In this document: piece after piece, positions 1 to 64,000 of the stretch
How positions within the stretch are numbered: position 1 is the stretch's first letter
Layout: each line of letters starts with the position of its first letter
Source: an uncultured Clostridia bacterium
GTDB taxonomy: Bacteria; Bacillota; Clostridia; Oscillospirales; Acutalibacteraceae
DNA: 64,000 bases
Direction: 5' to 3'
Assembly: GCA_945874765.1 (NCBI GenBank)
Contig: CAMCHQ010000005.1
Span: 1-64,000 of the forward strand
Position numbers and translations under genes: made by a program
Notes under the pieces: model-generated
Told to the model about the DNA's origin: nothing
Database searches by the model: none
Seen by the model: only the letters and a program-made list of their open reading frames with translations

Positions 1-5
1 TAGGC

Positions 6-49
6 GGCCCTTATAGGGCCTGTGCAAACCACCAGTTCAACTGGTGGTT
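6..49. repeat. Two adjacent hairpins at the left edge, beyond the integrase stop
   Basis: Two perfect inverted repeats sit side by side: 5-bp arms GGCCC/GGGCC at 6-10 and 16-20, and 11-bp arms AACCACCAGTT/AACTGGTGGTT at 27-37 and 39-49. They lie just downstream of the minus-strand integrase stop. They could be its terminator, although no T-tract follows, or part of the element's end. The window edge cuts off the context, so an attachment site cannot be named. Confidence 0.5.
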
Positions 50-53
50 ATGA

Positions 54-1103
54 TTATATCAAATTAATTGCGTCAAGCAGTTCTTTAATATCAATATGAG
101 TATATACTTTTTCGGTTAATGACATTTTACCTTTGTGCCCTACTATCTTTTTAATTATTGTTTCATTGACATTTGCACTTGTAAGCATTGAAATGCAAGT
201 GTGCCTGCAACAATGCGGAGTATGATTAATTCCAATGTTATTTAAAAGTGGCATATAATAACTGTCATAATAATTTTCATAACTGAATTTTTTACCATTT
301 ATATGTAACAAATATTCGCAATTGTTGTTATAATACCAATTTTTGAAAAATGGCAAAACTTTATCTGCAATAGGGACTCTTCGTACACCGCTTTCGGTTT
401 TGCTTTGAACAACATCGAAATATTGCTCATCAAGATTTATGTTTTCCTTTTTCAAATTCAAAAGTTCTGATACTCGTACACCTGTGTAAATCAGCATTAA
501 AATTGTTTGATAATATTTATCTTCGGATAAACTCCAAACAGTTTGTATTTCTTCTGCAGTAAATTTATTTCGTTCAAGTTTGTTTGGATTTCTGTTTTTA
601 TATTGAATTATGTCGACATATTGAGCGTAATCCTTTTGGCAAATGTCATTTTTCATAGCATATTCATAAAGTTGCCCAAACAGCACTTTGAGTTTTCGTA
701 GTGTTGGATAATTTTTACCACAATTGTCAACAACGCCTTGCAAATTTGAAAGTCGCAAATCTTTAAACGGTGTTTTATATAAGCTTGTACAACATTTATA
801 AGAAGCTTTGTACGCATTAACATTTGAATTTGAAATGGTTTTAAACTTTTGTTTTGACCATTTTTCATATACTTCTTCAAATGTAATTTTAGCCTTTGTT
901 AAATCAAAAGGATTTTTATTATAATCAGCAAGCATTTGAAGTCCTTCTTTTTTGGTACTTGCATAGCCGATTATTGCAAATTCCTGCTTTACCTTTTGGC
1001 TTTTTTCATCTATATGAAACCCAACGGTTTTTCTGACTATGTACGGTCGTCTGCGTTTTCCTGATAATTTTGTAACACTTCCATAGCTGTTTGGTAACTT
1101 CAT
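54..1103 (-). CDS. Tyrosine recombinase / integrase of an integrative element (Tn916 Int-like)
   Basis: Site-specific integrase of 349 aa that would catalyse integration and excision of the mobile element at the left edge. The N-terminal ~55 residues are basic and beta-rich (RRRPYIVRKTVGF), like the arm-binding domain of Tn916-type integrases; a SAM-like core-binding domain follows (~70-165). The catalytic set is visible: R210 in YTGVRVSELL, H297-x-x-R300, H323 in VGHKG and nucleophile Y334. Length is typical and the gene looks intact. It lies 17 bp downstream of an Xis-like gene in the same orientation, the usual int/xis arrangement. The target site and far end of the element are not visible. 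Confidence 0.9.
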   Translation of the reverse strand: MKLPNSYGSVTKLSGKRRRPYIVRKTVGFHIDEKSQKVKQEFAIIGYASTKKEGLQMLADYNKNPFDLTKAKITFEEVYEKWSKQKFKTISNSNVNAYKASYKCCTSLYKTPFKDLRLSNLQGVVDNCGKNYPTLRKLKVLFGQLYEYAMKNDICQKDYAQYVDIIQYKNRNPNKLERNKFTAEEIQTVWSLSEDKYYQTILMLIYTGVRVSELLNLKKENINLDEQYFDVVQSKTESGVRRVPIADKVLPFFKNWYYNNNCEYLLHINGKKFSYENYYDSYYMPLLNNIGINHTPHCCRHTCISMLTSANVNETIIKKIVGHKGKMSLTEKVYTHIDIKELLDAINLI

Positions 1104-1120
1104 TTTTCTCCTTTCATTTT

Positions 1121-1399
1121 TCAGGCTACCCTAAAGTAGCCTGTTTTTTCGTACACCTGTTTATCTGGGCAGTAGTACGAATACTCATTTGAATTTGGCA
1201 GCTTTTGAGCATAACCAAAGTCAAGAGTTTGGTTTTGTAAACCCACTCTGATAAACTGAGCATCCTTCTTTATTGCCGCAGCTATCTCACTGATTGGTAC
1301 ATTCCGACCGGTGAAATGAGGCATATTAAAGCTGCTCTTTTCGATTTTTTTTAAGCAATTATACAAATCATTCAATGTAACTTCATTATTCAATGGCAT
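1121..1399 (-). CDS. Small DNA-binding protein, Xis/helix-turn-helix type
   Basis: A 92-aa protein between the integrase and the RepA-like ATPase. Residues ~35-60 (ISEIAAAIKKDAQFIRVGLQ) fit the 'check DNA, bind, read' helix-turn-helix of small phage and ICE proteins in Clostridia (pattern xxQFxRxGLQ...FGxA), followed by an aromatic C-terminal wing (SYYCPDKQVYEKTGYF). Such proteins sit next to integrases and act as excisionases or replication-initiation accessories. It overlaps the upstream ATPase gene by 14 bp, implying translational coupling. The family resemblance is from memory; the excisionase role is inferred from position. Confidence 0.65.
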   Translation of the reverse strand: MPLNNEVTLNDLYNCLKKIEKSSFNMPHFTGRNVPISEIAAAIKKDAQFIRVGLQNQTLDFGYAQKLPNSNEYSYYCPDKQVYEKTGYFRVA

Positions 1400-2438
1400 T
1401 TTCCTCCTTATATTCTATCGCATTATTGTTTTCAATTCCGCAGTTTTTATCATTATTCGCAGAATCTTCGCAATTTTTTATTTTTTGAAGTTTTAGCCAT
1501 CTTGTGTTGGCATTTCTGCCTGTTGTTAATTCAATATCGGCAACATATTTCAAATTATCCTTGTTAATATTTAATATATTTGAAAGATGTTGAGGCAATA
1601 TATCCTCATTGATTGCTTTTACAAGTTCTGTTGCTGTTCCTTTCCATTCATTTTTATCAGCCATAAAATCGACTACTTTTTTAACAATAGGAATCAAACA
1701 GGCTTCACCAGCTTTTGTTTCTTCTCCTCTATATATCCAATTGTGAGATTTTGAGTCTAATGTTAATGTGAATACATTTTCTCGTTGCGAACGACCACGG
1801 ATATATAGCTTTCCGACAGAGCTCAAATTATCTCTTTTTAACACGAACATACCTTCACATGCTCCGCTTATACCTCTCGTTCCGGTTATTTCGTCGAATG
1901 GGTCATCTGCTTTCATTTTTCTCGTATGGTGTAATATCAGAATACATATATTATTATCGACAGCAAATTTATTTAGCCTTTCAAAATTGTTGTAATCTTG
2001 AGCGTAAGTATATTTATATTTGCCACTTACAAGCACTTGATATGTATCTATTACAACCATTTTTAAATTGTCATATTCATCAATACAATTTTCAATGTTT
2101 TTTAATATGTAGCGTATTGCACATTTTTCACTGCTGAAAAGCAGGTTTTTAATATTTGGACCGAATTTTGTTAAACCCGAACAGCGCTCATAAAATGATT
2201 GACCGTCTTCATTGTCTTCAAGGCCTAAATATAACACTTTGCCGCAATTAACATTTCTTTCGAAAATTTTGCTGTTTGTAGCAACTGCAACAGCTATTTG
2301 GGTTGCTAAGATTGTTTTACCGCATTTTGGTGCGCCTGCTAAAACATATGCACCCGGATTGATCAAATCCTCAATGATATAATGTTTCTCTTTAAAACCG
2401 TTTCTGAGCATTTCTTCTAAACTTATAATATTAGTCAT
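1386..2438 (-). CDS. RepA/RecA-fold AAA ATPase of a mobile element
   Basis: A 350-aa P-loop ATPase of the RepA/AAA_25 type found in phages, plasmids and ICEs, where it acts as a replicative helicase or loader. The Walker A motif GAPKCGKT lies at about residues 35-42 in a short N-terminal lead. A DnaB/RecA-like Walker B (MVVIDTYQVL) is near 130, and LILHHTRK followed by DEITGTRGISGACEG is the typical RepA motif 3/4 region. The C-terminal ~120 residues are variable and polar (N-rich tail). It is first in a three-gene minus-strand operon with the Xis-like and integrase genes, with GGAG ribosome site just upstream of the ATG. Confidence 0.8.
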   Translation of the reverse strand: MTNIISLEEMLRNGFKEKHYIIEDLINPGAYVLAGAPKCGKTILATQIAVAVATNSKIFERNVNCGKVLYLGLEDNEDGQSFYERCSGLTKFGPNIKNLLFSSEKCAIRYILKNIENCIDEYDNLKMVVIDTYQVLVSGKYKYTYAQDYNNFERLNKFAVDNNICILILHHTRKMKADDPFDEITGTRGISGACEGMFVLKRDNLSSVGKLYIRGRSQRENVFTLTLDSKSHNWIYRGEETKAGEACLIPIVKKVVDFMADKNEWKGTATELVKAINEDILPQHLSNILNINKDNLKYVADIELTTGRNANTRWLKLQKIKNCEDSANNDKNCGIENNNAIEYKEENAIE

Positions 2439-2506
2439 AAGAATCTCCTATCCGGTAGCGTTATTACCGTCATTGTCGTCATTATTGTACATATAAAACC
2501 TAAACG

Positions 2507-2661
2507 AAAGGCTTTGCCTTCTGTTAAGGCAACAAGAACAATTGAAAACTACAAGTTATATTACAAAAAGCCAAGTTACAGTGTCACCTTTTTAATATGT
2601 GCTTTGTAGTAGTACTGTTGTTTTTCTCCCCTGAACGAGAAACTTCGTTTCTGTTAAGGCA
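2507..2661. repeat. Intergenic region with two copies of a small hairpin plus CTGTTAAGGCA
   Basis: The gap upstream of the RepA-like gene (2439-2859) has no convincing gene. It contains two similar units at 2507-2531 and 2637-2661: each is a short hairpin (AAGGC-ttt-GCCTT; GAAAC-ttc-GTTTC) followed by the same TCTGTTAAGGCA. They could be iteron-like binding sites or structured leader RNA of the mobile-element operon. Short TGACG-rich runs at ~2465-2490 and ~2685-2710 are roughly mirror images. Function unknown. Confidence 0.4.
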
Positions 2662-2859
2662 TGTCATCTTTATGTGATATTAACAGTAATGACGGTAGTG
2701 ACGATGATTCATCTACCACTTTAATTTTTTTTGCAAGAGAGTCCTTGCATTATATATATCGCAAATATTTCGATTTTTTAGAAAAATATTCAACATATCT
2801 CCTAAATTCACATAATATTGCAAAAATACTGTTTGATATTTGTGCAAAATGACAACAAA

Positions 2860-2893
2860 AAAGACCAAGATTCAACATTGAACCTTGGTCTTT
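2860..2893. terminator. Bidirectional hairpin terminator outside the left inverted repeat
   Basis: Arms 2860-2875 and 2878-2893 match at 15 of 16 positions (AAAGACCAAG...CTTGGTCTTT), with T-runs on both sides when read on either strand. It lies 20 bp outside the left inverted repeat of the invertible segment. In the sequenced orientation it would stop transcripts leaving the segment leftward from the promoter at 2985-3013. Confidence 0.7.
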
Positions 2894-2984
2894 AATAATG
2901 GAAATATAACCGATTCGCAGAATGTTCTCATCTACGAATATTTTATATAATATATAATAAATCAACTTAAATTATATCATATAA

Positions 2985-3013
2985 ATTATATCATATAAAA
3001 TATATAAATACAA
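2985..3013 (-). promoter_or_regulatory. Outward-facing promoter inside the invertible segment
   Basis: On the minus strand: TTGTAT (3013-3008), 17-bp spacer, TGA then TATAAT (2990-2985), an extended -10 promoter. A second overlapping copy of the TGA-TATAAT element lies at 2971-2979 with TTTATA 17 bp upstream. As drawn it fires left through the left inverted repeat into the terminator at 2860-2893. After inversion it would fire into brxA with a leader of roughly 75-80 nt. Confidence 0.65.
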
Positions 3014-3114
3014 CAAAAATGAAATTGATTTATAATATTCAAACTTTAAGTCCATTAATATGTACTTATAAATTTTGTTTTATAATTATTTCAAACAAAA
3101 GGAAGGAAATGATT

Positions 3115-4035
3115 ATGAAATTCAACAACTTAAAACTAAACAAATTATCAAGTCAATGGCTTTGCACGATAAAAAATCGTGTAAAAATCACAACATACCA
3201 AAAGTATGAATTTATCGTTTTACATCACATTAATATTCATTTAGGTGAATACAAAACAAATGATATTACGCCGGTCAAAATAGCAGAATATTCAAATAAA
3301 CTTTTAGAAAATCTATCACCTAAAACAGTCAACACAATATTAACTGTACTTCACATGATTTTTAATTATGCAAATGAAAATTATAATTTGAATTTGCCAA
3401 AAATCAAATATGTTAAAGAAACGAAAAAAGAGATGAAAGTGTTGTCTGTGACCGAGCAAAAAGCACTTATGACATATCTTTTAAATGATATCGATATATA
3501 CAAATTAGCAATTTTTACACTTCTGTTTTCAGGCTTAAGAATAGGTGAACTATGTGCACTTGAATGGAACGATATTAGAAATTCAACTATAACAGTCAAT
3601 AAAACAATTCAACGAATAAAATGTGATAACAAAAATCATAAAACTGTTCTTGCCGTTCTCCCGCCTAAAAGCGACTCGTCAAACAGAGTCGTTCCCATTC
3701 CTGACTTTTTATATAAAATGCTTGATAAATACAGAGACGGCAAGTACTTTTTGACAGGCAAAAACAGTAGTTGCATTGACCCAAGATATATGCAACTTAA
3801 ATTCAAAAAATATCTTGAATATTGTAATATAAAAAATGCAGGACTTCACTGCTTAAGGCACACTTTTGCAACTCGTTGCATTGAGGCGGGATGGGATATA
3901 AAAAGTCTTTCGGAAGTCTTAGGACACAGTGATGTAAAAATTACGCTGAATAAATATGTTCATAGCAGTTTTGAACAAAAAATTGAATGTATGAACAAGC
4001 TTGAAATGCTGTTAAATATAAAAGCCGAGGTTTAA
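3115..4035 (+). CDS. Tyrosine recombinase, probable DNA invertase of the BREX switch
   Basis: A 306-aa XerC/D-like recombinase. The start at 3115 is preferred over upstream in-frame codons because AAGGAAGG lies 8 nt before it. A SAM-like N-terminal core-binding domain (1-95) is followed by the catalytic domain with R142 (FSGLRIGEL), H245-x-x-R248, H271 (LGHSD) and nucleophile Y281. It has no arm-binding domain, unlike the 349-aa integrase at the left edge, which fits a dedicated invertase. The gene lies wholly between 21-bp inverted repeats, and its stop codon is inside the terminator hairpin abutting the right repeat. I infer that it flips this segment and so controls brxA. It could instead be a xer-like integrase of another element. 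Confidence 0.88.
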   Translation: MKFNNLKLNKLSSQWLCTIKNRVKITTYQKYEFIVLHHINIHLGEYKTNDITPVKIAEYSNKLLENLSPKTVNTILTVLHMIFNYANENYNLNLPKIKYVKETKKEMKVLSVTEQKALMTYLLNDIDIYKLAIFTLLFSGLRIGELCALEWNDIRNSTITVNKTIQRIKCDNKNHKTVLAVLPPKSDSSNRVVPIPDFLYKMLDKYRDGKYFLTGKNSSCIDPRYMQLKFKKYLEYCNIKNAGLHCLRHTFATRCIEAGWDIKSLSEVLGHSDVKITLNKYVHSSFEQKIECMNKLEMLLNIKAEV

Positions 4036-4048
4036 CCTCGGCTTTTTC
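4021..4048 (+). terminator. Intrinsic terminator of the recombinase gene, facing brxA
   Basis: Perfect hairpin AAAGCCGAGGTT/AACCTCGGCTTT followed by TT. It overlaps the recombinase stop codon (4033-4035), ends 3 bp before the right inverted repeat and lies ~35 bp upstream of the brxA start. In this orientation it should block read-through into BREX. Confidence 0.8.
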
Positions 4049-4082
4049 CATAGATGAGAACATTCTACGAAAAGGAGAACAT

Positions 4083-4685
4083 ATGGCTGCACCAAGGGAA
4101 TACAACGGTGGTATTACAAGAGAGCAATTTTTGTTTTTTGAAACAAAGCAGGTTGCTAAACTAAAAAGCGAAGGCTATACAAACGAAGAAATACTAAAAA
4201 TATCATTTGACGAAAACATACTGCAAATGAAAACCGAAAAAAGCATAAAGATTTTGACCCAAGCCTGTATCAGACGACTTGATAACTGTGGGCAAGAGTT
4301 ATGTGAAGTGATTGCAAATTCTTCACCGGATATTGCAAAACAGGCTAATTTATATGCAATGATGTTGCAAAACAGAATTGTATGGGATTTTATGTTAAAT
4401 ATTATCGCCGAAAAATACAAAAGTAATAATTTTTCTTTTTCAAAAAAAGATATCAATTTATTTTTGAGTGAACTTGCATCTCAAAATGAACAAATAAGCA
4501 CTTGGAGTGAAAGCACTCTTACAAAAATAAGAAGTGTTCTTATTAAAATTTTAGCCGAAACAGATTATCTTGACAATATAAAAAGCGAAACACTAAATCC
4601 TGTTTTTTTGTATGAAGAGGTTGAAAGAGTAATAGTAAACAAAGGCGATGAAATCGTTTTGCCGGCGTTTAACCGTTTTATTTGA
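4083..4685 (+). CDS. brxA: BREX protein BrxA (DUF1819 family)
   Basis: First gene of the type-1 BREX operon; 200 aa, the normal length. BrxA is a small helical DNA-binding protein, part of the machinery that distinguishes self from phage DNA and blocks phage replication. The N-terminus (YNGGITREQFLFFETKQVAKL) matches the pattern typical of DUF1819 proteins. The ribosome site AAAGGAGA begins inside the end of the right inverted repeat of the upstream switch, so the leader between repeat and start codon is only 11 bp and holds no promoter. brxB follows 11 bp later. Identification rests on motif memory and on the complete BREX gene order downstream. Confidence 0.88.
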   Translation: MAAPREYNGGITREQFLFFETKQVAKLKSEGYTNEEILKISFDENILQMKTEKSIKILTQACIRRLDNCGQELCEVIANSSPDIAKQANLYAMMLQNRIVWDFMLNIIAEKYKSNNFSFSKKDINLFLSELASQNEQISTWSESTLTKIRSVLIKILAETDYLDNIKSETLNPVFLYEEVERVIVNKGDEIVLPAFNRFI

Positions 4686-4696
4686 GGTAAAAGATT

Positions 4697-5248
4697 ATGG
4701 AAAATATTAGAGCAAGACTTGACTGTTTAACAAACAAATTTAATGACAATGACTTTTTGCAAAACAAAGGTTTGAGCAATGAGGTCGGTATTCATATTTT
4801 TTGCTATAACCCTGAAGATGAAATGGTTGTAAAAAACTATGTACACCAGCTTAAAGGCATTGATACAAAGGCAAATATTATTGAATGTGATTTATACAAA
4901 ATATTTTTAAAAATATGTGAAGAGAAACGAGTTCTTGACAGACTTCCGAAAATTGAAGAGGCAAAAGGAAACGACGCATTTTTAAAAATGGTTACGCTTT
5001 TTGCAACGCCAAACGCCTTTATAAAGCATATGAAATATGAAAATCATACAGACAATGATGTTCTTTTAATTATCGGAGTCGGCAATGTTTACCCATATAT
5101 GAGGTGCAACAACATTCTTGAAAACATTCAGCCTGAGTTTCCAAATACGCCTGTCGTAGTTATGTATCCGGGAAGTTACACAGGCCAGACGCTTATACTG
5201 TTCAACAGATTTGAAACAAATTATTACAGAGCATTCAATTTACTTTAA
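4697..5248 (+). CDS. brxB: BREX protein BrxB (DUF1788 family)
   Basis: 183-aa protein in the second position of the BREX operon, the standard place of the DUF1788 protein BrxB. Visible features include a FCYNPEDEMVVKNYV segment near residues 35-50 and a VLLIIGVGNVYPYMRCNNILENI stretch near 125, a pattern common to BrxB proteins. It has no catalytic motif; BrxB is a structural partner of PglZ and other BREX subunits. It starts 11 bp after brxA, and brxC follows at 15 bp, so the three are surely co-transcribed. Confidence 0.87.
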   Translation: MENIRARLDCLTNKFNDNDFLQNKGLSNEVGIHIFCYNPEDEMVVKNYVHQLKGIDTKANIIECDLYKIFLKICEEKRVLDRLPKIEEAKGNDAFLKMVTLFATPNAFIKHMKYENHTDNDVLLIIGVGNVYPYMRCNNILENIQPEFPNTPVVVMYPGSYTGQTLILFNRFETNYYRAFNLL

Positions 5249-5263
5249 GTGAGGAGAAGAAAA

Positions 5264-8200
5264 ATGAAATTGCAAAGCATTTATAAAGAGGATATTAACA
5301 GAAACATTAACGGCGTTATCAAAGCCGACCAAAATGACGAGCAAAATCTTCAAAGTGAATTTCAAGAATACATTATCACAAAGGAACTTCGCCGTCATTT
5401 TGCAGACTTTTTAAATATCTACGAAAATTCAATTGATATTCCGACAGATAATATCGGCGTTTGGATTTCAGGCTTTTTCGGAAGTGGTAAATCTCATTTC
5501 TTAAAAATGATTTCGTATCTTCTTTCAAATCCGTATATTGCAGAAAAAAAGGCCGTTGATTACTTTGAGGACAAGTTTGACGACCCATTGGCTTTTGCTC
5601 AGCTTAAGCATTGTGCAAGCGTACCGACTGAATCAATACTTTTTAACATTGATGTAAAAAGTTCCGTCAACAAGGACAAAACTGCTATTTTGCGTGTATT
5701 TGCAAAGGTATTTTACGAACATCTTGGCTATTTCGGTGCAAGCATTAAAGTTGCAAGATTTGAGCAGTTTCTTGACAAAAGAGGTGTGTTCAAAGAATTT
5801 AAGCAAAAATTTGAAGAATACAACGGTATGCCTTGGGAAGAGTCGAGAGATGTTTTTGAAGTATGGGAAGACGATATAACCAATGCAATGGCTGATGTTT
5901 TGAATGTTGACAAAGATGCAGCCTTGAAATGGTTTAACGCATCAAGCGACGAGCTTAGCATAGACATTCTTGTTGATGATATAAAAAGCTATATTGATTC
6001 TAAAGGCAAAGACAACAGACTTATCTTTTGCATTGATGAAGTCGGTCAATATATCACCGAAGGTGAAATTGATTTGCTTTTCAATCTTCAGTCTGTTGTT
6101 GAAGAACTCGGAACTAAATGTCATGGCAGAGTTTGGGTTATTGTAACAGCTCAAGAGGAAATTGACTCTTATACCAAAGTAAAAGCATCTGATTTTTCTA
6201 AAATTCAGGATAGGTTTAAAACTCATATATCGCTCACCTCTTCTTCTGTTGACGAAGTTATCAAAAAAAGAATACTTGCAAAAAATGAAAACGGCGAAGA
6301 GCTATTAAAGCAAAAATATAACACTTCTGCGTCCGTGCTTAAAAATCTTATCAGCTTTAACGACACAAGAGCAGATATGAAAGGATATTCTGGCGAAAAG
6401 GAGTTTATTGAAACTTATCCGTTTATACCGTTTCAATTTAATCTTTTTCAAAATGTTCTTATTAAAATTAGGCAAAAGGGTAACACCGGTGCTCACCAAT
6501 CAAGTGGTGAACGCTCTATGCTTTCAGGATTTCAGGAAGTGGCACAAAGGCTTAACGACAGAGATGAAAATGCGTTAGTACCGTTTTATCTTTTTTACGA
6601 CACGGTTAATTCATTTCTTGAAAGTACAATTCGTCAGGTAATCGAACGTTGCGACAGAGCGGCACAATCGGGCGACGGAATTGAAGATTATGATGTTAAG
6701 GTGTTAAAACTGCTTTATCTTATCAAATATATCGACGATATTCCTGCAAATGTTGACAACATTGCAACACTTATGACTGATGATATTGAAACGGATAAAA
6801 TTGAACTCAGAAATAAAGTTAAAGATTCACTTGCAAGGCTTTTAAGCCAAAACTACATTTCAAAAAATGGCTTGACTTATTCGTTTTTGACGGATGACGA
6901 GCAGGATGTTGCAAGAGAAATCAAAAACACAATGGTTGACTCGTCAAGAATTATTTATCAAATTTCTTCAACTGTTTTTGATGATTTATTTTCAAACAAG
7001 GTTATAAAATACGGCAACAATACAATCGGCTTTGACCAAGCTGTTGACGATACAATTCACGGTGCTGTTTCAAATTCTATCAGGCTCAGAATTATAACTG
7101 CCGCATCGGATTTGCATACTGCCGATTCAAGTACATTTATTATGCAATCAAAGGCTAACAACGAGGCTATTTGTGTTCTTTCGGACGATTACGGCTATTA
7201 TGACACACTTGAATCTGCATTAAAAATCAGAAACTATACAAAAACAAGAAATATAAATATGCTCGCCGAGAATATTCAAAACATAATTCGTGGCAAGAGC
7301 TCACAGGCAAGTGCTTATGAAAAAGAGGCTAAGGAGCTTATTTCAAAAGCAATTATAAACGGTGAATTTTACATAGCAGGCGAAAAGGTAAGCGTTTCAG
7401 GTACAAGTGTTAAAGATAAATTCAGCAATGCACTCACTGTACTTATTGAAAGCGTTTATACGAAAATGAACTATGTTACCTATAACTACAAGGACATTGC
7501 CGATGTGTTGAAAATATTTAACAGCAACCAAATGTCGTTTGATGTAGGCAATGCAAATGCTCAGGCTGTTGACGATATGGCACTTTGGCTTGAAGGCAAG
7601 CATATGCGTAAAATGACTACCTGTGCAAGCGATCTGCTCAAAAAGTACAAAGGTATTCCGTACGGCTTTAACGAGCTTGACATAGTCGGTATTCTTTGTC
7701 AGCTTATCAGGGACAAAAAAGTAAATGTCGTATATGCAGGTTCGGTTGTTACAGAGCGTGATTCAAGACTTATTGACCTTCTTCGTAAAAAGAGTGAAAT
7801 TGACAAAACAGTTATCGAAAGAAGAATTGAGCTTGACGAAAGAATAAAGAAAAATGTTAAAAGCTTTCTTGGAGAATACCTTGACATTATGGACGTTCCT
7901 GATGATGAGGACGAACTTTTGACTTTCACAATTTCCAAACTTGAAGAAAAGAAGAAAGAATGCGATGAGGCTATCAACAGATTTTATGTAGGAACAAATT
8001 ATCCAGGTCGTGACGATTTGATGAGAGCAAGCACCAATTTGAGAGAAACACTTAGTTACAAAAAGGACGCTGTTGCACTGTTTAATCGAATTCTTAAAGA
8101 CCAAGATGTTTTGCTTGACAACAGAGAAGACTGCGAGGATGTATTCAACTTCTTAAAAGTGCAAAAAAGTGCATTTGACAAAGGTGTTGACGAGTTGAAC

Positions 8201-8776
8201 AAACTTCGAGATGATGAATTTTATCTTACCGAAAGCGAAGAGATAACAAAAAATGTTGCAGCCTTAAATTCTATCATTTCCATGCAAAAGCCATATAGAA
8301 GAATTGCTGAAATTCCTAATATTATAAATAGTATAGAAGAAAGCTACAAAATCATACTTGATGACAAAAAAGAAAGTTTGATTCATCTGCTTGAAGATTC
8401 GGCTAAAGAAGTTGTTGACATTGCAAACGGTGACGAAAGCTTACTTTCGTTCAAATCGGCTAACAGCAATTTTTCAATACTTAGAAACAGAATTGATGAT
8501 ATAAAAACACTTTCTAAAGCTGATGCCGTCAAATCTCAAATTAACGAAACAAAGCAAAGAGCAGTAAACAGCATTTTCAATGAGATTTCTCAAAAAGCTA
8601 ATAATGAAAATGAGCAAAGTGATGAAGTGAAAATCAAGGTGGCATCTGTTTCAAGGAATAAATTAGTCCCTGCAATAAGGCTTAAATCAGCAGATGAAAT
8701 TGAAAAATATACCGAGATGATTAAAAAGTCACTTCTTAAAGAGCTTGAAGATAACGATTTCATACAGATTATTTAG
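5264..8776 (+). CDS. brxC: BREX protein BrxC, large ATP-binding protein
   Basis: 1170-aa P-loop protein, the usual size for BrxC/PglY, an AAA+-like ATPase needed for BREX defence. Walker A GFFGSGKS is at residues 70-77 and Walker B LIFCIDE at 253-259, followed by QYITEGEIDLLFNLQSVVEEL. The C-terminal half is rich in charged helices (~830-1130), likely coiled coil. The ATG at 5264 is preferred over the GTG at 5249 because GAGGAGAA precedes it by 6 nt. The spacer before pglX contains a 39-bp element that recurs after pglX. No frameshift or premature stop seen. Confidence 0.93.
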   Translation: MKLQSIYKEDINRNINGVIKADQNDEQNLQSEFQEYIITKELRRHFADFLNIYENSIDIPTDNIGVWISGFFGSGKSHFLKMISYLLSNPYIAEKKAVDYFEDKFDDPLAFAQLKHCASVPTESILFNIDVKSSVNKDKTAILRVFAKVFYEHLGYFGASIKVARFEQFLDKRGVFKEFKQKFEEYNGMPWEESRDVFEVWEDDITNAMADVLNVDKDAALKWFNASSDELSIDILVDDIKSYIDSKGKDNRLIFCIDEVGQYITEGEIDLLFNLQSVVEELGTKCHGRVWVIVTAQEEIDSYTKVKASDFSKIQDRFKTHISLTSSSVDEVIKKRILAKNENGEELLKQKYNTSASVLKNLISFNDTRADMKGYSGEKEFIETYPFIPFQFNLFQNVLIKIRQKGNTGAHQSSGERSMLSGFQEVAQRLNDRDENALVPFYLFYDTVNSFLESTIRQVIERCDRAAQSGDGIEDYDVKVLKLLYLIKYIDDIPANVDNIATLMTDDIETDKIELRNKVKDSLARLLSQNYISKNGLTYSFLTDDEQDVAREIKNTMVDSSRIIYQISSTVFDDLFSNKVIKYGNNTIGFDQAVDDTIHGAVSNSIRLRIITAASDLHTADSSTFIMQSKANNEAICVLSDDYGYYDTLESALKIRNYTKTRNINMLAENIQNIIRGKSSQASAYEKEAKELISKAIINGEFYIAGEKVSVSGTSVKDKFSNALTVLIESVYTKMNYVTYNYKDIADVLKIFNSNQMSFDVGNANAQAVDDMALWLEGKHMRKMTTCASDLLKKYKGIPYGFNELDIVGILCQLIRDKKVNVVYAGSVVTERDSRLIDLLRKKSEIDKTVIERRIELDERIKKNVKSFLGEYLDIMDVPDDEDELLTFTISKLEEKKKECDEAINRFYVGTNYPGRDDLMRASTNLRETLSYKKDAVALFNRILKDQDVLLDNREDCEDVFNFLKVQKSAFDKGVDELNKLRDDEFYLTESEEITKNVAALNSIISMQKPYRRIAEIPNIINSIEESYKIILDDKKESLIHLLEDSAKEVVDIANGDESLLSFKSANSNFSILRNRIDDIKTLSKADAVKSQINETKQRAVNSIFNEISQKANNENEQSDEVKIKVASVSRNKLVPAIRLKSADEIEKYTEMIKKSLLKELEDNDFIQII

Positions 8777-8813
8777 TGGACAGTTGACAGTGGTCAGATT
8801 TTATATAATCACA

Positions 8814-8852
8814 CCTATAACTAATCACTGTGCACTAATCACTAACCACTAA
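8814..8852 (+). repeat. Direct repeat copy 1 flanking the pglX cassette
   Basis: 39-bp stretch beginning CCTATAACTAATCACTGT and built from short CACTAA units. It matches the copy at 13374-13412 at 35 of 39 positions by hand count. It lies 15 bp before the pglX start. Sequences of this type (runs of 'ctaatcactattcacta') are low-complexity spacers in many Firmicutes; here they bracket pglX. Confidence 0.75.
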
Positions 8853-8867
8853 CAGAAGGAGAAGAAA

Positions 8868-11489
8868 ATGAATAAGAATGCGCTAAAAAGCTACGCCGTA
8901 TGGGCAAGGCAAAAGCTTATAAATGATGTTGCACAAAAAGCATTTGAATACGCAATCACAAAGGACGGTTTCGGTGAAGAAAATGCGAAAGCAATCGGAG
9001 AGCGTGCACTTTCAAACGACGAAGTCAAGCAAAGAAGTGAACTTGTAAATCAAATAAAATTAAAAGGCTTTGAGCAGGTTATGGAAGAAGTTGCATACAC
9101 TTGGTTTAACCGTTTTATTGCTCTTAGATATATGGAAGTCAACGGTTTTCTTCCGTCTCGTATTCGTGTTTTTACTAATGAAAATAATGAGTTCAAGCCT
9201 GAAATTTTGAAAGAGGCTATAAACATTGACTTTGAATGTATTGACAAAAGCAAGGTTTTTGAGCTTATCGACAGTAACGACACCGACGCTTTATACAAAT
9301 ATCTCATCATTTCGCAGTGCAACGATTTAGGAAAGCTTTTACCGGGTATGTTTGAAAAAATTGCAAATTATACCGAGCTCCTATTCCCAGATAATCTTCT
9401 TCGACCTGATTCCGTTATAGGCAAAATGATTAGTGATATTGATGAGAGTGATTGGGGCGAACAGGTTGAAATTCTCGGTTGGCTTTATCAATTTTATAAC
9501 ATTGAGCCTAAAGCTGTTGTGTTTGGACGAAAAGGCAATGCAAAAATCAAAAAAGAAGAAATACCTGCTGCAACTCAACTTTTTACTCCTGATTGGATAG
9601 TTCGCTATATGGTTCAAAATTCTCTCGGCAGAATTTTTATTAACGATAAATGCGTTGGCATTACCGATGAAAAAGAAAGAATAAATAAAGAAAAAGAAAT
9701 AGCACAACAAATGGGTTGGCAATACTATTTGCCTGAAGCGGAGCAAACGCCTGAAGTCAGAGCACAATTAAATGCTTATCACATTTCGCTTTTTAGTGAA
9801 CTCACCTCTATAAAGCTTATTGACCCGTGTATGGGCTCCGGTCATATTCTTGTTTACGCTTTTGAAGTGCTTATGCAGATTTATCTTGAATGTGGCTATA
9901 CCGAAAGAGATGCAACTTCGCTCATACTTGAAAATAACCTTTTCGGTCTTGATATTGACGATAGAGCATATCAGCTTGCCTATTTTGCCGTTATGATGAA
10001 GGCTCGTTCTTGTGACAGAAGAATTTTAACTCGTAACATTAAGCCTAATGTTTATTCAATTAAAGAGTCTAACTTCCTTGCTGACTCTTGGGAAAAAATA
10101 TCGGACGATGAAAAATTTAGAGAAATATTCCAAACAGTAGTTGATACTTTTATCGATGCTAAGGAATACGGCTCAATATTGAATGTCCCTGACGCCGATT
10201 ACGATTACGCACTGTCTGTTATAGATGATTTTGAGCAGTCTGTTCCTGTCGATTTTGAGGCTCAAATTCTCCGTGGCAAAACCGATGATATTCGTGCGCT
10301 TGTTAATCAGGCAAAGCTGCTGTCACAAAAGTATGATGTGGTAGTCACTAACCCACCGTATATGCCTGTAAGTAATTCGAGTGCATCACTTCAAAATTTT
10401 GTTAAAAAGAATTATCCTGACAGCAAAACCGATATGTTTGCTGTATTTATTGAAAGAGTAGCTCAATTAACAAAGCCTAATCGATATTCGGCAATGATTA
10501 CAATGCACTCTTGGATGTTTTTATCTTCTTATGAAAAACTGCGTTCAAAAATTCTTGAAACAGATACCGTTAATATGGCACATCTCGGAGCAAGGGCATT
10601 TGAGGAAATCGGTGGTGAAGTAGTACAAACTACTGCTTGGATAGAAAGAAAGACCGATTTAAAGCAGTTCAAGGCTACATATAAACGACTTGTTGATGAA
10701 AACAGCCAAACTGCTAAAGAACAGGCATTTTTAAATAAAAATGATAATGCTTATAATATAACCAAAACCAACTTTTCTAAAATCCCCGGCTCCCCAATCG
10801 CTTATTGGGTGAGTCAACATGCTTTTGATGTTTGTATAGAATCACAAGTATTTGAGAAATTTGCAACAACGCGCGCGGGAATGATTACTGGAAACAATAA
10901 TATGTTTATCAGGCTTTGGCATGAAGTGAATTGGAAAAAAGTTGGAATTTTGCTGCATTCGAGAAGTGAAGCAATCGACAGTAAGAAAAAATGGTTTCCG
11001 TATAACAAAGGTGGAGAGTATCGCAAGTGGTATGGAAATAATGACTATGTTGTAAATTGGGAAAATGATGGGAGCTATATGCGAAATTACAAAGATGATT
11101 CTGGAAAAATCCCCGCTCATGCATTCAATTTGGAATATATTTTTAAGGAGAATGTAACCTGGAGTTCGCTGTCATCATATAAATTTGCAGCTCGTTATAC
11201 AGATTACGGTTTTTTGTATGATGCCAGCGGTTCCTTTGCTGATGTGAAAACAGAAAACATTTTTTTTACATTGGCATTCTTGTGTTCAGAAGTTACACTG
11301 TTCTTTTTAGGTGCAATGAATCCAACACTTAATTTTCAAAAAGGCAATATTTCCTCACTACCGTTTATCATTGATACAAGACGCATGGATCAAGTGAATA
11401 ACGCAACAAAAGAGAATGTTGCGATTTCTAAGGCCGATTGGAATTCTTATGAAAACTCTTGGGATTTCAAACGAAGTCCATTAGTATGA
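8868..11489 (+). CDS. pglX: PglX N-terminal part: BREX adenine-N6 methyltransferase and target recognition region
   Basis: PglX methylates a non-palindromic host motif so that BREX spares self DNA, and it is also needed for phage exclusion. This 873-aa ORF has the SAM-binding motif DPCMGSG (319-325), the catalytic NPPY (495-498) and the recognition region after ~620. It stops at SWDFKRSPLV, where full-length PglX (~1200 aa) normally continues into a conserved C-terminal segment. That missing segment is encoded as a separate ORF at 12383-13327, after an intervening DUF2971 gene; 873+314 = 1187 aa restores the normal length. So this is a split gene, either a natural two-subunit methyltransferase or one broken by insertion. 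Clean stop, good ribosome site (AGAAGGAGAAG). Confidence 0.93.
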   Translation: MNKNALKSYAVWARQKLINDVAQKAFEYAITKDGFGEENAKAIGERALSNDEVKQRSELVNQIKLKGFEQVMEEVAYTWFNRFIALRYMEVNGFLPSRIRVFTNENNEFKPEILKEAINIDFECIDKSKVFELIDSNDTDALYKYLIISQCNDLGKLLPGMFEKIANYTELLFPDNLLRPDSVIGKMISDIDESDWGEQVEILGWLYQFYNIEPKAVVFGRKGNAKIKKEEIPAATQLFTPDWIVRYMVQNSLGRIFINDKCVGITDEKERINKEKEIAQQMGWQYYLPEAEQTPEVRAQLNAYHISLFSELTSIKLIDPCMGSGHILVYAFEVLMQIYLECGYTERDATSLILENNLFGLDIDDRAYQLAYFAVMMKARSCDRRILTRNIKPNVYSIKESNFLADSWEKISDDEKFREIFQTVVDTFIDAKEYGSILNVPDADYDYALSVIDDFEQSVPVDFEAQILRGKTDDIRALVNQAKLLSQKYDVVVTNPPYMPVSNSSASLQNFVKKNYPDSKTDMFAVFIERVAQLTKPNRYSAMITMHSWMFLSSYEKLRSKILETDTVNMAHLGARAFEEIGGEVVQTTAWIERKTDLKQFKATYKRLVDENSQTAKEQAFLNKNDNAYNITKTNFSKIPGSPIAYWVSQHAFDVCIESQVFEKFATTRAGMITGNNNMFIRLWHEVNWKKVGILLHSRSEAIDSKKKWFPYNKGGEYRKWYGNNDYVVNWENDGSYMRNYKDDSGKIPAHAFNLEYIFKENVTWSSLSSYKFAARYTDYGFLYDASGSFADVKTENIFFTLAFLCSEVTLFFLGAMNPTLNFQKGNISSLPFIIDTRRMDQVNNATKENVAISKADWNSYENSWDFKRSPLV

Positions 11490-11497
11490 GGTGAACT

Positions 11498-12376
11498 ATG
11501 ATTGGAAAAAGCGAAGTATTATATCATTATACAACTTTAGATACTTTTGCTAATATTATAAAATCTAAAAAATTTAGGCTTTGTGATATAACAAAAAGTA
11601 ATGATCCATTAGAAGGCGTATATATGATTCAAGCATTAGAAAATGCTTATCATAAACTCTATCACGATAATAAAATTAGCAAAGAAGAACATCTAATGAT
11701 AAATCGAGCCTTTTTTCGATTTAGCGAAATGATAGCAAGCCAAGGTCGTAATAGGGATTTTTATGGGGCTGCCTCATTTTGCATTCCGTCGCACGAATTA
11801 CTAATGCTCCGTAGTTATGCAAATAATGGCAAAGGTGTAGCTTTAGGTGTTCCGATATTGACGCTTGAAACTTTAGCAAAAAACGATCCACATCTTGAAT
11901 TTAAAAAAATCGAGTATTTGTCAGATAAAGAAATTGATGAAAAAGCATCCGGATTTTGGATGACAAAAGTTTTAACTTGGAAAAAGCAATATTCAAATTT
12001 GGATGATAAAATGCTGTCTAAATTTGTTAAAGAAATTGAAGAATTTTATCGTGAAAGTTATTTTATTAAAAATAAAGTTAATGAAGATGAACAAGAGTAT
12101 CGATTACTTTACAAGTGTCATGATTTGTTTGAAATTTGTTTACCAGGTGTTGATAGATATGTGCCGGAAAACATTGATTTTATCCAAAGCGACAATGATT
12201 TAAAAGCGTATTATGAAATTACAGTTGGTGACGGTGATGATGCACCATTTCATTTTTGTAATATAGTTATTGGTCCTAAATGTAATGCAACGGAAGAAGA
12301 AATAAATGTTTTTTTGCGTCGGCATGGTATTAAAGATGTTAGCGTATTTAAGAATTCTTGGACACAAATGAGGTAA
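11498..12376 (+). CDS. DUF2971 protein inserted between the two halves of pglX
   Basis: 292-aa protein with the DUF2971 signature at its N-terminus: LYHYTTLDTFANIIKSKKFRLCDITKSNDPLEG, i.e. H-Y-T ... K-x-x-x-L-x-x-S-N-D-P-x-E. DUF2971 proteins occur in defence islands and phages; biochemical function is not established to my knowledge. It begins 8 bp after the pglX-N stop with ribosome site GAGGTGA, and the pglX C-terminal ORF begins 6 bp after its stop, behind a similar GAGGTAA. A short ATGAGGT(G)AA sequence occurs at both joints. Position and tight spacing suggest it works with PglX or rides in its cassette. Identity of the domain is fairly sure; the role is unknown. Confidence 0.82.
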   Translation: MIGKSEVLYHYTTLDTFANIIKSKKFRLCDITKSNDPLEGVYMIQALENAYHKLYHDNKISKEEHLMINRAFFRFSEMIASQGRNRDFYGAASFCIPSHELLMLRSYANNGKGVALGVPILTLETLAKNDPHLEFKKIEYLSDKEIDEKASGFWMTKVLTWKKQYSNLDDKMLSKFVKEIEEFYRESYFIKNKVNEDEQEYRLLYKCHDLFEICLPGVDRYVPENIDFIQSDNDLKAYYEITVGDGDDAPFHFCNIVIGPKCNATEEEINVFLRRHGIKDVSVFKNSWTQMR

Positions 12377-12382
12377 ATAACA

Positions 12383-13327
12383 ATGTCAAAACTAATTTCA
12401 GATAAATACGAGCAATGGAAAGAGGAATGCGAGCAAAGGTTCCTCAAACTTAAAGAAAACGAAGAAGAGTTAAACAGAATATTTATTGACATATACGGTT
12501 TGAATGACGAGTTGACGCCTGATGTGGCAGACAAGGATATCACCGTTCACAGAGTATATGACAGCAAAGACGATGTGCCCGAAAGTATGAAAGGCAGTAA
12601 CTATGTCCGTACTCTTCACGACGAAATCGTATCGCTTGTGTCCTACGCAGTCGGTTGTATGTTTGGTCGTTATAGCCTTGATGTTGACGGTTTAGCTTAT
12701 GCAGGCGGCGAGTTTGATGAATCAAAATATACAACTTACATACCGGATAAAGACAACATAATTCCGATAACTGACGATGAATATTTTGAAGATGATATTG
12801 TCGGAAAATTTGTAGAATTTGTAAAGGTTGTTTACGGCGAAGACACGCTTGAAGAAAACTTGAAATTTGTAGCAGACGCACTTGGTAACAAAGGCAAGAC
12901 TTCAAGAGAAGTTATAAGAAATTATTTCTTAAACGATTTCTACAAAGACCACTGCAAAACATATCAAAAAAGACCGATTTACTGGCTGTTTGACAGTGGT
13001 AAAAAGAACGGCTTTAAAGCGCTCATTTATATGCACAGGTATAAAGCTGACACGGTAGCAAAGCTTAGAACGGACTATGTATTTGAGCAGCAGGAAAGAT
13101 ATAGGTCAAGAATTGAATTCTTGACGAGTGAATACGATTCTGCCACAGGAAGTGACAGGACTAAGATAGGCAAGGAAATCGACAAAATTAAAGAGCAGTT
13201 AAACGAGGTTAATAATTTTGAAGAAAAGGTGCACCACCTTGCCGACCAAATGATAACGATTGACCTTGACGACGGCGTTAAGGTTAATTATGCAAAATTT
13301 GAGGATGTTTTAGCAAAGGTAAAATAA
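12383..13327 (+). CDS. pglX: PglX C-terminal part encoded as a separate protein
   Basis: 314-aa ORF that matches the C-terminal segment normally fused to PglX. It begins ISDKYEQWKEECEQRFLKL and carries ENEEELNRIFIDIYGLNDEL (25-44) and VSYAVGCMFGRYSLD (86-100), blocks highly conserved at the end of type-1 PglX proteins, followed by a helical C-terminus (240-314). It has its own ATG and ribosome site, 6 bp after the DUF2971 gene, so it should be made as a free subunit. The conserved blocks are intact, arguing against decay. It might reassemble with the 873-aa part. A 39-bp direct repeat follows it, mirroring the one before pglX-N. Confidence 0.85.
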   Translation: MSKLISDKYEQWKEECEQRFLKLKENEEELNRIFIDIYGLNDELTPDVADKDITVHRVYDSKDDVPESMKGSNYVRTLHDEIVSLVSYAVGCMFGRYSLDVDGLAYAGGEFDESKYTTYIPDKDNIIPITDDEYFEDDIVGKFVEFVKVVYGEDTLEENLKFVADALGNKGKTSREVIRNYFLNDFYKDHCKTYQKRPIYWLFDSGKKNGFKALIYMHRYKADTVAKLRTDYVFEQQERYRSRIEFLTSEYDSATGSDRTKIGKEIDKIKEQLNEVNNFEEKVHHLADQMITIDLDDGVKVNYAKFEDVLAKVK

Positions 13328-13373
13328 AAATGGTCAGCGATTAGTGATTAGTGGTTAGAATAATAAAACCGTG

Positions 13374-13412
13374 CCTATAACTAATCACTGTTCACTAAGA
13401 ACTAAGCACTAA
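13374..13412 (+). repeat. Direct repeat copy 2 flanking the pglX cassette
   Basis: Second copy of the CCTATAACTAATCACTGT element (35/39 match to 8814-8852), placed between pglX-C and pglZ. Just upstream, 13332-13357 contains the complementary units GATTAGTGATTAGTGGTTAG, so this spacer can fold into a long imperfect hairpin. The two copies are 4560 bp apart and in the same orientation. Confidence 0.75.
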
Positions 13413-13425
13413 AAAGGAAACAACT

Positions 13426-16032
13426 ATGGGTATTGAAACAATAGAAAAAAGATTACAAGAACGATTTGATGCACCGCTTAAAGAATATTACGAAAGGCAC
13501 ATTGTTTTTTGGAAAGACGAAGACGGTCGGTTTGAAAATGACATTGATGATATAAGCCTAAACGGTGTAAAAATAATAAAGCTTAAAGAAAACAACTTTT
13601 TTGAAGTTAAAAAGTTATTGCTTTGCGACGATACAAAAAGCAATTACCTTGTTTATGACACCTGCAAGTATGAAAAGCTAAGCGATAGGTGGCTTTATGA
13701 CATTGAGCTTTACAGCGGTGAGCCATTTTTTGCCGACAAGTCGTCGCTTGTAATGGACGAATTTTCTATTGAACAAACACCTCAAATGAAAAGCGCACTC
13801 AAACTTTACCCTAAATTTTTTGACAGCAAAGAAAGATGCGAAAAGCTTAAAGCAATATCAAACGGCAATGTATATACAAATCCTGCCACACTTCACTATG
13901 ATATTTTAAGCGTTTTGACATCAAGTGAAAAAAACACTGCTCAATCGATTATAGGTAAAGTGCTTATTGATTATTTTATTTACGGCAAGTCTGCCATTGA
14001 AAATATTGAAAAATTCGGCAATGAGGCTGTTTTTTGGACAATGATTCAAAAGAACACAGGATACATAAAAGCTGACATTGACAATAATTTTGAAGAACTT
14101 TTAAGTCATATCATTTTCACTGCAAGCATTCAAAATATGGCTCAAGCTGTTTTAAAGCCGTTTGAAAAGCACATCAGTTTGAATCATTCGTCATTTTGCT
14201 ACACGCTCATTCACGATATGACTGTTACAAATGAAAATGATGCTTTTGAGCTGTGCAAAATTATTGAAGATAAATATAATTTGAAAAGCAAATTTGCTAA
14301 AGTTGACATTTCAAATCTTGTAAGTTGCGACATTTTTCCTTGCATTGACGAAGTTATTTTGACTAAATTTTTTGACGAAGTCAACTCGAATGTAATCAAG
14401 AGTGACAACATTGTAAGCACGGTTGAAAAGCGTAAAGTTATGAGTTGGTACAAGGACTATGAAAACTATTACAATGGCATTTTCTTCATTGCTAAAATGC
14501 AACAATTTTATCATGAACATTTGGATAGTTTTCATCTTGCAAATGCTTATGATGTTTTCAAATCGTACACAAACGATTTTTACAAAATGGACAGTCTGTA
14601 CCGTCAATTTCATCTTGCATTTTCGAAAAGTTTAATTTCGTCATATGCTCCTGATTTGGACGATTTATACAAATCAAGCGTTGATTACATTGAACAGCTT
14701 TATCAAAATTGGTATTTAAAAGAGCTTACCAATTTATGGTTCAAAGTTGCCGATACTCATTTAAGCGGTGAAAATATCGACTGCAATATAAAAAAGCAAA
14801 TTGATTTTTATGATGATTTCGTACTGCCTATTAAGGAAAAGCGCACTGTTTTTGTTATAATTTCGGACGCTTTAAGATACGAAGTTGCAGTTGAACTTTG
14901 TGATAATATTGCTCATAAAAGCAGAGCAAGTGTTGAAATTTCTGCTATGCAAAGCGTATTTCCGTCGGTTACAAAATATGGTATGGCGGCATTGCTGCCC
15001 GGTAGTAACAAGAAAGTAAGCGACGGCGTAATTACTGTTGATAATTTAAAGTGCAGTTCAACAGATGAAAGAAAAAAGGTGCTTTGTGCCCACGACGAAA
15101 ACAGCACAGCAGTACAATACAAAGACTTTATTAAAATGAAAAAGAGCGACCGAAGTGAGCTTATCAAAGGCAAAAAAGTTGTTTACATTTATCACAACAC
15201 GATTGACGCCATAGCTGAAAAGCCTGCCACTCAAACAAAAGTTTTCGACGCTTGTGATGACGCAATAAGCGAAATTACAAATCTTGCAGGAATTATTGCA
15301 GGCTTAAGAGGCTCAAGCGAAGTTATAATCACGAGTGACCACGGCTTTACATATACTTATCTGCCGTTTAAAGAATCACAAAAAATTTCCGTTACGGATT
15401 TGGCAGGTGTTAAAGCATCAGGCAGAAGATACATTATCGGTGACGAAAGCACAAATTGTGATTATTTAATGAATATTGATATGCAAATCAATGATGAGAG
15501 CAAAAGCTTAAAGGGCTACTCCTCTCTTGATATTGTAAGAATCAAGCAATCGGGCGACGGTGAAAATTTTGTTCACGGCGGTATGAGCTTGCAGGAATGT
15601 GTAGTACCGGTGATTAAAGTGAAAAATGTTCGCCTTGATTCTAAAAAATATCAAAACAACAAAGAAATGTTTGACACAACACCTGTTGAAATTACGCTTT
15701 TATCACAAAATCACAAAATTTCAAACAATATTTTTTCGCTTTACTTTTTCCAAAAGGAGCCTGTGGGCAAAAACAAAAAGGCTCAAACTTATCAACTTTA
15801 TTTTATTGATGATTTCGGCAACAGAATTTCCGACATTCATAAAATAATAGCCGATAAAGAGGACATTGAGGCGACAAACAGGCAGTACAGAGTGAATTTC
15901 TGCCTTAAAGAGCATCAGTTTAATAGAAATGATGATTATTATTTGATAATTGAAAATGAAAACGGTGAAGAAATAAGCCGCATAAAATATGAAATCGACA
16001 TAGTTTTTTCAGCTGAAGATTTCGGCTTTTAG
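13426..16032 (+). CDS. pglZ: BREX protein PglZ, alkaline-phosphatase-superfamily
   Basis: 868-aa PglZ, the hallmark BREX protein (metal-dependent phosphodiesterase/phosphatase fold). The PglZ core shows the metal-binding motif FVIISDALRYE (~476-486) and ITSDHGFTYTYLPF (SDHGF 637-641); between them is VFPSVTKYGMAALLPG, the usual substrate loop. The N-terminal ~470 residues are a helical BREX-specific region. The last ~110 residues (759-868) form a distinct beta-rich domain containing NNIFSLYF, QLYFIDDFGN and YEIDIVFSAEDFGF; a clearly related copy ends the next gene. Starts with AAGGAAAC ribosome site after the repeat spacer; the next gene follows at 11 bp. Confidence 0.93.
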   Translation: MGIETIEKRLQERFDAPLKEYYERHIVFWKDEDGRFENDIDDISLNGVKIIKLKENNFFEVKKLLLCDDTKSNYLVYDTCKYEKLSDRWLYDIELYSGEPFFADKSSLVMDEFSIEQTPQMKSALKLYPKFFDSKERCEKLKAISNGNVYTNPATLHYDILSVLTSSEKNTAQSIIGKVLIDYFIYGKSAIENIEKFGNEAVFWTMIQKNTGYIKADIDNNFEELLSHIIFTASIQNMAQAVLKPFEKHISLNHSSFCYTLIHDMTVTNENDAFELCKIIEDKYNLKSKFAKVDISNLVSCDIFPCIDEVILTKFFDEVNSNVIKSDNIVSTVEKRKVMSWYKDYENYYNGIFFIAKMQQFYHEHLDSFHLANAYDVFKSYTNDFYKMDSLYRQFHLAFSKSLISSYAPDLDDLYKSSVDYIEQLYQNWYLKELTNLWFKVADTHLSGENIDCNIKKQIDFYDDFVLPIKEKRTVFVIISDALRYEVAVELCDNIAHKSRASVEISAMQSVFPSVTKYGMAALLPGSNKKVSDGVITVDNLKCSSTDERKKVLCAHDENSTAVQYKDFIKMKKSDRSELIKGKKVVYIYHNTIDAIAEKPATQTKVFDACDDAISEITNLAGIIAGLRGSSEVIITSDHGFTYTYLPFKESQKISVTDLAGVKASGRRYIIGDESTNCDYLMNIDMQINDESKSLKGYSSLDIVRIKQSGDGENFVHGGMSLQECVVPVIKVKNVRLDSKKYQNNKEMFDTTPVEITLLSQNHKISNNIFSLYFFQKEPVGKNKKAQTYQLYFIDDFGNRISDIHKIIADKEDIEATNRQYRVNFCLKEHQFNRNDDYYLIIENENGEEISRIKYEIDIVFSAEDFGF

Positions 16033-16043
16033 GAGGAGAAAAA

Positions 16044-18590
16044 ATGGAATTAATTTTAGTAATAATAGCAATTTTATTATTTTTTGGACTTTTAGGCTTT
16101 ATAGTTGAAAATTTCAGTACAATCTTAATTGTTGTAGGTGTCGTTATAGCTGTCGCAGTTGTGGCTTTTATTATCTTTGTGATCAAAGATGTACATAACG
16201 CAAAGCAAAATGAAAAAATTGAAGAACATAAAGCAAAGCAAAATAAAAAAATAGAAGAACATAAAGCAGAGCAAAATAAAAAAATAGAAAAACAAAAAGA
16301 AACGGAAGACAAGAAAATAGAAATCAAAGAAACGAAAGAAAAAATCAAAGAAAAGCTTATAGTTGCCAAATTCTTTGCTCCGCCAAAAGCTTACAAAGTA
16401 CCTTGCCTAAGCAATAATATCAAAGGCGAGCAAAAAAGAGTCAACGAGGCTTATGTTAAGTTTTTAAATCGAAAAAACGAAATAGACAAAGCTGCGGCTA
16501 AAGCGAAATTTTACCTGGATTTAAACAGATCATATGAGTATTTGATTGAAGAAAATGTAGAAGTTGCAGATTATCTCAGCTATAAAAAAGAGCGTGAAGA
16601 TGCATTCGAAAAATATGAAGCCCTTTTAAAAGACATTGCACCTCTAAATAAACTTCCTATTCAATCAAGTGCTTATAATTCGCTTGCACAATCGTTTTAC
16701 GCTTTGAATATTGTTGACGACAAAAACGATGTACCGACTGAACTTATTGAGTTTTTCAGCAATTTTTCAAATGACGTATATTTTAAAAAAGTTGAAAATA
16801 ATGTTTACATTTTTAACCCTTTATACATTTGGAAATATGACTGCGATAAAATGACATTTACAATTATCGACTACAGTGATTTTTACGCAAGTGTAGATGA
16901 AGAAACGAAAACTATTGATGAAGATACATATATCAAAGACGGTTACAGCTATGACGATATAAAAGAAATGCACTATACTTATGAAAATATAGACGGTATA
17001 CCTGACAGGCGAAGAAATTACAACCCTGCTTATTATGATGTTTATGATTGTTATGTACTCATAGGGCAACAAGGTTATAAACCAGAACGTTTTTATGACT
17101 TTATCAAAGTTGGTTCTAAGGATAAAACCGAAGATACTGTTAAGGAAATAAACAAGTTTTTTGCAAAGAAAGACAATATCGGCACTATTCAACTCAAAAA
17201 TGCAATACTCACTTGTAAAGACGGTAATTTTGAAGAAAAGCTTAACGAACTTAAAAAAGAAAGAAAAAATGAGCTTGATAAAAAGAAACACATAGAGCAA
17301 GAGAAAAAAGCCGAAGAAGAAAGAATGGAAAAAGAAAAGCAAGAAGAGAAAAAACGAATTGAAGAGGAAAAGAAAGCCGAAAAACAAAGGATTGAAGAAG
17401 AACAGAAAAGACAAAGAAAAATTGCCGAAGAAAAAGAAAACGAGCGTAAAGAGAATGACAGACAACAATGGCTTTTAAACGAATGGAACGAAATCATAAA
17501 AACCGAAAAAAAGCGTAAACAAGATGAGATAGAAGAAAAAGAAAACGAGCAAAAAGAAAATCAGAGAATCAAAGAAGAGATTGAAACTCAAATTGAATTT
17601 ATCAACAATCTTCGTAACGGTGATGACAGCGACTACCAATGCTTTGAGGTTAATGACGAAACATTATCGAAAATAGAATTTGTAAGGTTTAATTGCTATC
17701 AAGATTATGCGTACACATCGGTTTTATCTTTCAGCTATAACAGCACGGTTTATCCTGTTGACGGCAAATGGTCATCATTATATATATCACTTTTAAAACT
17801 TCTTTATCAAGATTATGAAAGAGTAATAAAAGACCAAATCGGAAAATCGATAGATAATCGTAAAAGAGTTGATATTGTAAAAGAAGAAAATCTTAATCAA
17901 TTAAAGAAAGGTTACAATTTTGCAGATGATTTATATGTGGAAATAAATATGAACGCATCGGACATTGTATCCAAAATAAGCTATTTGATGAAGCTTTGCA
18001 ATGTAAAGTATAATCAAATCAATATTCTATTTGTTAACAGATTTGAAAACAAGACATTCTTTACTAAAAAAAGGAAGAAAACTGCTAACAGCGAAAGAAA
18101 CCCGAAGAAAAAGTCTGAATCGAATCCTTTTAACGGACTCAGTAATGATGAAGTTCAGCTTATTCTTGAACACAGAAAACAAGCTGAAGAAGAGGCAAGA
18201 AAAGTCGAAGAGGATACTAAAAAACGACAGGCACAGCTTGAACTTGAACAAAGCCTTGATATCGGTGCACTCGTTCAGGCAAACGGTCAAAAGGTAATTA
18301 CAAATAACATTTTTAGCCTTGAATTAACTCAGAAAGAAGACACTCCAAATACCGAAAAATATAAATTATATTTTATAGACGAACTCGGAAATATTATAAG
18401 TAATGAAAAGACTATTGGCAAAATGGCAATCGGCGAAAGCACAAAGGTTACATTTGAGCTGTTTTCAAAGCTGACATTTTCAGCATCAAAGCCTTATTAT
18501 TTGCTCGTATCAGACGATAGCGACGGAAAGCTTATAAGCAAGACGCAATATAAAATAGACATTGCTTTTTCAAATGATTTTGGTTTTTAA
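16044..18590 (+). CDS. Unknown membrane-anchored coiled-coil protein with a PglZ-type C-terminal domain
   Basis: 848 aa, no family recognised. Residues ~3-50 hold two strongly hydrophobic segments separated by a short polar turn, then a basic, Lys/Glu-rich coiled coil (50-110) built on an 11-residue repeat. A folded region (~115-395) is rich in Tyr and Asp, a second long charged coiled coil spans ~395-520, and a further folded part follows (~525-700). The last ~103 residues (746-848) resemble the PglZ C-terminal domain encoded just upstream: both share NNIFSL, LYFID(D/E)xGNxIS, YKIDI/YEIDI and DFGF at the very end. It sits between pglZ and brxL with 11 and 19 bp spacing and ribosome site AGGAGGAG. 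I infer a BREX accessory that links the complex to the membrane. Confidence 0.8.
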   Translation: MELILVIIAILLFFGLLGFIVENFSTILIVVGVVIAVAVVAFIIFVIKDVHNAKQNEKIEEHKAKQNKKIEEHKAEQNKKIEKQKETEDKKIEIKETKEKIKEKLIVAKFFAPPKAYKVPCLSNNIKGEQKRVNEAYVKFLNRKNEIDKAAAKAKFYLDLNRSYEYLIEENVEVADYLSYKKEREDAFEKYEALLKDIAPLNKLPIQSSAYNSLAQSFYALNIVDDKNDVPTELIEFFSNFSNDVYFKKVENNVYIFNPLYIWKYDCDKMTFTIIDYSDFYASVDEETKTIDEDTYIKDGYSYDDIKEMHYTYENIDGIPDRRRNYNPAYYDVYDCYVLIGQQGYKPERFYDFIKVGSKDKTEDTVKEINKFFAKKDNIGTIQLKNAILTCKDGNFEEKLNELKKERKNELDKKKHIEQEKKAEEERMEKEKQEEKKRIEEEKKAEKQRIEEEQKRQRKIAEEKENERKENDRQQWLLNEWNEIIKTEKKRKQDEIEEKENEQKENQRIKEEIETQIEFINNLRNGDDSDYQCFEVNDETLSKIEFVRFNCYQDYAYTSVLSFSYNSTVYPVDGKWSSLYISLLKLLYQDYERVIKDQIGKSIDNRKRVDIVKEENLNQLKKGYNFADDLYVEINMNASDIVSKISYLMKLCNVKYNQINILFVNRFENKTFFTKKRKKTANSERNPKKKSESNPFNGLSNDEVQLILEHRKQAEEEARKVEEDTKKRQAQLELEQSLDIGALVQANGQKVITNNIFSLELTQKEDTPNTEKYKLYFIDELGNIISNEKTIGKMAIGESTKVTFELFSKLTFSASKPYYLLVSDDSDGKLISKTQYKIDIAFSNDFGF
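16200..16298 (+). repeat. Three tandem 33-bp coding repeats
   Basis: Units at 16200-16232, 16233-16265 and 16266-16298 encode A-K/E-Q-N-x-K-I-E-x-x-K, an 11-residue coiled-coil repeat of the 848-aa protein. Two units contain a run of seven A. Such in-frame repeats can change copy number and so stalk length; the A-runs could also slip. Confidence 0.8.
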
Positions 18591-18609
18591 ATTAAAGGAG
18601 ATATAAAAA

Positions 18610-20676
18610 ATGGATGAACTTGATGAAAAAATAATTAAAAATTTTCCAGGCAAAATCGTTCGTAAAGACTTGACTTCACTTATGAAACGAGGTGCAAATG
18701 TACCAACATTTGTACTTGAATATTTGCTTGGAATGTACTGTGCAACAGATGATGAAGAAGTTATCGAGGCAGGTCTTGAAAAAATCAGAACCATACTTTC
18801 CGAAAACTATGTAAGGCCTGACGAAAGCGAAAAAATCAAATCAAAAATCAGAGAAAACGGCGAATATACTGTTATCGATAAAATTTCTGCCGTACTTGAT
18901 GAATACAATGATGTCTATGTTGCGAGATTTGCAAATCTTGACATTGAAAGATTTGTTTTACCGAGTGAATACGCAACCGAATACACAAAGATTTTAACCG
19001 GTGGTATTTGGTGTATTACGAGAATAGCATATCAGTATGACAAGTTTGATGATGAAGAAGAAAGAAAGACAAGAAGAAAAAGAGGTCCACAAGATTCACC
19101 ATTCAAAATTTTAAGCTTAAAGCCTATTCAAATGCCGAATCTTGACCTTGACGATATGATTTCAAAGCGTAAAAACTTTACATATAAAGAGTGGCGAGAT
19201 ATGCTCCTTCGTTCTTGTGGCTATGAACCGGACGCATTAAAAGAAAAAGAAAAATTGCATTTTCTTGAGCGCATGGTACCTCTTGTTGAAAGAAATTATA
19301 ATTTCTGCGAGCTTGGCCCGAGAGGTACAGGTAAGTCTCATATTTACAAAGAAATTTCGCCGTATTCAATTCTTATGAGTGGCGGTCAAACATCAACTGC
19401 TAACCTTTTCTACAATCTTTCATCGCACAGAGTTGGTCTTGTGGGTCACTGGGACTGCGTTGCATTTGACGAAGTTGCAGGCATGCACTTTAAAGATATG
19501 GATGCCATTCAAATTCTTAAAGACTATATGGCATCAGGTTCATTTGCAAGAGGCAAAGACAGTATTAATGCAGATGCGTCAATGGTATTTGTCGGAAATA
19601 TCAACGACAGCGTTGACTCACTTTTAAAAGTTACTCACCTTTTCAATCCGTTTCCGCCTGAATTTAACAGCGACAGTGCTTTCTTTGACAGAATGCACTT
19701 CTATCTTCCGGGCTGGGAAATTCCGAAAATGCGTTCAGAACTTCTTACAGAAAAATATGGCTTGATTACCGACTGTATTGCCGAATACTGTAAGGAAATA
19801 AGAAAATACGATTTCAGCCATTTATTTGACAAATACTACAAGCTTAACAAAGATTTTAACAAGCGTGACGAAATTGCCGTAAGAAAAACATTTTCGGGTA
19901 TGTGCAAGCTTCTCTTCCCTGATGAAAATGTTGATAAAGAAAATGCAACAATGCTTATTGAATATGCAATTGAGGGCAGAAGAAGAGTTAAAGAACAGCT
20001 TAAAATTATGGCGGGCATTGAATTTGCAGATGTTAATCTTGGTTATATTGACGAAGAAACAGACCAAGAAACTGTCATCAGCGTTCCGGAGCAAACATCA
20101 AATTCACTCGTTCCTGACACAAAACTTCCTGCCGGTCATATTTTCGGTGTCGGCAAAAGCAGTATTTCTAACGAAATGTGCATTTACCGTCTTGAAAACA
20201 AGACTGTCAAAGGCACAGGCAAAATGGAAACACAAGGTGTAAATCAAAAGAATGTTAAGGAAAGTGTTAATGCGGCATGGCAATTTTTTCAAAGCAATGC
20301 AAGGCAAATTATTCCAGGGGTCAAGGTGCACAACAAAGATTACTTGCTTTATTATGCAGACACTCAAGGCAAAGGCTTAAGCGAAGAAGTTTCACTTGCC
20401 GAATTTGTGGGTCTTTGTTCGGCACTTGCTGAAAGGCCGACTATTGAATCACTTGCAGTTGCAGGTGAACTCAAGCTTTCCGGTACACTTGAAGAACTTA
20501 CTCATATCGAAGACATTATGAGAGTATGCAAAAATGCAGGTGCTAAAAGGATTCTTCTTCCTATGGACGCTATCAGAGATATTCAAAATGTTGACAGAGA
20601 ACTACTTAATTATGTTCAGCCTATTTTCTACAACGACCCTATTGACGCCGCTAAGAAAGCACTTGATATTTATTAA
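18610..20676 (+). CDS. brxL: BREX protein BrxL (Lon-like AAA+ protein)
   Basis: 688-aa BrxL, the gene that defines type-1 BREX. A helical N-terminal region precedes an AAA+ core with Walker A GPRGTGKS (236-243) and Walker B region CVAFDEVAG (~285-293); RMHFYLPGWEIPK follows (~358). The C-terminal ~190 residues are Lon-protease-like, but by hand alignment the catalytic Ser position is kept (EEVSLAEF for GPSAG) whereas the Lys position (GGLKEK) reads THIEDI, so the Ser-Lys dyad seems incomplete. This fits reports that BrxL acts as a DNA-bound ATPase ring rather than a protease. Good ribosome site AAAGGAGA. Closely followed by a zinc-ribbon gene. Confidence 0.93.
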   Translation: MDELDEKIIKNFPGKIVRKDLTSLMKRGANVPTFVLEYLLGMYCATDDEEVIEAGLEKIRTILSENYVRPDESEKIKSKIRENGEYTVIDKISAVLDEYNDVYVARFANLDIERFVLPSEYATEYTKILTGGIWCITRIAYQYDKFDDEEERKTRRKRGPQDSPFKILSLKPIQMPNLDLDDMISKRKNFTYKEWRDMLLRSCGYEPDALKEKEKLHFLERMVPLVERNYNFCELGPRGTGKSHIYKEISPYSILMSGGQTSTANLFYNLSSHRVGLVGHWDCVAFDEVAGMHFKDMDAIQILKDYMASGSFARGKDSINADASMVFVGNINDSVDSLLKVTHLFNPFPPEFNSDSAFFDRMHFYLPGWEIPKMRSELLTEKYGLITDCIAEYCKEIRKYDFSHLFDKYYKLNKDFNKRDEIAVRKTFSGMCKLLFPDENVDKENATMLIEYAIEGRRRVKEQLKIMAGIEFADVNLGYIDEETDQETVISVPEQTSNSLVPDTKLPAGHIFGVGKSSISNEMCIYRLENKTVKGTGKMETQGVNQKNVKESVNAAWQFFQSNARQIIPGVKVHNKDYLLYYADTQGKGLSEEVSLAEFVGLCSALAERPTIESLAVAGELKLSGTLEELTHIEDIMRVCKNAGAKRILLPMDAIRDIQNVDRELLNYVQPIFYNDPIDAAKKALDIY

Positions 20677-20687
20677 AGGTGAAAAAT

Positions 20688-21605
20688 ATGGACTATACTT
20701 GCAATAATTGTTTTGAAAGCTTTACTCTTGGCGGTGATGTCAAATTTTGCCCTTACTGTGGCAACCGTTTAAACAACGACAATACGTATGATATTGATGT
20801 GCTTAAATACACTCTGCATCACGCTTTTGATGAAATCAGCGACGATTTCTACAATGCTGAATTTGAAATTGCAAAAAAGTATATAGTAATGAATGATTAC
20901 AAAGAAATATACAAAGAACTTCAAGGCTGTCAAAACAGAAAGACGCTTTTTAAAAAACTTGAAAAATATATTCAAAAGCTTTATGACGATTTAGATAAAT
21001 TTCTTAAGCTCAGTGATGAAGAATTTGAAAAAAAACTAACCGATTTACATAAATCTTATGTTGAAAAAGTTGTCAAAATCTACGCCCTGTTCACTGACAG
21101 AAAGCCTACATTTGAAGATTTTTCAATTAAGTTTGAGCAAAATTATGAGCCCCAAAAGCTTAAAGAATATTTTGATTTGCTTAAAATTTCTTATGAAAAA
21201 TATAAGAGATGTGTAAATGACACCGGCTTATTTACGGCATTTTCCACCGACCAAAGCTACGGCAAACGCAGTATTTTTTTAGTGCGTATTGCAAAAGATG
21301 ACGCTCCTGAATTTTTAAAGCTCGATATTGACAAAGAAATTGAAGAAATCAAAAAGAAAAACGACATTAAGTATATGGGATTTTTAGACGAAAATACAGA
21401 CGAGCATATCAATGCTTTTTGGCACGCATTTTCGTCTGCATACAATATGCTTGAATTTTTCAGAACACCTACTATTGAAAACTTTATGACAAACGACAAT
21501 GCACTTGAGAGCAGGCTTTTGAATATGATAAACATCAATTCTTTGGAAAATGTCGAGCATCTCGTCAAGCAAGTTGAGGAAATTTATTCACAAAGTACCG
21601 TTTAA
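20688..21605 (+). CDS. Zinc-ribbon protein of unknown function, BREX-associated
   Basis: 305 aa starting MDYTCNNCF. The first ~25 residues form a zinc ribbon with two C-x-x-C pairs (C4/C7 and C21/C24: YTCNNC, FCPYCGNRL). The rest is a charged, mainly helical protein with coiled-coil tendency (~50-170) and no motif I recognise. The ATG at 20688 is chosen over GTG 20679 because AAAGGTG lies 7 nt upstream. It is 11 bp downstream of brxL, so it should be co-expressed with BREX. No signal peptide or membrane segment. Function unknown; the ribbon suggests nucleic-acid or protein binding. Confidence 0.75.
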   Translation: MDYTCNNCFESFTLGGDVKFCPYCGNRLNNDNTYDIDVLKYTLHHAFDEISDDFYNAEFEIAKKYIVMNDYKEIYKELQGCQNRKTLFKKLEKYIQKLYDDLDKFLKLSDEEFEKKLTDLHKSYVEKVVKIYALFTDRKPTFEDFSIKFEQNYEPQKLKEYFDLLKISYEKYKRCVNDTGLFTAFSTDQSYGKRSIFLVRIAKDDAPEFLKLDIDKEIEEIKKKNDIKYMGFLDENTDEHINAFWHAFSSAYNMLEFFRTPTIENFMTNDNALESRLLNMININSLENVEHLVKQVEEIYSQSTV

Positions 21606-21694
21606 TGTTCTGTATATATGTTCTAATATACAAAAGGTTTGATTTTGTTTTATAATTAAATCAACAAATTTTTGAAATAAGGAGAAATTTAATT

Positions 21695-23263
21695 ATGCAA
21701 GATTATCATGTAGACGCATCTGATTTAGACGAATTTTTAAATGATTCAACGAACGGAAAATATGCCTTAAATTATGACAATTTAAACTGCGTTGAATTAA
21801 TCGACAAAGAAAACAACAGAATGATTGATTTGGATGAATTTTTCAAAAACAATGATTATTTTGAAAAATTCTGTGAGCGTTTTTATATTGCAAAATCCAA
21901 ATTTTCATCTTGTGAGTGGTATGATGTTGAAATTGAACTTAGAATAAGCATTTTACATGAAAAGATACCGACGAACGGAGAAAAGGTGAATTATTATACA
22001 TTCGACGAATTTGAAAAAATCTGCAAAGCTTGTATCAACAAAGACGCTAAGCTTTATATGGATGAAACAGATTATACTTTCACTGTAATATTCGGTATTC
22101 CGCTTGACCCTATCGATCTTCAAGACGATTTAGAGCGTTACTTCAAGTTTATGCTTGGTGCTTATGAAGTTACTTCGATAGAACCTTGCGACAATGTAGG
22201 CTCTAAATTTGCCGTATATTATAAGCCTGTCACCGATGAATATTTAAAAGAAAACAACATTCTCAAAACATATTCGTTAGCAGTAAGAAAGACGAACAAA
22301 AATGACAGAAATCTTCTCTGTTCACTCCTTAATGAAGGCGATGATGTCAGCATTGTCGTAGAACATCGCTTTACACCTGAAGTATATAACACAGACGGTC
22401 AAATACTCGGTGATTTAGACTTTCCGGCAAAAGACCAATATTTACTTGACGGTCCGTTAACAAAAGCTGTTAATGTAAAGGTTGAAAGCGTCAATGCCTA
22501 TACAAAATCAGGTGATCTGAGACAGCGACCTGACCTTAAAATAAGCTTTGAAATAGTAAAGAAAAGCGAAGAAGAAATCAAAGAATTTTCAAAAGCATTT
22601 GCTAAAGAGCTGGAAGATGTTGAAATTGAGGACGAAGATGATGAAAATCTTTCAGAAGACGATGACGAAAATGACGATTATAATTATGATTATGGCGAAG
22701 TAAATCCTGAGTTAAAGGCACTTATTGATGAATACGAAGATTATGCCGAGGCAAATTACAAAGATGAAAATCAGCTCAAAGAAGAATTTTACAATGACTT
22801 AAATGGCAACATTGACTTTAAAGAAATCAATTTTGAAGACCTTAAAAGCCTTTCGCCAAATTCATATGATTATTTATGCAACACACTTCAAGAAGACAAA
22901 GACTCGTATGCTGTTGCTTTTACCGTTTCGTTAATATTTGAAGATTTAGAAAAAAGCGGTGCAAAAGATTTGGAATATGCCGACCGAATTTATAAATCTA
23001 TGTATACTCCAAACGATGATAATTCCTTTTATGCCCATAAATTCGTAGTTGACATAATGTGTCAGCTTAAAGACCATCGAGAGTTTTTCAAAAATTTTAT
23101 AAATGACGCCAATCAATCACCTTTTGATAAAAGTGACATTAGCATTGTAATCAAAACTTTGGTTGAGAATAACGAAGAAAACACTGAACTTTTCGGAGAT
23201 TTTCTTACAAAAATTGTTGCAAAAGAACTCGGTGTTGAAAATTTAGTTTACGCTATATATTAA
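21695..23263 (+). CDS. Acidic protein of unknown function at the end of the BREX cluster
   Basis: 522 aa, very acidic throughout, with an almost continuous Asp/Glu run at ~307-335 (VEIEDEDDENLSEDDDEND) that looks like a flexible linker between an N-terminal (1-300) and a C-terminal helical half (345-522). Within the N-terminal half, a segment around 215-250 (DDVSIVVEHRF...YNTDGQILGDLDFPA) has the look of a small beta domain. No family recognised. It has a strong ribosome site (AAGGAGAA) and a 89-bp AT-rich upstream gap with TATAAT at 21651-21656 but no clear -35, so it may have its own promoter. A terminator follows. Possible roles such as DNA mimicry are guesses based only on charge. Confidence 0.7.
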   Translation: MQDYHVDASDLDEFLNDSTNGKYALNYDNLNCVELIDKENNRMIDLDEFFKNNDYFEKFCERFYIAKSKFSSCEWYDVEIELRISILHEKIPTNGEKVNYYTFDEFEKICKACINKDAKLYMDETDYTFTVIFGIPLDPIDLQDDLERYFKFMLGAYEVTSIEPCDNVGSKFAVYYKPVTDEYLKENNILKTYSLAVRKTNKNDRNLLCSLLNEGDDVSIVVEHRFTPEVYNTDGQILGDLDFPAKDQYLLDGPLTKAVNVKVESVNAYTKSGDLRQRPDLKISFEIVKKSEEEIKEFSKAFAKELEDVEIEDEDDENLSEDDDENDDYNYDYGEVNPELKALIDEYEDYAEANYKDENQLKEEFYNDLNGNIDFKEINFEDLKSLSPNSYDYLCNTLQEDKDSYAVAFTVSLIFEDLEKSGAKDLEYADRIYKSMYTPNDDNSFYAHKFVVDIMCQLKDHREFFKNFINDANQSPFDKSDISIVIKTLVENNEENTELFGDFLTKIVAKELGVENLVYAIY

Positions 23264-23279
23264 CTGAAAATCATATTAA

Positions 23280-23317
23280 AATAATGCAGCAGGCTGAATA
23301 CCTGCTGCATTATTTTT
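23280..23317 (+). terminator. Terminator closing the BREX cluster
   Basis: Perfect 14-bp arms AATAATGCAGCAGG (23280-23293) and CCTGCTGCATTATT (23301-23314), 7-nt loop, then a T-run. It lies 16 bp after the 522-aa gene stop and marks the end of the BREX transcription unit. Confidence 0.85.
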
Positions 23318-23354
23318 GCATATCTGCAACAATGCACTCCTATATGATTCATAT

Positions 23355-23468
23355 AAAGTTAAAGGTCTTGGTAAACGTGTACTTTCTGCTTTACTTGCCG
23401 TTTTAATGGTGTTTAGTTGTTTTGCAACAAGTCTTACTGCTCTTGCGGTCAACTTAAATCGTATTTAA
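23355..23468 (+). pseudogene. Remnant of a secreted protein: signal peptide only
   Basis: Reading frame 23355-23468 gives KVKGLGKRVLSALLAVLMV, then FSCFATSLTALAVN and a stop: a typical Clostridia signal peptide (basic n-region, hydrophobic core, ALA cleavage site) with nothing after it. There is no start codon in frame nearby. It overlaps the 3' end of the minus-strand gene at 23454. Most likely the cut-off start of a large surface protein left behind when the island was assembled. Confidence 0.6.
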
Positions 23469-24524
23469 GTATATCTGATTTTTAAAATTGCATTTTTTAA
23501 CATAATGCTCGATTATTTCTGATATGAAACTGCTGTTAATGCTGTCGCAAACTATGTAAATATCATTTTTATTTTCTCTTATTTCATCAATGATTTTTGC
23601 TAATGTCTTAAGATTAATTATGACCAAATTGTATGTGTCTGTTCCGATTTCTTTTGATATTTGCTTTTCCGACTCAATCGGATTTTCGTAGTATTTATCA
23701 ATGTGCTCACGAAAGCCATCAACTATTGGCACAAGATAGGCGTAACCCATCTTTTCGCTGACAGTTGACAAAATCGTAGATTTTTCATACGAGCTGTAAA
23801 CGGCTGTATTTATGTTGGCTCGCTTGTACTCGCCGTCTCTATACAGCCACTTCCTGCCGTTTTTCACTTCAAGAAGCTCAATAACCGTGCTAATATTTTC
23901 AGCAATGAAAATCCTGTCAAGCCTGTTTGCCGTTTCATCCTTGTAGTATTCCTTATTGAGTAAATACATAATTCGTTTCTTTGAGCGTATCTCTTTTTTG
24001 AGATGAATTGCAATAGGGTGCAGAAAGCTGTAAACTAAAAAGTTAGTCCGTTCACACTGCAAAAAGGCTGCAAATCTTGAGCCTTTGTATTGCAGCAGGT
24101 TGTTGGTTGTTTCATTTTCCAACATTATATTCAATGCCAAAGAATTGATGCAATTATTGCCGTTAACAAATGAAAGAACAGCCACGGCTCTGCTTCGTGC
24201 AAGGCTCGGACTTTGTCGGAGTGCACTCCAATAGGTCGTGATTTCAACACAAAGCTTGCGTGCAATTTTCAACCCTTTTGAAGTAATTGTAATAGAGTCT
24301 TTTTTGTTATTTCTTTTGTCGCAATCGACTGCAACGCATTTTATTATGTTGTTTGCTCTCAGGAATCTGATAGCCTTATCCAATTTCCATTTTTTATCAA
24401 AAAGCTTGTCAACAAAAAGCAAATCGGTGTTTTTTGGTAAATATCTGTAACGGCAAATCAATGATAATAAATTATGCTTATGTTTGTCTTTTCTTATTTC
24501 TTTAATTAAATCTAAATTATTCAT
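23454..24524 (-). CDS. Unknown protein with winged-helix-like N-terminus, mobile-element type
   Basis: 356 aa, family not identified. The first ~95 residues look like a winged-helix domain (RYLPKNTDLLFVDKLFDKKW, KAIRFLRANNIIKCVA and ITITSKGLKIARK), resembling the N-terminal part of replication-relaxation-type proteins carried by Clostridia mobile elements. The C-terminal half has alternating hydrophobic strands and helices (e.g. YAYLVPIVDGF, YNLVIINLKTLAKIIDEI, DIYIVCDSIN). It overlaps the upstream 253-aa gene by 8 bp, so the two form an operon. The 3' end runs into the signal-peptide remnant. Probably cargo or machinery of an integrated element; function unknown. Confidence 0.65.
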   Translation of the reverse strand: MNNLDLIKEIRKDKHKHNLLSLICRYRYLPKNTDLLFVDKLFDKKWKLDKAIRFLRANNIIKCVAVDCDKRNNKKDSITITSKGLKIARKLCVEITTYWSALRQSPSLARSRAVAVLSFVNGNNCINSLALNIMLENETTNNLLQYKGSRFAAFLQCERTNFLVYSFLHPIAIHLKKEIRSKKRIMYLLNKEYYKDETANRLDRIFIAENISTVIELLEVKNGRKWLYRDGEYKRANINTAVYSSYEKSTILSTVSEKMGYAYLVPIVDGFREHIDKYYENPIESEKQISKEIGTDTYNLVIINLKTLAKIIDEIRENKNDIYIVCDSINSSFISEIIEHYVKKCNFKNQIYLNTI

Positions 24525-25278
24525 TTGTTTTCTCCTTTATTAAGTCTATCTTACCTGACGCATTTTGGGTAGGGAAATTGTTTGTTTTGTTAGTATTTTC
24601 AACGGTTTTGCACTCCTCCAAACTAAACGCCTCGGTTTGGAGTGCCTTTGGAATGACTTTTAAGTTTGTGTAGCATTCATCCGATGCCTTATTTTGAATG
24701 ACAATTTTTATATTACTGTCATCGTTAAGGCATAATTTGTCCGTTACAACATCAATAATTTGCTTGTACTCAAAGTTGTCCGGATCCGGAAATGCTCTAC
24801 CATTCTTGTAAAAATTTGTAAAAACAAGTGTCGAAATTTTATGATTATAGTTATCAATTTGACTTAGTGCAAGGTTTAAAGGCTCTAAAATTGTATTAGC
24901 GTTTATGTAAATTTCATCAAGTCTAAGCTTGACCAATTTGCCCAAACACCTGTAAGTTGACTCGTCGCTTTGGTCAATGTTTTCATATAATCGGCGAATA
25001 TCTTTGACTTTTTTAAACGGCAAAATCGGTGGCATATTAATATTGATTATTCCGTTTTTGTTGACGGATATATCAATATCGTTACTATTGATAAGTGCTT
25101 TTTCAAACGAATTTGAATTATGATTTTTATAATTTTCGACAACGAATTTGCGAATGTCGAGCGTTAATTTTTCTGATTTTGTCAATAAAAAAATCAGTCC
25201 GTTTTCGTCAATCTCATCAATCAAATTTATAATTTCTTTGCACTTGTTTTTGATTTTCAGAAGCTCATTTTGATTCAT
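24517..25278 (-). CDS. Unknown 253-aa protein paired with the winged-helix gene
   Basis: No confident family. The N-terminal ~80 residues are helical and charged. The middle segment (~150-200) reads FYKNGRAFPDPDNFEYKQIIDVVTDKL then NDDSNIKIVI, a D-P-D-N...D...DD spacing faintly like RusA-type nucleases, but the match is too weak to call. The C-terminal ~40 residues are polar, N/T/K-rich and likely disordered. First gene of a two-gene minus-strand operon (8-bp overlap with the next). Composition is like the rest of the accessory region. Starts with an ATG after AAAGGCAGGTG at about 10 nt. Confidence 0.6.
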   Translation of the reverse strand: MNQNELLKIKNKCKEIINLIDEIDENGLIFLLTKSEKLTLDIRKFVVENYKNHNSNSFEKALINSNDIDISVNKNGIININMPPILPFKKVKDIRRLYENIDQSDESTYRCLGKLVKLRLDEIYINANTILEPLNLALSQIDNYNHKISTLVFTNFYKNGRAFPDPDNFEYKQIIDVVTDKLCLNDDSNIKIVIQNKASDECYTNLKVIPKALQTEAFSLEECKTVENTNKTNNFPTQNASGKIDLIKEKTNE

Positions 25279-25374
25279 CTTTTATTTCACCTGCCTTTCT
25301 TTTTTATTGCTTCCATATATACTATCGCGCAAAAAATTTTTTTCAGAAACATTAAAAAGACAACATGTATCTTC

Positions 25375-25403
25375 TTGACATTATACTCCTGTGGGAGTAT
25401 AAT
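25375..25403 (+). promoter_or_regulatory. Strong promoter with a perfect palindromic operator over spacer and -10
   Basis: TTGACA (25375-25380), 17-bp spacer, TATAAT (25398-25403). A perfect inverted repeat with 10-bp arms, ATTATACTCC and GGAGTATAAT (25380-25389, 25394-25403), covers the spacer and the whole -10 box. A repressor bound here would shut the promoter; the HTH protein of this operon is the obvious candidate. Confidence 0.85.
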
Positions 25404-25422
25404 AAAGGCGAGGTGAGATATT

Positions 25423-26097
25423 ATGAAAACTATATATCACGGTTCTAAGGATATTATTAAGCATCCTGAATTTGGCAAAGGCAAAAGCTATAATGATTAC
25501 GGTTTGGGCTTTTATTGTACTGAAAATCTTGACCTTGCACTTGAATGGGCTGTTGACCTTAACAGGAATGGCTATGCTAACAAATATGAGATTGATGATA
25601 CAAAGCTATCTGTTCTTAATCTGAATGACGATAAATATGTAATTTTGCATTGGCTTTCCGTTTTGCTTGAAAACAGGCATTTTGATGCACAATCACCTCT
25701 TGCCGTGGAGGCAAAGGAATATATTTTGAATAACTTTTCGGTTGATTACAAAGACTATGATGTGATTATCGGCTACCGTGCCGATGACAGCTATTTTTCA
25801 TTTGCACAAGATTTTTTGAACGGCACGATTTCATATCGACAGTTCAGTAATGCAATGAGGCTTGGCAATTTAGGTCAGCAATTTGTTTTGAAAAGTAAAA
25901 AGGCATTTGAAATGATTAAATTTATTGACTGTCAAAGTGCTGATTCCGATGAATGGTTTTCAAAAAAGCAGAACAGAGATAAATCGGCTCGCAGAGATTA
26001 TTTTGATGCTGAGAAAAATAAAAGACAGCGTGGTGACATTTATATTACTCAAATCATTGACGAGGAGATGACGGCTGATGATTCACGCTTACGATAA
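25423..26097 (+). CDS. DUF3990 protein, probable ADP-ribosyltransferase-like toxin partner
   Basis: 224 aa. The N-terminus MKTIYHGSK followed by YNDYGLGFYCTENLDLALEWA is the signature of DUF3990, a family related in motif layout to ADP-ribosyltransferase folds (H in YHGS, Y-G-x-G-F-Y-x-T). The conserved middle reads DYDVIIGYRADDSYFSFAQDFLNG, and QQFVLKSKKAFEMIKF follows near 165. DUF3990 genes usually come as two-gene units with a small regulatory partner; here the next gene overlaps by 20 bp and encodes an HTH protein. The C-terminal ~50 residues are charged. The pair has the form of a toxin-antitoxin or defence module, but activity is not shown by sequence. Confidence 0.82.
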   Translation: MKTIYHGSKDIIKHPEFGKGKSYNDYGLGFYCTENLDLALEWAVDLNRNGYANKYEIDDTKLSVLNLNDDKYVILHWLSVLLENRHFDAQSPLAVEAKEYILNNFSVDYKDYDVIIGYRADDSYFSFAQDFLNGTISYRQFSNAMRLGNLGQQFVLKSKKAFEMIKFIDCQSADSDEWFSKKQNRDKSARRDYFDAEKNKRQRGDIYITQIIDEEMTADDSRLR

Positions 26098-26890
26098 AAA
26101 TTATTTAGAAAAAGCACAAGCTTTGCTCGGCAGAATGCTTGATTTTGCTGTTTATGATTTTAATGTTGATGTTGAAAAGTTTTATAAAAAGTTTTGTGAT
26201 TCTGAATATGCAAGAAGGTTTGAAATAGGTGACACTTCCTTGTTATCCGGCAAATCGGGAGTTGAACTTGCTTATGACATAATCGGCAACTCAACCGTCA
26301 AACCGAAATTTACAACTAACAGAAGTCCTGAATATTGGGCAGGCTGGGCACTTGCTTATTATCAATGGTACACTTCTTTCACTTTTAATCAAATAAACGA
26401 CATAGCCTCAATTAAGGATATTATTAATATGTATTCTAAATATCACGAAATGGATATTATGCAGTTTGTTGATTCTATGAATGAAATGTATGCGCAAAAG
26501 AATCATACAACAAATTTGAAGAAAAGGCGAATTGACGCAGAACTTTCGCAAAGCGAACTTGCAAAAATTTCCGGCGTACCTCTTAGAACGATTCAGCAAT
26601 ATGAGCAAAGGCAAAAAAATATAAATTCAGCAAAGGTTGAAACTGTTTTAGCTCTTTCTCAAGCGTTGTCTTGTGACATTAAGGATATTTTGGAGAATTT
26701 GAATCAAGATGAATTTGATATTGAAAAGTACAAAAATTCTCTTAAAAACACAAAAATGATTGATGTAAATAAGATGAATCCTGATAAGAAAAAAGTTGAT
26801 TTGTCAAATTTGATTAAGTATGCAAAAGAGCATAACAAAGCCGTTTATGAATTGACCGATGAAGAAAAATCAAAATTTATAACAGATTGA
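26078..26890 (+). CDS. HTH (Xre-type) protein paired with DUF3990, probable antitoxin/regulator
   Basis: 270 aa, overlapping the DUF3990 gene by 20 bp. Residues ~148-205 are a clear Xre/Cro helix-turn-helix (LKKRRIDAELSQSELAKIS, VPLRTIQQYEQ and ALSQALSCDIKDILE). The N-terminal ~140 residues form a separate helical domain (e.g. YDIIGNS, EYWAGWALAYYQWYT, IINMYSKYHEMDIMQFVDSM), similar in arrangement to proteins encoded beside DUF3990 genes. The C-terminal ~60 residues are charged. It likely represses the operon through the palindrome at 25380-25403 and neutralises its partner. Confidence 0.78.
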   Translation: MIHAYDKNYLEKAQALLGRMLDFAVYDFNVDVEKFYKKFCDSEYARRFEIGDTSLLSGKSGVELAYDIIGNSTVKPKFTTNRSPEYWAGWALAYYQWYTSFTFNQINDIASIKDIINMYSKYHEMDIMQFVDSMNEMYAQKNHTTNLKKRRIDAELSQSELAKISGVPLRTIQQYEQRQKNINSAKVETVLALSQALSCDIKDILENLNQDEFDIEKYKNSLKNTKMIDVNKMNPDKKKVDLSNLIKYAKEHNKAVYELTDEEKSKFITD

Positions 26891-26946
26891 TAAAAGCTAT
26901 AAAATGTTATGGATATTGATGTATATGTAACAAGTATGCAACAAAA

Positions 26947-26984
26947 AAGTCCTAAAAGCCTTTATTTTAAGGCAATTAGGACTT
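26947..26984 (-). terminator. Terminator-like hairpin facing leftward
   Basis: Two nested perfect arms, AAGTCCTAA/TTAGGACTT and GCCTT/AAGGC, separated by symmetric AA/AA bulges. Only on the minus strand is it followed by a T-run (TTTTTTG). No minus-strand gene lies immediately to its right, so it may be left from a lost gene or an element end. It sits at the accessory/core boundary. Confidence 0.5.
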
Positions 26985-27018
26985 GAAAAAGTTCTCAAAG
27001 AGATAATTTGTTTATCCG

Positions 27019-27052
27019 AAACGCTCCTGTTATCAGGGGCGTTTTATTTTTG
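27019..27052 (+). terminator. Terminator after the DUF3990/HTH operon
   Basis: Hairpin AAACGCTCCTG / CAGGGGCGTTT (one G-T wobble) with TTAT loop and a following TTTTATTTTT run. About 130 bp after the HTH gene stop; it isolates the accessory region from the downstream promoter. Confidence 0.8.
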
Positions 27053-27072
27053 TAAAAAAATAAAAAATACCC

Positions 27073-27103
27073 TTGACATAAAGTCAACTTTAGGGTGTAT
27101 AGT
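27073..27103 (+). promoter_or_regulatory. Promoter with 19-bp spacer and central dyad (MerR-type)
   Basis: TTGACA (27073-27078), 19-bp spacer, TATAGT (27098-27103). The spacer contains the dyad AAAGT-CA-ACTTT. An overlong 19-bp spacer with a central dyad is the hallmark of MerR-family activated promoters. It drives the RibD/DHFR-like gene and the flavodoxin remnant. No MerR gene is in the window. Confidence 0.65.
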
Positions 27104-27133
27104 AGCAGTAGAAAATAAATTAGGAGTGAGAAA

Positions 27134-27814
27134 ATGAGTAAACCGTATATTATTTGTCATATGATGACGTCGCTTGACGGCAGAATCGACTGCGCTATGA
27201 CGTCAAAATTAAAAGGTGTTGAGGATTATTATTATTCACTTGACGAGCTTGACGTGCCAACTACTTTAAGCGGACGTATGACTGCCGAGTTTGAAATGGC
27301 TTTGCCGGGCAAGTTTGAAAGTGAAACGAAAACCCCTGTTAATAAATTTACTTTTTCTAAGAAATTTGACGCAGAGGGCTACGAAGTAGTTGTAGATACT
27401 AAGGGCACACTTTTGTGGGAAGAGCAAATTGATTGTGATAAACCGCTTCTTATCATCACAAGTGAGGAAGTGTCTGAGGAATATCTAAGTTATTTGGACG
27501 GGAAAAATATTTCGTATATCGCAGTCGGAAAGGGCAAAATCGACCTTGAAAAAGCGTGCGAGGTTTTGAACACAGAGTTCGGCGTTGAGAGAATGGGAAT
27601 TGTCGGCGGTCCTAAGATTAATACAGCCTTTTTGGAAGCGGGACTTCTTGATGAGATTAGTATTCTTTTGGGTGTCGGCATTGACGGCAGGGCAGGTATG
27701 CCAACTGTTTTTGACGGACTTGCTATGGACCACGATGTTACGCCGCTTTCACTTATTGACGTCACTAAGTTTGACAGCGGTGCACTTTGGATAAGGTATA
27801 AAACAAATAATTAA
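27134..27814 (+). CDS. RibD C-terminal / dihydrofolate-reductase-family reductase
   Basis: 226 aa. The start SKPYIICHMMTSLDGRIDC is the typical N-terminal strand and loop of the RibD_C/DHFR-like reductase family, which uses NADPH. GVERMGIVGGPKINTAFLEAGLLDEISILLGVGIDGRAGMPTVFDG near 155-200 is the cofactor-binding/closing motif (GGPxxxxxFLxxGLxDE). It lacks the RibD deaminase domain and there are no riboflavin genes nearby, so it is probably a stand-alone oxidoreductase. It is behind the 19-bp-spacer promoter and 18 bp before a broken flavodoxin gene, suggesting a redox-stress operon. Cytoplasmic. Confidence 0.85.
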   Translation: MSKPYIICHMMTSLDGRIDCAMTSKLKGVEDYYYSLDELDVPTTLSGRMTAEFEMALPGKFESETKTPVNKFTFSKKFDAEGYEVVVDTKGTLLWEEQIDCDKPLLIITSEEVSEEYLSYLDGKNISYIAVGKGKIDLEKACEVLNTEFGVERMGIVGGPKINTAFLEAGLLDEISILLGVGIDGRAGMPTVFDGLAMDHDVTPLSLIDVTKFDSGALWIRYKTNN

Positions 27815-27832
27815 TGAAAGGCGGAATGACTT

Positions 27833-28139
27833 ATGTCTAAAAAATTAGTTGCTTATTTCAGCGCAAGCGGTGTTACGAAAAAAGTCGGTGAGAAGTTAGC
27901 CGAGGTATCGGGTGCGGATTTGGTGGTACACGGCGCCGACTATTATTAAAACTTTTCTTGAAAGCTACGATTTCAGCGGTAAGAAAATTGCACTTTTTGC
28001 CACCTCGGGCGGAAGCGGTTTCGGTAAAACCGTTGACGATTTGAAACCTTGCGTTGACTCTTCGGCAAAATTTGTTTTGACTAAGCTTTTAAATCATTTT
28101 AATGAAAGCGACGCTAAAGCTTGGGTTGAAAGTTTATAA
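27833..28139 (+). pseudogene. Flavodoxin family gene with internal deletion and frameshift
   Basis: Starts well as a flavodoxin: SKKLVAYFSASGVTKKVGEKL (FMN phosphate loop) continuing to VSGADL, then runs out of frame and stops at 27949. In a second frame from 27918 to 28139 the protein resumes as [34 protein letters not shown]..., the C-terminal half of the same family. Intact members (~155-160 aa) have ~55-60 residues between GADL and the IWWYTAPT block, which are missing here. So the gene lost an internal segment at ~27917/27918 and shifted frame. Confidence 0.88.
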
Positions 28140-28151
28140 TGTGAATTTCTA

Positions 28152-28182
28152 AAATAAAGTCCTTTATGGGCTTTATTTTTTT
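28152..28182 (+). terminator. Terminator after the flavodoxin remnant
   Basis: Hairpin AAATAAAGTCC / GGGCTTTATTT (one wobble pair) followed by TTTTTT, 13 bp after the stop. Confidence 0.8.
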
Positions 28183-28229
28183 ACTTTGCCATAGTTTTAA
28201 CCTTATAGCAGAGATAGTTTAAATAGTTC

Positions 28230-28258
28230 TTGTATTCCTACTAAAAAGGTAGTATAAT
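28230..28258 (+). promoter_or_regulatory. Promoter of the metF-metH operon
   Basis: TTGTAT (28230-28235), 17-bp spacer, TATAAT (28253-28258), 40 bp before the metF start. No SAM, T-box or cobalamin riboswitch is visible in the ~100 bp between terminator and start. Confidence 0.7.
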
Positions 28259-28297
28259 GTCACTGATATATTTGAACGTATGAAAACAGGTGAAAAA

Positions 28298-29164
28298 ATG
28301 AAAATAATTGATATAATTAACAGTAAAAAGGTTACTGTTTCATTTGAGGTTTTCCCTCCGAAGCAGTGGGACAAAATTGCAAATACCAAAAAAATCGTTG
28401 AGGAAATGGTTAAGGACAAGCCGTCGTTTATGAGTGTTACATACGGTGCGGCAGGAACTACAAGCGGTTTTACGACAGAGATTGCAAATGCGATTAAAGA
28501 GGGCGGAGTTGAACCTCTTTCTCACCTTACCTGCCTTACATCTACTAAAGAAAAAATCAACAGCGTTTTGGATGAGTTAGAGGCAAACGGTATTGAAAAC
28601 GTGCTTGCTTTAAGAGGCGATATTCCCAAAGATTTTGAAATGGGTGAAAATCAATATTACCACCACGCTTTTGAGCTTGTAAACGAAATTAAGGCAAGGG
28701 GCAAGTTTTGCATAGGTGCGGCTTGCTATCCTGAAACTCACCCGGAGTCTAAAAACAGAGTTGAGGATATCGCAAGGCTTAAAGAAAAGGTTGACTGCGG
28801 CGTTGACTTTATCACAACTCAAATGTTTTTTGATAATGATAAATTCTATAATTTCCGTGAAATGTGCGCAATAAAAGAGATTAACGTGCCGATTATAGCA
28901 GGTATTATGCCGATTACAAATGCAAATCAGGTTAAAAGAAGCTTGGAACTTTCAAACGCATCTCTTCCTGTTAAGTTTAATAAGATTATGGAGCGATTCG
29001 GTGAAAATCCAGACGCTATGAAGCAGGCAGGTATTGTTTATGCAACTGAGCAAATAATAGATTTGATGGCAAACGGGGTCAATAATATTCATATTTATAC
29101 TATGAATAAGCCTGACGTTGCACATCAAATTATGGAAGGACTTTCGGCAATTATAAATGAATAG
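28298..29164 (+). CDS. metF: Methylenetetrahydrofolate reductase
   Basis: 288 aa from ATG 28298, preferred over 28280 because AGGTGA precedes it by 5 nt and MKIIDIINSKKVTVSFEVFPPK is the normal N-terminus. MetF reduces 5,10-methylene-THF to 5-methyl-THF, the methyl donor for MetH. Motifs: FEVFPPK (substrate/flavin Glu), VTYGAAGT, HLTC (85-90), LALRGD (111-116) and DFITTQMFFD (~180). First gene of a metF / reactivation-domain / metH operon; its stop overlaps the next start by 8 bp. Confidence 0.95.
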   Translation: MKIIDIINSKKVTVSFEVFPPKQWDKIANTKKIVEEMVKDKPSFMSVTYGAAGTTSGFTTEIANAIKEGGVEPLSHLTCLTSTKEKINSVLDELEANGIENVLALRGDIPKDFEMGENQYYHHAFELVNEIKARGKFCIGAACYPETHPESKNRVEDIARLKEKVDCGVDFITTQMFFDNDKFYNFREMCAIKEINVPIIAGIMPITNANQVKRSLELSNASLPVKFNKIMERFGENPDAMKQAGIVYATEQIIDLMANGVNNIHIYTMNKPDVAHQIMEGLSAIINE

Positions 29165-29714
29165 AACAGAAATACTTCACTATTTGCGCACCAATTCAAA
29201 GGTTGAGGATAAAAGGCTTCTTGACCTTATTGACGATTGCTGCAAAGAGGTAAACAGATGCGTCAGACCTAAAACAATTCACCGCATTTTTGATTGCACG
29301 GTAAATGATGACGAGGTAATTGTCGAAAACCAAATCTTTAAAAGTAAGCGACTTGCGGATAATATGAAAGGTTGCAAAAAAGTTTGCATTTTCGGCGCAA
29401 CACTCGGCACTGAATGTGACAGGCTTTTAAGAACGTATGCTTCTACCGATATTGCAAGGGCGACGGTGCTTCAAGCGTGCCTTGCGTCTAAGATTGAAGA
29501 GGTTTGCGACGGGATTGAGGATGAATTGAGGGAGCAGGGAATGGCTCTTCGACAGAGATATTCTCCCGGCTATTTTGACCTTGATATAAAGGAAAATGAA
29601 AAATTATTCGAATTAATGGATATAACAAAGCGTATCGGGCTTACTATTACGGATACCTGTCAAATGGTTCCGTCAAAGTCCGTTACGGCATTTATAGGTA
29701 TTGAAAATGATTAG
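29157..29714 (+). CDS. Stand-alone MetH reactivation-domain protein
   Basis: 185 aa resembling the C-terminal activation domain of cobalamin-dependent methionine synthase, which binds SAM and reactivates oxidised cob(II)alamin. Seen: RQRYSPGYFDLDI (~139-151), the R-x-x-x-G-Y-x-x-x segment of that domain, and LGLTITDTCQMVPSKSV-type ending (GLTITDTCQMVPSKSVTAFIG). The MetH encoded next lacks this domain, so the function has been split off. It overlaps metF by 8 bp and metH by 8 bp. Confidence 0.88.
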   Translation: MNRTEILHYLRTNSKVEDKRLLDLIDDCCKEVNRCVRPKTIHRIFDCTVNDDEVIVENQIFKSKRLADNMKGCKKVCIFGATLGTECDRLLRTYASTDIARATVLQACLASKIEEVCDGIEDELREQGMALRQRYSPGYFDLDIKENEKLFELMDITKRIGLTITDTCQMVPSKSVTAFIGIEND

Positions 29715-32013
29715 ATTTTTTGACGGCGGTATGGGCAGTATGCTCAATCTTGCGGCAGGAGAACTTCCTGAAAAACTTAATATCAGCGAGCCGGAAAGGG
29801 TTTTTGCGGTTCACAAGGGATATGCCGACGCAGGCGCTGAGTTTATTACGGCTAATACATTCGGCGCTAACTCGCTTAAATATGATAATGTCGATGAACT
29901 TGTAAAGGCAGGTGTTGCACTTGCCAAAAAAGCAGGTAAATATGTTGCGCTTGATATCGGTCCTACAGGTAAACTTTTAAAACCTATGGGCGACCTTGAG
30001 TTCGAAAAGGCAGTTGAACTTTTCGCAGAGGTTGTAAGAGCGGGTAAAGACGGCTCCGATGTTGCGATTATCGAAACTATGAGCGATATGTACGAGCTTA
30101 AAGCGGCTGTAATTGCTGTTAAGGAAAATTCCGATTTGCCTGTTATCACGTCTATGATTTTTGATGAATCGGGCAGACTTCTTACGGGCGGTGATGTTAA
30201 AAGTGCCGTTGCAATGCTTGAGGGACTTAGGGTTGACGCTATCGGATTTAACTGCGGCTTAGGTCCTAAGCAGATGATTCCGCTTGTTAAACAGCTTAGA
30301 GAATGTACTTCGCTTCCTATACTTGTTATGCCTAATGCCGGACTTCCCGAATCTGTTGACGGTAAGACGGTTTATAATGTTTCACCTGACGAATTTGCAC
30401 AGGATATGAGGGAAATTGCAAAACTCGGCGTGTCGATTTTAGGCGGCTGCTGCGGTACAACTCCAAAGCATATTGCTAAAATGATTGAACTTTGCAAGGA
30501 TATTCCCGACAGTGTTCCCGAAAAGAAAAACGATACTGTCATTTGCTCGTATTCAAGTTCTGTCACTATCGGTGAAAAGCCTGTAGTTATCGGCGAAAGA
30601 ATTAACCCGACCGGTAAAAAGCTTTTTAAGGAAGCGCTTAGAAATAATAATATCGATTATATAATCAAAGAGGGTATGGCACAGCAGGAAAAGGGTGCTC
30701 ATATTCTTGACGTTAATGTCGGCTTGCCTGAAATTGACGAGGTACAGATGCTTCAGGATGCTGTTTTCAATCTTCAAAGCGTTCTTCCTCTTCCGCTTCA
30801 GCTTGATTCAAGTAACACTCAGGCACTTGAAAAGGCAATGCGTATGTATAACGGTAAGGCAATGATTAACTCGGTAAACGGCAAACAGTCGTCAATGAGT
30901 GAGGTCTTTCCGCTTGTTCAAAAATACGGCGGTGTTGTTGTTTGCCTTTGTCTTGACGAGGGCGGTATTCCCGAAACTGCAGAGGGCAGAATTAAAATTG
31001 CAAAGAAAATTATTAAAACAGCCGAAAGTTACGGAATAGATAAAAAAGACCTTGTAGTTGACGCACTTGTAATGACGATTTCAACTAACAAGGATAATGC
31101 TAAGGAAACACTTAAAGCGGTTGATTATATCCGTCACGAACTTGGTGTCGGCACGGTTTTGGGTGTGTCGAATATCAGTTTCGGTTTGCCGAAAAGAGAG
31201 GCTATTAATACAGCTTTCTTTACCCTTGCGCTTAAAGCAGGTCTTTCGGCAGGTATTATCAATCCTTTGAGTGAAAGTATGATGAATGCTTATTACTCAT
31301 ATAATGCTCTTGAAGGGTTTGACGATAATTGCACGCAGTATATCGAATCTGTTACCGCTTCTGCCAACACTGCGACTGCCACAGGTGTGACTGATTTGAA
31401 AACGGCTATCATCAAGGGTATGAAAGAGGACGCAGGCGCTTGCGCTAAGGAACTTTTAAAAGATAAACAGGCGCTTGACGTTATTAATGACTATATTATT
31501 CCGGCACTTGACGTTGTCGGCGACGGATTTGAAAAAAATAAAGTGTTCCTCCCTCAGCTTCTTATGAGTGCCGATTCCGCAAAGGCGGCATTTGATGTTA
31601 TCAAAGAACATTTGATTTTGTCGGGTGAGCAGAAAAAGAGCGAGCATAAGGTGGTAATTGCTACCGTCGAGGGTGATATCCACGATATCGGTAAAAATAT
31701 TGTTAAGGTTCTTATGTCAAATTACGGCTTTGATATTATCGATTTGGGCAAGGACGTTAAGTGCGAAAGAGTGCTCGAAGAGGTGCAAAAGCAGAATGTT
31801 AAACTTGTCGGTCTTTCTGCTTTGATGACCACAACCGTTCCTAATATGGAAAAGACAATTAAACTTATTCACGATAATACCGACGCTAAAGTGTTTGTCG
31901 GCGGCGCCGTGCTTACAAAATCGTATGCTAAAATGATTAATGCCGATTGGTATGCTAAAGACGCAATGGAAAGTGTAAGAATCGCTAAGGAATTTTTCGG
32001 AGGTGAGCATTAA
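29707..32013 (+). CDS. metH: Cobalamin-dependent methionine synthase, without activation domain
   Basis: 768 aa from ATG 29707 (a TTG at 29701 is possible; AGGT lies 7 nt before the ATG). It transfers methyl from 5-methyl-THF to homocysteine via cobalamin. Domain order: homocysteine-binding barrel (1-~285) with zinc ligands in GFNCG and GGCCGTTPKHI (~245); pterin-binding barrel (~300-550; GERINPTGKK); B12 cap (~560-640); B12-binding Rossmann domain with EGDIHDIGKN, ligand His ~659. It ends right after this domain; the activation module is the preceding gene. About 770 aa is normal for this two-gene form. Confidence 0.95.
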   Translation: MIRFFDGGMGSMLNLAAGELPEKLNISEPERVFAVHKGYADAGAEFITANTFGANSLKYDNVDELVKAGVALAKKAGKYVALDIGPTGKLLKPMGDLEFEKAVELFAEVVRAGKDGSDVAIIETMSDMYELKAAVIAVKENSDLPVITSMIFDESGRLLTGGDVKSAVAMLEGLRVDAIGFNCGLGPKQMIPLVKQLRECTSLPILVMPNAGLPESVDGKTVYNVSPDEFAQDMREIAKLGVSILGGCCGTTPKHIAKMIELCKDIPDSVPEKKNDTVICSYSSSVTIGEKPVVIGERINPTGKKLFKEALRNNNIDYIIKEGMAQQEKGAHILDVNVGLPEIDEVQMLQDAVFNLQSVLPLPLQLDSSNTQALEKAMRMYNGKAMINSVNGKQSSMSEVFPLVQKYGGVVVCLCLDEGGIPETAEGRIKIAKKIIKTAESYGIDKKDLVVDALVMTISTNKDNAKETLKAVDYIRHELGVGTVLGVSNISFGLPKREAINTAFFTLALKAGLSAGIINPLSESMMNAYYSYNALEGFDDNCTQYIESVTASANTATATGVTDLKTAIIKGMKEDAGACAKELLKDKQALDVINDYIIPALDVVGDGFEKNKVFLPQLLMSADSAKAAFDVIKEHLILSGEQKKSEHKVVIATVEGDIHDIGKNIVKVLMSNYGFDIIDLGKDVKCERVLEEVQKQNVKLVGLSALMTTTVPNMEKTIKLIHDNTDAKVFVGGAVLTKSYAKMINADWYAKDAMESVRIAKEFFGGEH

Positions 32014-32405
32014 TGATGGTTTCAACAAAGGGCAGATATGCTCTCAGAATTATGGTTGACCTTGCCGAAAACCAAGAGGGCGGTCCCGTATCTCTTAAAG
32101 ATATTGCCGAACGTGAAAATATCGGAATAAAATATCTTGAAATCATTGTTTCGTCTCTTAATAAAAACGGACTTTTAAAAAGCGTTCGTGGCAAAAACGG
32201 CGGCTATATGCTCAACCGTGAACCAAAAGAATATACAATTGCTTCAATTCTCAATGCGGCGGAGGGCAGTCTTGCTCCCGTTGCGTGCGTCAGTGACGGC
32301 GACTGCGAAAATGCACCGAGTTGTAAAACGTACGTTCTTTGGAAAGAACTTGACGGTGTAATTGAGGACTTCTTATCCTCTAAAACCTTGGCGGATATAT
32401 TATAA
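32013..32405 (+). CDS. Rrf2-family transcription regulator with three-cysteine Fe-S motif
   Basis: 130 aa. Winged-helix N-terminus (STKGRYALRIMVDLAEN ... SLKDIAERENI, KYLEIIVSSLNKNGLL, SVRGKNGGYML) is typical of Rrf2/IscR/CymR. Near residues 90-105 it has C-x5-C-x5-C (CVSDGDCENAPSC), the IscR cluster-binding spacing, so it probably senses Fe-S or cysteine status. Its start overlaps the metH stop (GGAGGTG 7 nt upstream), implying co-transcription with the methionine genes. Direct target unknown; no isc/nif genes follow. Confidence 0.92.
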   Translation: MMVSTKGRYALRIMVDLAENQEGGPVSLKDIAERENIGIKYLEIIVSSLNKNGLLKSVRGKNGGYMLNREPKEYTIASILNAAEGSLAPVACVSDGDCENAPSCKTYVLWKELDGVIEDFLSSKTLADIL

Positions 32406-32412
32406 TGCCGTG

Positions 32413-32441
32413 TTGACAAATTGAATTTGTTGCTATATAAT
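32413..32441 (+). promoter_or_regulatory. Consensus promoter of the plus-strand small RNA
   Basis: TTGACA (32413-32418), exact 17-bp spacer, TATAAT (32436-32441), only 8 bp after the Rrf2 stop. No ORF follows on this strand; predicted start ~32448. Confidence 0.85.
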
Positions 32442-32447
32442 AAAAAT

Positions 32448-32537
32448 AGATAAGGAGCTTGCCGATAGACGGTTAGCCCTGCTTTATTGGTAAAAATAAT
32501 CGCCAACTTTTAGCGGAGCATGGCGGTTATTTTTTTA
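32448..32537 (+). ncRNA. Candidate antisense RNA (antitoxin) to the small hydrophobic peptide gene
   Basis: A ~90-nt transcript is predicted from the promoter at 32413-32441 to the bidirectional terminator at 32492-32537. It holds no ORF and is complementary to the 3' end of the minus-strand peptide mRNA. It begins GATAAGGA... and then CGGTTAGC, the same two blocks found at the 5' end of the opposing RNA. Layout matches type I antitoxin RNAs. Inferred from promoter and terminator only. Confidence 0.55.
32492..32537. terminator. Bidirectional terminator shared by the two small transcripts
   Basis: Arms AAAAATAATCGCC (32492-32504) and GGCGGTTATTTTT (32522-32534) pair with one wobble and give T-runs on both strands. 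It includes the stop codon of the 21-aa minus-strand peptide. Confidence 0.75.
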
Positions 32538-32592
32538 TTGCTAATATGAGTGCCAAAATAAGTACAAGTGTAACTATTGTTGCGTATTCCAT
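32527..32592 (-). CDS. 21-aa hydrophobic peptide, candidate type I toxin
   Basis: MEYATIVTLVLILALILA then IKK and stop: one transmembrane helix with a lysine tail, the form of type I toxin or holin-like peptides of Firmicutes. The second of two in-frame ATGs (32592; the other is 32598) is chosen because AGGGGGTG lies 6 nt before it. It has its own consensus promoter (32689-32717) with a ~90-nt structured leader, and an antisense promoter faces it. Too small to be sure by sequence alone. Confidence 0.6.
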   Translation of the reverse strand: MEYATIVTLVLILALILAIKK

Positions 32593-32688
32593 CAGCATCA
32601 CCCCCTAATGATTAATATTAGAGGGTCGTGCCCTCTGTATAGAGAGCTAACCGCCTACCGTATCTGGTAGTTTTCCTTATCCAAATTA

Positions 32689-32717
32689 ATTATATAATAT
32701 TCAAACGTATGTGTCAA
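32689..32717 (-). promoter_or_regulatory. Consensus promoter of the hydrophobic peptide mRNA
   Basis: Minus strand: TTGACA (32717-32712), 17-bp spacer, TATAAT (32694-32689). The leader begins GGATAAGG and contains hairpins CTACC/GGTAG and AGAGGGnnnnnnCCCTCT before the ribosome site. Confidence 0.85.
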
Positions 32718-32738
32718 TTAAACATTTTTACAAAACAA

Positions 32739-32772
32739 AAGGACAGCGGAGTGTTGAACTTCCGTTGTCCTT
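32739..32772 (-). terminator. Terminator of the small Xre gene
   Basis: Imperfect hairpin AAGGACAGCGGAG / CTTCCGTTGTCCTT; on the minus strand it is followed by TTTTGTTTTG. It ends at the Xre stop codon. Confidence 0.6.
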
Positions 32773-32974
32773 ATTTTTTATCCGTTCTGCCAAGAATATA
32801 ATCTATGCTTGTATTATAAAAATCTGCAAGTGCGATTAAAATTTCGGGCGGAATTGTCCTTTCGCCGCTTTCATAATAAGCGTATGTTCGCTGAGGTATA
32901 TTCAGCCTTTCACCTATCTGGGTTTGGGTTAAATCGTTATCCTCTCTCAAGTCTCTTATTCGTTTATATTTCAT
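32771..32974 (-). CDS. Small Xre-family helix-turn-helix regulator
   Basis: 67 aa, almost entirely one Cro/C1-type HTH: IRDLREDNDLTQTQIGERLNIPQRTYAYYESGERTIP..ILIALADFYNTSIDYILGRTD. Proteins of this size are common chromosomal repressors. No ribosome site is present before the ATG; a TATAAT at 32984-32989 (minus strand) would start the mRNA only a few bases upstream, so it may be leaderless. A perfect 10-bp inverted repeat (32995-33024) lies directly upstream and may be its operator. Target genes unknown; neighbours are galE and the peptide/antisense pair. Confidence 0.85.
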   Translation of the reverse strand: MKYKRIRDLREDNDLTQTQIGERLNIPQRTYAYYESGERTIPPEILIALADFYNTSIDYILGRTDKK

Positions 32975-32994
32975 TTTACTGCAATTATATAGCA

Positions 32995-33024
32995 GGACAA
33001 CGGAAAAATAAGTATCCGTTGTCC
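32995..33024. promoter_or_regulatory. Inverted repeat upstream of the Xre gene, possible operator
   Basis: Perfect arms GGACAACGGA (32995-33004) and TCCGTTGTCC (33015-33024). It covers the -35 region of the Xre promoter and lies between the galE stop and the Xre start. Related GGACAGCGGA/TCCGTTGTCC arms occur again in the terminator after the Xre gene. Confidence 0.55.
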
Positions 33025-33046
33025 GTTTAACTTTATATTCTTATTA

Positions 33047-34063
33047 TTAATCAGGGTAGCCGTTAGGGTTTTGGCTTTGCCATCTCCAGCTGTCCTCACA
33101 CATTTCGTCAAGTCCTCTTTCAGCTTTCCAGCCGAGTTCTCTGAGTGCCTTGCTCGGGTCTGAATAGCAAGTAGCAATATCGCCGTCACGACGTGGTCCG
33201 ATAACGTATGGGATTTTCTTACCCGAAGCCTTTTCAAAAGCCTTTACAACGTCAAGAACCGAATAGCCTACGCCGGTACCGAGGTTGTAAATGAAGAGAC
33301 CGTCTTCACCCTCAACCTTTTCAACAGCTTTGATGTGACCGAGTGCAAGGTCAACTACATGGATATAGTCACGAACGCCTGTTCCGTCAGGAGTATCATA
33401 ATCGTCGCCGAATACGTTAAGGTGGTCAAGTTTTCCGATAGCAACCTGAGTGATATAGGGCATAAGGTTGTTAGGAATACCGTTAGGATCTTCACCCATT
33501 GTACCGCTCTTGTGAGCACCGATTGGGTTGAAATAACGAAGAAGGCAGATTGACCAGCTGTTGTCGGAAACATAGAGGTCTTTGAGTATGCATTCAATCA
33601 TAAACTTTGTTCTGCCGTATGGGTTTGTAACACCGCCGACTTCCATATCCTCGGTAAGAGGGGATACGTTGTTCATACCGTAAACTGTAGCCGATGATGA
33701 AAATACAATCTTCTTGCAGCCGTGCTTTCTCATAACGTCAAGCAAAACAAGTGTGCCTGTTACGTTGTTATCAAAATATTCAAGCGGTTTATGTACGCTT
33801 TCACCTACAGCCTTTAAGCCTGCAAAGTGAATAACCGATGTAATGTTTTCCTTTTCAAAAACCTTGCTCAAACCCTCGGCATCTCTGATGTCACACTCAT
33901 AAAAGCTGAAATCTTTGCCGACTAAAGCCTTGATTCTGTCATAAGAGCTTTTCTTGCAGTTGTAAAGATTATCAACAACTACAACGTCCTGACCCGCATT
34001 CATAAGTTCAACGCAGGTGTGAGAGCCGATATAACCGAGACCGCCTGTAACTAATACTGACAT
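33047..34063 (-). CDS. galE: UDP-glucose 4-epimerase
   Basis: 338 aa, normal for GalE; interconverts UDP-glucose and UDP-galactose with bound NAD (Leloir pathway and glycan precursors). NAD-binding GGLGYIGSH (7-15), catalytic FSSSATVYG (~121-129) and Y-x-x-x-K (YGRTK, ~149-153), [14 protein letters not shown] (~172-185) are all present. A single transcription unit is likely, 41 bp downstream of proS on the same strand. Together with lacZ in this window it supports lactose/galactose use. Confidence 0.96.
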
Positions 34064-34104
34064 AATGCTACCTCCGTAGTTTTATATAAAAATATTTTTA
34101 TTGA

Positions 34105-35547
34105 TTAATAAGCTTTGCCCCAATAGAGCATTTTCTTTGCAGGCTTGCCACAGCAAACGCAAACGTCTGAAATTTCCTCTTGCTCAAACGGGATACAACG
34201 TGAGCCGACGCCGGTAATTTCCTTTACCTTGTCCTCACATTCTTCACTGCCACACCACATAGCCTTGACAAAACCGTCGCCGTTTTCTTCAAGTGCCTTT
34301 GTGATTTCGTCCATAGACTTGCATTTATATGTTCTTCTCTCTCTGTTTTCAAGAGCATTTTTGTAAAGTCCGTCACGAACCTCTTGAAGCTTTTGAGGAA
34401 TAACTGCAGCGATATCGTCAAGAGAAACGACTGTTTTCTCTCTGTTGTGCCTTGTAACTACAACGCATTGATTGTTTTCAATATCTCTCGGGCCGATTTC
34501 AACTCTAATCGGAACGCCTTTCATTTCATACTCGGCAAACTTCCAACCCGGTGAATTTTCGCTGTCGTCAATCTTAGCTCTGCAAACTTTCTTAAGCTCG
34601 TCGCAAAGTGCATTGGCTCTTTCAAGTACACCCTCTTTGTGCTGAGCAATAGGAACAACAATAACCTGAATAGGTGCAACGGCAGGCGGTAATACAAGAC
34701 CGTTGTTGTCGCCGTGTGTCATAATAATAGCACCAATCATTCTTGTTGTCATACCCCATGAAGTTTGATGAGGGTACTGAAGTTTGTTTTCCCTGTTAGA
34801 GAACTGAATGTCAAAAGCTTTTGCGAAGCCGTCGCCGAAATAGTGGCTTGTACCTGCCTGAAGCGCTTTACCGTCGTGCATAAGTGCCTCAATACAATAT
34901 GTACGTTCTGCACCGGCAAACTTGTCGCTGTCCGTTTTCATACCCTGAACAACAGGCATTGCAAGGTCCTCTTGGCAGAATTTAGTATATACATTAAGCA
35001 TTCTTTCCGTTTCTTCAATAGCTTCCTCGGCAGTTTCGTGAAGAGTGTGTCCCTCCTGCCATAAGAATTCTCTTGAACGAAGGAAAGGTCTTGTAGTCTT
35101 TTCCCATCTTACAACAGATACCCACTGATTGTAAAGCTTAGGCAAATCTCTGTAAGAATGAACGATATCACGGAAATGCTCACAGAAAAGAGTTTCCGAT
35201 GTAGGTCTTACGCAAAGTCTTTCCTCAAGCTTTTCGTTACCGCCGTATGTTACCCAAGCACATTCAGGTGCAAAACCCTCAACATGGTCAGCCTCTTTTT
35301 GAAGTAAGCTTTCAGGGATGAACATAGGCATATTAACATTCTCGTGGCCGAGCTCTTTAAACATACCGTCAAGAATTCTCTGGATATTTTCCCAAATTGC
35401 ATAGCCGTAAGGTCTGATTACCATACAGCCCTTTACACTTGTGTAAGAAACGAGTTCTGCCTTTTTGCACACGTCGGTGTACCACTTAGCAAAATCCTCG
35501 TCCATAGAGGTGATGGAATCAACCATCTTTTTCTGGTCGTTTGCCAT
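34105..35547 (-). CDS. proS: Prolyl-tRNA synthetase, archaeal/eukaryotic type (type 3)
   Basis: 480 aa class II synthetase that charges tRNA-Pro. It is the short ProRS type without the inserted editing domain: after motif 2 ([24 protein letters not shown], ~140-163) the chain goes directly to motif 3 and the anticodon domain ([18 protein letters not shown], ~292). The C-terminal domain has the zinc-binding-like [18 protein letters not shown] ending with the terminal Tyr typical of this type. No T-box leader is visible upstream. Confidence 0.95.
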
Positions 35548-35609
35548 ATTTTCGACTCCTTGTCATATTTTGATAGTTTAATAATAGTTTTAAATTACGT
35601 TTAATTCTT

Positions 35610-35638
35610 ATTATATAATAATAAAAACGATATGTAAA
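35610..35638 (-). promoter_or_regulatory. Promoter of proS
   Basis: Minus strand: TTTACA (35638-35633), 17-bp spacer, TATAAT (35615-35610), about 60 bp before the proS start. The rest of the 400-bp gap to the ATP synthase operon (35640-35900) is AT-rich with scattered TTGTTC/GAACAA words and no gene that I can support. Confidence 0.7.
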
Positions 35639-35900
35639 CACTATTTTTGAACAAAATTTTTGAACAGGTTTTGATTTTTTGTGACATATTGCCATTTATT
35701 TCGCTTGTTCTTGATTTGTTCATAATTGGTTGATATATTAAGGCTGTAGGCAAAATAAGCTTATAGTGGTTATCTATGGTAATTGCGATTGCGATATTGT
35801 CTTTTTGCACAAATAAAGCATTGCGTTTTTGTGAAATTTGTCTAACACTACAAATAGTAATAGATAATGTTACATTATGTATATTTTGGACAAAAAAGGC

Positions 35901-35929
35901 TTGAATTTGTATTTTTATTGTAGTATAAT
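35901..35929 (+). promoter_or_regulatory. Promoter of the ATP synthase operon
   Basis: TTGAAT (35901-35906), 17-bp spacer, TATAAT (35924-35929), 21 bp before the GTG start of atpB, which has AAGGGGG 0-7 nt upstream. Confidence 0.75.
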
Positions 35930-35950
35930 CACGACAGTACAAACAAGGGG

Positions 35951-37014
<1,064 letters not shown>

Positions 37015-37061
37015 AACAGTTTTAATCAAAAACAGTTTGATGAGAAAGGACCATAATTATA

Positions 37062-37544
37062 ATGTTAAAATTTGACATAAATATTCTTTGGACCTTGATA
37101 AACCTTATTATCTTTTTTGTGCTTATGAAACTGTTTTTATTTAAACCAATTAAGAAAACACTTGATAAGCGTAAGGAATTGATTGAAGGTCAGTTCAAGG
37201 CTGCTGAAGACAAAGAGAAAAAAGCCGAAGAGTTACAGGCACAGTATCAGTCACAACTCTCAGGCGTTGAAGATGAAAAGAAAGCTATAATCGCCGAAGC
37301 AAGAAACAATGCAAAAGGCGAGTATGACAAAATCGTTGCACGTGCAAATAACGACGCAACTAAGATTAAGCAGGATGCTAAAAAGGCATCTGAGCTTGAA
37401 AGCGAAAAGGCACGTCTTGCAGTTAAGCAGGAAATCGCAGAGCTTGCTATGCAGGCAGCAACCAAGGTTGTTGAAAAGGAGGTTTCTCCTGAAACCGATA
37501 AAATGCTCTACGACCAATTTTTAAATGAAAGCAGTGATAAATAA
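37062..37544 (+). CDS. atpF: ATP synthase Fo subunit b
   Basis: 160 aa. One N-terminal membrane helix (NILWTLINLIIFFVLMKLFLF, 5-25) followed by a long charged helical stalk (KKTLDKRKELIEGQFKAAEDKEKKAEEL...) to the end: the peripheral stator. Its stop overlaps the next start by one base (TAATG), so b and the delta-alpha fusion are translationally coupled. Confidence 0.94.
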   Translation: MLKFDINILWTLINLIIFFVLMKLFLFKPIKKTLDKRKELIEGQFKAAEDKEKKAEELQAQYQSQLSGVEDEKKAIIAEARNNAKGEYDKIVARANNDATKIKQDAKKASELESEKARLAVKQEIAELAMQAATKVVEKEVSPETDKMLYDQFLNESSDK

Positions 37545-39565
37545 TGATTCAAAATATTGAAAAATATCTTGACGCACTGTTTTCTGCTCACGCAAGTGTG
37601 TCAAGCTTGGAAGAAGCTTTAAATACTGTTAAAACCAATGCTGAGCTTAAAGAAATTTTTAACGACCCTAACGTTACTCTTGAAGAAAAGAAAAACGTTT
37701 CAAAGGAGCTTTTTGCCCCGTCTGTTAAGGATTTTGTAGCAGAGCTTGCAGCAAGCGGAAAGATTGACAGTTTAGGCGAAATCGTTGAGGCTTATATCTC
37801 ACAGCTCAACAAGCAAAACAATGTTGCCGAGGCAACAATTACCTGCGTAACAGAGCCTAATGACGAACAGTTAAAGGGCATTAAGGAATTTGTTTGCAAG
37901 CAGGAAAATGCAAATGATGCCGTAATCAAGGTTGTTAAAGATGATTCGCTTATCGGCGGTTTTATCGTAACAGTCGGCGACAAGCAATTTGACTTTTCTA
38001 TTAAGACAAAGCTTGACGGCATTAAGCAAAAAGTTATGGACTCTGCAAGAAGCAACGCTGTAACAAGCGAAAATGTTCTTGCGGTTTTGAAAAAGGATAT
38101 TAAGGATTTCGACCTTAGAACCAACAGCGAGGAAATCGGTACTGTTATTCGTGTAGGTGACGGAATTGCTACTATCCACGGTCTTGACCATGCAATGTAC
38201 GGCGAAATCGTTGTATTTGAAAACGGCGTTAAAGGTATGGTTCAGGATATTAAAAGACATCAAATCGGCGTTATTCTTTTTGATTCCGATACAGGTGTTG
38301 AACAGGGTACAAAGGTTAAGAGAACATACAAAAAAGCAGGTGTACCTGTAGGCGAAGGCTTTATCGGCAGAATTGTAAATTCACTCGGTGAGCCTATCGA
38401 CGGTAAGGGTGAGATTAAGGCTGACGGATACCGTCCGGTTGAACAGCCGGCTCCTTCAATTGTTGACCGTCAGAGCGTTGATACTCCGCTTGCAACCGGT
38501 ATTCTTTCAATCGACTCAATGTTCCCAATCGGCAGAGGTCAGCGTGAGCTTATCATCGGTGATAGGCAGACAGGTAAGACTTCTATCGCACTTGATACAA
38601 TTCTTAACCAAAAGGGTAAGGACGTAATTTGTATCTATAACGCAATCGGTCAAAAGGCGTCAAGCGTTGCTAAACTTGTAAATACACTTGAAAAAGCAGG
38701 CGCAATGGATTATACAATCGTTGTTTGCTCAACAGCAAGCGAACCTGCATCTCTTCAGTATATTTCACCTTATGCAGCAACTGCAATTGCCGAATACTTT
38801 ATGTATCAGGGCAAGGATTGCCTTATTGTATATGATGATTTAAGTAAACACGCAGTAGCTTATCGTGCTCTTTCACTTCTTCTTGAAAGAAGCCCGGGCC
38901 GTGAAGCTTATCCCGGTGACGTATTCTATCTTCATTCAAGACTTCTTGAACGTTCAAGCCGTCTTACAGATGAGCTCGGCGGCGGTTCTATTACTGCACT
39001 TCCTATCATCGAAACACAGGCAGGCGACGTTTCTGCTTATATTCCTACAAACGTTATTTCTATCACAGACGGTCAGATTTTCCTTGAAAGTGACTTGTTC
39101 TTCAGCGGTATGCGTCCGGCTGTAAACGTTGGTCTTTCCGTATCCCGTGTCGGCGGTGCGGCTCAAACAAAGGCTATGAAGAAAGCAGCAGGCTCACTTA
39201 GAATTGACTTGGCACAGTTTAGAGAAATGGAAGTATTTACCCAGTTCTCATCTGACCTTGATGAAGAAACAAAAGCAGGTCTTACCTACGGTAAGGGACT
39301 TATGGAACTTCTTAAACAGCCTTTGGGTCATCCGCTTTCACTTGCCGATATGGTATTTACACTTGTCGGTGCAACAGGCAGAAAGTTTATGGATATTCCT
39401 ACTGAGGATACTAAGAAATTCCAGAATGCAATGCTTGCTTATTTGAATGAAAACTACTCTCAGCTCGTTAATACAATCGAGCAGGAAAAAGTGCTTGAAG
39501 AGGGCACAAGAGAGCAGATTTTAGAGGCAATTGACGAATTTAAAAAGATTTATCAAGAGGGTTAA
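37544..39565 (+). CDS. Fused ATP synthase F1 delta and alpha subunits
   Basis: 673-aa single ORF. Residues ~1-172 are the delta subunit (OSCP): YLDALFSAHASVSSLEEALNTVK, then ADDSLIGGFIV-like KDDSLIGGFIVTVGDKQFDFSIKTKLDGIK, which is its normal C-terminus. Residues ~173-673 are a complete alpha subunit: RTNSEEIGTVIRVGDGIATIHGL, P-loop GDRQTGKT (339-346), ISITDGQIFLESDLF and VGLSVSRVGGAAQTKAMK. There is no stop, start or ribosome site between them. In nearly all bacteria atpH and atpA are separate genes. The fusion would tie the stator cap covalently to one alpha chain; with three alphas per F1 and one OSCP normally, stoichiometry is a puzzle unless extra delta parts are cleaved or tolerated. 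Confidence 0.93.
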   Translation: MIQNIEKYLDALFSAHASVSSLEEALNTVKTNAELKEIFNDPNVTLEEKKNVSKELFAPSVKDFVAELAASGKIDSLGEIVEAYISQLNKQNNVAEATITCVTEPNDEQLKGIKEFVCKQENANDAVIKVVKDDSLIGGFIVTVGDKQFDFSIKTKLDGIKQKVMDSARSNAVTSENVLAVLKKDIKDFDLRTNSEEIGTVIRVGDGIATIHGLDHAMYGEIVVFENGVKGMVQDIKRHQIGVILFDSDTGVEQGTKVKRTYKKAGVPVGEGFIGRIVNSLGEPIDGKGEIKADGYRPVEQPAPSIVDRQSVDTPLATGILSIDSMFPIGRGQRELIIGDRQTGKTSIALDTILNQKGKDVICIYNAIGQKASSVAKLVNTLEKAGAMDYTIVVCSTASEPASLQYISPYAATAIAEYFMYQGKDCLIVYDDLSKHAVAYRALSLLLERSPGREAYPGDVFYLHSRLLERSSRLTDELGGGSITALPIIETQAGDVSAYIPTNVISITDGQIFLESDLFFSGMRPAVNVGLSVSRVGGAAQTKAMKKAAGSLRIDLAQFREMEVFTQFSSDLDEETKAGLTYGKGLMELLKQPLGHPLSLADMVFTLVGATGRKFMDIPTEDTKKFQNAMLAYLNENYSQLVNTIEQEKVLEEGTREQILEAIDEFKKIYQEG

Positions 39566-39567
39566 TA

Positions 39568-41857
<2,290 letters not shown>

Positions 41858-41866
41858 GGTGATTAT

Positions 41867-42280
41867 ATGAATACTTTTCAACTTAAAATAATTGCATCTA
41901 ATAAAGTCTTTTTTGACGGTCAGGCGCAAAGCTTAACTATTCCAAGGCTTGACGGCGGCAGTGAGGCTTATCTTGCCATGCACGAAAACTGCGTTGTTCC
42001 TATTGAATTCGGTGAAATGAAAATTGTTGACGCCGAAGGTAAAACGATTAACGCATTTGTGGGCAGCGGCTTTCTTGAATTTCTTGATAACGAGGCTATG
42101 CTTGTTTGTATTTCGGCAGAGCTTCCTGAGGAAATCAATGAGCGCCGTGCTAAAGAGGCTCAGCTCAGAGCAGAGGAGGAACTTCGTCAAAAGCATTCTC
42201 TTCTTGAATATTATCACTCTCAGGCTAACCTTTCCCGTGCTATGGAAAGACTTAAAGTCAAGAGCCGTTATACAATGTAA
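41867..42280 (+). CDS. atpC: ATP synthase F1 subunit epsilon
   Basis: 137 aa. N-terminal beta sandwich (FQLKIIASNKVFFDGQAQSLTIPRLDGG...) and a C-terminal pair of helices (ERRAKEAQLRAEEELRQK ... YHSQANLSRAMERLKVKSR), the regulatory part. Last gene of the operon, followed by a terminator. Confidence 0.94.
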   Translation: MNTFQLKIIASNKVFFDGQAQSLTIPRLDGGSEAYLAMHENCVVPIEFGEMKIVDAEGKTINAFVGSGFLEFLDNEAMLVCISAELPEEINERRAKEAQLRAEEELRQKHSLLEYYHSQANLSRAMERLKVKSRYTM

Positions 42281-42297
42281 AAAAGTATATTTGTTTA

Positions 42298-42328
42298 AAG
42301 GGCAACCGCTTGGTTGTCCTTTTTTTAT
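42298..42328 (+). terminator. Terminator of the ATP synthase operon
   Basis: Hairpin AAGGGCAACC / GGTTGTCCTT (one wobble), then TTTTTTT, 18 bp after the atpC stop. Confidence 0.85.
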
Positions 42329-42329
42329 G

Positions 42330-42358
42330 TTGAAATGAATTATAATATATTGTATAAT
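42330..42358 (+). promoter_or_regulatory. Promoter of the lacZ-acpS-nnr unit
   Basis: TTGAAA (42330-42335), 17-bp spacer, TATAAT (42353-42358), 33 bp before the lacZ start; begins right at the end of the preceding terminator. Confidence 0.7.
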
Positions 42359-42390
42359 GTATTTATCTATGAATAAGGGGTATATGAACT

Positions 42391-45381
42391 ATGCAGTATA
42401 ATTTAAAAACAGGAAATTTTTGCGATTTTTCTAAATTCAGAGATAATATTCTTGTTCCTCGTTCTTATTTTATTCCGTTTTCAAGCCTTGATGAGCTTGC
42501 AAAAACAGATATAAGAAACGAAAGATATTCTTCATCAATTGTTGAATGCCTTTCAGGTGAATGGGATTTTGTTTATTATAAAGATTGCAATAAAGTTGAT
42601 AACTTTTTTGATACGGATAAAATCGAATTCGATAAGGTAAACGTTCCGTCTATGTGGCAATATACGGGATACGAAAAGCCGTACTATGTTAATACTCGTT
42701 ATCAGTTTAAGCCTAATCCGACGCATATTCCGACCGATTGTCCTGTCGGAATTTACAGAAGATTTATTGATATTGATAATCTCGATTTGAATTATACAAT
42801 TACTTTTCTCGGCGTTGCAGGCTCGCTTGAACTTTTCGTAAACGGCAAATATGTCGGTTTCAGTGAGGGCAGCCATAACACCTCTGAGTTTGAACTTAAT
42901 GATTTTCTCGTAAAAGGCAAGAATGAAATCGTTGTTCAAAACCATAAATGGACTAACGGAACTTATCTTGAAGCGCAGGATATGTTTCGTTCAAACGGTA
43001 TCTTCCGTGATGTTCTTTTATACAAGACAGGTAAAAATTCTATTTATGACTTTGAAGCTAAAACTCATTATAACTCGGGTAAATATTCAATCGATTTTAT
43101 TCCGTCACTTAAACTTAGTGATGATTGCGTTTTAACTGTTTCGCTTTATGACGATGATAATTTAATCGCTTCAAAATCAGTCAATGTGTCACCTAAGGGC
43201 GTTGAAAAAATTACATTTGAAAATCTTGACGTTCACCATTGGTCAGCCGAATGTCCTTATCTTTACGATATGATTATTACTCTTTCAAAAGGTGAGGATG
43301 TTATCGAAGCAGTCAGAAAAAATATAGGCTTTAAACATATTGAAATTAAGGGCGATACTTTCTATTTTAACGATAAGCCTATTAAACTTTTAGGTGTTAA
43401 TCATCACGATTCTTTGCCTAAAACAGGATACGTTATGACGGCAGAGGAAATGGAAAAGGATATCAGCCTTGTTAAGCAGTATAACGGCAACTGTATCCGT
43501 ACTTCCCACTATCCTCCTGACCCTACATTCCTTGATTTGTGCGATGAATACGGTATTTATGTAATCGATGAAGCTGATATTGAAACTCACGGATGTGAAA
43601 CCGAACTTCATAAACCGGGTGCTTGCTCACATAATAAGGAATGGCAGCCTCGTTATTGGGACAGAGTTTTCAGAATGTTCTCCCGTGATAAAAACCACGC
43701 ATCTATTACTATGTGGTCGCTCGGTAATGAATCGCACGGCTATTTAAATCAGGATTATTGCTATAGTGAACTTAAAAAACTTACGCCTATTCCTATTCAC
43801 TATGAGGGTGTCTGCCGTACTAAACGCTTTGCATATGACGTTGTTTCACATATGTATGCTTGGCCTGTTTTGTGTGAAAAAATTGCGGCAAGAAAACTTC
43901 CTAAATATAAAAATAAGCCGTTTTTCCAGTGCGAATATGCTCATGCTATGGGTGTAGGCGCCGGTGAACTTGAAAGATATATTAAGATTTTCTATTCTTC
44001 AACAAATATGCTCGGCGGTTGTATTTGGGAATTTGCAGACCATGCGGCTTATCACGAAAACGAGAGAATTAAATATACATACGGCGGTGACCACGGCGAA
44101 GAAAAGCACGACGGCAATTTCTGTATGGACGGTTTATTCTTCCCGGACAGAACTCCGCATTCAGGCGCAAAGCAGATGAAAAATTGCTATCGTCCTGTAA
44201 GATGTGAGAGAATTACCGATAATAAATACTCGTTTTTCAACCATAAATATTTTGAAAACGCTAAATTTACTGTAAAGTATAAATGCTTTACAAATGGTGT
44301 TGAAGCTTTAGCAGGCTCGTTTGATTTGGACGTTGCTCCTCAGTCAAAGCAGATATGTGAATTAAAGGATATTAATATTGATACAAAGCAGTTTAATAAT
44401 ATTGTTTTTGAGTATTTCGACGGTGAATTCCTTGTTGCTGACGAACAGGTTGTTTTAAGCCGTGGAGAGCTTAAAGAAAATGTTGATAAAAACGGTAAAA
44501 TCAGCGTAAATAAAAGCGAAAGCAAGCTTTTCATCACGTTTGAAAACGGCTCAATGATTTTTGATACAAAGACAGGATTTATAGAATCGTATGTATATAA
44601 AAATCACGAAATGATTAATTCGTTCCCACTCGGCGACTTTAAGGGATTTGTTCCTGCATTTTATCGTGCTCCGCTTGATAATGACAGAAATATTCGTAAG
44701 TATTGGGACGCTTTTAACCTCGGCAATGCTTCAAATATCTGTAAAGGCAGCAGCTTTACAGAAAGTGACAACGCAGTTGTTATAACCACTAAAATCAAAT
44801 CGGTTGTTCCACGCCTTTTACCTGTCGCAAAAACTGAAATTAAATATACGATTTTTGCAAGCGGTCAAATTAAAGTTGACGTTAATGTTCTTTCAGGCAG
44901 TGCAATTAAGTTCTTGCCACGCTTTGGTCTTATGCTTGAAATGCCGAAAGAATATGAAAACGTTAAATACTTCGGCTTGGGTCCGGATGTCAATCTTCCC
45001 GACTATAAAGAGCATACAGTCAACGGCATTTTTGAGAAAACTGTTAAAAATCTTAAAGAGGATTATATTAAACCGCAGGAAAGCGCAACAAGATGTGATA
45101 CACGTTTTGCCGAGATTACGGATAATGACGGTTTTGGTTTAAGATTTAATGCAATTAATAAGCCGTTCGTTTTCTCAGCAAGCCACTACACTTCCAATCA
45201 GTGGGCTAAGGCTATGCACAGGGATGAACTTATCGATATGCCTACTACCTGCGTTAATCTTGACGCCGCAGTTTTGGGTGCCGGCTCAAATGCTTGCGGT
45301 CCTCTTCCTAACAATAATGACAGGGTAGGCTCGTTAAAGGGTAAAAAGCTTACGTTTACCGTAGAGCCTATTGGTGAATAA
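42391..45381 (+). CDS. lacZ: Beta-galactosidase, glycoside hydrolase family 2
   Basis: 996 aa, typical LacZ length with no signal peptide, so cytoplasmic. Jelly-roll N-terminal domain (CLSGEWDFVYY, VNVPSMWQYTGYEKPYYVNTRY), TIM-barrel with acid/base Glu in MWSLGNESHGY (~447-457) and nucleophile Glu in FFQCEYAHAMG (~514), and a C-terminal small-chain domain (FKGFVPAFYRAPLDNDR). Hydrolyses lactose or other beta-galactosides. It stops exactly one base before acpS starts. Confidence 0.95.
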   Translation: MQYNLKTGNFCDFSKFRDNILVPRSYFIPFSSLDELAKTDIRNERYSSSIVECLSGEWDFVYYKDCNKVDNFFDTDKIEFDKVNVPSMWQYTGYEKPYYVNTRYQFKPNPTHIPTDCPVGIYRRFIDIDNLDLNYTITFLGVAGSLELFVNGKYVGFSEGSHNTSEFELNDFLVKGKNEIVVQNHKWTNGTYLEAQDMFRSNGIFRDVLLYKTGKNSIYDFEAKTHYNSGKYSIDFIPSLKLSDDCVLTVSLYDDDNLIASKSVNVSPKGVEKITFENLDVHHWSAECPYLYDMIITLSKGEDVIEAVRKNIGFKHIEIKGDTFYFNDKPIKLLGVNHHDSLPKTGYVMTAEEMEKDISLVKQYNGNCIRTSHYPPDPTFLDLCDEYGIYVIDEADIETHGCETELHKPGACSHNKEWQPRYWDRVFRMFSRDKNHASITMWSLGNESHGYLNQDYCYSELKKLTPIPIHYEGVCRTKRFAYDVVSHMYAWPVLCEKIAARKLPKYKNKPFFQCEYAHAMGVGAGELERYIKIFYSSTNMLGGCIWEFADHAAYHENERIKYTYGGDHGEEKHDGNFCMDGLFFPDRTPHSGAKQMKNCYRPVRCERITDNKYSFFNHKYFENAKFTVKYKCFTNGVEALAGSFDLDVAPQSKQICELKDINIDTKQFNNIVFEYFDGEFLVADEQVVLSRGELKENVDKNGKISVNKSESKLFITFENGSMIFDTKTGFIESYVYKNHEMINSFPLGDFKGFVPAFYRAPLDNDRNIRKYWDAFNLGNASNICKGSSFTESDNAVVITTKIKSVVPRLLPVAKTEIKYTIFASGQIKVDVNVLSGSAIKFLPRFGLMLEMPKEYENVKYFGLGPDVNLPDYKEHTVNGIFEKTVKNLKEDYIKPQESATRCDTRFAEITDNDGFGLRFNAINKPFVFSASHYTSNQWAKAMHRDELIDMPTTCVNLDAAVLGAGSNACGPLPNNNDRVGSLKGKKLTFTVEPIGE

Positions 45382-45693
45382 ATGTATAAAATCGGAACAG
45401 ATATTGTTTTAATTTCAAGAATTGAAAAAAGTATAAAAAGTCCGTCGTTTTTAAATAAGGTTTTTACGCAAGCTGAAAGAGGATACTGTAAAAAGGCAGA
45501 AAATTTTGCAGGTTTGTTCGCAGCAAAAGAGGCTTATTTCAAAGCGCTCGGTACGGGTATTAAATTTCCGCTAAACGATGTTGAAATTTGCCATAATGAA
45601 AGCGGAAAACCTTATTTTAAAGGAATTGATAATTGCGATTTGTCAATTTCTCACGACGGCGACTATGCAATTGCAACAGTTATTTTATGGTAA
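45382..45693 (+). CDS. acpS: Holo-[acyl-carrier-protein] synthase
   Basis: 103 aa. Adds phosphopantetheine to acyl carrier protein. Mg2+-binding Asp in IGTDIVLISRIEK (D7) and Glu in AGLFAAKEAYFKALGTG (E49 region) are present; ends with LSISHDGDYAIATVI. Slightly shorter than the common ~120 aa but complete. Directly abuts lacZ. Confidence 0.94.
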   Translation: MYKIGTDIVLISRIEKSIKSPSFLNKVFTQAERGYCKKAENFAGLFAAKEAYFKALGTGIKFPLNDVEICHNESGKPYFKGIDNCDLSISHDGDYAIATVILW

Positions 45694-45736
45694 TGTGTAA
45701 AGCATAATTACTTTACAATAAATTAAAGGTGATAAT

Positions 45737-47245
45737 ATGAGAGTATTAACGGCAAAGCAAATAAAAGCAGTTGAAGAAGACGCATTTAAAACCGATTCAA
45801 CCGAAGCAGGTCTTATGCTTAATGCGGGAACCGCCTGTTTTGAAAAAATATGCAAAATATTTGGTGAAAGCCTTGCAAACAGCCGTGTTGCAGTCTTTTG
45901 CGGCAACGGTAAAAATGCAGGCGACGGTTTCGTTATTGCCGATTTGCTCCATAATATTAATGTTCAGTCCGATATTATTATCTGTGATAAAGAGCCTACA
46001 ATTGACGAGCCGAAAATGTATTATGATAAGGCAGTCAAAAATGATGTAAAGGTAATGAACTTTACAAATATTGACGATAATTCATATGATATTATCATTG
46101 ATTGTATCTTTGGTATAGGCTTTCACGGTGAGCCGAGAGAACCTTTTTCTGAAATTTTTGACTATATTAATAGCTCGTCTGCAAAGGTTGTCAGCATTGA
46201 TACCCCAAGTGGTACTGATTCAACCGACGGTTCTGTTATTAATGCGGTCAGAGCAGATTATACCGTTGCGATTTCAACTTTGAAATTTGCACACGTTTTG
46301 CCGCCGTCAAATTCCTATTGCGGTAAAATTTATACAGTTAATATCGGAATTGACGAGAGCCACTATAAATCAAATTATGCGCAAACAATCACTAAAAAAG
46401 ATATAAAAAAGAATTTTATAAAACGTGATTTCAACTCAAATAAAGGCTCGTTCGGTCATCAGCTTAATATTTGCGGCTCTTACCTTATGCCGGGTGCTTC
46501 GGTTATTGCCGCTAAAGCTGCGCTTAAAACGGGTGTAGGACTTTTAAAATGCGCTTTTCCTAAATCCGTTTATCCTGTTATGACCGCTCATTTAACTCAG
46601 CCGATTTTTAAGCCGCTTTGTGAAAATGAAGCAAAAACTGTTTCTATCGGCGCACTCGGTGATATTTTTGAGGATTTAAAATGGGCTGACAGTGTGGTTG
46701 TCGGCTGCGGTTTGGGAAATAATGACGACATTCAGGTTGTTGTTGACCAAATTATTAAAACAAGCGAAGCACCGATTGTACTTGACGCAGACGGAATAAA
46801 TGCGGTAGCTCCTTTCATAGATATAGTAAAGGATAAAAAAGCTCCGCTTATTATTACTCCTCATCCGGGTGAAATGGCAAGGCTTATCGGTGAAAGCGTA
46901 GATTATGTATGTTCTAACAGGCTTGAAGTTGCTAAAGCATTTGCTAAGGAAAACGATGTAGTTGTTGTGCTCAAAGGCGCAAATACTGTTGTTACCGACG
47001 GAAATGATGTATTCTTTAATATGACAGGTAATCCCGGTATGGCAATGGGCGGCACGGGTGATATGCTTTCGGGAATAATCGGCTCGTTTTTGGCTCAAGG
47101 TTTAAAGCCTGTCGAAGCGGCAAAGGCAGGCGTTTATATTCACGGCAGGTGCGGCGATATCGCAAGGCAGGAAATTTCAGAGCGTGGAATGACTGTTGAT
47201 GATATGATTTACGTTTTGGGAGCTTTGATGTCTGAATTTGAATAA
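45737..47245 (+). CDS. nnr: Bifunctional NAD(P)HX epimerase / ADP-dependent dehydratase
   Basis: 502 aa. Repairs hydrated NAD(P)H. N-terminal YjeF_N epimerase domain (1-~210; FCGNGKNAGDGFVIADLL, DCIFGIGFHGEPR) fused to the C-terminal ribokinase-like dehydratase (~225-502; NKGSFGHQLNICGSYLMPGASVIAAKAALKTGVG, LIITPHPGEMARL, GNPGMAMGGTGDMLSG). Intact and of normal length. A weak ribosome site, AAAGGTGA, lies 6 nt before the start. Confidence 0.95.
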   Translation: MRVLTAKQIKAVEEDAFKTDSTEAGLMLNAGTACFEKICKIFGESLANSRVAVFCGNGKNAGDGFVIADLLHNINVQSDIIICDKEPTIDEPKMYYDKAVKNDVKVMNFTNIDDNSYDIIIDCIFGIGFHGEPREPFSEIFDYINSSSAKVVSIDTPSGTDSTDGSVINAVRADYTVAISTLKFAHVLPPSNSYCGKIYTVNIGIDESHYKSNYAQTITKKDIKKNFIKRDFNSNKGSFGHQLNICGSYLMPGASVIAAKAALKTGVGLLKCAFPKSVYPVMTAHLTQPIFKPLCENEAKTVSIGALGDIFEDLKWADSVVVGCGLGNNDDIQVVVDQIIKTSEAPIVLDADGINAVAPFIDIVKDKKAPLIITPHPGEMARLIGESVDYVCSNRLEVAKAFAKENDVVVVLKGANTVVTDGNDVFFNMTGNPGMAMGGTGDMLSGIIGSFLAQGLKPVEAAKAGVYIHGRCGDIARQEISERGMTVDDMIYVLGALMSEFE

Positions 47246-47258
47246 AGGACAGATTTGC

Positions 47259-47741
47259 TTGAAAAAAATATTTTCTCTTTTCTTTGTAATTATATTTTCA
47301 ATTTCTTTTTCATCTTGTATGGCAAAAATAAATACCCCCGAAATACCTCAGTCATTTAATCAAAATGCTGTTGTTACTTCGGGGGATTTTTCTTTTGAAT
47401 GTGAAATTTGTAAAAATGAGGAAAGCGTATCGGTTACGGTTAAAAATACTAACGCATTGGGACTTGTTATGACTTATGACGGCGAAAATGTCAATTTCAA
47501 ATATAACGATTATTCCCAAAATATTTTAGGCGAAAATTTTGAAAAGGGGAATACTGCGATTATCGTTTATGACGTGATGAATGCGCTTTGCGACGAAAAT
47601 ACAAAAAAGCATATTATTGACGGCGGAGTAAAATACGAGGGCAAAACGAATTTCGGCGAATTTATCCTTGTGCAAAACGATAATTCAACTTTGAAATCAC
47701 TGGCTTTTAAAAACAGCGACTATAAAATCGCTTTTAAATAA
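47259..47741 (+). CDS. Lipoprotein of unknown function
   Basis: 160 aa from TTG 47259, which has AAAGGA 9 nt upstream; an in-frame ATG at 47238 overlaps nnr and is less likely. Basic start, hydrophobic helix (KKIFSLFFVIIFSISFSSC) and a lipobox with Cys at about residue 20, so exported and lipid-anchored. The mature part (~140 aa) is beta-rich with no recognised family (DFSFECEICKNEESVSVTVKNTN, GLVMTYDGENVNFKYNDYSQN). It converges with the methyltransferase gene at zero distance. Confidence 0.8.
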   Translation: MKKIFSLFFVIIFSISFSSCMAKINTPEIPQSFNQNAVVTSGDFSFECEICKNEESVSVTVKNTNALGLVMTYDGENVNFKYNDYSQNILGENFEKGNTAIIVYDVMNALCDENTKKHIIDGGVKYEGKTNFGEFILVQNDNSTLKSLAFKNSDYKIAFK

Positions 47742-48518
47742 CTACTGCTTTGTGCCGATAATCATTAACCAATTTTGATTAAAATAAATTTTACCGTTTT
47801 CAATAATCGGGCAAAATCCTGTTTTGCTTTTTGTCTCTAAATCATTTTTGAAAAGCTTTTTGATTTTTGCTTTTGTATTTGGCTCGGTATTTGTAAAATC
47901 AAGCCAATTTTCAAGCTCCTTTTTTATAGGTGTTATGCTCATTTTGTCGATATTAAAATTATTGTCATAAAAAAGCTTTAAAACTTCATTTTGACTTAAA
48001 TTTTTGACGTGTGAAGTATCTCTCATTTTTTCGATTTTATCTTCTATATCTCTTACTTCTTCACTTGCCGCCGCCATATCTATATAAACAAACTTTCCGC
48101 CTTTTTTGAGCACCCTTGCCATTTGTGAAAATGCCTTGTTCGTATCATAAAAATGGTGAAACGCAAGCCGAGAAAGTACAATGTCAAAACTGTTGTCTGA
48201 AAAAGGTAATTCGTTTACATCGCCTAAAATAAAGGTTATGTTGTCAATTCCTTCTTTATCGGCATTTTCTTTACCTTTTTTGAGCATGGCAGGCGTTAAA
48301 TCGACGCAGGTAACACTCTTTACAAACGGTGAAATCTCTCTTGCGCAAATTCCCGTTCCTGCCGCTGTTTCTAAAACTTTATCTTCCGTCTTAGGCTGTA
48401 GTTCGGATATGACATAATCAATATATTCTTTGTTTTTGAAATTTCCCTCGTGCTCTTCAAAATGCTTTGACTGAACGGTAAAAGCGCTTTTAATTTCGTT
48501 TGCATTTGCTGATTTCAT
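47742..48518 (-). CDS. Class I SAM-dependent methyltransferase (UbiE/Methyltransf_11 type)
   Basis: 258 aa. Motif I VLETAAGTGICAREI (~58-72), acidic loop CVDLTPAMLKKGKENA, and FSDNSFDIVLSRLAFHHFYDTNKAFSQMARVLKKGGKFVYIDM (~103-145) are standard for small-molecule methyltransferases. Substrate unknown. Its start abuts the ogt stop, making a minus-strand unit with ogt and the monooxygenase gene. Confidence 0.9.
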   Translation of the reverse strand: MKSANANEIKSAFTVQSKHFEEHEGNFKNKEYIDYVISELQPKTEDKVLETAAGTGICAREISPFVKSVTCVDLTPAMLKKGKENADKEGIDNITFILGDVNELPFSDNSFDIVLSRLAFHHFYDTNKAFSQMARVLKKGGKFVYIDMAAASEEVRDIEDKIEKMRDTSHVKNLSQNEVLKLFYDNNFNIDKMSITPIKKELENWLDFTNTEPNTKAKIKKLFKNDLETKSKTGFCPIIENGKIYFNQNWLMIIGTKQ

Positions 48519-49051
48519 TATAAAGCCGTACCTTTCTTGGGGATAAATAAATTTGTCATATCGGCTTTTTCAAGTTTTAAAAGTTCGATTTTCCTGTCAA
48601 TTCCGCCTGCATATCCCGTAAGACTTCCGTTTTTTCCGACTACTCTGTGACAGGGGATAATTATTGAAATTGAATTGTGCCCGACTGCACCGCCTACTGC
48701 TTGTGCCGACATTTTCTCAATGCCTTTTTGCTTTGCGATTTTTTGTGCAATCTCACCGTATGTCATCGTTTTGCCGTAGGGGATAGTGAGCATAATTTTT
48801 GCCACCGCTTTTTTAAACGGAGTACCCGTAATTGATATTTTCGGTGTAAAATTCGGCTCTTTTCCTCCAAAATAAATATCAAGCCATTTTATAGTTTCGT
48901 CAAAAACAGGAAGCAACTTTTTCTCACTTTCACTCTTAATCGTGTCGGCAAAATATTTCTGTCCCTCAAACCATAAGCCCGAAAGCATTTCTCCCTCACT
49001 TGCCATTGTTATCTTGCCAAGCGGTGAATTATAATCATATGTATAAATCAT
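48518..49051 (-). CDS. ogt: Methylated-DNA--protein-cysteine methyltransferase
   Basis: 177 aa. Removes methyl groups from O6-methylguanine by suicide transfer. Active-site motif IIIPCHRVVGKNGSLTGYAGG (Cys ~129), preceded by the HTH region PYGKTMTYGEIAQKIAKQKG and QAVGGAVGHNSI. N-terminal ribonuclease-H-like domain typical of Ogt. Ends one base into the next gene's start. Confidence 0.95.
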   Translation of the reverse strand: MIYTYDYNSPLGKITMASEGEMLSGLWFEGQKYFADTIKSESEKKLLPVFDETIKWLDIYFGGKEPNFTPKISITGTPFKKAVAKIMLTIPYGKTMTYGEIAQKIAKQKGIEKMSAQAVGGAVGHNSISIIIPCHRVVGKNGSLTGYAGGIDRKIELLKLEKADMTNLFIPKKGTAL

Positions 49052-49053
49052 AT

Positions 49054-49407
49054 CTATACCTCAAAATATTTATTTGAATCAGTCGGCGCTTCGCTTCTGT
49101 CATCCATAGTATATGTGCGAATAGGTGATAAAACGGTTATTTTGTAATCAACAAAATCATTCATTATTCCGTGTTTTTGAGCCGTACGGTGTGCTTCAAG
49201 ATTTCTCCAATTTTTTACGCTTTCTTCGTCCTCCCAAATTGACATACTTAAAAGTTTTCCTTCATTGTTAAGCGAAGAAAAGCGTTCTGATTTTATAAAT
49301 CCTTTTGCGTTTTTTAAACTGTCTTTAAGTAAACTTGCCGTTTTAAGATAATCATCTGTTTTTCCTTTTTTAATTGTTACCTCAAATAATACAATAACAT
49401 TATTCAT
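49054..49407 (-). CDS. Antibiotic biosynthesis monooxygenase (ABM) domain protein
   Basis: 117 aa dimeric ferredoxin-like fold: VIVLFEVTIKKGKTDDYLKTASLLKDSLKNAKGFIKSERFSSLNNEGKLLSMSIWEDEESVKNWRNLEAHRTAQ is the ABM pattern (WEDEExxxxWRxxxxHRxAQ). Members act in heme or quinone oxidation or simply bind small molecules; the substrate is unknown here. First gene of the minus-strand unit, 2 bp from ogt, and divergent from the AraC gene. Confidence 0.85.
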   Translation of the reverse strand: MNNVIVLFEVTIKKGKTDDYLKTASLLKDSLKNAKGFIKSERFSSLNNEGKLLSMSIWEDEESVKNWRNLEAHRTAQKHGIMNDFVDYKITVLSPIRTYTMDDRSEAPTDSNKYFEV

Positions 49408-49528
49408 TTTTTTATCTCCTTTTGTTGCATTTGCTTTTAATGTCTATTATAATTATATCGTAATAAACTGTGATATTATATTAAAATATCATCAAAAAAT
49501 ATAACAATACATTCAAAAAGGCGAAAAT

Positions 49529-50407
49529 ATGAGTAATAATTATATTAATTCGATAAATCTTAAATCAAATTCCGATTTTCCTTATCTGGTGCTTAATGTT
49601 ATTAATGACAGCAGTTTTCCGAGAAACCCCGGTTTTCAGGTTATGCATTGGCACGAGGATTTGCAATTTATTTATGTGCTTGACGGTGAAATTGAGGTCA
49701 AAACATTGGAAAAAAACAATTTTTTGAAAAAAGGAGACGGAATATTCATAAACCAAAACGTTGTTCACCTTGTTAAGAAAAACGGAAAATGTCATTATAA
49801 CAGCTTCATTTTTCCAAAATATTTTCTTGAATTTTATATCGGCTCTCCTGCTGAAAGCTACGTTGACTGTGTCGTTGAAAGCAATATTGAAACCCTGCTT
49901 TTTAAAACGGAGAACGGTAATGCAAAAAAAATATTGCAGTTGCTGTATGAATTAAGCGAACTTGAAAAAAGAAAAGATAAATTTTATTCGTATGAAGTCC
50001 TTTGCAAACTTTCCTGCGTTTGGCTTGAAATTTGCAAGAGGTTTAGCCATTGCTATGAAAATCACAGCGATATCGGTGAAAAGCGAATGAGAAAATTCCT
50101 CAATTTTATAGAAAATAATTACAGCCAAAATATTACTCTTGCAGAACTTGCAAAAAGCGCCAATGTCAGCAAGTCCGAATGTTTGCGCTCTTTTAAATCG
50201 ACAATGCAAACTACTCCGTATAAGTATTTGACGGAATACCGTCTTTCAAAAGCAGCCTCATTACTTAAAAACAGCGATGAACCGATAGGCAATATCGCAA
50301 CACTTGTGGGTATAGAACAGTCAAGCCATTTCGGAAAACTTTTTAAAGAAAAGACAGGTATGTCGCCGAGAGAGTACAGAAAATGTTATCAAAATAATTT
50401 GAAATAA
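49529..50407 (+). CDS. AraC-family transcription regulator with cupin sensor domain
   Basis: 292 aa. N-terminal cupin (HWHEDLQFIYVLDGEIEVKTLEK, NFLKKGDGIFINQNVVHLVK) and two C-terminal HTH motifs (~190-285; ITLAELAKSANVSKSECLRSFKSTMQTTPYKYLTEYRLSKAASLLKNSDEPIGNIATLVGIEQSSHFGKLFKEKTGMSPREYRK). Probably regulates the divergent monooxygenase/ogt/methyltransferase unit. Divergent spacer 49408-49528 is AT-rich. Confidence 0.93.
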   Translation: MSNNYINSINLKSNSDFPYLVLNVINDSSFPRNPGFQVMHWHEDLQFIYVLDGEIEVKTLEKNNFLKKGDGIFINQNVVHLVKKNGKCHYNSFIFPKYFLEFYIGSPAESYVDCVVESNIETLLFKTENGNAKKILQLLYELSELEKRKDKFYSYEVLCKLSCVWLEICKRFSHCYENHSDIGEKRMRKFLNFIENNYSQNITLAELAKSANVSKSECLRSFKSTMQTTPYKYLTEYRLSKAASLLKNSDEPIGNIATLVGIEQSSHFGKLFKEKTGMSPREYRKCYQNNLK

Positions 50408-50412
50408 ACAAA

Positions 50413-50443
50413 TCCCCGCCTGATTCAGTTCAAGCGGGGATAT
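50413..50443. terminator. Terminator between convergent genes
   Basis: Arms TCCCCGC (50413-50419) and GCGGGGA (50434-50440), with AT-rich flanks on both sides. It separates the AraC gene from the convergent 54-aa gene. Confidence 0.65.
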
Positions 50444-50445
50444 TA

Positions 50446-50610
50446 TTATAATACCGATATAATATTTTTGCCTTCTGCCTTTGACCAAGGGTTGCGGCAA
50501 GCTACATTAACAATTTGAATAGGTCTTGTAACCTTTGTTATCACAAAGGCGTTTGAGCCTTCGTATGCCTCAACACCTGCCGTAATAGCTGCAATAATTT
50601 CGTTATTCAT
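50446..50610 (-). CDS. 54-aa protein, OadG/decarboxylase-linker-like
   Basis: MNNEIIAAITAGVEAYEGSN, then AFVITKVTRPIQIVNVACRN and PWSKAEGKNIISVL. The E-x-x-A-A-I-T-A-x-x-x-A-Y/F-x-G-S...V...R pattern resembles the cytoplasmic C-terminal piece of OadG/MmdE-type decarboxylase subunits that bind biotin-dependent enzymes, here without a membrane helix or decarboxylase neighbours. Ribosome site AGAGGTG precedes the ATG by 4-5 nt. It lies 12 bp after the UPF0210 stop, in that operon. Similarity is by eye and tentative. Confidence 0.6.
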   Translation of the reverse strand: MNNEIIAAITAGVEAYEGSNAFVITKVTRPIQIVNVACRNPWSKAEGKNIISVL

Positions 50611-50622
50611 AATTACACCTCT

Positions 50623-51978
50623 TTAGTTTTTAAGGCTGTGCATAGGAGCAGGAATTTTACCGCCACGGTTGATGAATTGAGCAGGAGATTTTGTATTAAC
50701 TCTCATAACAGGACCGCTGCCCAAAAGACCGCCGAATTCAAGCTCGTCACCTATTTTTTTGCCGACAGCCGGAATAACTCTTACAGCAGTGGTTTTACAG
50801 TTGACCATACCGATAGCTGCCTCGTCCGCAATAATACCGCTGATAACTTCAGGTGTTGTGTCACCGGGGATAACTATCATATCAAGACCTACCGAGCAAA
50901 CGGCAGTCATAGCTTCAAGCTTTTCAATAGTAAGCGCACCGCTTCTTGCCGCATCAATCATACCTGCGTCCTCACTTACAGGGATAAATGCACCCGAAAG
51001 ACCGCCGACTGATGACGAAGCCATTACGCCGCCTTTTTTAACTGCGTCATTGAGCATAGCAAGACAAGCTGTTGTGCCTGCACCGCCGCACTGCTCAAGA
51101 CCGATTTCCTCAAGAATATGAGCAACGGAGTCGCCGACAGCAGGGGTAGGAGCAAGCGAAAGGTCAACGATACCGAAATCAACACCGAGCCTTCTCGAAG
51201 CCTCGACACCTACAAGCTGTCCCATACGTGTAATTTTAAATGCAGTCTTTTTGATAAGTTCCGCAATTTCGTTAATTGAATAATCAGGGTGCTTTGAAAC
51301 GGCACTTCTTACAACACCGGGACCAGATACACCCACATTGATTACACAGTCAGGCTCACTCACACCGTGGAAAGCGCCTGCCATAAACGGATTATCCTCG
51401 GGAGCATTGCAAAATACTACAAGCTTACCTGCGGCAATACAGTCGTTGTCTTTTGTAAGTTCGGCAGCTTCCTTAACCTTTTGACCCATAATCTTAACAG
51501 CGTCCATATTAATACCTGCTTTTGTTGAGCCGATATTAACAGATGAACAGATGTGCTCGGTTTCAGCCAAAGCTCTCGGAATAGAGTTGATAAGTTCAAG
51601 GTCGCCTGCCGCAAAGCCTTTTTGAACGAGTGCAGAATAACCGCCGATAAAGTTTACGCCGATTGTTTGCGCCGCTTTTTCAAGTGCCAATGCGTATTTT
51701 ACAGGGTCACCGCCGCTTATACCTGCCATAATTGCTATAGGAGTAACGCTTACTCTCTTATTTATAATAGGAATACCGTATTCCTTTTCAATCTGCTCAC
51801 CGGTTGATACAAGATGCTCAGCCTTTTTGCAGATTTTGTCATAAATCTTTTGACACGATTTGTCAATATCGGTATCTCCGCAGTCAAGAAGCGAAATACC
51901 CATTGTCGTAGTTCTGATGTCAAGGCATTCGTCTTGAATCATTCTTATTGTTTCAAGAATTTCTTTTGAATTAATCAA
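50623..51978 (-). CDS. UPF0210/DUF711 family protein (PFL family)
   Basis: 451 aa, normal for the family, whose fold is related to glycyl-radical enzymes but whose function is unknown. Recognised blocks: [83 protein letters not shown] and [19 protein letters not shown]. The usual partner, a small ACT protein, is immediately upstream (12 bp). Confidence 0.93.
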
Positions 51979-51990
51979 GAGTAATACCTC

Positions 51991-52260
51991 CTATATTCTG
52001 TGCATTGAGTTGAAAATATCCTCGTGCATTGCGTGAATTGAAAGATTGTTTTGCTCACCGTATTTTGTAAGTTCTTCTGAAAATTCAATAAAACCTACTG
52101 TGCTCTTGCTGATATCTGCAAGCATAATCATACAAAACATATCGTCAAGAATAGTCTGTGAAACCTCGGTAATGTTGATGTCGTGCTCGGCACAAATTGT
52201 TGAAACCTTTGCAAGAATACCTACCGTATCTTTACCTACAACCGTAATAAATGCTCTCAT
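51991..52260 (-). CDS. ACT-domain protein (UPF0237 family)
   Basis: 89 aa single ACT domain: RAFITVVGKDTVGILAKVSTICAEHDINITEVSQTILDDMFCMIMLADI. ACT domains bind amino acids and regulate partners. It is nearly always encoded before the UPF0210 protein, as here, so the two probably form a complex. Ribosome site GGAGGTCC-like upstream on the minus strand. Confidence 0.92.
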   Translation of the reverse strand: MRAFITVVGKDTVGILAKVSTICAEHDINITEVSQTILDDMFCMIMLADISKSTVGFIEFSEELTKYGEQNNLSIHAMHEDIFNSMHRI

Positions 52261-52420
52261 ATATAGGACCTCCGTTGTAAACTCATAATTGTATTGCTTA
52301 AAATTATAACAGAGTAATAAACTTTTTTCAATAAAGTATAAGAAATATATTTTATTTTTTTTGATTTTGTGTTATTATATCAAAAGCTATTATATATTGT
52401 ATATTTGTGAGGCAATAAAA

Positions 52421-53230
52421 TTGAAATATAAAAATATAGTTGATGTGCATACTCATTCAATTCATTCCTTTGACGGAAATGACAGCGTTGAGGCTCTTTG
52501 CCTTGCGGCGATTGAAAAGGGCGCAAAGGTTCTTGCGATAACAGACCATTGCGATATTGACGGCAAGGATATGAATCCCGACGTGCTTTGCCCGGCTCAG
52601 CTTAAAGATTTGAATGATTGTATAAATAAATACAGCGATAAAATAGAAATACTTAAAGGTATTGAAATAGGTCAGGGCATATATAGGAAAAAGGAAACCG
52701 AGGCTCTGCTTGAAAAATACGATTACGATTTTGTTTTAGGCTCTCTTCACAATCTTGAAAATATGGAGGATTTTTTCTTCCTCGATTATAAGAATTATGA
52801 TATAGACGAGCTTTTGACAAGATATTTTGACGGTCTTTTGGAACTTTGTAAGTGGGGCGCTTTTGATTCTCTTGCCCACCTTACTTATCCTTTGAGATAT
52901 ATTGTCGCAAGGGAAAAAATTAATGTTGATATGAATAAATATCAAGATGTTTGCGACGCTATATTTGAAGAACTTATTAAAAATAATAAGGCACTTGAAA
53001 TTAATACCTCAGGTCTTTTTATGGATATGAAGGACACGCTTCCGAACATTTCATTTGTTAAGAGATATAAGGAGCTTGGCGGTAAATATATTACCCTCGG
53101 CTCTGATTCTCACTATGCAAACAGGGTGTGTCAGGGTATTGAACAAGGGCTTGATATCGCACGAGCGGCAGGCTTTGACAGTGTTACCGTTTTTGAAAAG
53201 CGTCAGCCGAGACTGATTACTATTGAATAA
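52421..53230 (+). CDS. PHP-domain phosphatase, histidinol-phosphatase (HisJ)-like
   Basis: 269 aa from TTG 52421, which has GTGAGG 8 nt upstream; an in-frame start at 52361 would add a hydrophobic stretch that does not belong. PHP metal-binding motifs: VDVHTHSIHSFDG (8-20), AITDHCDIDG (~45), GIEIGQ, LGSLHN (~107), HLTYP and LGSDSHYANRV (C-terminal). A trinuclear-metal phosphoesterase; no his genes are nearby, so the substrate is uncertain. Confidence 0.85.
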   Translation: MKYKNIVDVHTHSIHSFDGNDSVEALCLAAIEKGAKVLAITDHCDIDGKDMNPDVLCPAQLKDLNDCINKYSDKIEILKGIEIGQGIYRKKETEALLEKYDYDFVLGSLHNLENMEDFFFLDYKNYDIDELLTRYFDGLLELCKWGAFDSLAHLTYPLRYIVAREKINVDMNKYQDVCDAIFEELIKNNKALEINTSGLFMDMKDTLPNISFVKRYKELGGKYITLGSDSHYANRVCQGIEQGLDIARAAGFDSVTVFEKRQPRLITIE

Positions 53231-53251
53231 ATTTGAGATAAGGAAAAGATT

Positions 53252-53731
53252 ATGGATAAATTATTAGAAATACTTGAAAAAAATCCGAGATTATCTAACA
53301 GCGAAATTGCCGTTATGCTCGGTAAAACAGAAAAAGAAACAGAAGAGCAAATCCGTCTTTATGAGGAGTCCGGAGTTATCAAGGGCTACAGAGCAATGAT
53401 TGATAAAAATAAGGCAAATGCTCAAACGGTTACCGCACTTATTGAGATTAGAGTTCAGCCTAAATTCGGTCACGGCTTTGACGAAATTGCTAACAGAATT
53501 GCGGCACTTGAAGAGGTTGAAAGCATTTATCTTATGAGCGGCGGCTTTGACCTTTGCTGTATGGTAAGCGATAAATCATTTGAGGAAATTGCGCTTTTCG
53601 TTGCTAACAGGCTTTCTCCGCTTGACGGCGTTATGTCTACGGCAACTCACTTTATTCTTAAAAAATACAAGGAGCAGGGTGTATTCTTTACAGAACCTCC
53701 TAAGGATGACAGGGGGATACTTTCATTCTGA
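53252..53731 (+). CDS. Lrp/AsnC-family transcription regulator
   Basis: 159 aa. N-terminal winged HTH (LLEILEKNPRLSNSEIAVMLGKTEKETEEQIRLYEESGVIKGYRAMID) and a C-terminal ligand-binding RAM domain (VTALIEIRVQPKFGHGFDEIANRIAALEEVESIYLMSGGFDLCCMV). It overlaps the aminotransferase gene by one base (TGATG), so it probably senses an amino acid handled by that enzyme. Confidence 0.93.
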   Translation: MDKLLEILEKNPRLSNSEIAVMLGKTEKETEEQIRLYEESGVIKGYRAMIDKNKANAQTVTALIEIRVQPKFGHGFDEIANRIAALEEVESIYLMSGGFDLCCMVSDKSFEEIALFVANRLSPLDGVMSTATHFILKKYKEQGVFFTEPPKDDRGILSF

Positions 53732-54906
53732 TGGACTACAATAATTATTTAAACCCGACTCTTGTCAGCATTAAGGCGAGCGGAATCAGAAAATTTTTCT
53801 CTATCGCCGAGGAAATGGATAACGTTATCTCTCTCGGTGTCGGCGAGCCTGACTTTAAAACTCCGTGGCACATTAGGCAAATGGGTATCAACTCACTTGA
53901 ACAGGGTTCTACAAGATATACGGCTAATGCAGGTCTTGCTCTTTTGAGAGAAGAGATTGCAAACTATTATAAACGCAGATTTAACGTAAATTATAATCCT
54001 AAAGACGAAATTATGGTAACTGTCGGCGGCTCAGAGGGTATCGATATGGCTATTCGTTCTCTCGTTTGTCCCGGTGACGAGGTTCTCGTTGTTGAGCCGA
54101 GCTTTGTTTGCTATAAACCGATTATTGAAATTTGCGGCGGTGTTGCCGTTCCCATTGTTACTAAAAATGAGGACAACTTCAAGCTTATGCCTGAAGAAAT
54201 CGAAAATGCCGTAACAGATAAAACAAAACTTATTGTATTGCCTTTCCCTAATAATCCAACCGGCGCCGTTATGCGTAAGGAGGATTTGGAAAAAATCGCA
54301 GAAGTTATCAAAAAGCACGATTTACTCGTTTTGTCGGATGAGATTTACTGCGAACTTACCTACGGCGGTGAGGAACATACTACCATTGCCTCTCTTGACG
54401 GTATGCAGGAGAGAACGATTGTTATTAACGGCTTTTCAAAAACATATTCAATGACAGGTTGGCGACTTGGATATGCACTCGGTCCTGCTCCGATTATTAA
54501 GCAGATGACCAAGCTTCACCAGTATGCCATTATGTCTGCCCCAACCACCTCGCAGTATGCCGCTATTGAGGCACTTAGGCACGGGGATGAGGATATAAGA
54601 AAAATGCGTGACGATTATGATATGCGCCGTCGCTTTACAGTCAATGCGTTTAGAGAAATCGGACTTGACTGTTTTGAGCCGGAGGGTGCGTTCTACGTTT
54701 TCCCTTGCATTAAATCAACAGGTCTTTCGTCTGAGGAATTTTGCGAAAGACTTATCAGAGCTAAACGTGTCGCAGTTGTTCCGGGCAATGCTTTCGGCGA
54801 TTGCGGCGAGGGCTTTATTCGTGTATCTTATTGCTATTCTATCGATAATATCAAAGAAGCGGTAAGACGTATCGGTGAATTTGTTAAAGAACTTGGAGAA
54901 AATTAA
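53731..54906 (+). CDS. PLP-dependent class I/II aminotransferase
   Basis: 391 aa. Start region ISLGVGEPDFKTPWHIRQ and GSTRYTANAGLALLREEIANYY are typical of aspartate/aromatic aminotransferases; LPFPNNPTGAVM, LVLSDEIYCELTYGG and the PLP lysine in VINGFSKTYSMTGWRLGYALGP (~K237) with a C-terminal FIRVSYCYS Arg are present. Substrate within this broad family cannot be fixed from sequence. Coupled to the upstream Lrp regulator and overlapping ispE by one base. Confidence 0.92.
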   Translation: MDYNNYLNPTLVSIKASGIRKFFSIAEEMDNVISLGVGEPDFKTPWHIRQMGINSLEQGSTRYTANAGLALLREEIANYYKRRFNVNYNPKDEIMVTVGGSEGIDMAIRSLVCPGDEVLVVEPSFVCYKPIIEICGGVAVPIVTKNEDNFKLMPEEIENAVTDKTKLIVLPFPNNPTGAVMRKEDLEKIAEVIKKHDLLVLSDEIYCELTYGGEEHTTIASLDGMQERTIVINGFSKTYSMTGWRLGYALGPAPIIKQMTKLHQYAIMSAPTTSQYAAIEALRHGDEDIRKMRDDYDMRRRFTVNAFREIGLDCFEPEGAFYVFPCIKSTGLSSEEFCERLIRAKRVAVVPGNAFGDCGEGFIRVSYCYSIDNIKEAVRRIGEFVKELGEN

Positions 54907-55778
54907 TGTCGGTTAAAGTAAACGCATATGCGAAAATCAACTTGATGCTTGATATTATCAGCTTACGTAAGGACGGATATCACGATTTGTTTATGATTAT
55001 GCAGAGTATCAATCTTTACGATACCGTCACAATCAGTGAAACCGAATCAAAAAAGATAACCATTACCTGCAATATTGACGATATTCCTCTTGATGAAAAA
55101 AATATTGCATATAAGGCGGCAGACGCATTTTTTAAAGCAAATAAAATAAAGAATAAAGGTATCAATATTGATATAGTTAAGCGTATTCCGCACGAGGCAG
55201 GTCTTGCAGGCGGAAGTGCAGACGGTGCGGCTGTTCTCGTTGCACTTAATGAAATTCTCGGCACAGGGCTGAGTGATGATGAATTATGCGATATCGGAGT
55301 TAAAATCGGCGCCGACGTTCCGTTTTGTATTAAAGGCGGTACTCTTTTGGCGCAGGGTATCGGTGACGTTCTTCATAAGGTTAAGCCTCTTCGCAAGTGC
55401 TTTATTTTGATTGCAAAACCCGATTACGGCGTTAATACAGGCAAGGCTTATGCTATGTTTGATACGAACGGCAAGGTGCACACTCCTGATAAATTCGGTA
55501 TGCTTTGTGCAATGCAGAGCAGGGATTTAAAGGAAATCTGCGATAAAATGGAAAACGTTTTTGAGCAGTTTATCGAAGTGCCAAACAAGGTCGATATTAA
55601 AGAAGTTATGAGAAATAACGGCGCTTTGGGTGTTTGTATGAGCGGCAGCGGGCCTACCGTTTTCGGTATTTTTGTTGAAAAGGAAAAGGCTGAAAAGGCA
55701 GGCAATGAACTTAAAGCTTATGCAAAGGATATTGCCGTTACCACACCTGTAAATAAGGGCTGTAAAATTATTAAATAA
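54906..55778 (+). CDS. ispE: 4-diphosphocytidyl-2-C-methyl-D-erythritol kinase
   Basis: 290 aa GHMP kinase of the MEP isoprenoid pathway. YAKINLMLDIISLRKDGYHDL (8-28), the ATP loop PHEAGLAGGSADGAAVLVALN (~95-115), GADVPFCIKGGT (~137-148) and MSGSGPTVFG (~241-250) are all intact. Starts at the aminotransferase stop (TAATG overlap). Confidence 0.96.
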   Translation: MSVKVNAYAKINLMLDIISLRKDGYHDLFMIMQSINLYDTVTISETESKKITITCNIDDIPLDEKNIAYKAADAFFKANKIKNKGINIDIVKRIPHEAGLAGGSADGAAVLVALNEILGTGLSDDELCDIGVKIGADVPFCIKGGTLLAQGIGDVLHKVKPLRKCFILIAKPDYGVNTGKAYAMFDTNGKVHTPDKFGMLCAMQSRDLKEICDKMENVFEQFIEVPNKVDIKEVMRNNGALGVCMSGSGPTVFGIFVEKEKAEKAGNELKAYAKDIAVTTPVNKGCKIIK

Positions 55779-55790
55779 TTTGGTGATTAT

Positions 55791-56942
55791 ATGAAAACAT
55801 ACGAACAAGTTGACGCTTATATGCAGCAGGTTGGGCTTAAATATGTTAAGTCCTCTAATGAATTTATTGCCGGTCTTGCAGTAAGAACAAGTAAGGATTA
55901 TACAAAAAGGGTTGCCGCTGAGCTTAATTCCCGTGCCGAGCATAATAATTCAAGCAATATGGTTTTTTATAAAATTAAAAATGAAACCTTTGACGGCTCG
56001 ATTTATATTTCTGCGGCTTTTGACGGCGGTCTTTTCAGGCATCTCGGCAATTTGATTATTGATAACAGCGACCTTTTTGACGGTAAAGAGATTGTTGATT
56101 TTGCGTGCGACTGCGGTATTGTTACCTGCTTTATCGCAAAAATGTATCCAAACTGTCATATCACGGGCGTTGATGTCAATTCGTCTGCAATTGATAATGC
56201 AAACACTCTTAAAGATAAACTTAAACTTGATAATGTCGATTTTGTTTGCACTGACGTTTTTGAATATAATAATGAAAATAAGGCTGATACTGCCGTAACT
56301 TTTCGTGCGCTTCTTGATGTCTGTATGGCTAAAACAAAAAATCTTCCGTTCTTCGGCGAAAGAATGTGGAGGGAAAATCAGTATAAAGAAGCTTTTTCAG
56401 ACTTTGTTAATGTAATTAATAATAATATAAAGTGCGACGGTAAGGTTTTGAGCGTGGAACGTTACACTGCCGATTACGGCTGGCTCGGCTATATGCTGGC
56501 TCTTGAGGATAAAGGCATACATATTAACAGTGAAAAAAGCGCCGTTATGCGTGCAAGCGATATTTCATCTGTTAAGGAATACAGCGTAACATTTGCAGGC
56601 TTTGACGAAAGCGACAGCGCAGAGAATACCTTTGATACTGTTTTATCAAGAGAATTTAAAGCAGGTCAGGGTTATGAGGGCGAAATGGCGGAATTTGCTC
56701 TTTATTATGACAGCGAGGGCAAAATCGATTTTGTCGATATTTATAAAGACGGTAAACTTTTGCACCAATTTGCAACTGCCGAATCTAAAAAAGGTAAACT
56801 TATTTCTTTCGAGGCTTCGGGCAATAAGAAAAAGGTAAAATATCTTAATGCAAAAAAGCGTGAGGCTTTGGAAAAACAGCTTAAAGATAATTTGTCGCTT
56901 TATGACGAAAAAATATATAAAATAATTGAATATTCCAAGTGA
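55791..56942 (+). CDS. Class I SAM-dependent methyltransferase of unknown target
   Basis: 383 aa. The SAM-binding core lies in the middle: KEIVDFACDCGIVTCFIAKMYPNCHITGVDVNSSAIDNANTLKDKLKLDNVDFVCTDVFEY (~100-163). An N-terminal ~90-residue domain and a C-terminal ~150-residue part rich in Lys (ends KKVKYLNAKKREALEKQLKDN) are not recognised. Methyltransferase fold is sure; substrate unknown. Ribosome site TTGGTGA is weak; it is 12 bp after ispE and probably co-transcribed. Confidence 0.85.
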   Translation: MKTYEQVDAYMQQVGLKYVKSSNEFIAGLAVRTSKDYTKRVAAELNSRAEHNNSSNMVFYKIKNETFDGSIYISAAFDGGLFRHLGNLIIDNSDLFDGKEIVDFACDCGIVTCFIAKMYPNCHITGVDVNSSAIDNANTLKDKLKLDNVDFVCTDVFEYNNENKADTAVTFRALLDVCMAKTKNLPFFGERMWRENQYKEAFSDFVNVINNNIKCDGKVLSVERYTADYGWLGYMLALEDKGIHINSEKSAVMRASDISSVKEYSVTFAGFDESDSAENTFDTVLSREFKAGQGYEGEMAEFALYYDSEGKIDFVDIYKDGKLLHQFATAESKKGKLISFEASGNKKKVKYLNAKKREALEKQLKDNLSLYDEKIYKIIEYSK

Positions 56943-57007
56943 TTTATATGATTTTTGATTGAACCTGTATTTAACTCAAACGTCCATATTATAGACACTT
57001 GTAGCTG

Positions 57008-57053
57008 AAAATGCACAATGTTAGTTCGATGATGAACTAACATTGTGCATTTT
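57008..57053. terminator. Long perfect hairpin, bidirectional terminator-like
   Basis: 20-bp perfect arms (57008-57027 and 57034-57053; AAAATGCACAATG...CATTGTGCATTTT) with loop GATGAT. It lies 65 bp after the methyltransferase stop and 50 bp before the Tad promoter. T-run is only four, and the arms are unusually long for a terminator, so it may instead be a small repeat element. Confidence 0.6.
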
Positions 57054-57105
57054 GTCAATTTATTAACAATCGATTATACAAAATACACAAAATTAAAAAA
57101 AACTA

Positions 57106-57134
57106 TTGATTTTTTTGTGCAATAGTGCTAAGAT
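57106..57134 (+). promoter_or_regulatory. Possible promoter of the Tad pilus locus
   Basis: TTGATT (57106-57111), 17-bp spacer, TAAGAT (57129-57134), ~80 bp before the prepilin peptidase start. The leader (57140-57216) is AT-rich with TTGATTGCAA words. Weak -10, so expression may need an activator. Confidence 0.5.
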
Positions 57135-57216
57135 TTAGTTGTAATCAAAAAACAGTTGAAATAAATTGTTCAACATTTGTTAATTGATTGCAAATATCTA
57201 ATTAATAATCAGGCAT

Positions 57217-57903
57217 ATGAACAATATTTTTATTAAGGTTTTGGTCGGCATTTTGTTTGGTGTGGCTTTGGGGCTCATCTCGGTGCCGTTATCAAAAAGG
57301 TTGATTATTTCAAGAAGTGAAGATCCCGGCGACGTGATTGTTTTAAGAAAGAAATCAACTTACATATTAACAGCTTTGGCAGGGGCTGTGTCAGCGGTCG
57401 GTTTTGTATTAACGGCTGATGACAAAACGGTGCTGATAAGGAATTTGGCGCTTCTGCTTCCGATGTTGACTATTGCAATAGTCGATTCGTTAATTCGTAA
57501 AATTCCTAATTCGCTTTTGCTGGTTATGATAATCACGCAGGCGGTGTATGTGGCTTATGTGTGCGTCACAACTCATACAAATTATGCATTAATCAATGCG
57601 GGCATAGGATTTTTCTTAGGCTTTCTTGCTTTCACTTTACCGTCGTTTCTTAAAGTTCCTGTCGGCGCAGGCGACGTTAAGTACAGCGCAGTGATTGGCT
57701 TGATAATGTATATAGGTTGTTACTTGCAGGTTATGATGATTGTAGGAATTTTGGTTTTGGTAGTTTACATTATATTGAAAGCTACTAAGCGTGGAGGAAT
57801 GAAAACCCTTATCCCCATGGGTCCCTTTATTTCCGCTTCAACAGTAATTTCAATGTGTTTCCCGGTGCTTAATTCTCTGGTAGTGCTGGAAAATATGTTT
57901 TAA
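57217..57903 (+). CDS. Prepilin peptidase (CpaA/TadV type)
   Basis: 228 aa, strongly hydrophobic with about seven membrane helices. Aspartyl protease of the TadV/A24 family that cleaves leader peptides of Flp-type pilins. The two catalytic aspartates are seen in IAIVDSLIRKIPN (~D92) and VGAGDVKYS (GxGD, ~D152). Lacks the N-methyltransferase domain of PilD, as TadV enzymes do. First gene of the Tad cluster. Confidence 0.88.
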   Translation: MNNIFIKVLVGILFGVALGLISVPLSKRLIISRSEDPGDVIVLRKKSTYILTALAGAVSAVGFVLTADDKTVLIRNLALLLPMLTIAIVDSLIRKIPNSLLLVMIITQAVYVAYVCVTTHTNYALINAGIGFFLGFLAFTLPSFLKVPVGAGDVKYSAVIGLIMYIGCYLQVMMIVGILVLVVYIILKATKRGGMKTLIPMGPFISASTVISMCFPVLNSLVVLENMF

Positions 57904-57948
57904 TTAACAAATAAATTATTTTTTAAATCTTATAAGGAGGAAAAACTA

Positions 57949-58116
57949 ATGAGCTTTATTAAGGATGAAAACGGACAGGGCATGCTTGAATATGTACTTA
58001 TCATTGCTTTGGTTGCAGTTGTAGCTATCGTTGCTCTTGTAGCAGTTAGAACTGTTCTTAAGAATAAGAATACAGAAGTATCCAGCAAGATGGCACAAGT
58101 TGATTCTGCTGACTAG
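57949..58116 (+). CDS. Flp-type pilin, 55 aa
   Basis: Starts MSFIKDENGQGMLEYVLIIA, then a single hydrophobic helix to ~residue 35 and a short polar tail (LKNKNTEVSSKMAQVDSAD). Predicted cleavage after G9 gives QGMLEY with E5 and Y6, the Flp signature. Strong ribosome site AAGGAGGAAAA. It lies between the peptidase and TadE-like genes and is followed by an attenuator-like hairpin, as expected for the highly expressed major pilin. Confidence 0.88.
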   Translation: MSFIKDENGQGMLEYVLIIALVAVVAIVALVAVRTVLKNKNTEVSSKMAQVDSAD

Positions 58117-58144
58117 TATTCAATTTCTAAATAAATGTATTATA

Positions 58145-58175
58145 GGGGGGGCAGGGAAACCTGCTCCCTTATTTC
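58145..58175 (+). terminator. Attenuator-like hairpin after the pilin gene
   Basis: AGGGGGGGCAGG-gaaa-CCTGCTCCCTT: strong GC arms, followed by ATTTCATTTT rather than a clean T-run. Probably a partial terminator that makes pilin mRNA more abundant than the downstream assembly genes. Confidence 0.6.
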
Positions 58176-58217
58176 ATTTTAAAACAACACTTTGTGTTTG
58201 AGGGGTGAAAGCTCTTT

Positions 58218-58760
58218 ATGATGACGAAAATTTATAAATACAGATTAAAAAGGAAAAACGAAGAGGGACAATCAATGCTTGAATTTGTATTGGTTCTTCC
58301 TGTTTTTGCGTTAATTCTTTTTATGGTACTTGATTACGGCTGGCTTTTCATTAATTATATTGAAGTGTCAAATACTTCCCGTAATGCTGCCCGTATTGCG
58401 TGCGTTGAGTATAAAACCGTTAATCTTGAGGGTGGTGCCGTTGTCAGCCCGAAAACTTATACTCTCAGCGATTTGGACGATGATGAGATCAATGAAGAAA
58501 CCAAGGATATCATCAGGCAGGTTAAAAATTCGCTTCCGAAAAATGTCGACAGAGTAAAAATTAAGGTATCATATTCAAACGATATTGAGGCTGAGATTGA
58601 AAATCGAACGGTAAAAAACAGGTCGAGCGGTGACGTTACGATTTATGTTGAATGCAGGATACCTGTTTTCACGCCTATTTTAGGCTCCGGAACCGATAAA
58701 ATGCATTATATGCTTAAATCAAGTTCCACATTTAAGGTTGAAAAATCAGACGATGCTTAA
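58218..58760 (+). CDS. TadE-like pseudopilin
   Basis: 180 aa. Basic start, then the TadE motif EEGQSMLEFVLVLPVFALILFMVLDYGW (cleavage after G17, E5/F6), one membrane helix and an extracellular domain (FINYIEVSNTSRNAARIACVEY, then beta-rich C-terminus ending SSTFKV). TadE pseudopilins are processed by TadV and needed for Flp pilus assembly. Confidence 0.87.
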   Translation: MMTKIYKYRLKRKNEEGQSMLEFVLVLPVFALILFMVLDYGWLFINYIEVSNTSRNAARIACVEYKTVNLEGGAVVSPKTYTLSDLDDDEINEETKDIIRQVKNSLPKNVDRVKIKVSYSNDIEAEIENRTVKNRSSGDVTIYVECRIPVFTPILGSGTDKMHYMLKSSSTFKVEKSDDA

Positions 58761-58815
58761 TGCATCTCTTTAATATAAATATATAAGATGTAATTAATTT
58801 TTTAGAGGTAAGTTT

Positions 58816-59514
58816 ATGAAAAAGGTTTATTTAATCGCAGTTATAGTTGCAATTATCGCAGGCGTTGCTACATATATGTTTGCAACCGAGATTGACAGTA
58901 AAACAAAATTTAAGGACGCAGAAATGGTAACCGTTTTGGTTCCTACTGCCGATATCGATAAGAATGTTGAAATCACGGCTGATATGTTTGAGGGTGATAA
59001 TCCTCAGATCGTTACTAAAGAAATTCTTGCCGCAGATTCAACTGACAATTATGTAAAGGCTCAAACAGAACTTCTTGACGATGCGAATAATGTTCATATG
59101 GTAACTGTTGACAAGCTTTATGCAAATGAACCGATTAATAAAAACAGGCTTGAGGATAAAAACGGCGATGATGTTACTCTCTCTCTTAAATTGCCGAAGG
59201 GTATGGTTGCTTATTCGTTTGACGCAGGAAGCGTAAAGAGTGTTGACGGCTATATCAGCGAGGGTGATACGGTTGACGTGCTTGTAAACAAAACAGATGA
59301 CGCCGGCAATGTTAAGACGGAAATTGCTTATAAGGACTTGAAGATTTTAAGAGTTTCTACTAATGCTGATAATTCAACAGCTTCTCAAAGCGGTACTAAG
59401 ATTACTACATACAGTACTCTTACCGTTGAAGTAACCAAGAAGCAGGCACTTAAGCTTTATGAAATCGAAAATAAATATGATTACAAGCTTGTTCTTAATC
59501 CAAGACAAAAATAA
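58816..59514 (+). CDS. Flp pilus assembly protein CpaB/RcpC
   Basis: 232 aa. N-terminal membrane helix (VYLIAVIVAIIAGVATYMFA, 4-23), then a SAF-like domain (TVLVPTADIDKNVEITADMFEGD ... MVTVDKLYANEPINKNRLED) and a beta-rich C-terminus (VDVLVNKTDD...TYSTLTVEVTKKQALKLYEIE). This is the CpaB/RcpC layout; it supports the secretion channel or pilus base in Tad systems. Confidence 0.85.
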   Translation: MKKVYLIAVIVAIIAGVATYMFATEIDSKTKFKDAEMVTVLVPTADIDKNVEITADMFEGDNPQIVTKEILAADSTDNYVKAQTELLDDANNVHMVTVDKLYANEPINKNRLEDKNGDDVTLSLKLPKGMVAYSFDAGSVKSVDGYISEGDTVDVLVNKTDDAGNVKTEIAYKDLKILRVSTNADNSTASQSGTKITTYSTLTVEVTKKQALKLYEIENKYDYKLVLNPRQK

Positions 59515-59532
59515 TCTACAAGGAGAATCCCT

Positions 59533-60726
59533 ATGAGCAACATTAACATTGTAGTTTGTGCAGAAAAAACCGAATATAAGGTTGCATTAAAAAATAAAAT
59601 AACAAATGATGAACTGTCAATTATCGGCTATGCCGATTTTCAGCCGGAAGCAAAAATGAGAATTCAGGGCTTTGTTCCCGACGCTGTTATTTTTGTTCTT
59701 GACAGTGACGAAATCACTTCCGATTTCTTTGCTTTTGTCGAGGATATGAATTTAAGCTCGTTTGGCTGTTCCGCAATTATTATGACGGATAACGTTACGG
59801 TTGATATCGTCAATAATGCGGCGCAAAGCGGTATCAGACGTGTTATGAGTGTCAATATCGGCAATGAAGAATTTGCAAATACTGTCAAAAACGTTGTCGG
59901 CAATGAGAAAAAGCTTAATAAAAACTTTAACGTAACTAAAAAGGTGCGTTCAAGAGTTTACTCGTTTTTCAGCGGTAAGGGCGGCGTAGGCAAAACAACA
60001 ATTTGTACCAATACAGCCGTTTACCTTGCAACGCTTGGCAAAAAGGTGCTTCTTGTCGACCTTGATTTGCAGTTCGGCGACGCAGATATGGCGCTTGACT
60101 TAAATCCGACTGAAACGATTGTTGACCTTGCAAGAGATACAAACGGTATTTCAATTGATAATTTGTCCTCTTGCTGCTGTACTCACGCATCGGGTTTGTC
60201 TGTTCTTGCTTCACCGAGTTCACCCGAGCTTGCCGAGTATATTCAGTCAAATCATACGAAAGCGATTATCGACGTCGCACGTAATTATTATGAATATATT
60301 ATTCTTGATTGCGGTTGTGCACTTACAGACCCGGTTATCACGGCACTTGAATCGAGTGACGATATCTTTATGGTAAACGATGTCAATATTCTTTCGCTTA
60401 AACGTGCAAAACTTTGCCAAAATGTTTTGTCGCAAATTAATCAGCAGGATAAAGTAAAACTTATCATTAATAAGAATGTTAAAAAGAATAACGTTAAAAT
60501 CAGCGATTTTGAAAATCTTCTCGGTATTGACGCTTATGCAGTTATTTCAAGCGATTTGAAAACAGTAAACAGTTCGCTCAACAGCGGTCAGCCGCTTGTT
60601 ACATATAAGCCGAGAGCAGTTATTGCCAAGGATATTTCTTCTTTTGCTAATAAGCTTATTATGGAAAGAGAAGGCACATTAACGGCAACCACTAAGAAGA
60701 AAAAATCATTTGGAAAGAAGAAATAA
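59533..60726 (+). CDS. TadZ/CpaE-like ATPase
   Basis: 397 aa. Receiver-like N-terminal domain (~1-125, atypical), then a ParA/MinD-type ATPase with SGKGGVGKTT (147-156), LLVDLDLQFGDADMALDL and YIILDCGCALTDP. TadZ localises the Tad machine to its site in the cell. Ribosome site AAGGAG. The C-terminal tail is Lys-rich (TTKKKKSFGKKK). tadA starts 4 bp later. Confidence 0.9.
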   Translation: MSNINIVVCAEKTEYKVALKNKITNDELSIIGYADFQPEAKMRIQGFVPDAVIFVLDSDEITSDFFAFVEDMNLSSFGCSAIIMTDNVTVDIVNNAAQSGIRRVMSVNIGNEEFANTVKNVVGNEKKLNKNFNVTKKVRSRVYSFFSGKGGVGKTTICTNTAVYLATLGKKVLLVDLDLQFGDADMALDLNPTETIVDLARDTNGISIDNLSSCCCTHASGLSVLASPSSPELAEYIQSNHTKAIIDVARNYYEYIILDCGCALTDPVITALESSDDIFMVNDVNILSLKRAKLCQNVLSQINQQDKVKLIINKNVKKNNVKISDFENLLGIDAYAVISSDLKTVNSSLNSGQPLVTYKPRAVIAKDISSFANKLIMEREGTLTATTKKKKSFGKKK

Positions 60727-60730
60727 TTAA

Positions 60731-62095
60731 ATGGGATTGTTAGACAGATACGGTGTAAACGGTGAAACTCAGCCGAAAGAAGAAAGCAATTTTATTCAAA
60801 GGGCAGTTGGGGAAGCGCCTCACGATAAACTTGCAAAAATGGCTATAGATGACCCGTTTGCGGAAACAAAGACGAGAATACATAACGCTATTATCGAACA
60901 GCAGATTTCCTCGGGCGAAACTGTTACGGATGAATCAATGCGTAAACTTATCAGCGAATATGTTGAAAAGCCGGAATACAATATTCCACGTGTTGACAGA
61001 GATACCGTCAAAGAGCAACTTTACGATGATATTATGGGTTACGGCCCTATTCAGTGTCTTGTTGACAGCGACGATTATTCCGAAATTATGGTAAACGGTT
61101 ATGACCACGTTTATGTTGAATCTCACGGTAAACTCGTTTTAACGGATATTAAATTCAAAGATAATGAGCACCTTATGCAAATTATTGACAGAATCGTATC
61201 TCGTGTAGGCAGGCACGTTGATGAAGCAAGCCCTATGTGTGACGCAAGACTTCTTGACGGCTCCCGTGTTAATGTAATTATCCCGCCCATATCTCTCGTA
61301 GGTCCTATTCTTACAATTCGTAAATTCGGTAAAACTCCTATTTTGGCAGAAAATCTTTTGACTTGGGGTTCAATCAATTCAAAGATGCTCAATTTCCTTG
61401 AAGCTGCCGTTAAAGGTAAATTAAATATAATCGTATCCGGTGGTACAGGTTCAGGTAAAACAACACTTCTTAACGTTTTATCTTCCTATATTCCGGTTGA
61501 CGAAAGAATTATCACCATTGAGGACTCTGCGGAAGTTCAGCTTCATCAGGAGCACGTTTTAACTCTTGAAGCCCGTCCGGCTAATATGGAGGGTAAGGGT
61601 AGAATTTCAATTCGTGATTTGGTTGTAAACTCCCTTCGTATGCGACCTGACCGTATTATCGTAGGTGAGGTTCGTAGTGAGGAAACACTTGATATGCTTC
61701 AGGCTATGAACACAGGTCACGACGGCTCGCTTACAACTATCCACGCAAATTCTCCCCGTGATTCGATTTCCCGTATTGAAACAATGGTTATGATGTCCGG
61801 TTCCGAGCTTCCGTCAAAGGCTATCAGAGATCAGGTGGCTTCGGCTATCAATCTTATTGTTCAGCAGGCACGTCTCAGAGACGGTTCAAGAAAAGTAACC
61901 TCTATTTCCGAAATCGTCGGAATGGAGGGCGACGTAATTCGTATGCAGGATATTTTCACTTATGAAACAGAAGGTGAAATGGACGCAAACGGTAAATTCA
62001 AAGGCGCTTTTAAAGCGACAGGTATTATTCCTAAATGTGTTGAAAAAATACGTGAAAACGGAGTGAGTGTAAATAATGACTGGTTTATCAATTAA
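60731..62095 (+). CDS. TadA/CpaF secretion ATPase
   Basis: 454 aa type II/IV secretion hexameric ATPase that powers Flp pilus assembly. GPIQCLVDSDDYSEIMVNGYDHVYVE (~100-125), Walker A GGTGSGKT (237-244), Walker B region and His-box (PDRIIVGEVRSEETLDMLQAMNTGHDGSLTTIHANSPRDSISRIETMVMM, ~305-355) are intact. Overlaps tadB by 20 bp. Confidence 0.95.
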   Translation: MGLLDRYGVNGETQPKEESNFIQRAVGEAPHDKLAKMAIDDPFAETKTRIHNAIIEQQISSGETVTDESMRKLISEYVEKPEYNIPRVDRDTVKEQLYDDIMGYGPIQCLVDSDDYSEIMVNGYDHVYVESHGKLVLTDIKFKDNEHLMQIIDRIVSRVGRHVDEASPMCDARLLDGSRVNVIIPPISLVGPILTIRKFGKTPILAENLLTWGSINSKMLNFLEAAVKGKLNIIVSGGTGSGKTTLLNVLSSYIPVDERIITIEDSAEVQLHQEHVLTLEARPANMEGKGRISIRDLVVNSLRMRPDRIIVGEVRSEETLDMLQAMNTGHDGSLTTIHANSPRDSISRIETMVMMSGSELPSKAIRDQVASAINLIVQQARLRDGSRKVTSISEIVGMEGDVIRMQDIFTYETEGEMDANGKFKGAFKATGIIPKCVEKIRENGVSVNNDWFIN

Positions 62096-63062
62096 TGTAA
62101 CAACAATCGTTTTAACAATTGCGTTTGCTCTGTTTGCATTTGTTATCGCTTTTCTTATTTCTTCGCTTGTTTCTAAAGACAAAATCGCTTCTGATAAGCG
62201 ACTTGAGGAGCTTAAGAAAAATGAGGGCGACAGCGAAAATTACTCTCTTGCAAAGCACGAAAGCAGAGCACAGAAAAGAAAAAAAGAAAAGAAAAAGCAG
62301 GGTGGATTTTTTGAAAAATTCGGCAGTGCGCTTTATGTTGAGCTTCAAAGAGCCGATATCAAAATGCGACCTGAGGAATTTTTAACTATTTGGCTTTTGG
62401 TAACGGTTGTTCCGGCTTCGCTTATCGTGTTGTTTTTGCAAAACTCGGTTGTTGCGCTTGCGGTTCTCCTCATTTGCCTTTTTGTTCCGTTTATTTTAAT
62501 CAAAATGCAACAAAAGAAAAGGGTCAAAAAGTTTGAATCCCAGCTTAGTGATGCGCTTATTATTGCTTGTTCTTGCTTAAAATCAGGTCTTAGTTTTACT
62601 CAGGCAATGGAAACTATCGCAAAAGATATGGATGACCCTATCAGCGGTGAATTTGCTTTGGTAATTAAGGAAATGAGTATGGGTGCTTCAATGGAAGAGG
62701 CACTTGATAAGCTTAATACAAGAATTAAAAGTAAGCATTTATCACTTATGGTATCCGCTGTTTTGGTTCAAAGGCAGACAGGCGGTAACCTTTCTCAAAT
62801 TCTTGAAAATATTTCAAATACAATTAAGGAACGTATGAAGCTTCAGCAGGAACTTAAATCGGCTACGGCTTCCGGTAAAATGTCAGGTACGGTTGTAGGT
62901 CTTATGCCTGTTGCTATTTTGCTTATGTTCTTTGTTGTAAACAGAGATTTTGTAATGCCTCTTTTCACGGAAAATATCGGACGAATTTTCTTAGGCGTTG
63001 CAGCAGGACTTGAAGTTACCTGTTTCTTGATTATTAAAAAAATTACTACCATCAAAATGTAA
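62076..63062 (+). CDS. TadB, Flp pilus platform protein (T2SSF domain)
   Basis: 328 aa. N-terminal membrane helices (~8-30 and ~110-145), a T2SSF domain (FESQLSDALIIACSCLKSGLSFTQAMETIAKDMDDPISGEFALVIKEMSMGASMEEALDKL, ~163-225) and C-terminal membrane helices (~270-325). Inner-membrane platform, partner of TadC. Overlaps tadA by 20 bp, tadC begins 12 bp later. Confidence 0.92.
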   Translation: MTGLSINVTTIVLTIAFALFAFVIAFLISSLVSKDKIASDKRLEELKKNEGDSENYSLAKHESRAQKRKKEKKKQGGFFEKFGSALYVELQRADIKMRPEEFLTIWLLVTVVPASLIVLFLQNSVVALAVLLICLFVPFILIKMQQKKRVKKFESQLSDALIIACSCLKSGLSFTQAMETIAKDMDDPISGEFALVIKEMSMGASMEEALDKLNTRIKSKHLSLMVSAVLVQRQTGGNLSQILENISNTIKERMKLQQELKSATASGKMSGTVVGLMPVAILLMFFVVNRDFVMPLFTENIGRIFLGVAAGLEVTCFLIIKKITTIKM

Positions 63063-63074
63063 GGAAGTGTCAGT

Positions 63075-64000
63075 ATGGTACCGTTTATAGTTATTTCCTA
63101 TGCTTGCTTTGCTCTTGTTATCGTTGTATTGATTTTGGGCAAAAAGGGCAGTGAGGAAGATAAAAATCTTCGCCGAATGAAAACAATCGGTAAAGATGTT
63201 GTCAAGGCTGATTATAAAAATGTAGATACCTCGTTTTATGAGAGAAACATTAAACCGCTTCTTGACAAAATGAATAAAAAAGGCGACGAAAATCAAAGCA
63301 AGAGTGCAAGGGCAAAGGCTCAAAATGAATTGATTGCCAAAAAGCTTCGTCAGGCAGGCTTGCATATTTCCGTCTCAAACTATAAATTCTTTAAAATGGC
63401 ATTTATGATATTGACAATAATTATATTTATAGGCATTTCTCTTTTGCTTATCAATGTTACTCATTTTTTCTACTTGCCTATGCTCTTAGGTTTTGTTATC
63501 GCACTTCTCGGTCCTAACCTCTTCCTTAACAGTAAGGTTAAATCGCATCAAGGTGCAATTAAGGCACAGCTTGCCGATACGCTTGACTTGATGAGCGTTT
63601 GTATGGAAGCAGGTCTTAGCTTTGACGCTTCACTTGTAAAGATAAGCGAACGTATGGAAGGTCCGCTTATTGATGAACTTGTAACTGTATTTAAGCAAAT
63701 TCAACTCGGACGTAACAGAAATGAAGCACTTAAAAGCCTTGCCGATTCTTGTGAGGTTGAGGAATTAAAAACATTCATTTCTGCAGTTATTCAGGCAAAT
63801 CAGCTCGGTATTCCTATTACTAATGTACTTCAGGCTCAGTCAGAACAGCTTAGAGTTAATAAACGTGAGGAAATCAAAACTGTTGCCGCAAAAGTACCTA
63901 CTAAAATGACTATCCCTACAGTTCTTCTTATTCTTCCGGCTATCATTTGCATAGTTATGGGTCCTGTTATTATTCAGGTTAAAGATTCTATGGGAGGAAT
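63075..64000 (+). CDS. TadC, Flp pilus platform protein (cut by window end)
   Basis: The first 308 residues, no stop before the edge. ATG 63075 (AAGGAAGTG upstream). N-terminal membrane helix (IVISYACFALVIVVLILG), a basic cytoplasmic part, two helices (~120-155: FMILTIIIFIGISLLLI, YLPMLLGFVIALLG), then the T2SSF domain (QLADTLDLMSVCMEAGLSFDASLVKISERMEGPLIDELVTVFKQIQLGRNRNEALKSL ...) and a last helix (TVLLILPAIICIVMGPVIIQV). Only a short tail should be missing. Confidence 0.92.
   Translation, partial: MVPFIVISYACFALVIVVLILGKKGSEEDKNLRRMKTIGKDVVKADYKNVDTSFYERNIKPLLDKMNKKGDENQSKSARAKAQNELIAKKLRQAGLHISVSNYKFFKMAFMILTIIIFIGISLLLINVTHFFYLPMLLGFVIALLGPNLFLNSKVKSHQGAIKAQLADTLDLMSVCMEAGLSFDASLVKISERMEGPLIDELVTVFKQIQLGRNRNEALKSLADSCEVEELKTFISAVIQANQLGIPITNVLQAQSEQLRVNKREEIKTVAAKVPTKMTIPTVLLILPAIICIVMGPVIIQVKDSMGG

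Follow-up and report, generated by a model that had tools for sequence, protein, structure and literature searches.

It appears very probable that the segment at positions 2914-4071 of the window, the 64,000-nucleotide (64-kb) stretch of DNA analysed here, is a self-contained invertible promoter cassette for a BREX operon, sequenced in the OFF orientation. An earlier sequence-only reading had proposed an invertible promoter before BREX in the OFF state, and this is still the best reading of the locus. It agrees with the anatomy of the segment, with the recurrence of its repeats and its promoter in related cassettes, and with one pair of species in which a related cassette lies in opposite orientations. 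From these observations we infer that the segment would also invert in the window, that inversion would govern BREX expression, and that the switch would have an effect on phage.

The segment and its proposed mode of action

The sequence-only reading placed 21-bp inverted repeats around a complete recombinase gene, and both are present in the sequence. The repeat arms are 21 nt long, identical at 20 of 21 positions, and 1116 bp apart. They form the sole inverted repeat in the 64-kb window with a score of at least 18 and a spacer of 100-2500 bp, and none of ten dinucleotide-shuffled windows (0/10) contained an inverted repeat of that score and spacing. In other words, the segment is bounded by repeats beyond chance, as an inverton is. 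The gene between the arms encodes P0001, which starts at an ATG (3115) with a good ribosome-binding site, as judged by eye, and has an intact reading frame; a longer ORF is possible from position 3019. A Phage_integrase domain together with R-K-H-R-H-Y residues identifies P0001 as a tyrosine recombinase. These six residues (R142, K185, H245, R248, H271, and Y281), the expected catalytic ones, are invariant across an alignment of 15 sequences. No relatives of P0001 were found in named genomes with a single-protein query.

A minus-strand promoter pointing outward near the left repeat had also been claimed, and a predicted site was found there. It consists of two overlapping candidates, TTTATA-17-TATAAT with a TGn extension (2971-2999, minus strand; score 12) and TTGTAT-17-TGA-TATAAT (2985-3013, minus strand; score 11), whose two extended -10 boxes sit in a 14-nt tandem repeat (2968-2995, minus strand). 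The best outward promoter of the window beats shuffles of its own region (p 0.015, 200 shuffles). Its -35 boxes are weak, with 3-4 of 6 letters matching, the surrounding DNA is rich in AT, and promoter-like matches in 2000-6000 are not enriched (18 versus 20.6 expected), so that the case for this promoter comes mainly from comparison with the cassette family. As predicted from the sequence, a promoter points outward at one end of the segment and a gene starts beyond the other end, which is the arrangement of an inverton. No plus-strand promoter of score at least 9 was found from position 3804 to brxA.

Outside the left arm lies a hairpin that had been called a bidirectional terminator. The description holds for the minus strand, on which the hairpin is strong and has a T-run. 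It is generous for the plus strand, on which the folding energy is -16.5 kcal/mol and the T-run is poor. A recombinase terminator had likewise been placed beside the right repeat, at 4021-4048, and a hairpin with a perfect stem does lie there. This hairpin is absent from the list produced by a simple terminator scan, we think because its T-run pairs within the stem.

How would such a segment switch BREX on and off? The recombinase would act on the two end sites of ~25 bp and reverse the segment between them. In the present, OFF orientation, the promoter would be directed left into the hairpin outside the left arm, and upstream of brxA there would be only the recombinase gene and its hairpin, which would shield brxA. 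The right arm ends 11 bp before the ATG of brxA, a distance that the sequence-only reading had given correctly, and these 11 bp (AAGGAGAACAT) fit a ribosome-binding site but not a promoter. Flipping the segment in silico placed both TGATATAAT boxes before brxA. The transcript would then start ~60 nt upstream of brxA, since 36 bp separate the nearer box from the arm and are followed by the 21-bp arm and the 11 bp to the ATG. It would run through the site, take in the AAGGAGA ribosome-binding site just outside it, and continue along brxA-brxB-brxC-pglX-pglZ-brxL, and the recombinase hairpin would now face the left flank. Cells with BREX on and cells with BREX off would thereby coexist in a population. 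Even in the OFF orientation, transcription reading through the recombinase terminator could allow BREX to be expressed to some extent.

Table 1. Features of the cassette and of the BREX operon, in window positions
Feature	Position	Strand	Evidence or remark
Terminator-like hairpin outside left arm	2860..2893	-	scan; -22.2 kcal/mol, z -6.8
Left recombination site TTCGCAGAATGTTCTCATCTACGAA	2914..2938		inverted-repeat arm = 2914-2934
Outward promoter region, two overlapping extended -10 boxes (TGATATAAT), weak -35-like hexamers	2971..3013	-	predicted; shuffling p 0.015
Tyrosine recombinase P0001, 306 aa	3115..4035	+	PF00589 E 2e-22, PF14659 E 4e-9
Terminator-like hairpin at recombinase gene end	4020..4046		13-bp perfect stem; -18 kcal/mol, z -5.7
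Right arm / right recombination site	4051..4071		inverted repeat
brxA ribosome-binding site and spacer, outside the putative invertible segment	4072..4082	+	sequence; in-silico flip
brxA	4083..4685	+	PF08849 E 1e-54
brxB	4697..5248	+	PF08747 E 6e-36
brxC	5249..8776	+	alternative ATG start at 5264
pglX, N-terminal methyltransferase part	8868..11489	+	PADLOC PglX model positions 1-869
Cargo gene (DUF2971-like) between pglX parts	11498..12376	+	21.6 bits versus cut-off 22
pglX, C-terminal part	12383..13327	+	PADLOC PglX model positions 876-1170
pglZ	13426..16032	+	PF08665 E 2e-48
Operon protein without family match, C-terminal domain in common with PglZ	16044..18590	+	37% over 141 aa, E 4e-13
brxL	18610..20676	+	gene identification
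Strongest terminator-like hairpin 3' of brxA, possible unit end	23278..23316		listed on minus strand

The BREX operon and the reach of the proposed switch

The genes to the right of the segment constitute a type I BREX system, with brxA, brxB, brxC, pglX (as two ORFs), pglZ, and brxL together. The hairpin that may end the unit (23278-23316) comes after brxL and two further genes, and plus-strand hairpins inside the operon are weaker than this one and at chance level. On both strands of 4020-23400, promoter-like matches (71 versus 67.5 expected) and terminator-like matches (10 versus 11.7 expected) also occur at chance level, and weak internal signals are therefore neither claimed nor excluded.

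Would the switch govern all of these genes? It might govern part of BREX only, with pglZ-brxL or pglX under a promoter of its own. Such partial control could draw on two gaps of ~95 bp (8777-8867 and 13328-13425), on a TTGACA-14-TATAAT seen by eye in the first of them, on promoter-like matches inside genes, which are at chance level, and on the two-operon BREX of Bacillus cereus described in the available part of PMC9122589. However, a scorer that covers sigma-70-type sites found no promoter-like match of score at least 9 in either gap, and no promoter of that score in the four intergenic gaps from brxC to brxL. Partial control is unlikely, but it is a possibility to be reckoned with.

The preferred reading is a switch of the whole BREX operon rather than variation of pglX only. 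The sequence-only reading had drawn the same distinction, and it is borne out by the position of the repeats before brxA and by the recurrence of the PglX split in relatives. The scan of the window for strong repeats found no inverted repeat of score at least 18 with a spacer of 100-2500 bp within pglX.

A broken pglX was considered and rejected as the likeliest account of the two ORFs, because three relatives (L194, L195, and L196) have the same split with other cargo genes in the slot. The gene is continuous in L193, the split is absent from the other BREX types L198 and L199, and no match to the pglX queries was found in L192. The split-pglX region (8868-13327) looks like a cargo slot inside BREX, judging from these gene arrangements. 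The same 50-nt sequence (82% identical) is present at 8803-8852 and 13363-13412, on either side of the pglX-cargo-pglX block. Further along the operon, the 848-aa protein encoded at 16044-18590 shares its C-terminal domain with PglZ, as if it docked where PglZ does. At the contig start, a second integrase gene and an AAA_25 gene occupy 54-2438 on the minus strand, directly left of the cassette. BREX may ride on an integrated element.

The cassette family and its inversion in relatives

The layout of the segment was compared across 55 loci, namely the window, a first set of 18 recombinase relatives (one in the genome that contains the window, the other 17 in related genomes), and a second set of 36 relatives. 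The second set consisted of the top matches listed when 250 genomes of the family were searched with the 15-sequence alignment, excluding loci obtained earlier and one truncated at a contig end. At 51 of the 55 loci (16/19 in the first set with the window and 35/36 in the second), inverted repeats of score at least 14 flank the recombinase gene in the same layout. Four loci gave no flanking repeat, namely L046, L258, and the two that are truncated at contig ends, L042 and L052. In L264, the repeat is AT-rich and no longer than 15 nt, and a good promoter is lacking. As a control, lower-identity homologues (28-34%) were scanned, and 0/17 had a flanking repeat of score at least 14, with shortened flanks in 6 of the 17.

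The promoter is conserved along with the repeats. With a threshold of 11, which was set after the first shuffling test, 41 of the 51 cassettes have an outward promoter within 120 bp inside the left arm. The other strand of these 120 bp has a promoter of that score in 0/51, and next to the right arm an outward one is present in 2/51. Among the first 16 cassettes, 14 have a promoter with p <= 0.025 against shuffles, the exceptions being L039 (0.355) and L041 (0.09). The contrast between 41/51 outward and 0/51 opposite indicates that an outward promoter at the recombinase 5' end is a conserved part of the element.

The recombination sites share sequence as well. A TTCGYRRA half-site, a motif picked post hoc after inspecting the sites, is present in 34 of 51 cassette site pairs, whereas random stretches taken from these loci would give 0.6. 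The ten letters with which the left site of the window begins, TTCGCAGAAT, reappear in the left site of L037, a cassette with a recombinase 48% identical to P0001. We take the repeats to be the recognition sites of the cassette recombinase. Dyad symmetry within single sites was dropped as a stand-alone test for being too weak, as the window's left site scores 7/8 (fraction 0.11) versus a shuffled mean of ~6/8.

One alternative is that the cassette is a former invertible switch now locked OFF, with BREX silent or driven by readthrough. A locked switch would fit the single known orientation of the segment, the one mismatch between its arms, and the lack in P0001 of a ~60-aa N-terminal basic region that is present in 14 aligned relatives. 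However, the mismatch falls close to the edge of the site, and imperfect arms occur in several other cassettes (e.g., L041, L045, and L050). The recombinase of L041, which is outside the alignment, apparently also lacks the N-terminal region. Furthermore, the frame of P0001 is intact and all six of the expected catalytic residues are retained. Loss of switching at this locus is improbable, and a working switch is the preferred reading.

Evidence for inversion within the cassette family is good, as far as it can be read from genome comparison. Two species of the window's genus (L048 in G054 and L050 in G008) have cassettes in opposite orientations beside a shared flank, whose FeoB-type and aldehyde-dehydrogenase proteins are 76% and 96% identical, respectively. 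The nucleotide alignment of the two loci changes strand at the repeats, with the flank matching in one direction and the interior of the cassette in the reverse direction. The flank piece stops within two bases of the arm and the interior piece starts within ~20 bp. This evidence is one-sided in that orthology is seen for one flank. Further cassettes face both ways near similar genes; for example, an FtsK/EssC-type secretion gene lies to the right of the cassette in L050, whereas L051 and L243 have it on the left. By a nearest-ORF rule, the 51 cassettes divide into 22 OFF, 15 ON, and 14 with both sides possible, and these counts are a rough guide because the rule classes the window itself as 'both'. 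Several other opposite-orientation pairs were set aside because they rest on distant genes, and two pairs fit neither orientation. BrxA is present in 2 of 80 genomes of the genus, in a collection with one genome per species; in the second of these, G047, an ordinary HTH gene and no cassette lies upstream of BREX.

The inverted pair also bears on another reading, in which the segment is a small, non-inverting insertion element that has its ends in the repeats and lies before brxA by accident. Related cassettes do precede unrelated genes, so the module seems to have spread, and the integrase and AAA genes in the left flank of the window look mobile. Nevertheless, an accidental insertion would not lead one to expect a reversal beside a shared flank that breaks at the repeats, as in L048 and L050, or a conserved outward promoter at one defined end. 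In addition, the neighbouring gene often starts close to the arm, at 11 bp in the window and at 11-31 bp in seven other cassettes (nearest-ORF rule). Taken with these points, the insertion reading is highly improbable. It is scarcely credible that the present orientation is the ON state for a leftward target, the AAA_25 gene (1386-2438), which is the nearest left gene, on the minus strand and 476 bp away, since a strong minus-strand hairpin terminator lies in between and the right-side gene starts next to the arm and has its ribosome-binding site beyond the end of the segment.

Other defence loci and known switches

What do the other cassettes control? The targets identified include cohesin/dockerin and Ig-like proteins (L036 and L040), a CarboxypepD-repeat protein (L045), proteins of the type VII secretion kind (FtsK/EssC-type in L050 and FHA in L048), a signal-peptidase-type gene (L044), and an acyltransferase (L038). 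No family match was obtained for the two very large genes next to the cassettes L041 and L047. Defence-like targets are few. In L254 (G1039:C41), the cassette stands before a type II restriction-modification operon (methyltransferase E 4e-89, restriction enzyme E 7e-93), in which a 144-aa gene, starting 164 bp from the right arm, precedes the methyltransferase and restriction genes. In L037 (G025:C26), the cassette has an Avs2 gene (E 1e-217) on one side and, on the other, an operon that encodes a dynamin/LeoA-like protein together with a HerA-like ATPase; this target is unsure because an ORF of ~50 aa and a gap separate the arm from the dynamin/HerA operon. On the left of L043 (G037:C30) lie, among others, genes for a SUKH immunity protein and for a protein with a toxin domain of the GHH-nuclease type.

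A search of 118 other BREX loci found no cassette of the window's type upstream. The loci came from an order sample (12), the best 80 of 238 from named genome contigs, and a class sample (26 of 28, because L187 and L189 gave no BrxA match by tblastn at the cut-off); some are near-duplicates (e.g., L078 and L079) and thus not independent. With the window included, 103 of 119 have at least 1200 bp upstream of brxA, which is enough to reveal a cassette. The arrangement in the window thus appears to be rare. Only L104 among the other loci has a family-like recombinase upstream, and it was rejected as a cassette because it has no flanking repeat (best 13 nt) and because, by eye, it resembles an integrase next to a tRNA gene. 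No BrxA was found in viral contigs.

A possible second BREX case was seen in L075 (G213:C28; 265-569), where a different operon (HTH-brxA-brxB-brxC) is preceded by perfect 19-nt inverted repeats (265-283 and 520-538) upstream of the HTH gene. The repeats enclose a perfect TTGACA-17-TATAAT promoter (455-483) that faces the operon, that is, in the ON orientation. Nothing else in the genome matches the arms when up to 3 mismatches are allowed, and the site shares 18 of its 19 letters with that of L230, a cassette found in a different bacterial family. The interior of the repeats encodes no recombinase. Recombinase matches in G213 are weak, the best being E 1.1e-9 to P0001 and 1.8e-17 to the family alignment.

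In a wider repeat scan of the 114 of 119 loci with at least 300 bp upstream of brxA, nine loci besides the window and L075 have upstream repeats scoring 14-20 (L114, L129, L137, L155, L162, L165, L166, L174, and L179), compared with 1.4 at a score of at least 14 and none at a score of at least 15 in shuffled upstream sets. The highest of the nine, L179, has an imperfect repeat of score 20 over 38 nt with its left arm within a small ORF, and no recombinase was found at that locus. These nine regions are not claimed as switches.

The balance of evidence leans towards a more general model, in which a widespread family of portable promoter cassettes that flip themselves, each by means of a tyrosine recombinase that it encodes and the cognate sites, has been recruited before whole anti-phage operons (BREX here, restriction-modification in L254, and perhaps the operon in L037), so that defence systems would be bet-hedged and BREX would have come under promoter inversion at least twice, in the window and in L075. 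If the switch is real, isogenic cells would differ in being defended and methylated at all. This would have consequences for phage survival in populations, for the interpretation of BREX methylation data, and for the uptake of DNA by OFF cells. Lineages in the OFF state would be predicted to lose the methylation mark of BREX as generations pass. The family also supplies dozens of loci, 51 of them already available, in which to study how switches capture new operons, defence included.

In the Hin H-segment of Salmonella, an outward promoter drives the controlled operon. The window cassette is like this flagellar switch in having an outward promoter and a recombinase gene inside its own segment. 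The data support a cassette that would work like the Hin switch but with a tyrosine recombinase, and the features by which an invertible promoter is recognized at the sequence level were found. It is unlike Hin in that P0001 is a tyrosine and not a serine recombinase and in that its target would be a phage-defence operon. A recombinase gene within the invertible segment is described, with Hin as the example, in a portion of PMC5903667, and Hin is presented as a serine recombinase with an enhancer in the accessible text of PMC3798978.

In its tyrosine recombinase, inverted repeats, and promoter flipped towards or away from a target, the cassette is like the invertons of gut bacteria and the RecV and Fim switches. 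The recombinases of invertons are mostly near the switch and occasionally inside it, according to the available section of PMC5903667; that of the window is inside. No invertible promoter before a BREX operon was described in the literature searched, which consisted mostly of titles and abstracts with poor coverage of subscription journals. The main text of a 2026 survey of BREX diversity (PMC12839542) has no match to recombinase, integrase, invert-, or promoter, and its single match to phase-vari- is in the reference list.

BREX regulation is described in the accessible part of PMC9122589 through repressors and PglX variation. Phase variation of PglX in BREX/Pgl likewise switches BREX-type defence, but it acts on pglX, as in Lactobacillus rhamnosus, where full and partial pglX genes are separated by an integrase (PMC9122589 and PMC7513527, both in excerpt). 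In the window, by contrast, the repeats precede brxA and would control transcription of the operon. The cassette is also like the inversion of type I restriction hsdS genes, in which DNA inversion alters defence (the available passages of PMC11892184 and PMC5903667). However, hsdS inversion changes specificity, whereas the switch in the window would decide whether BREX is made.
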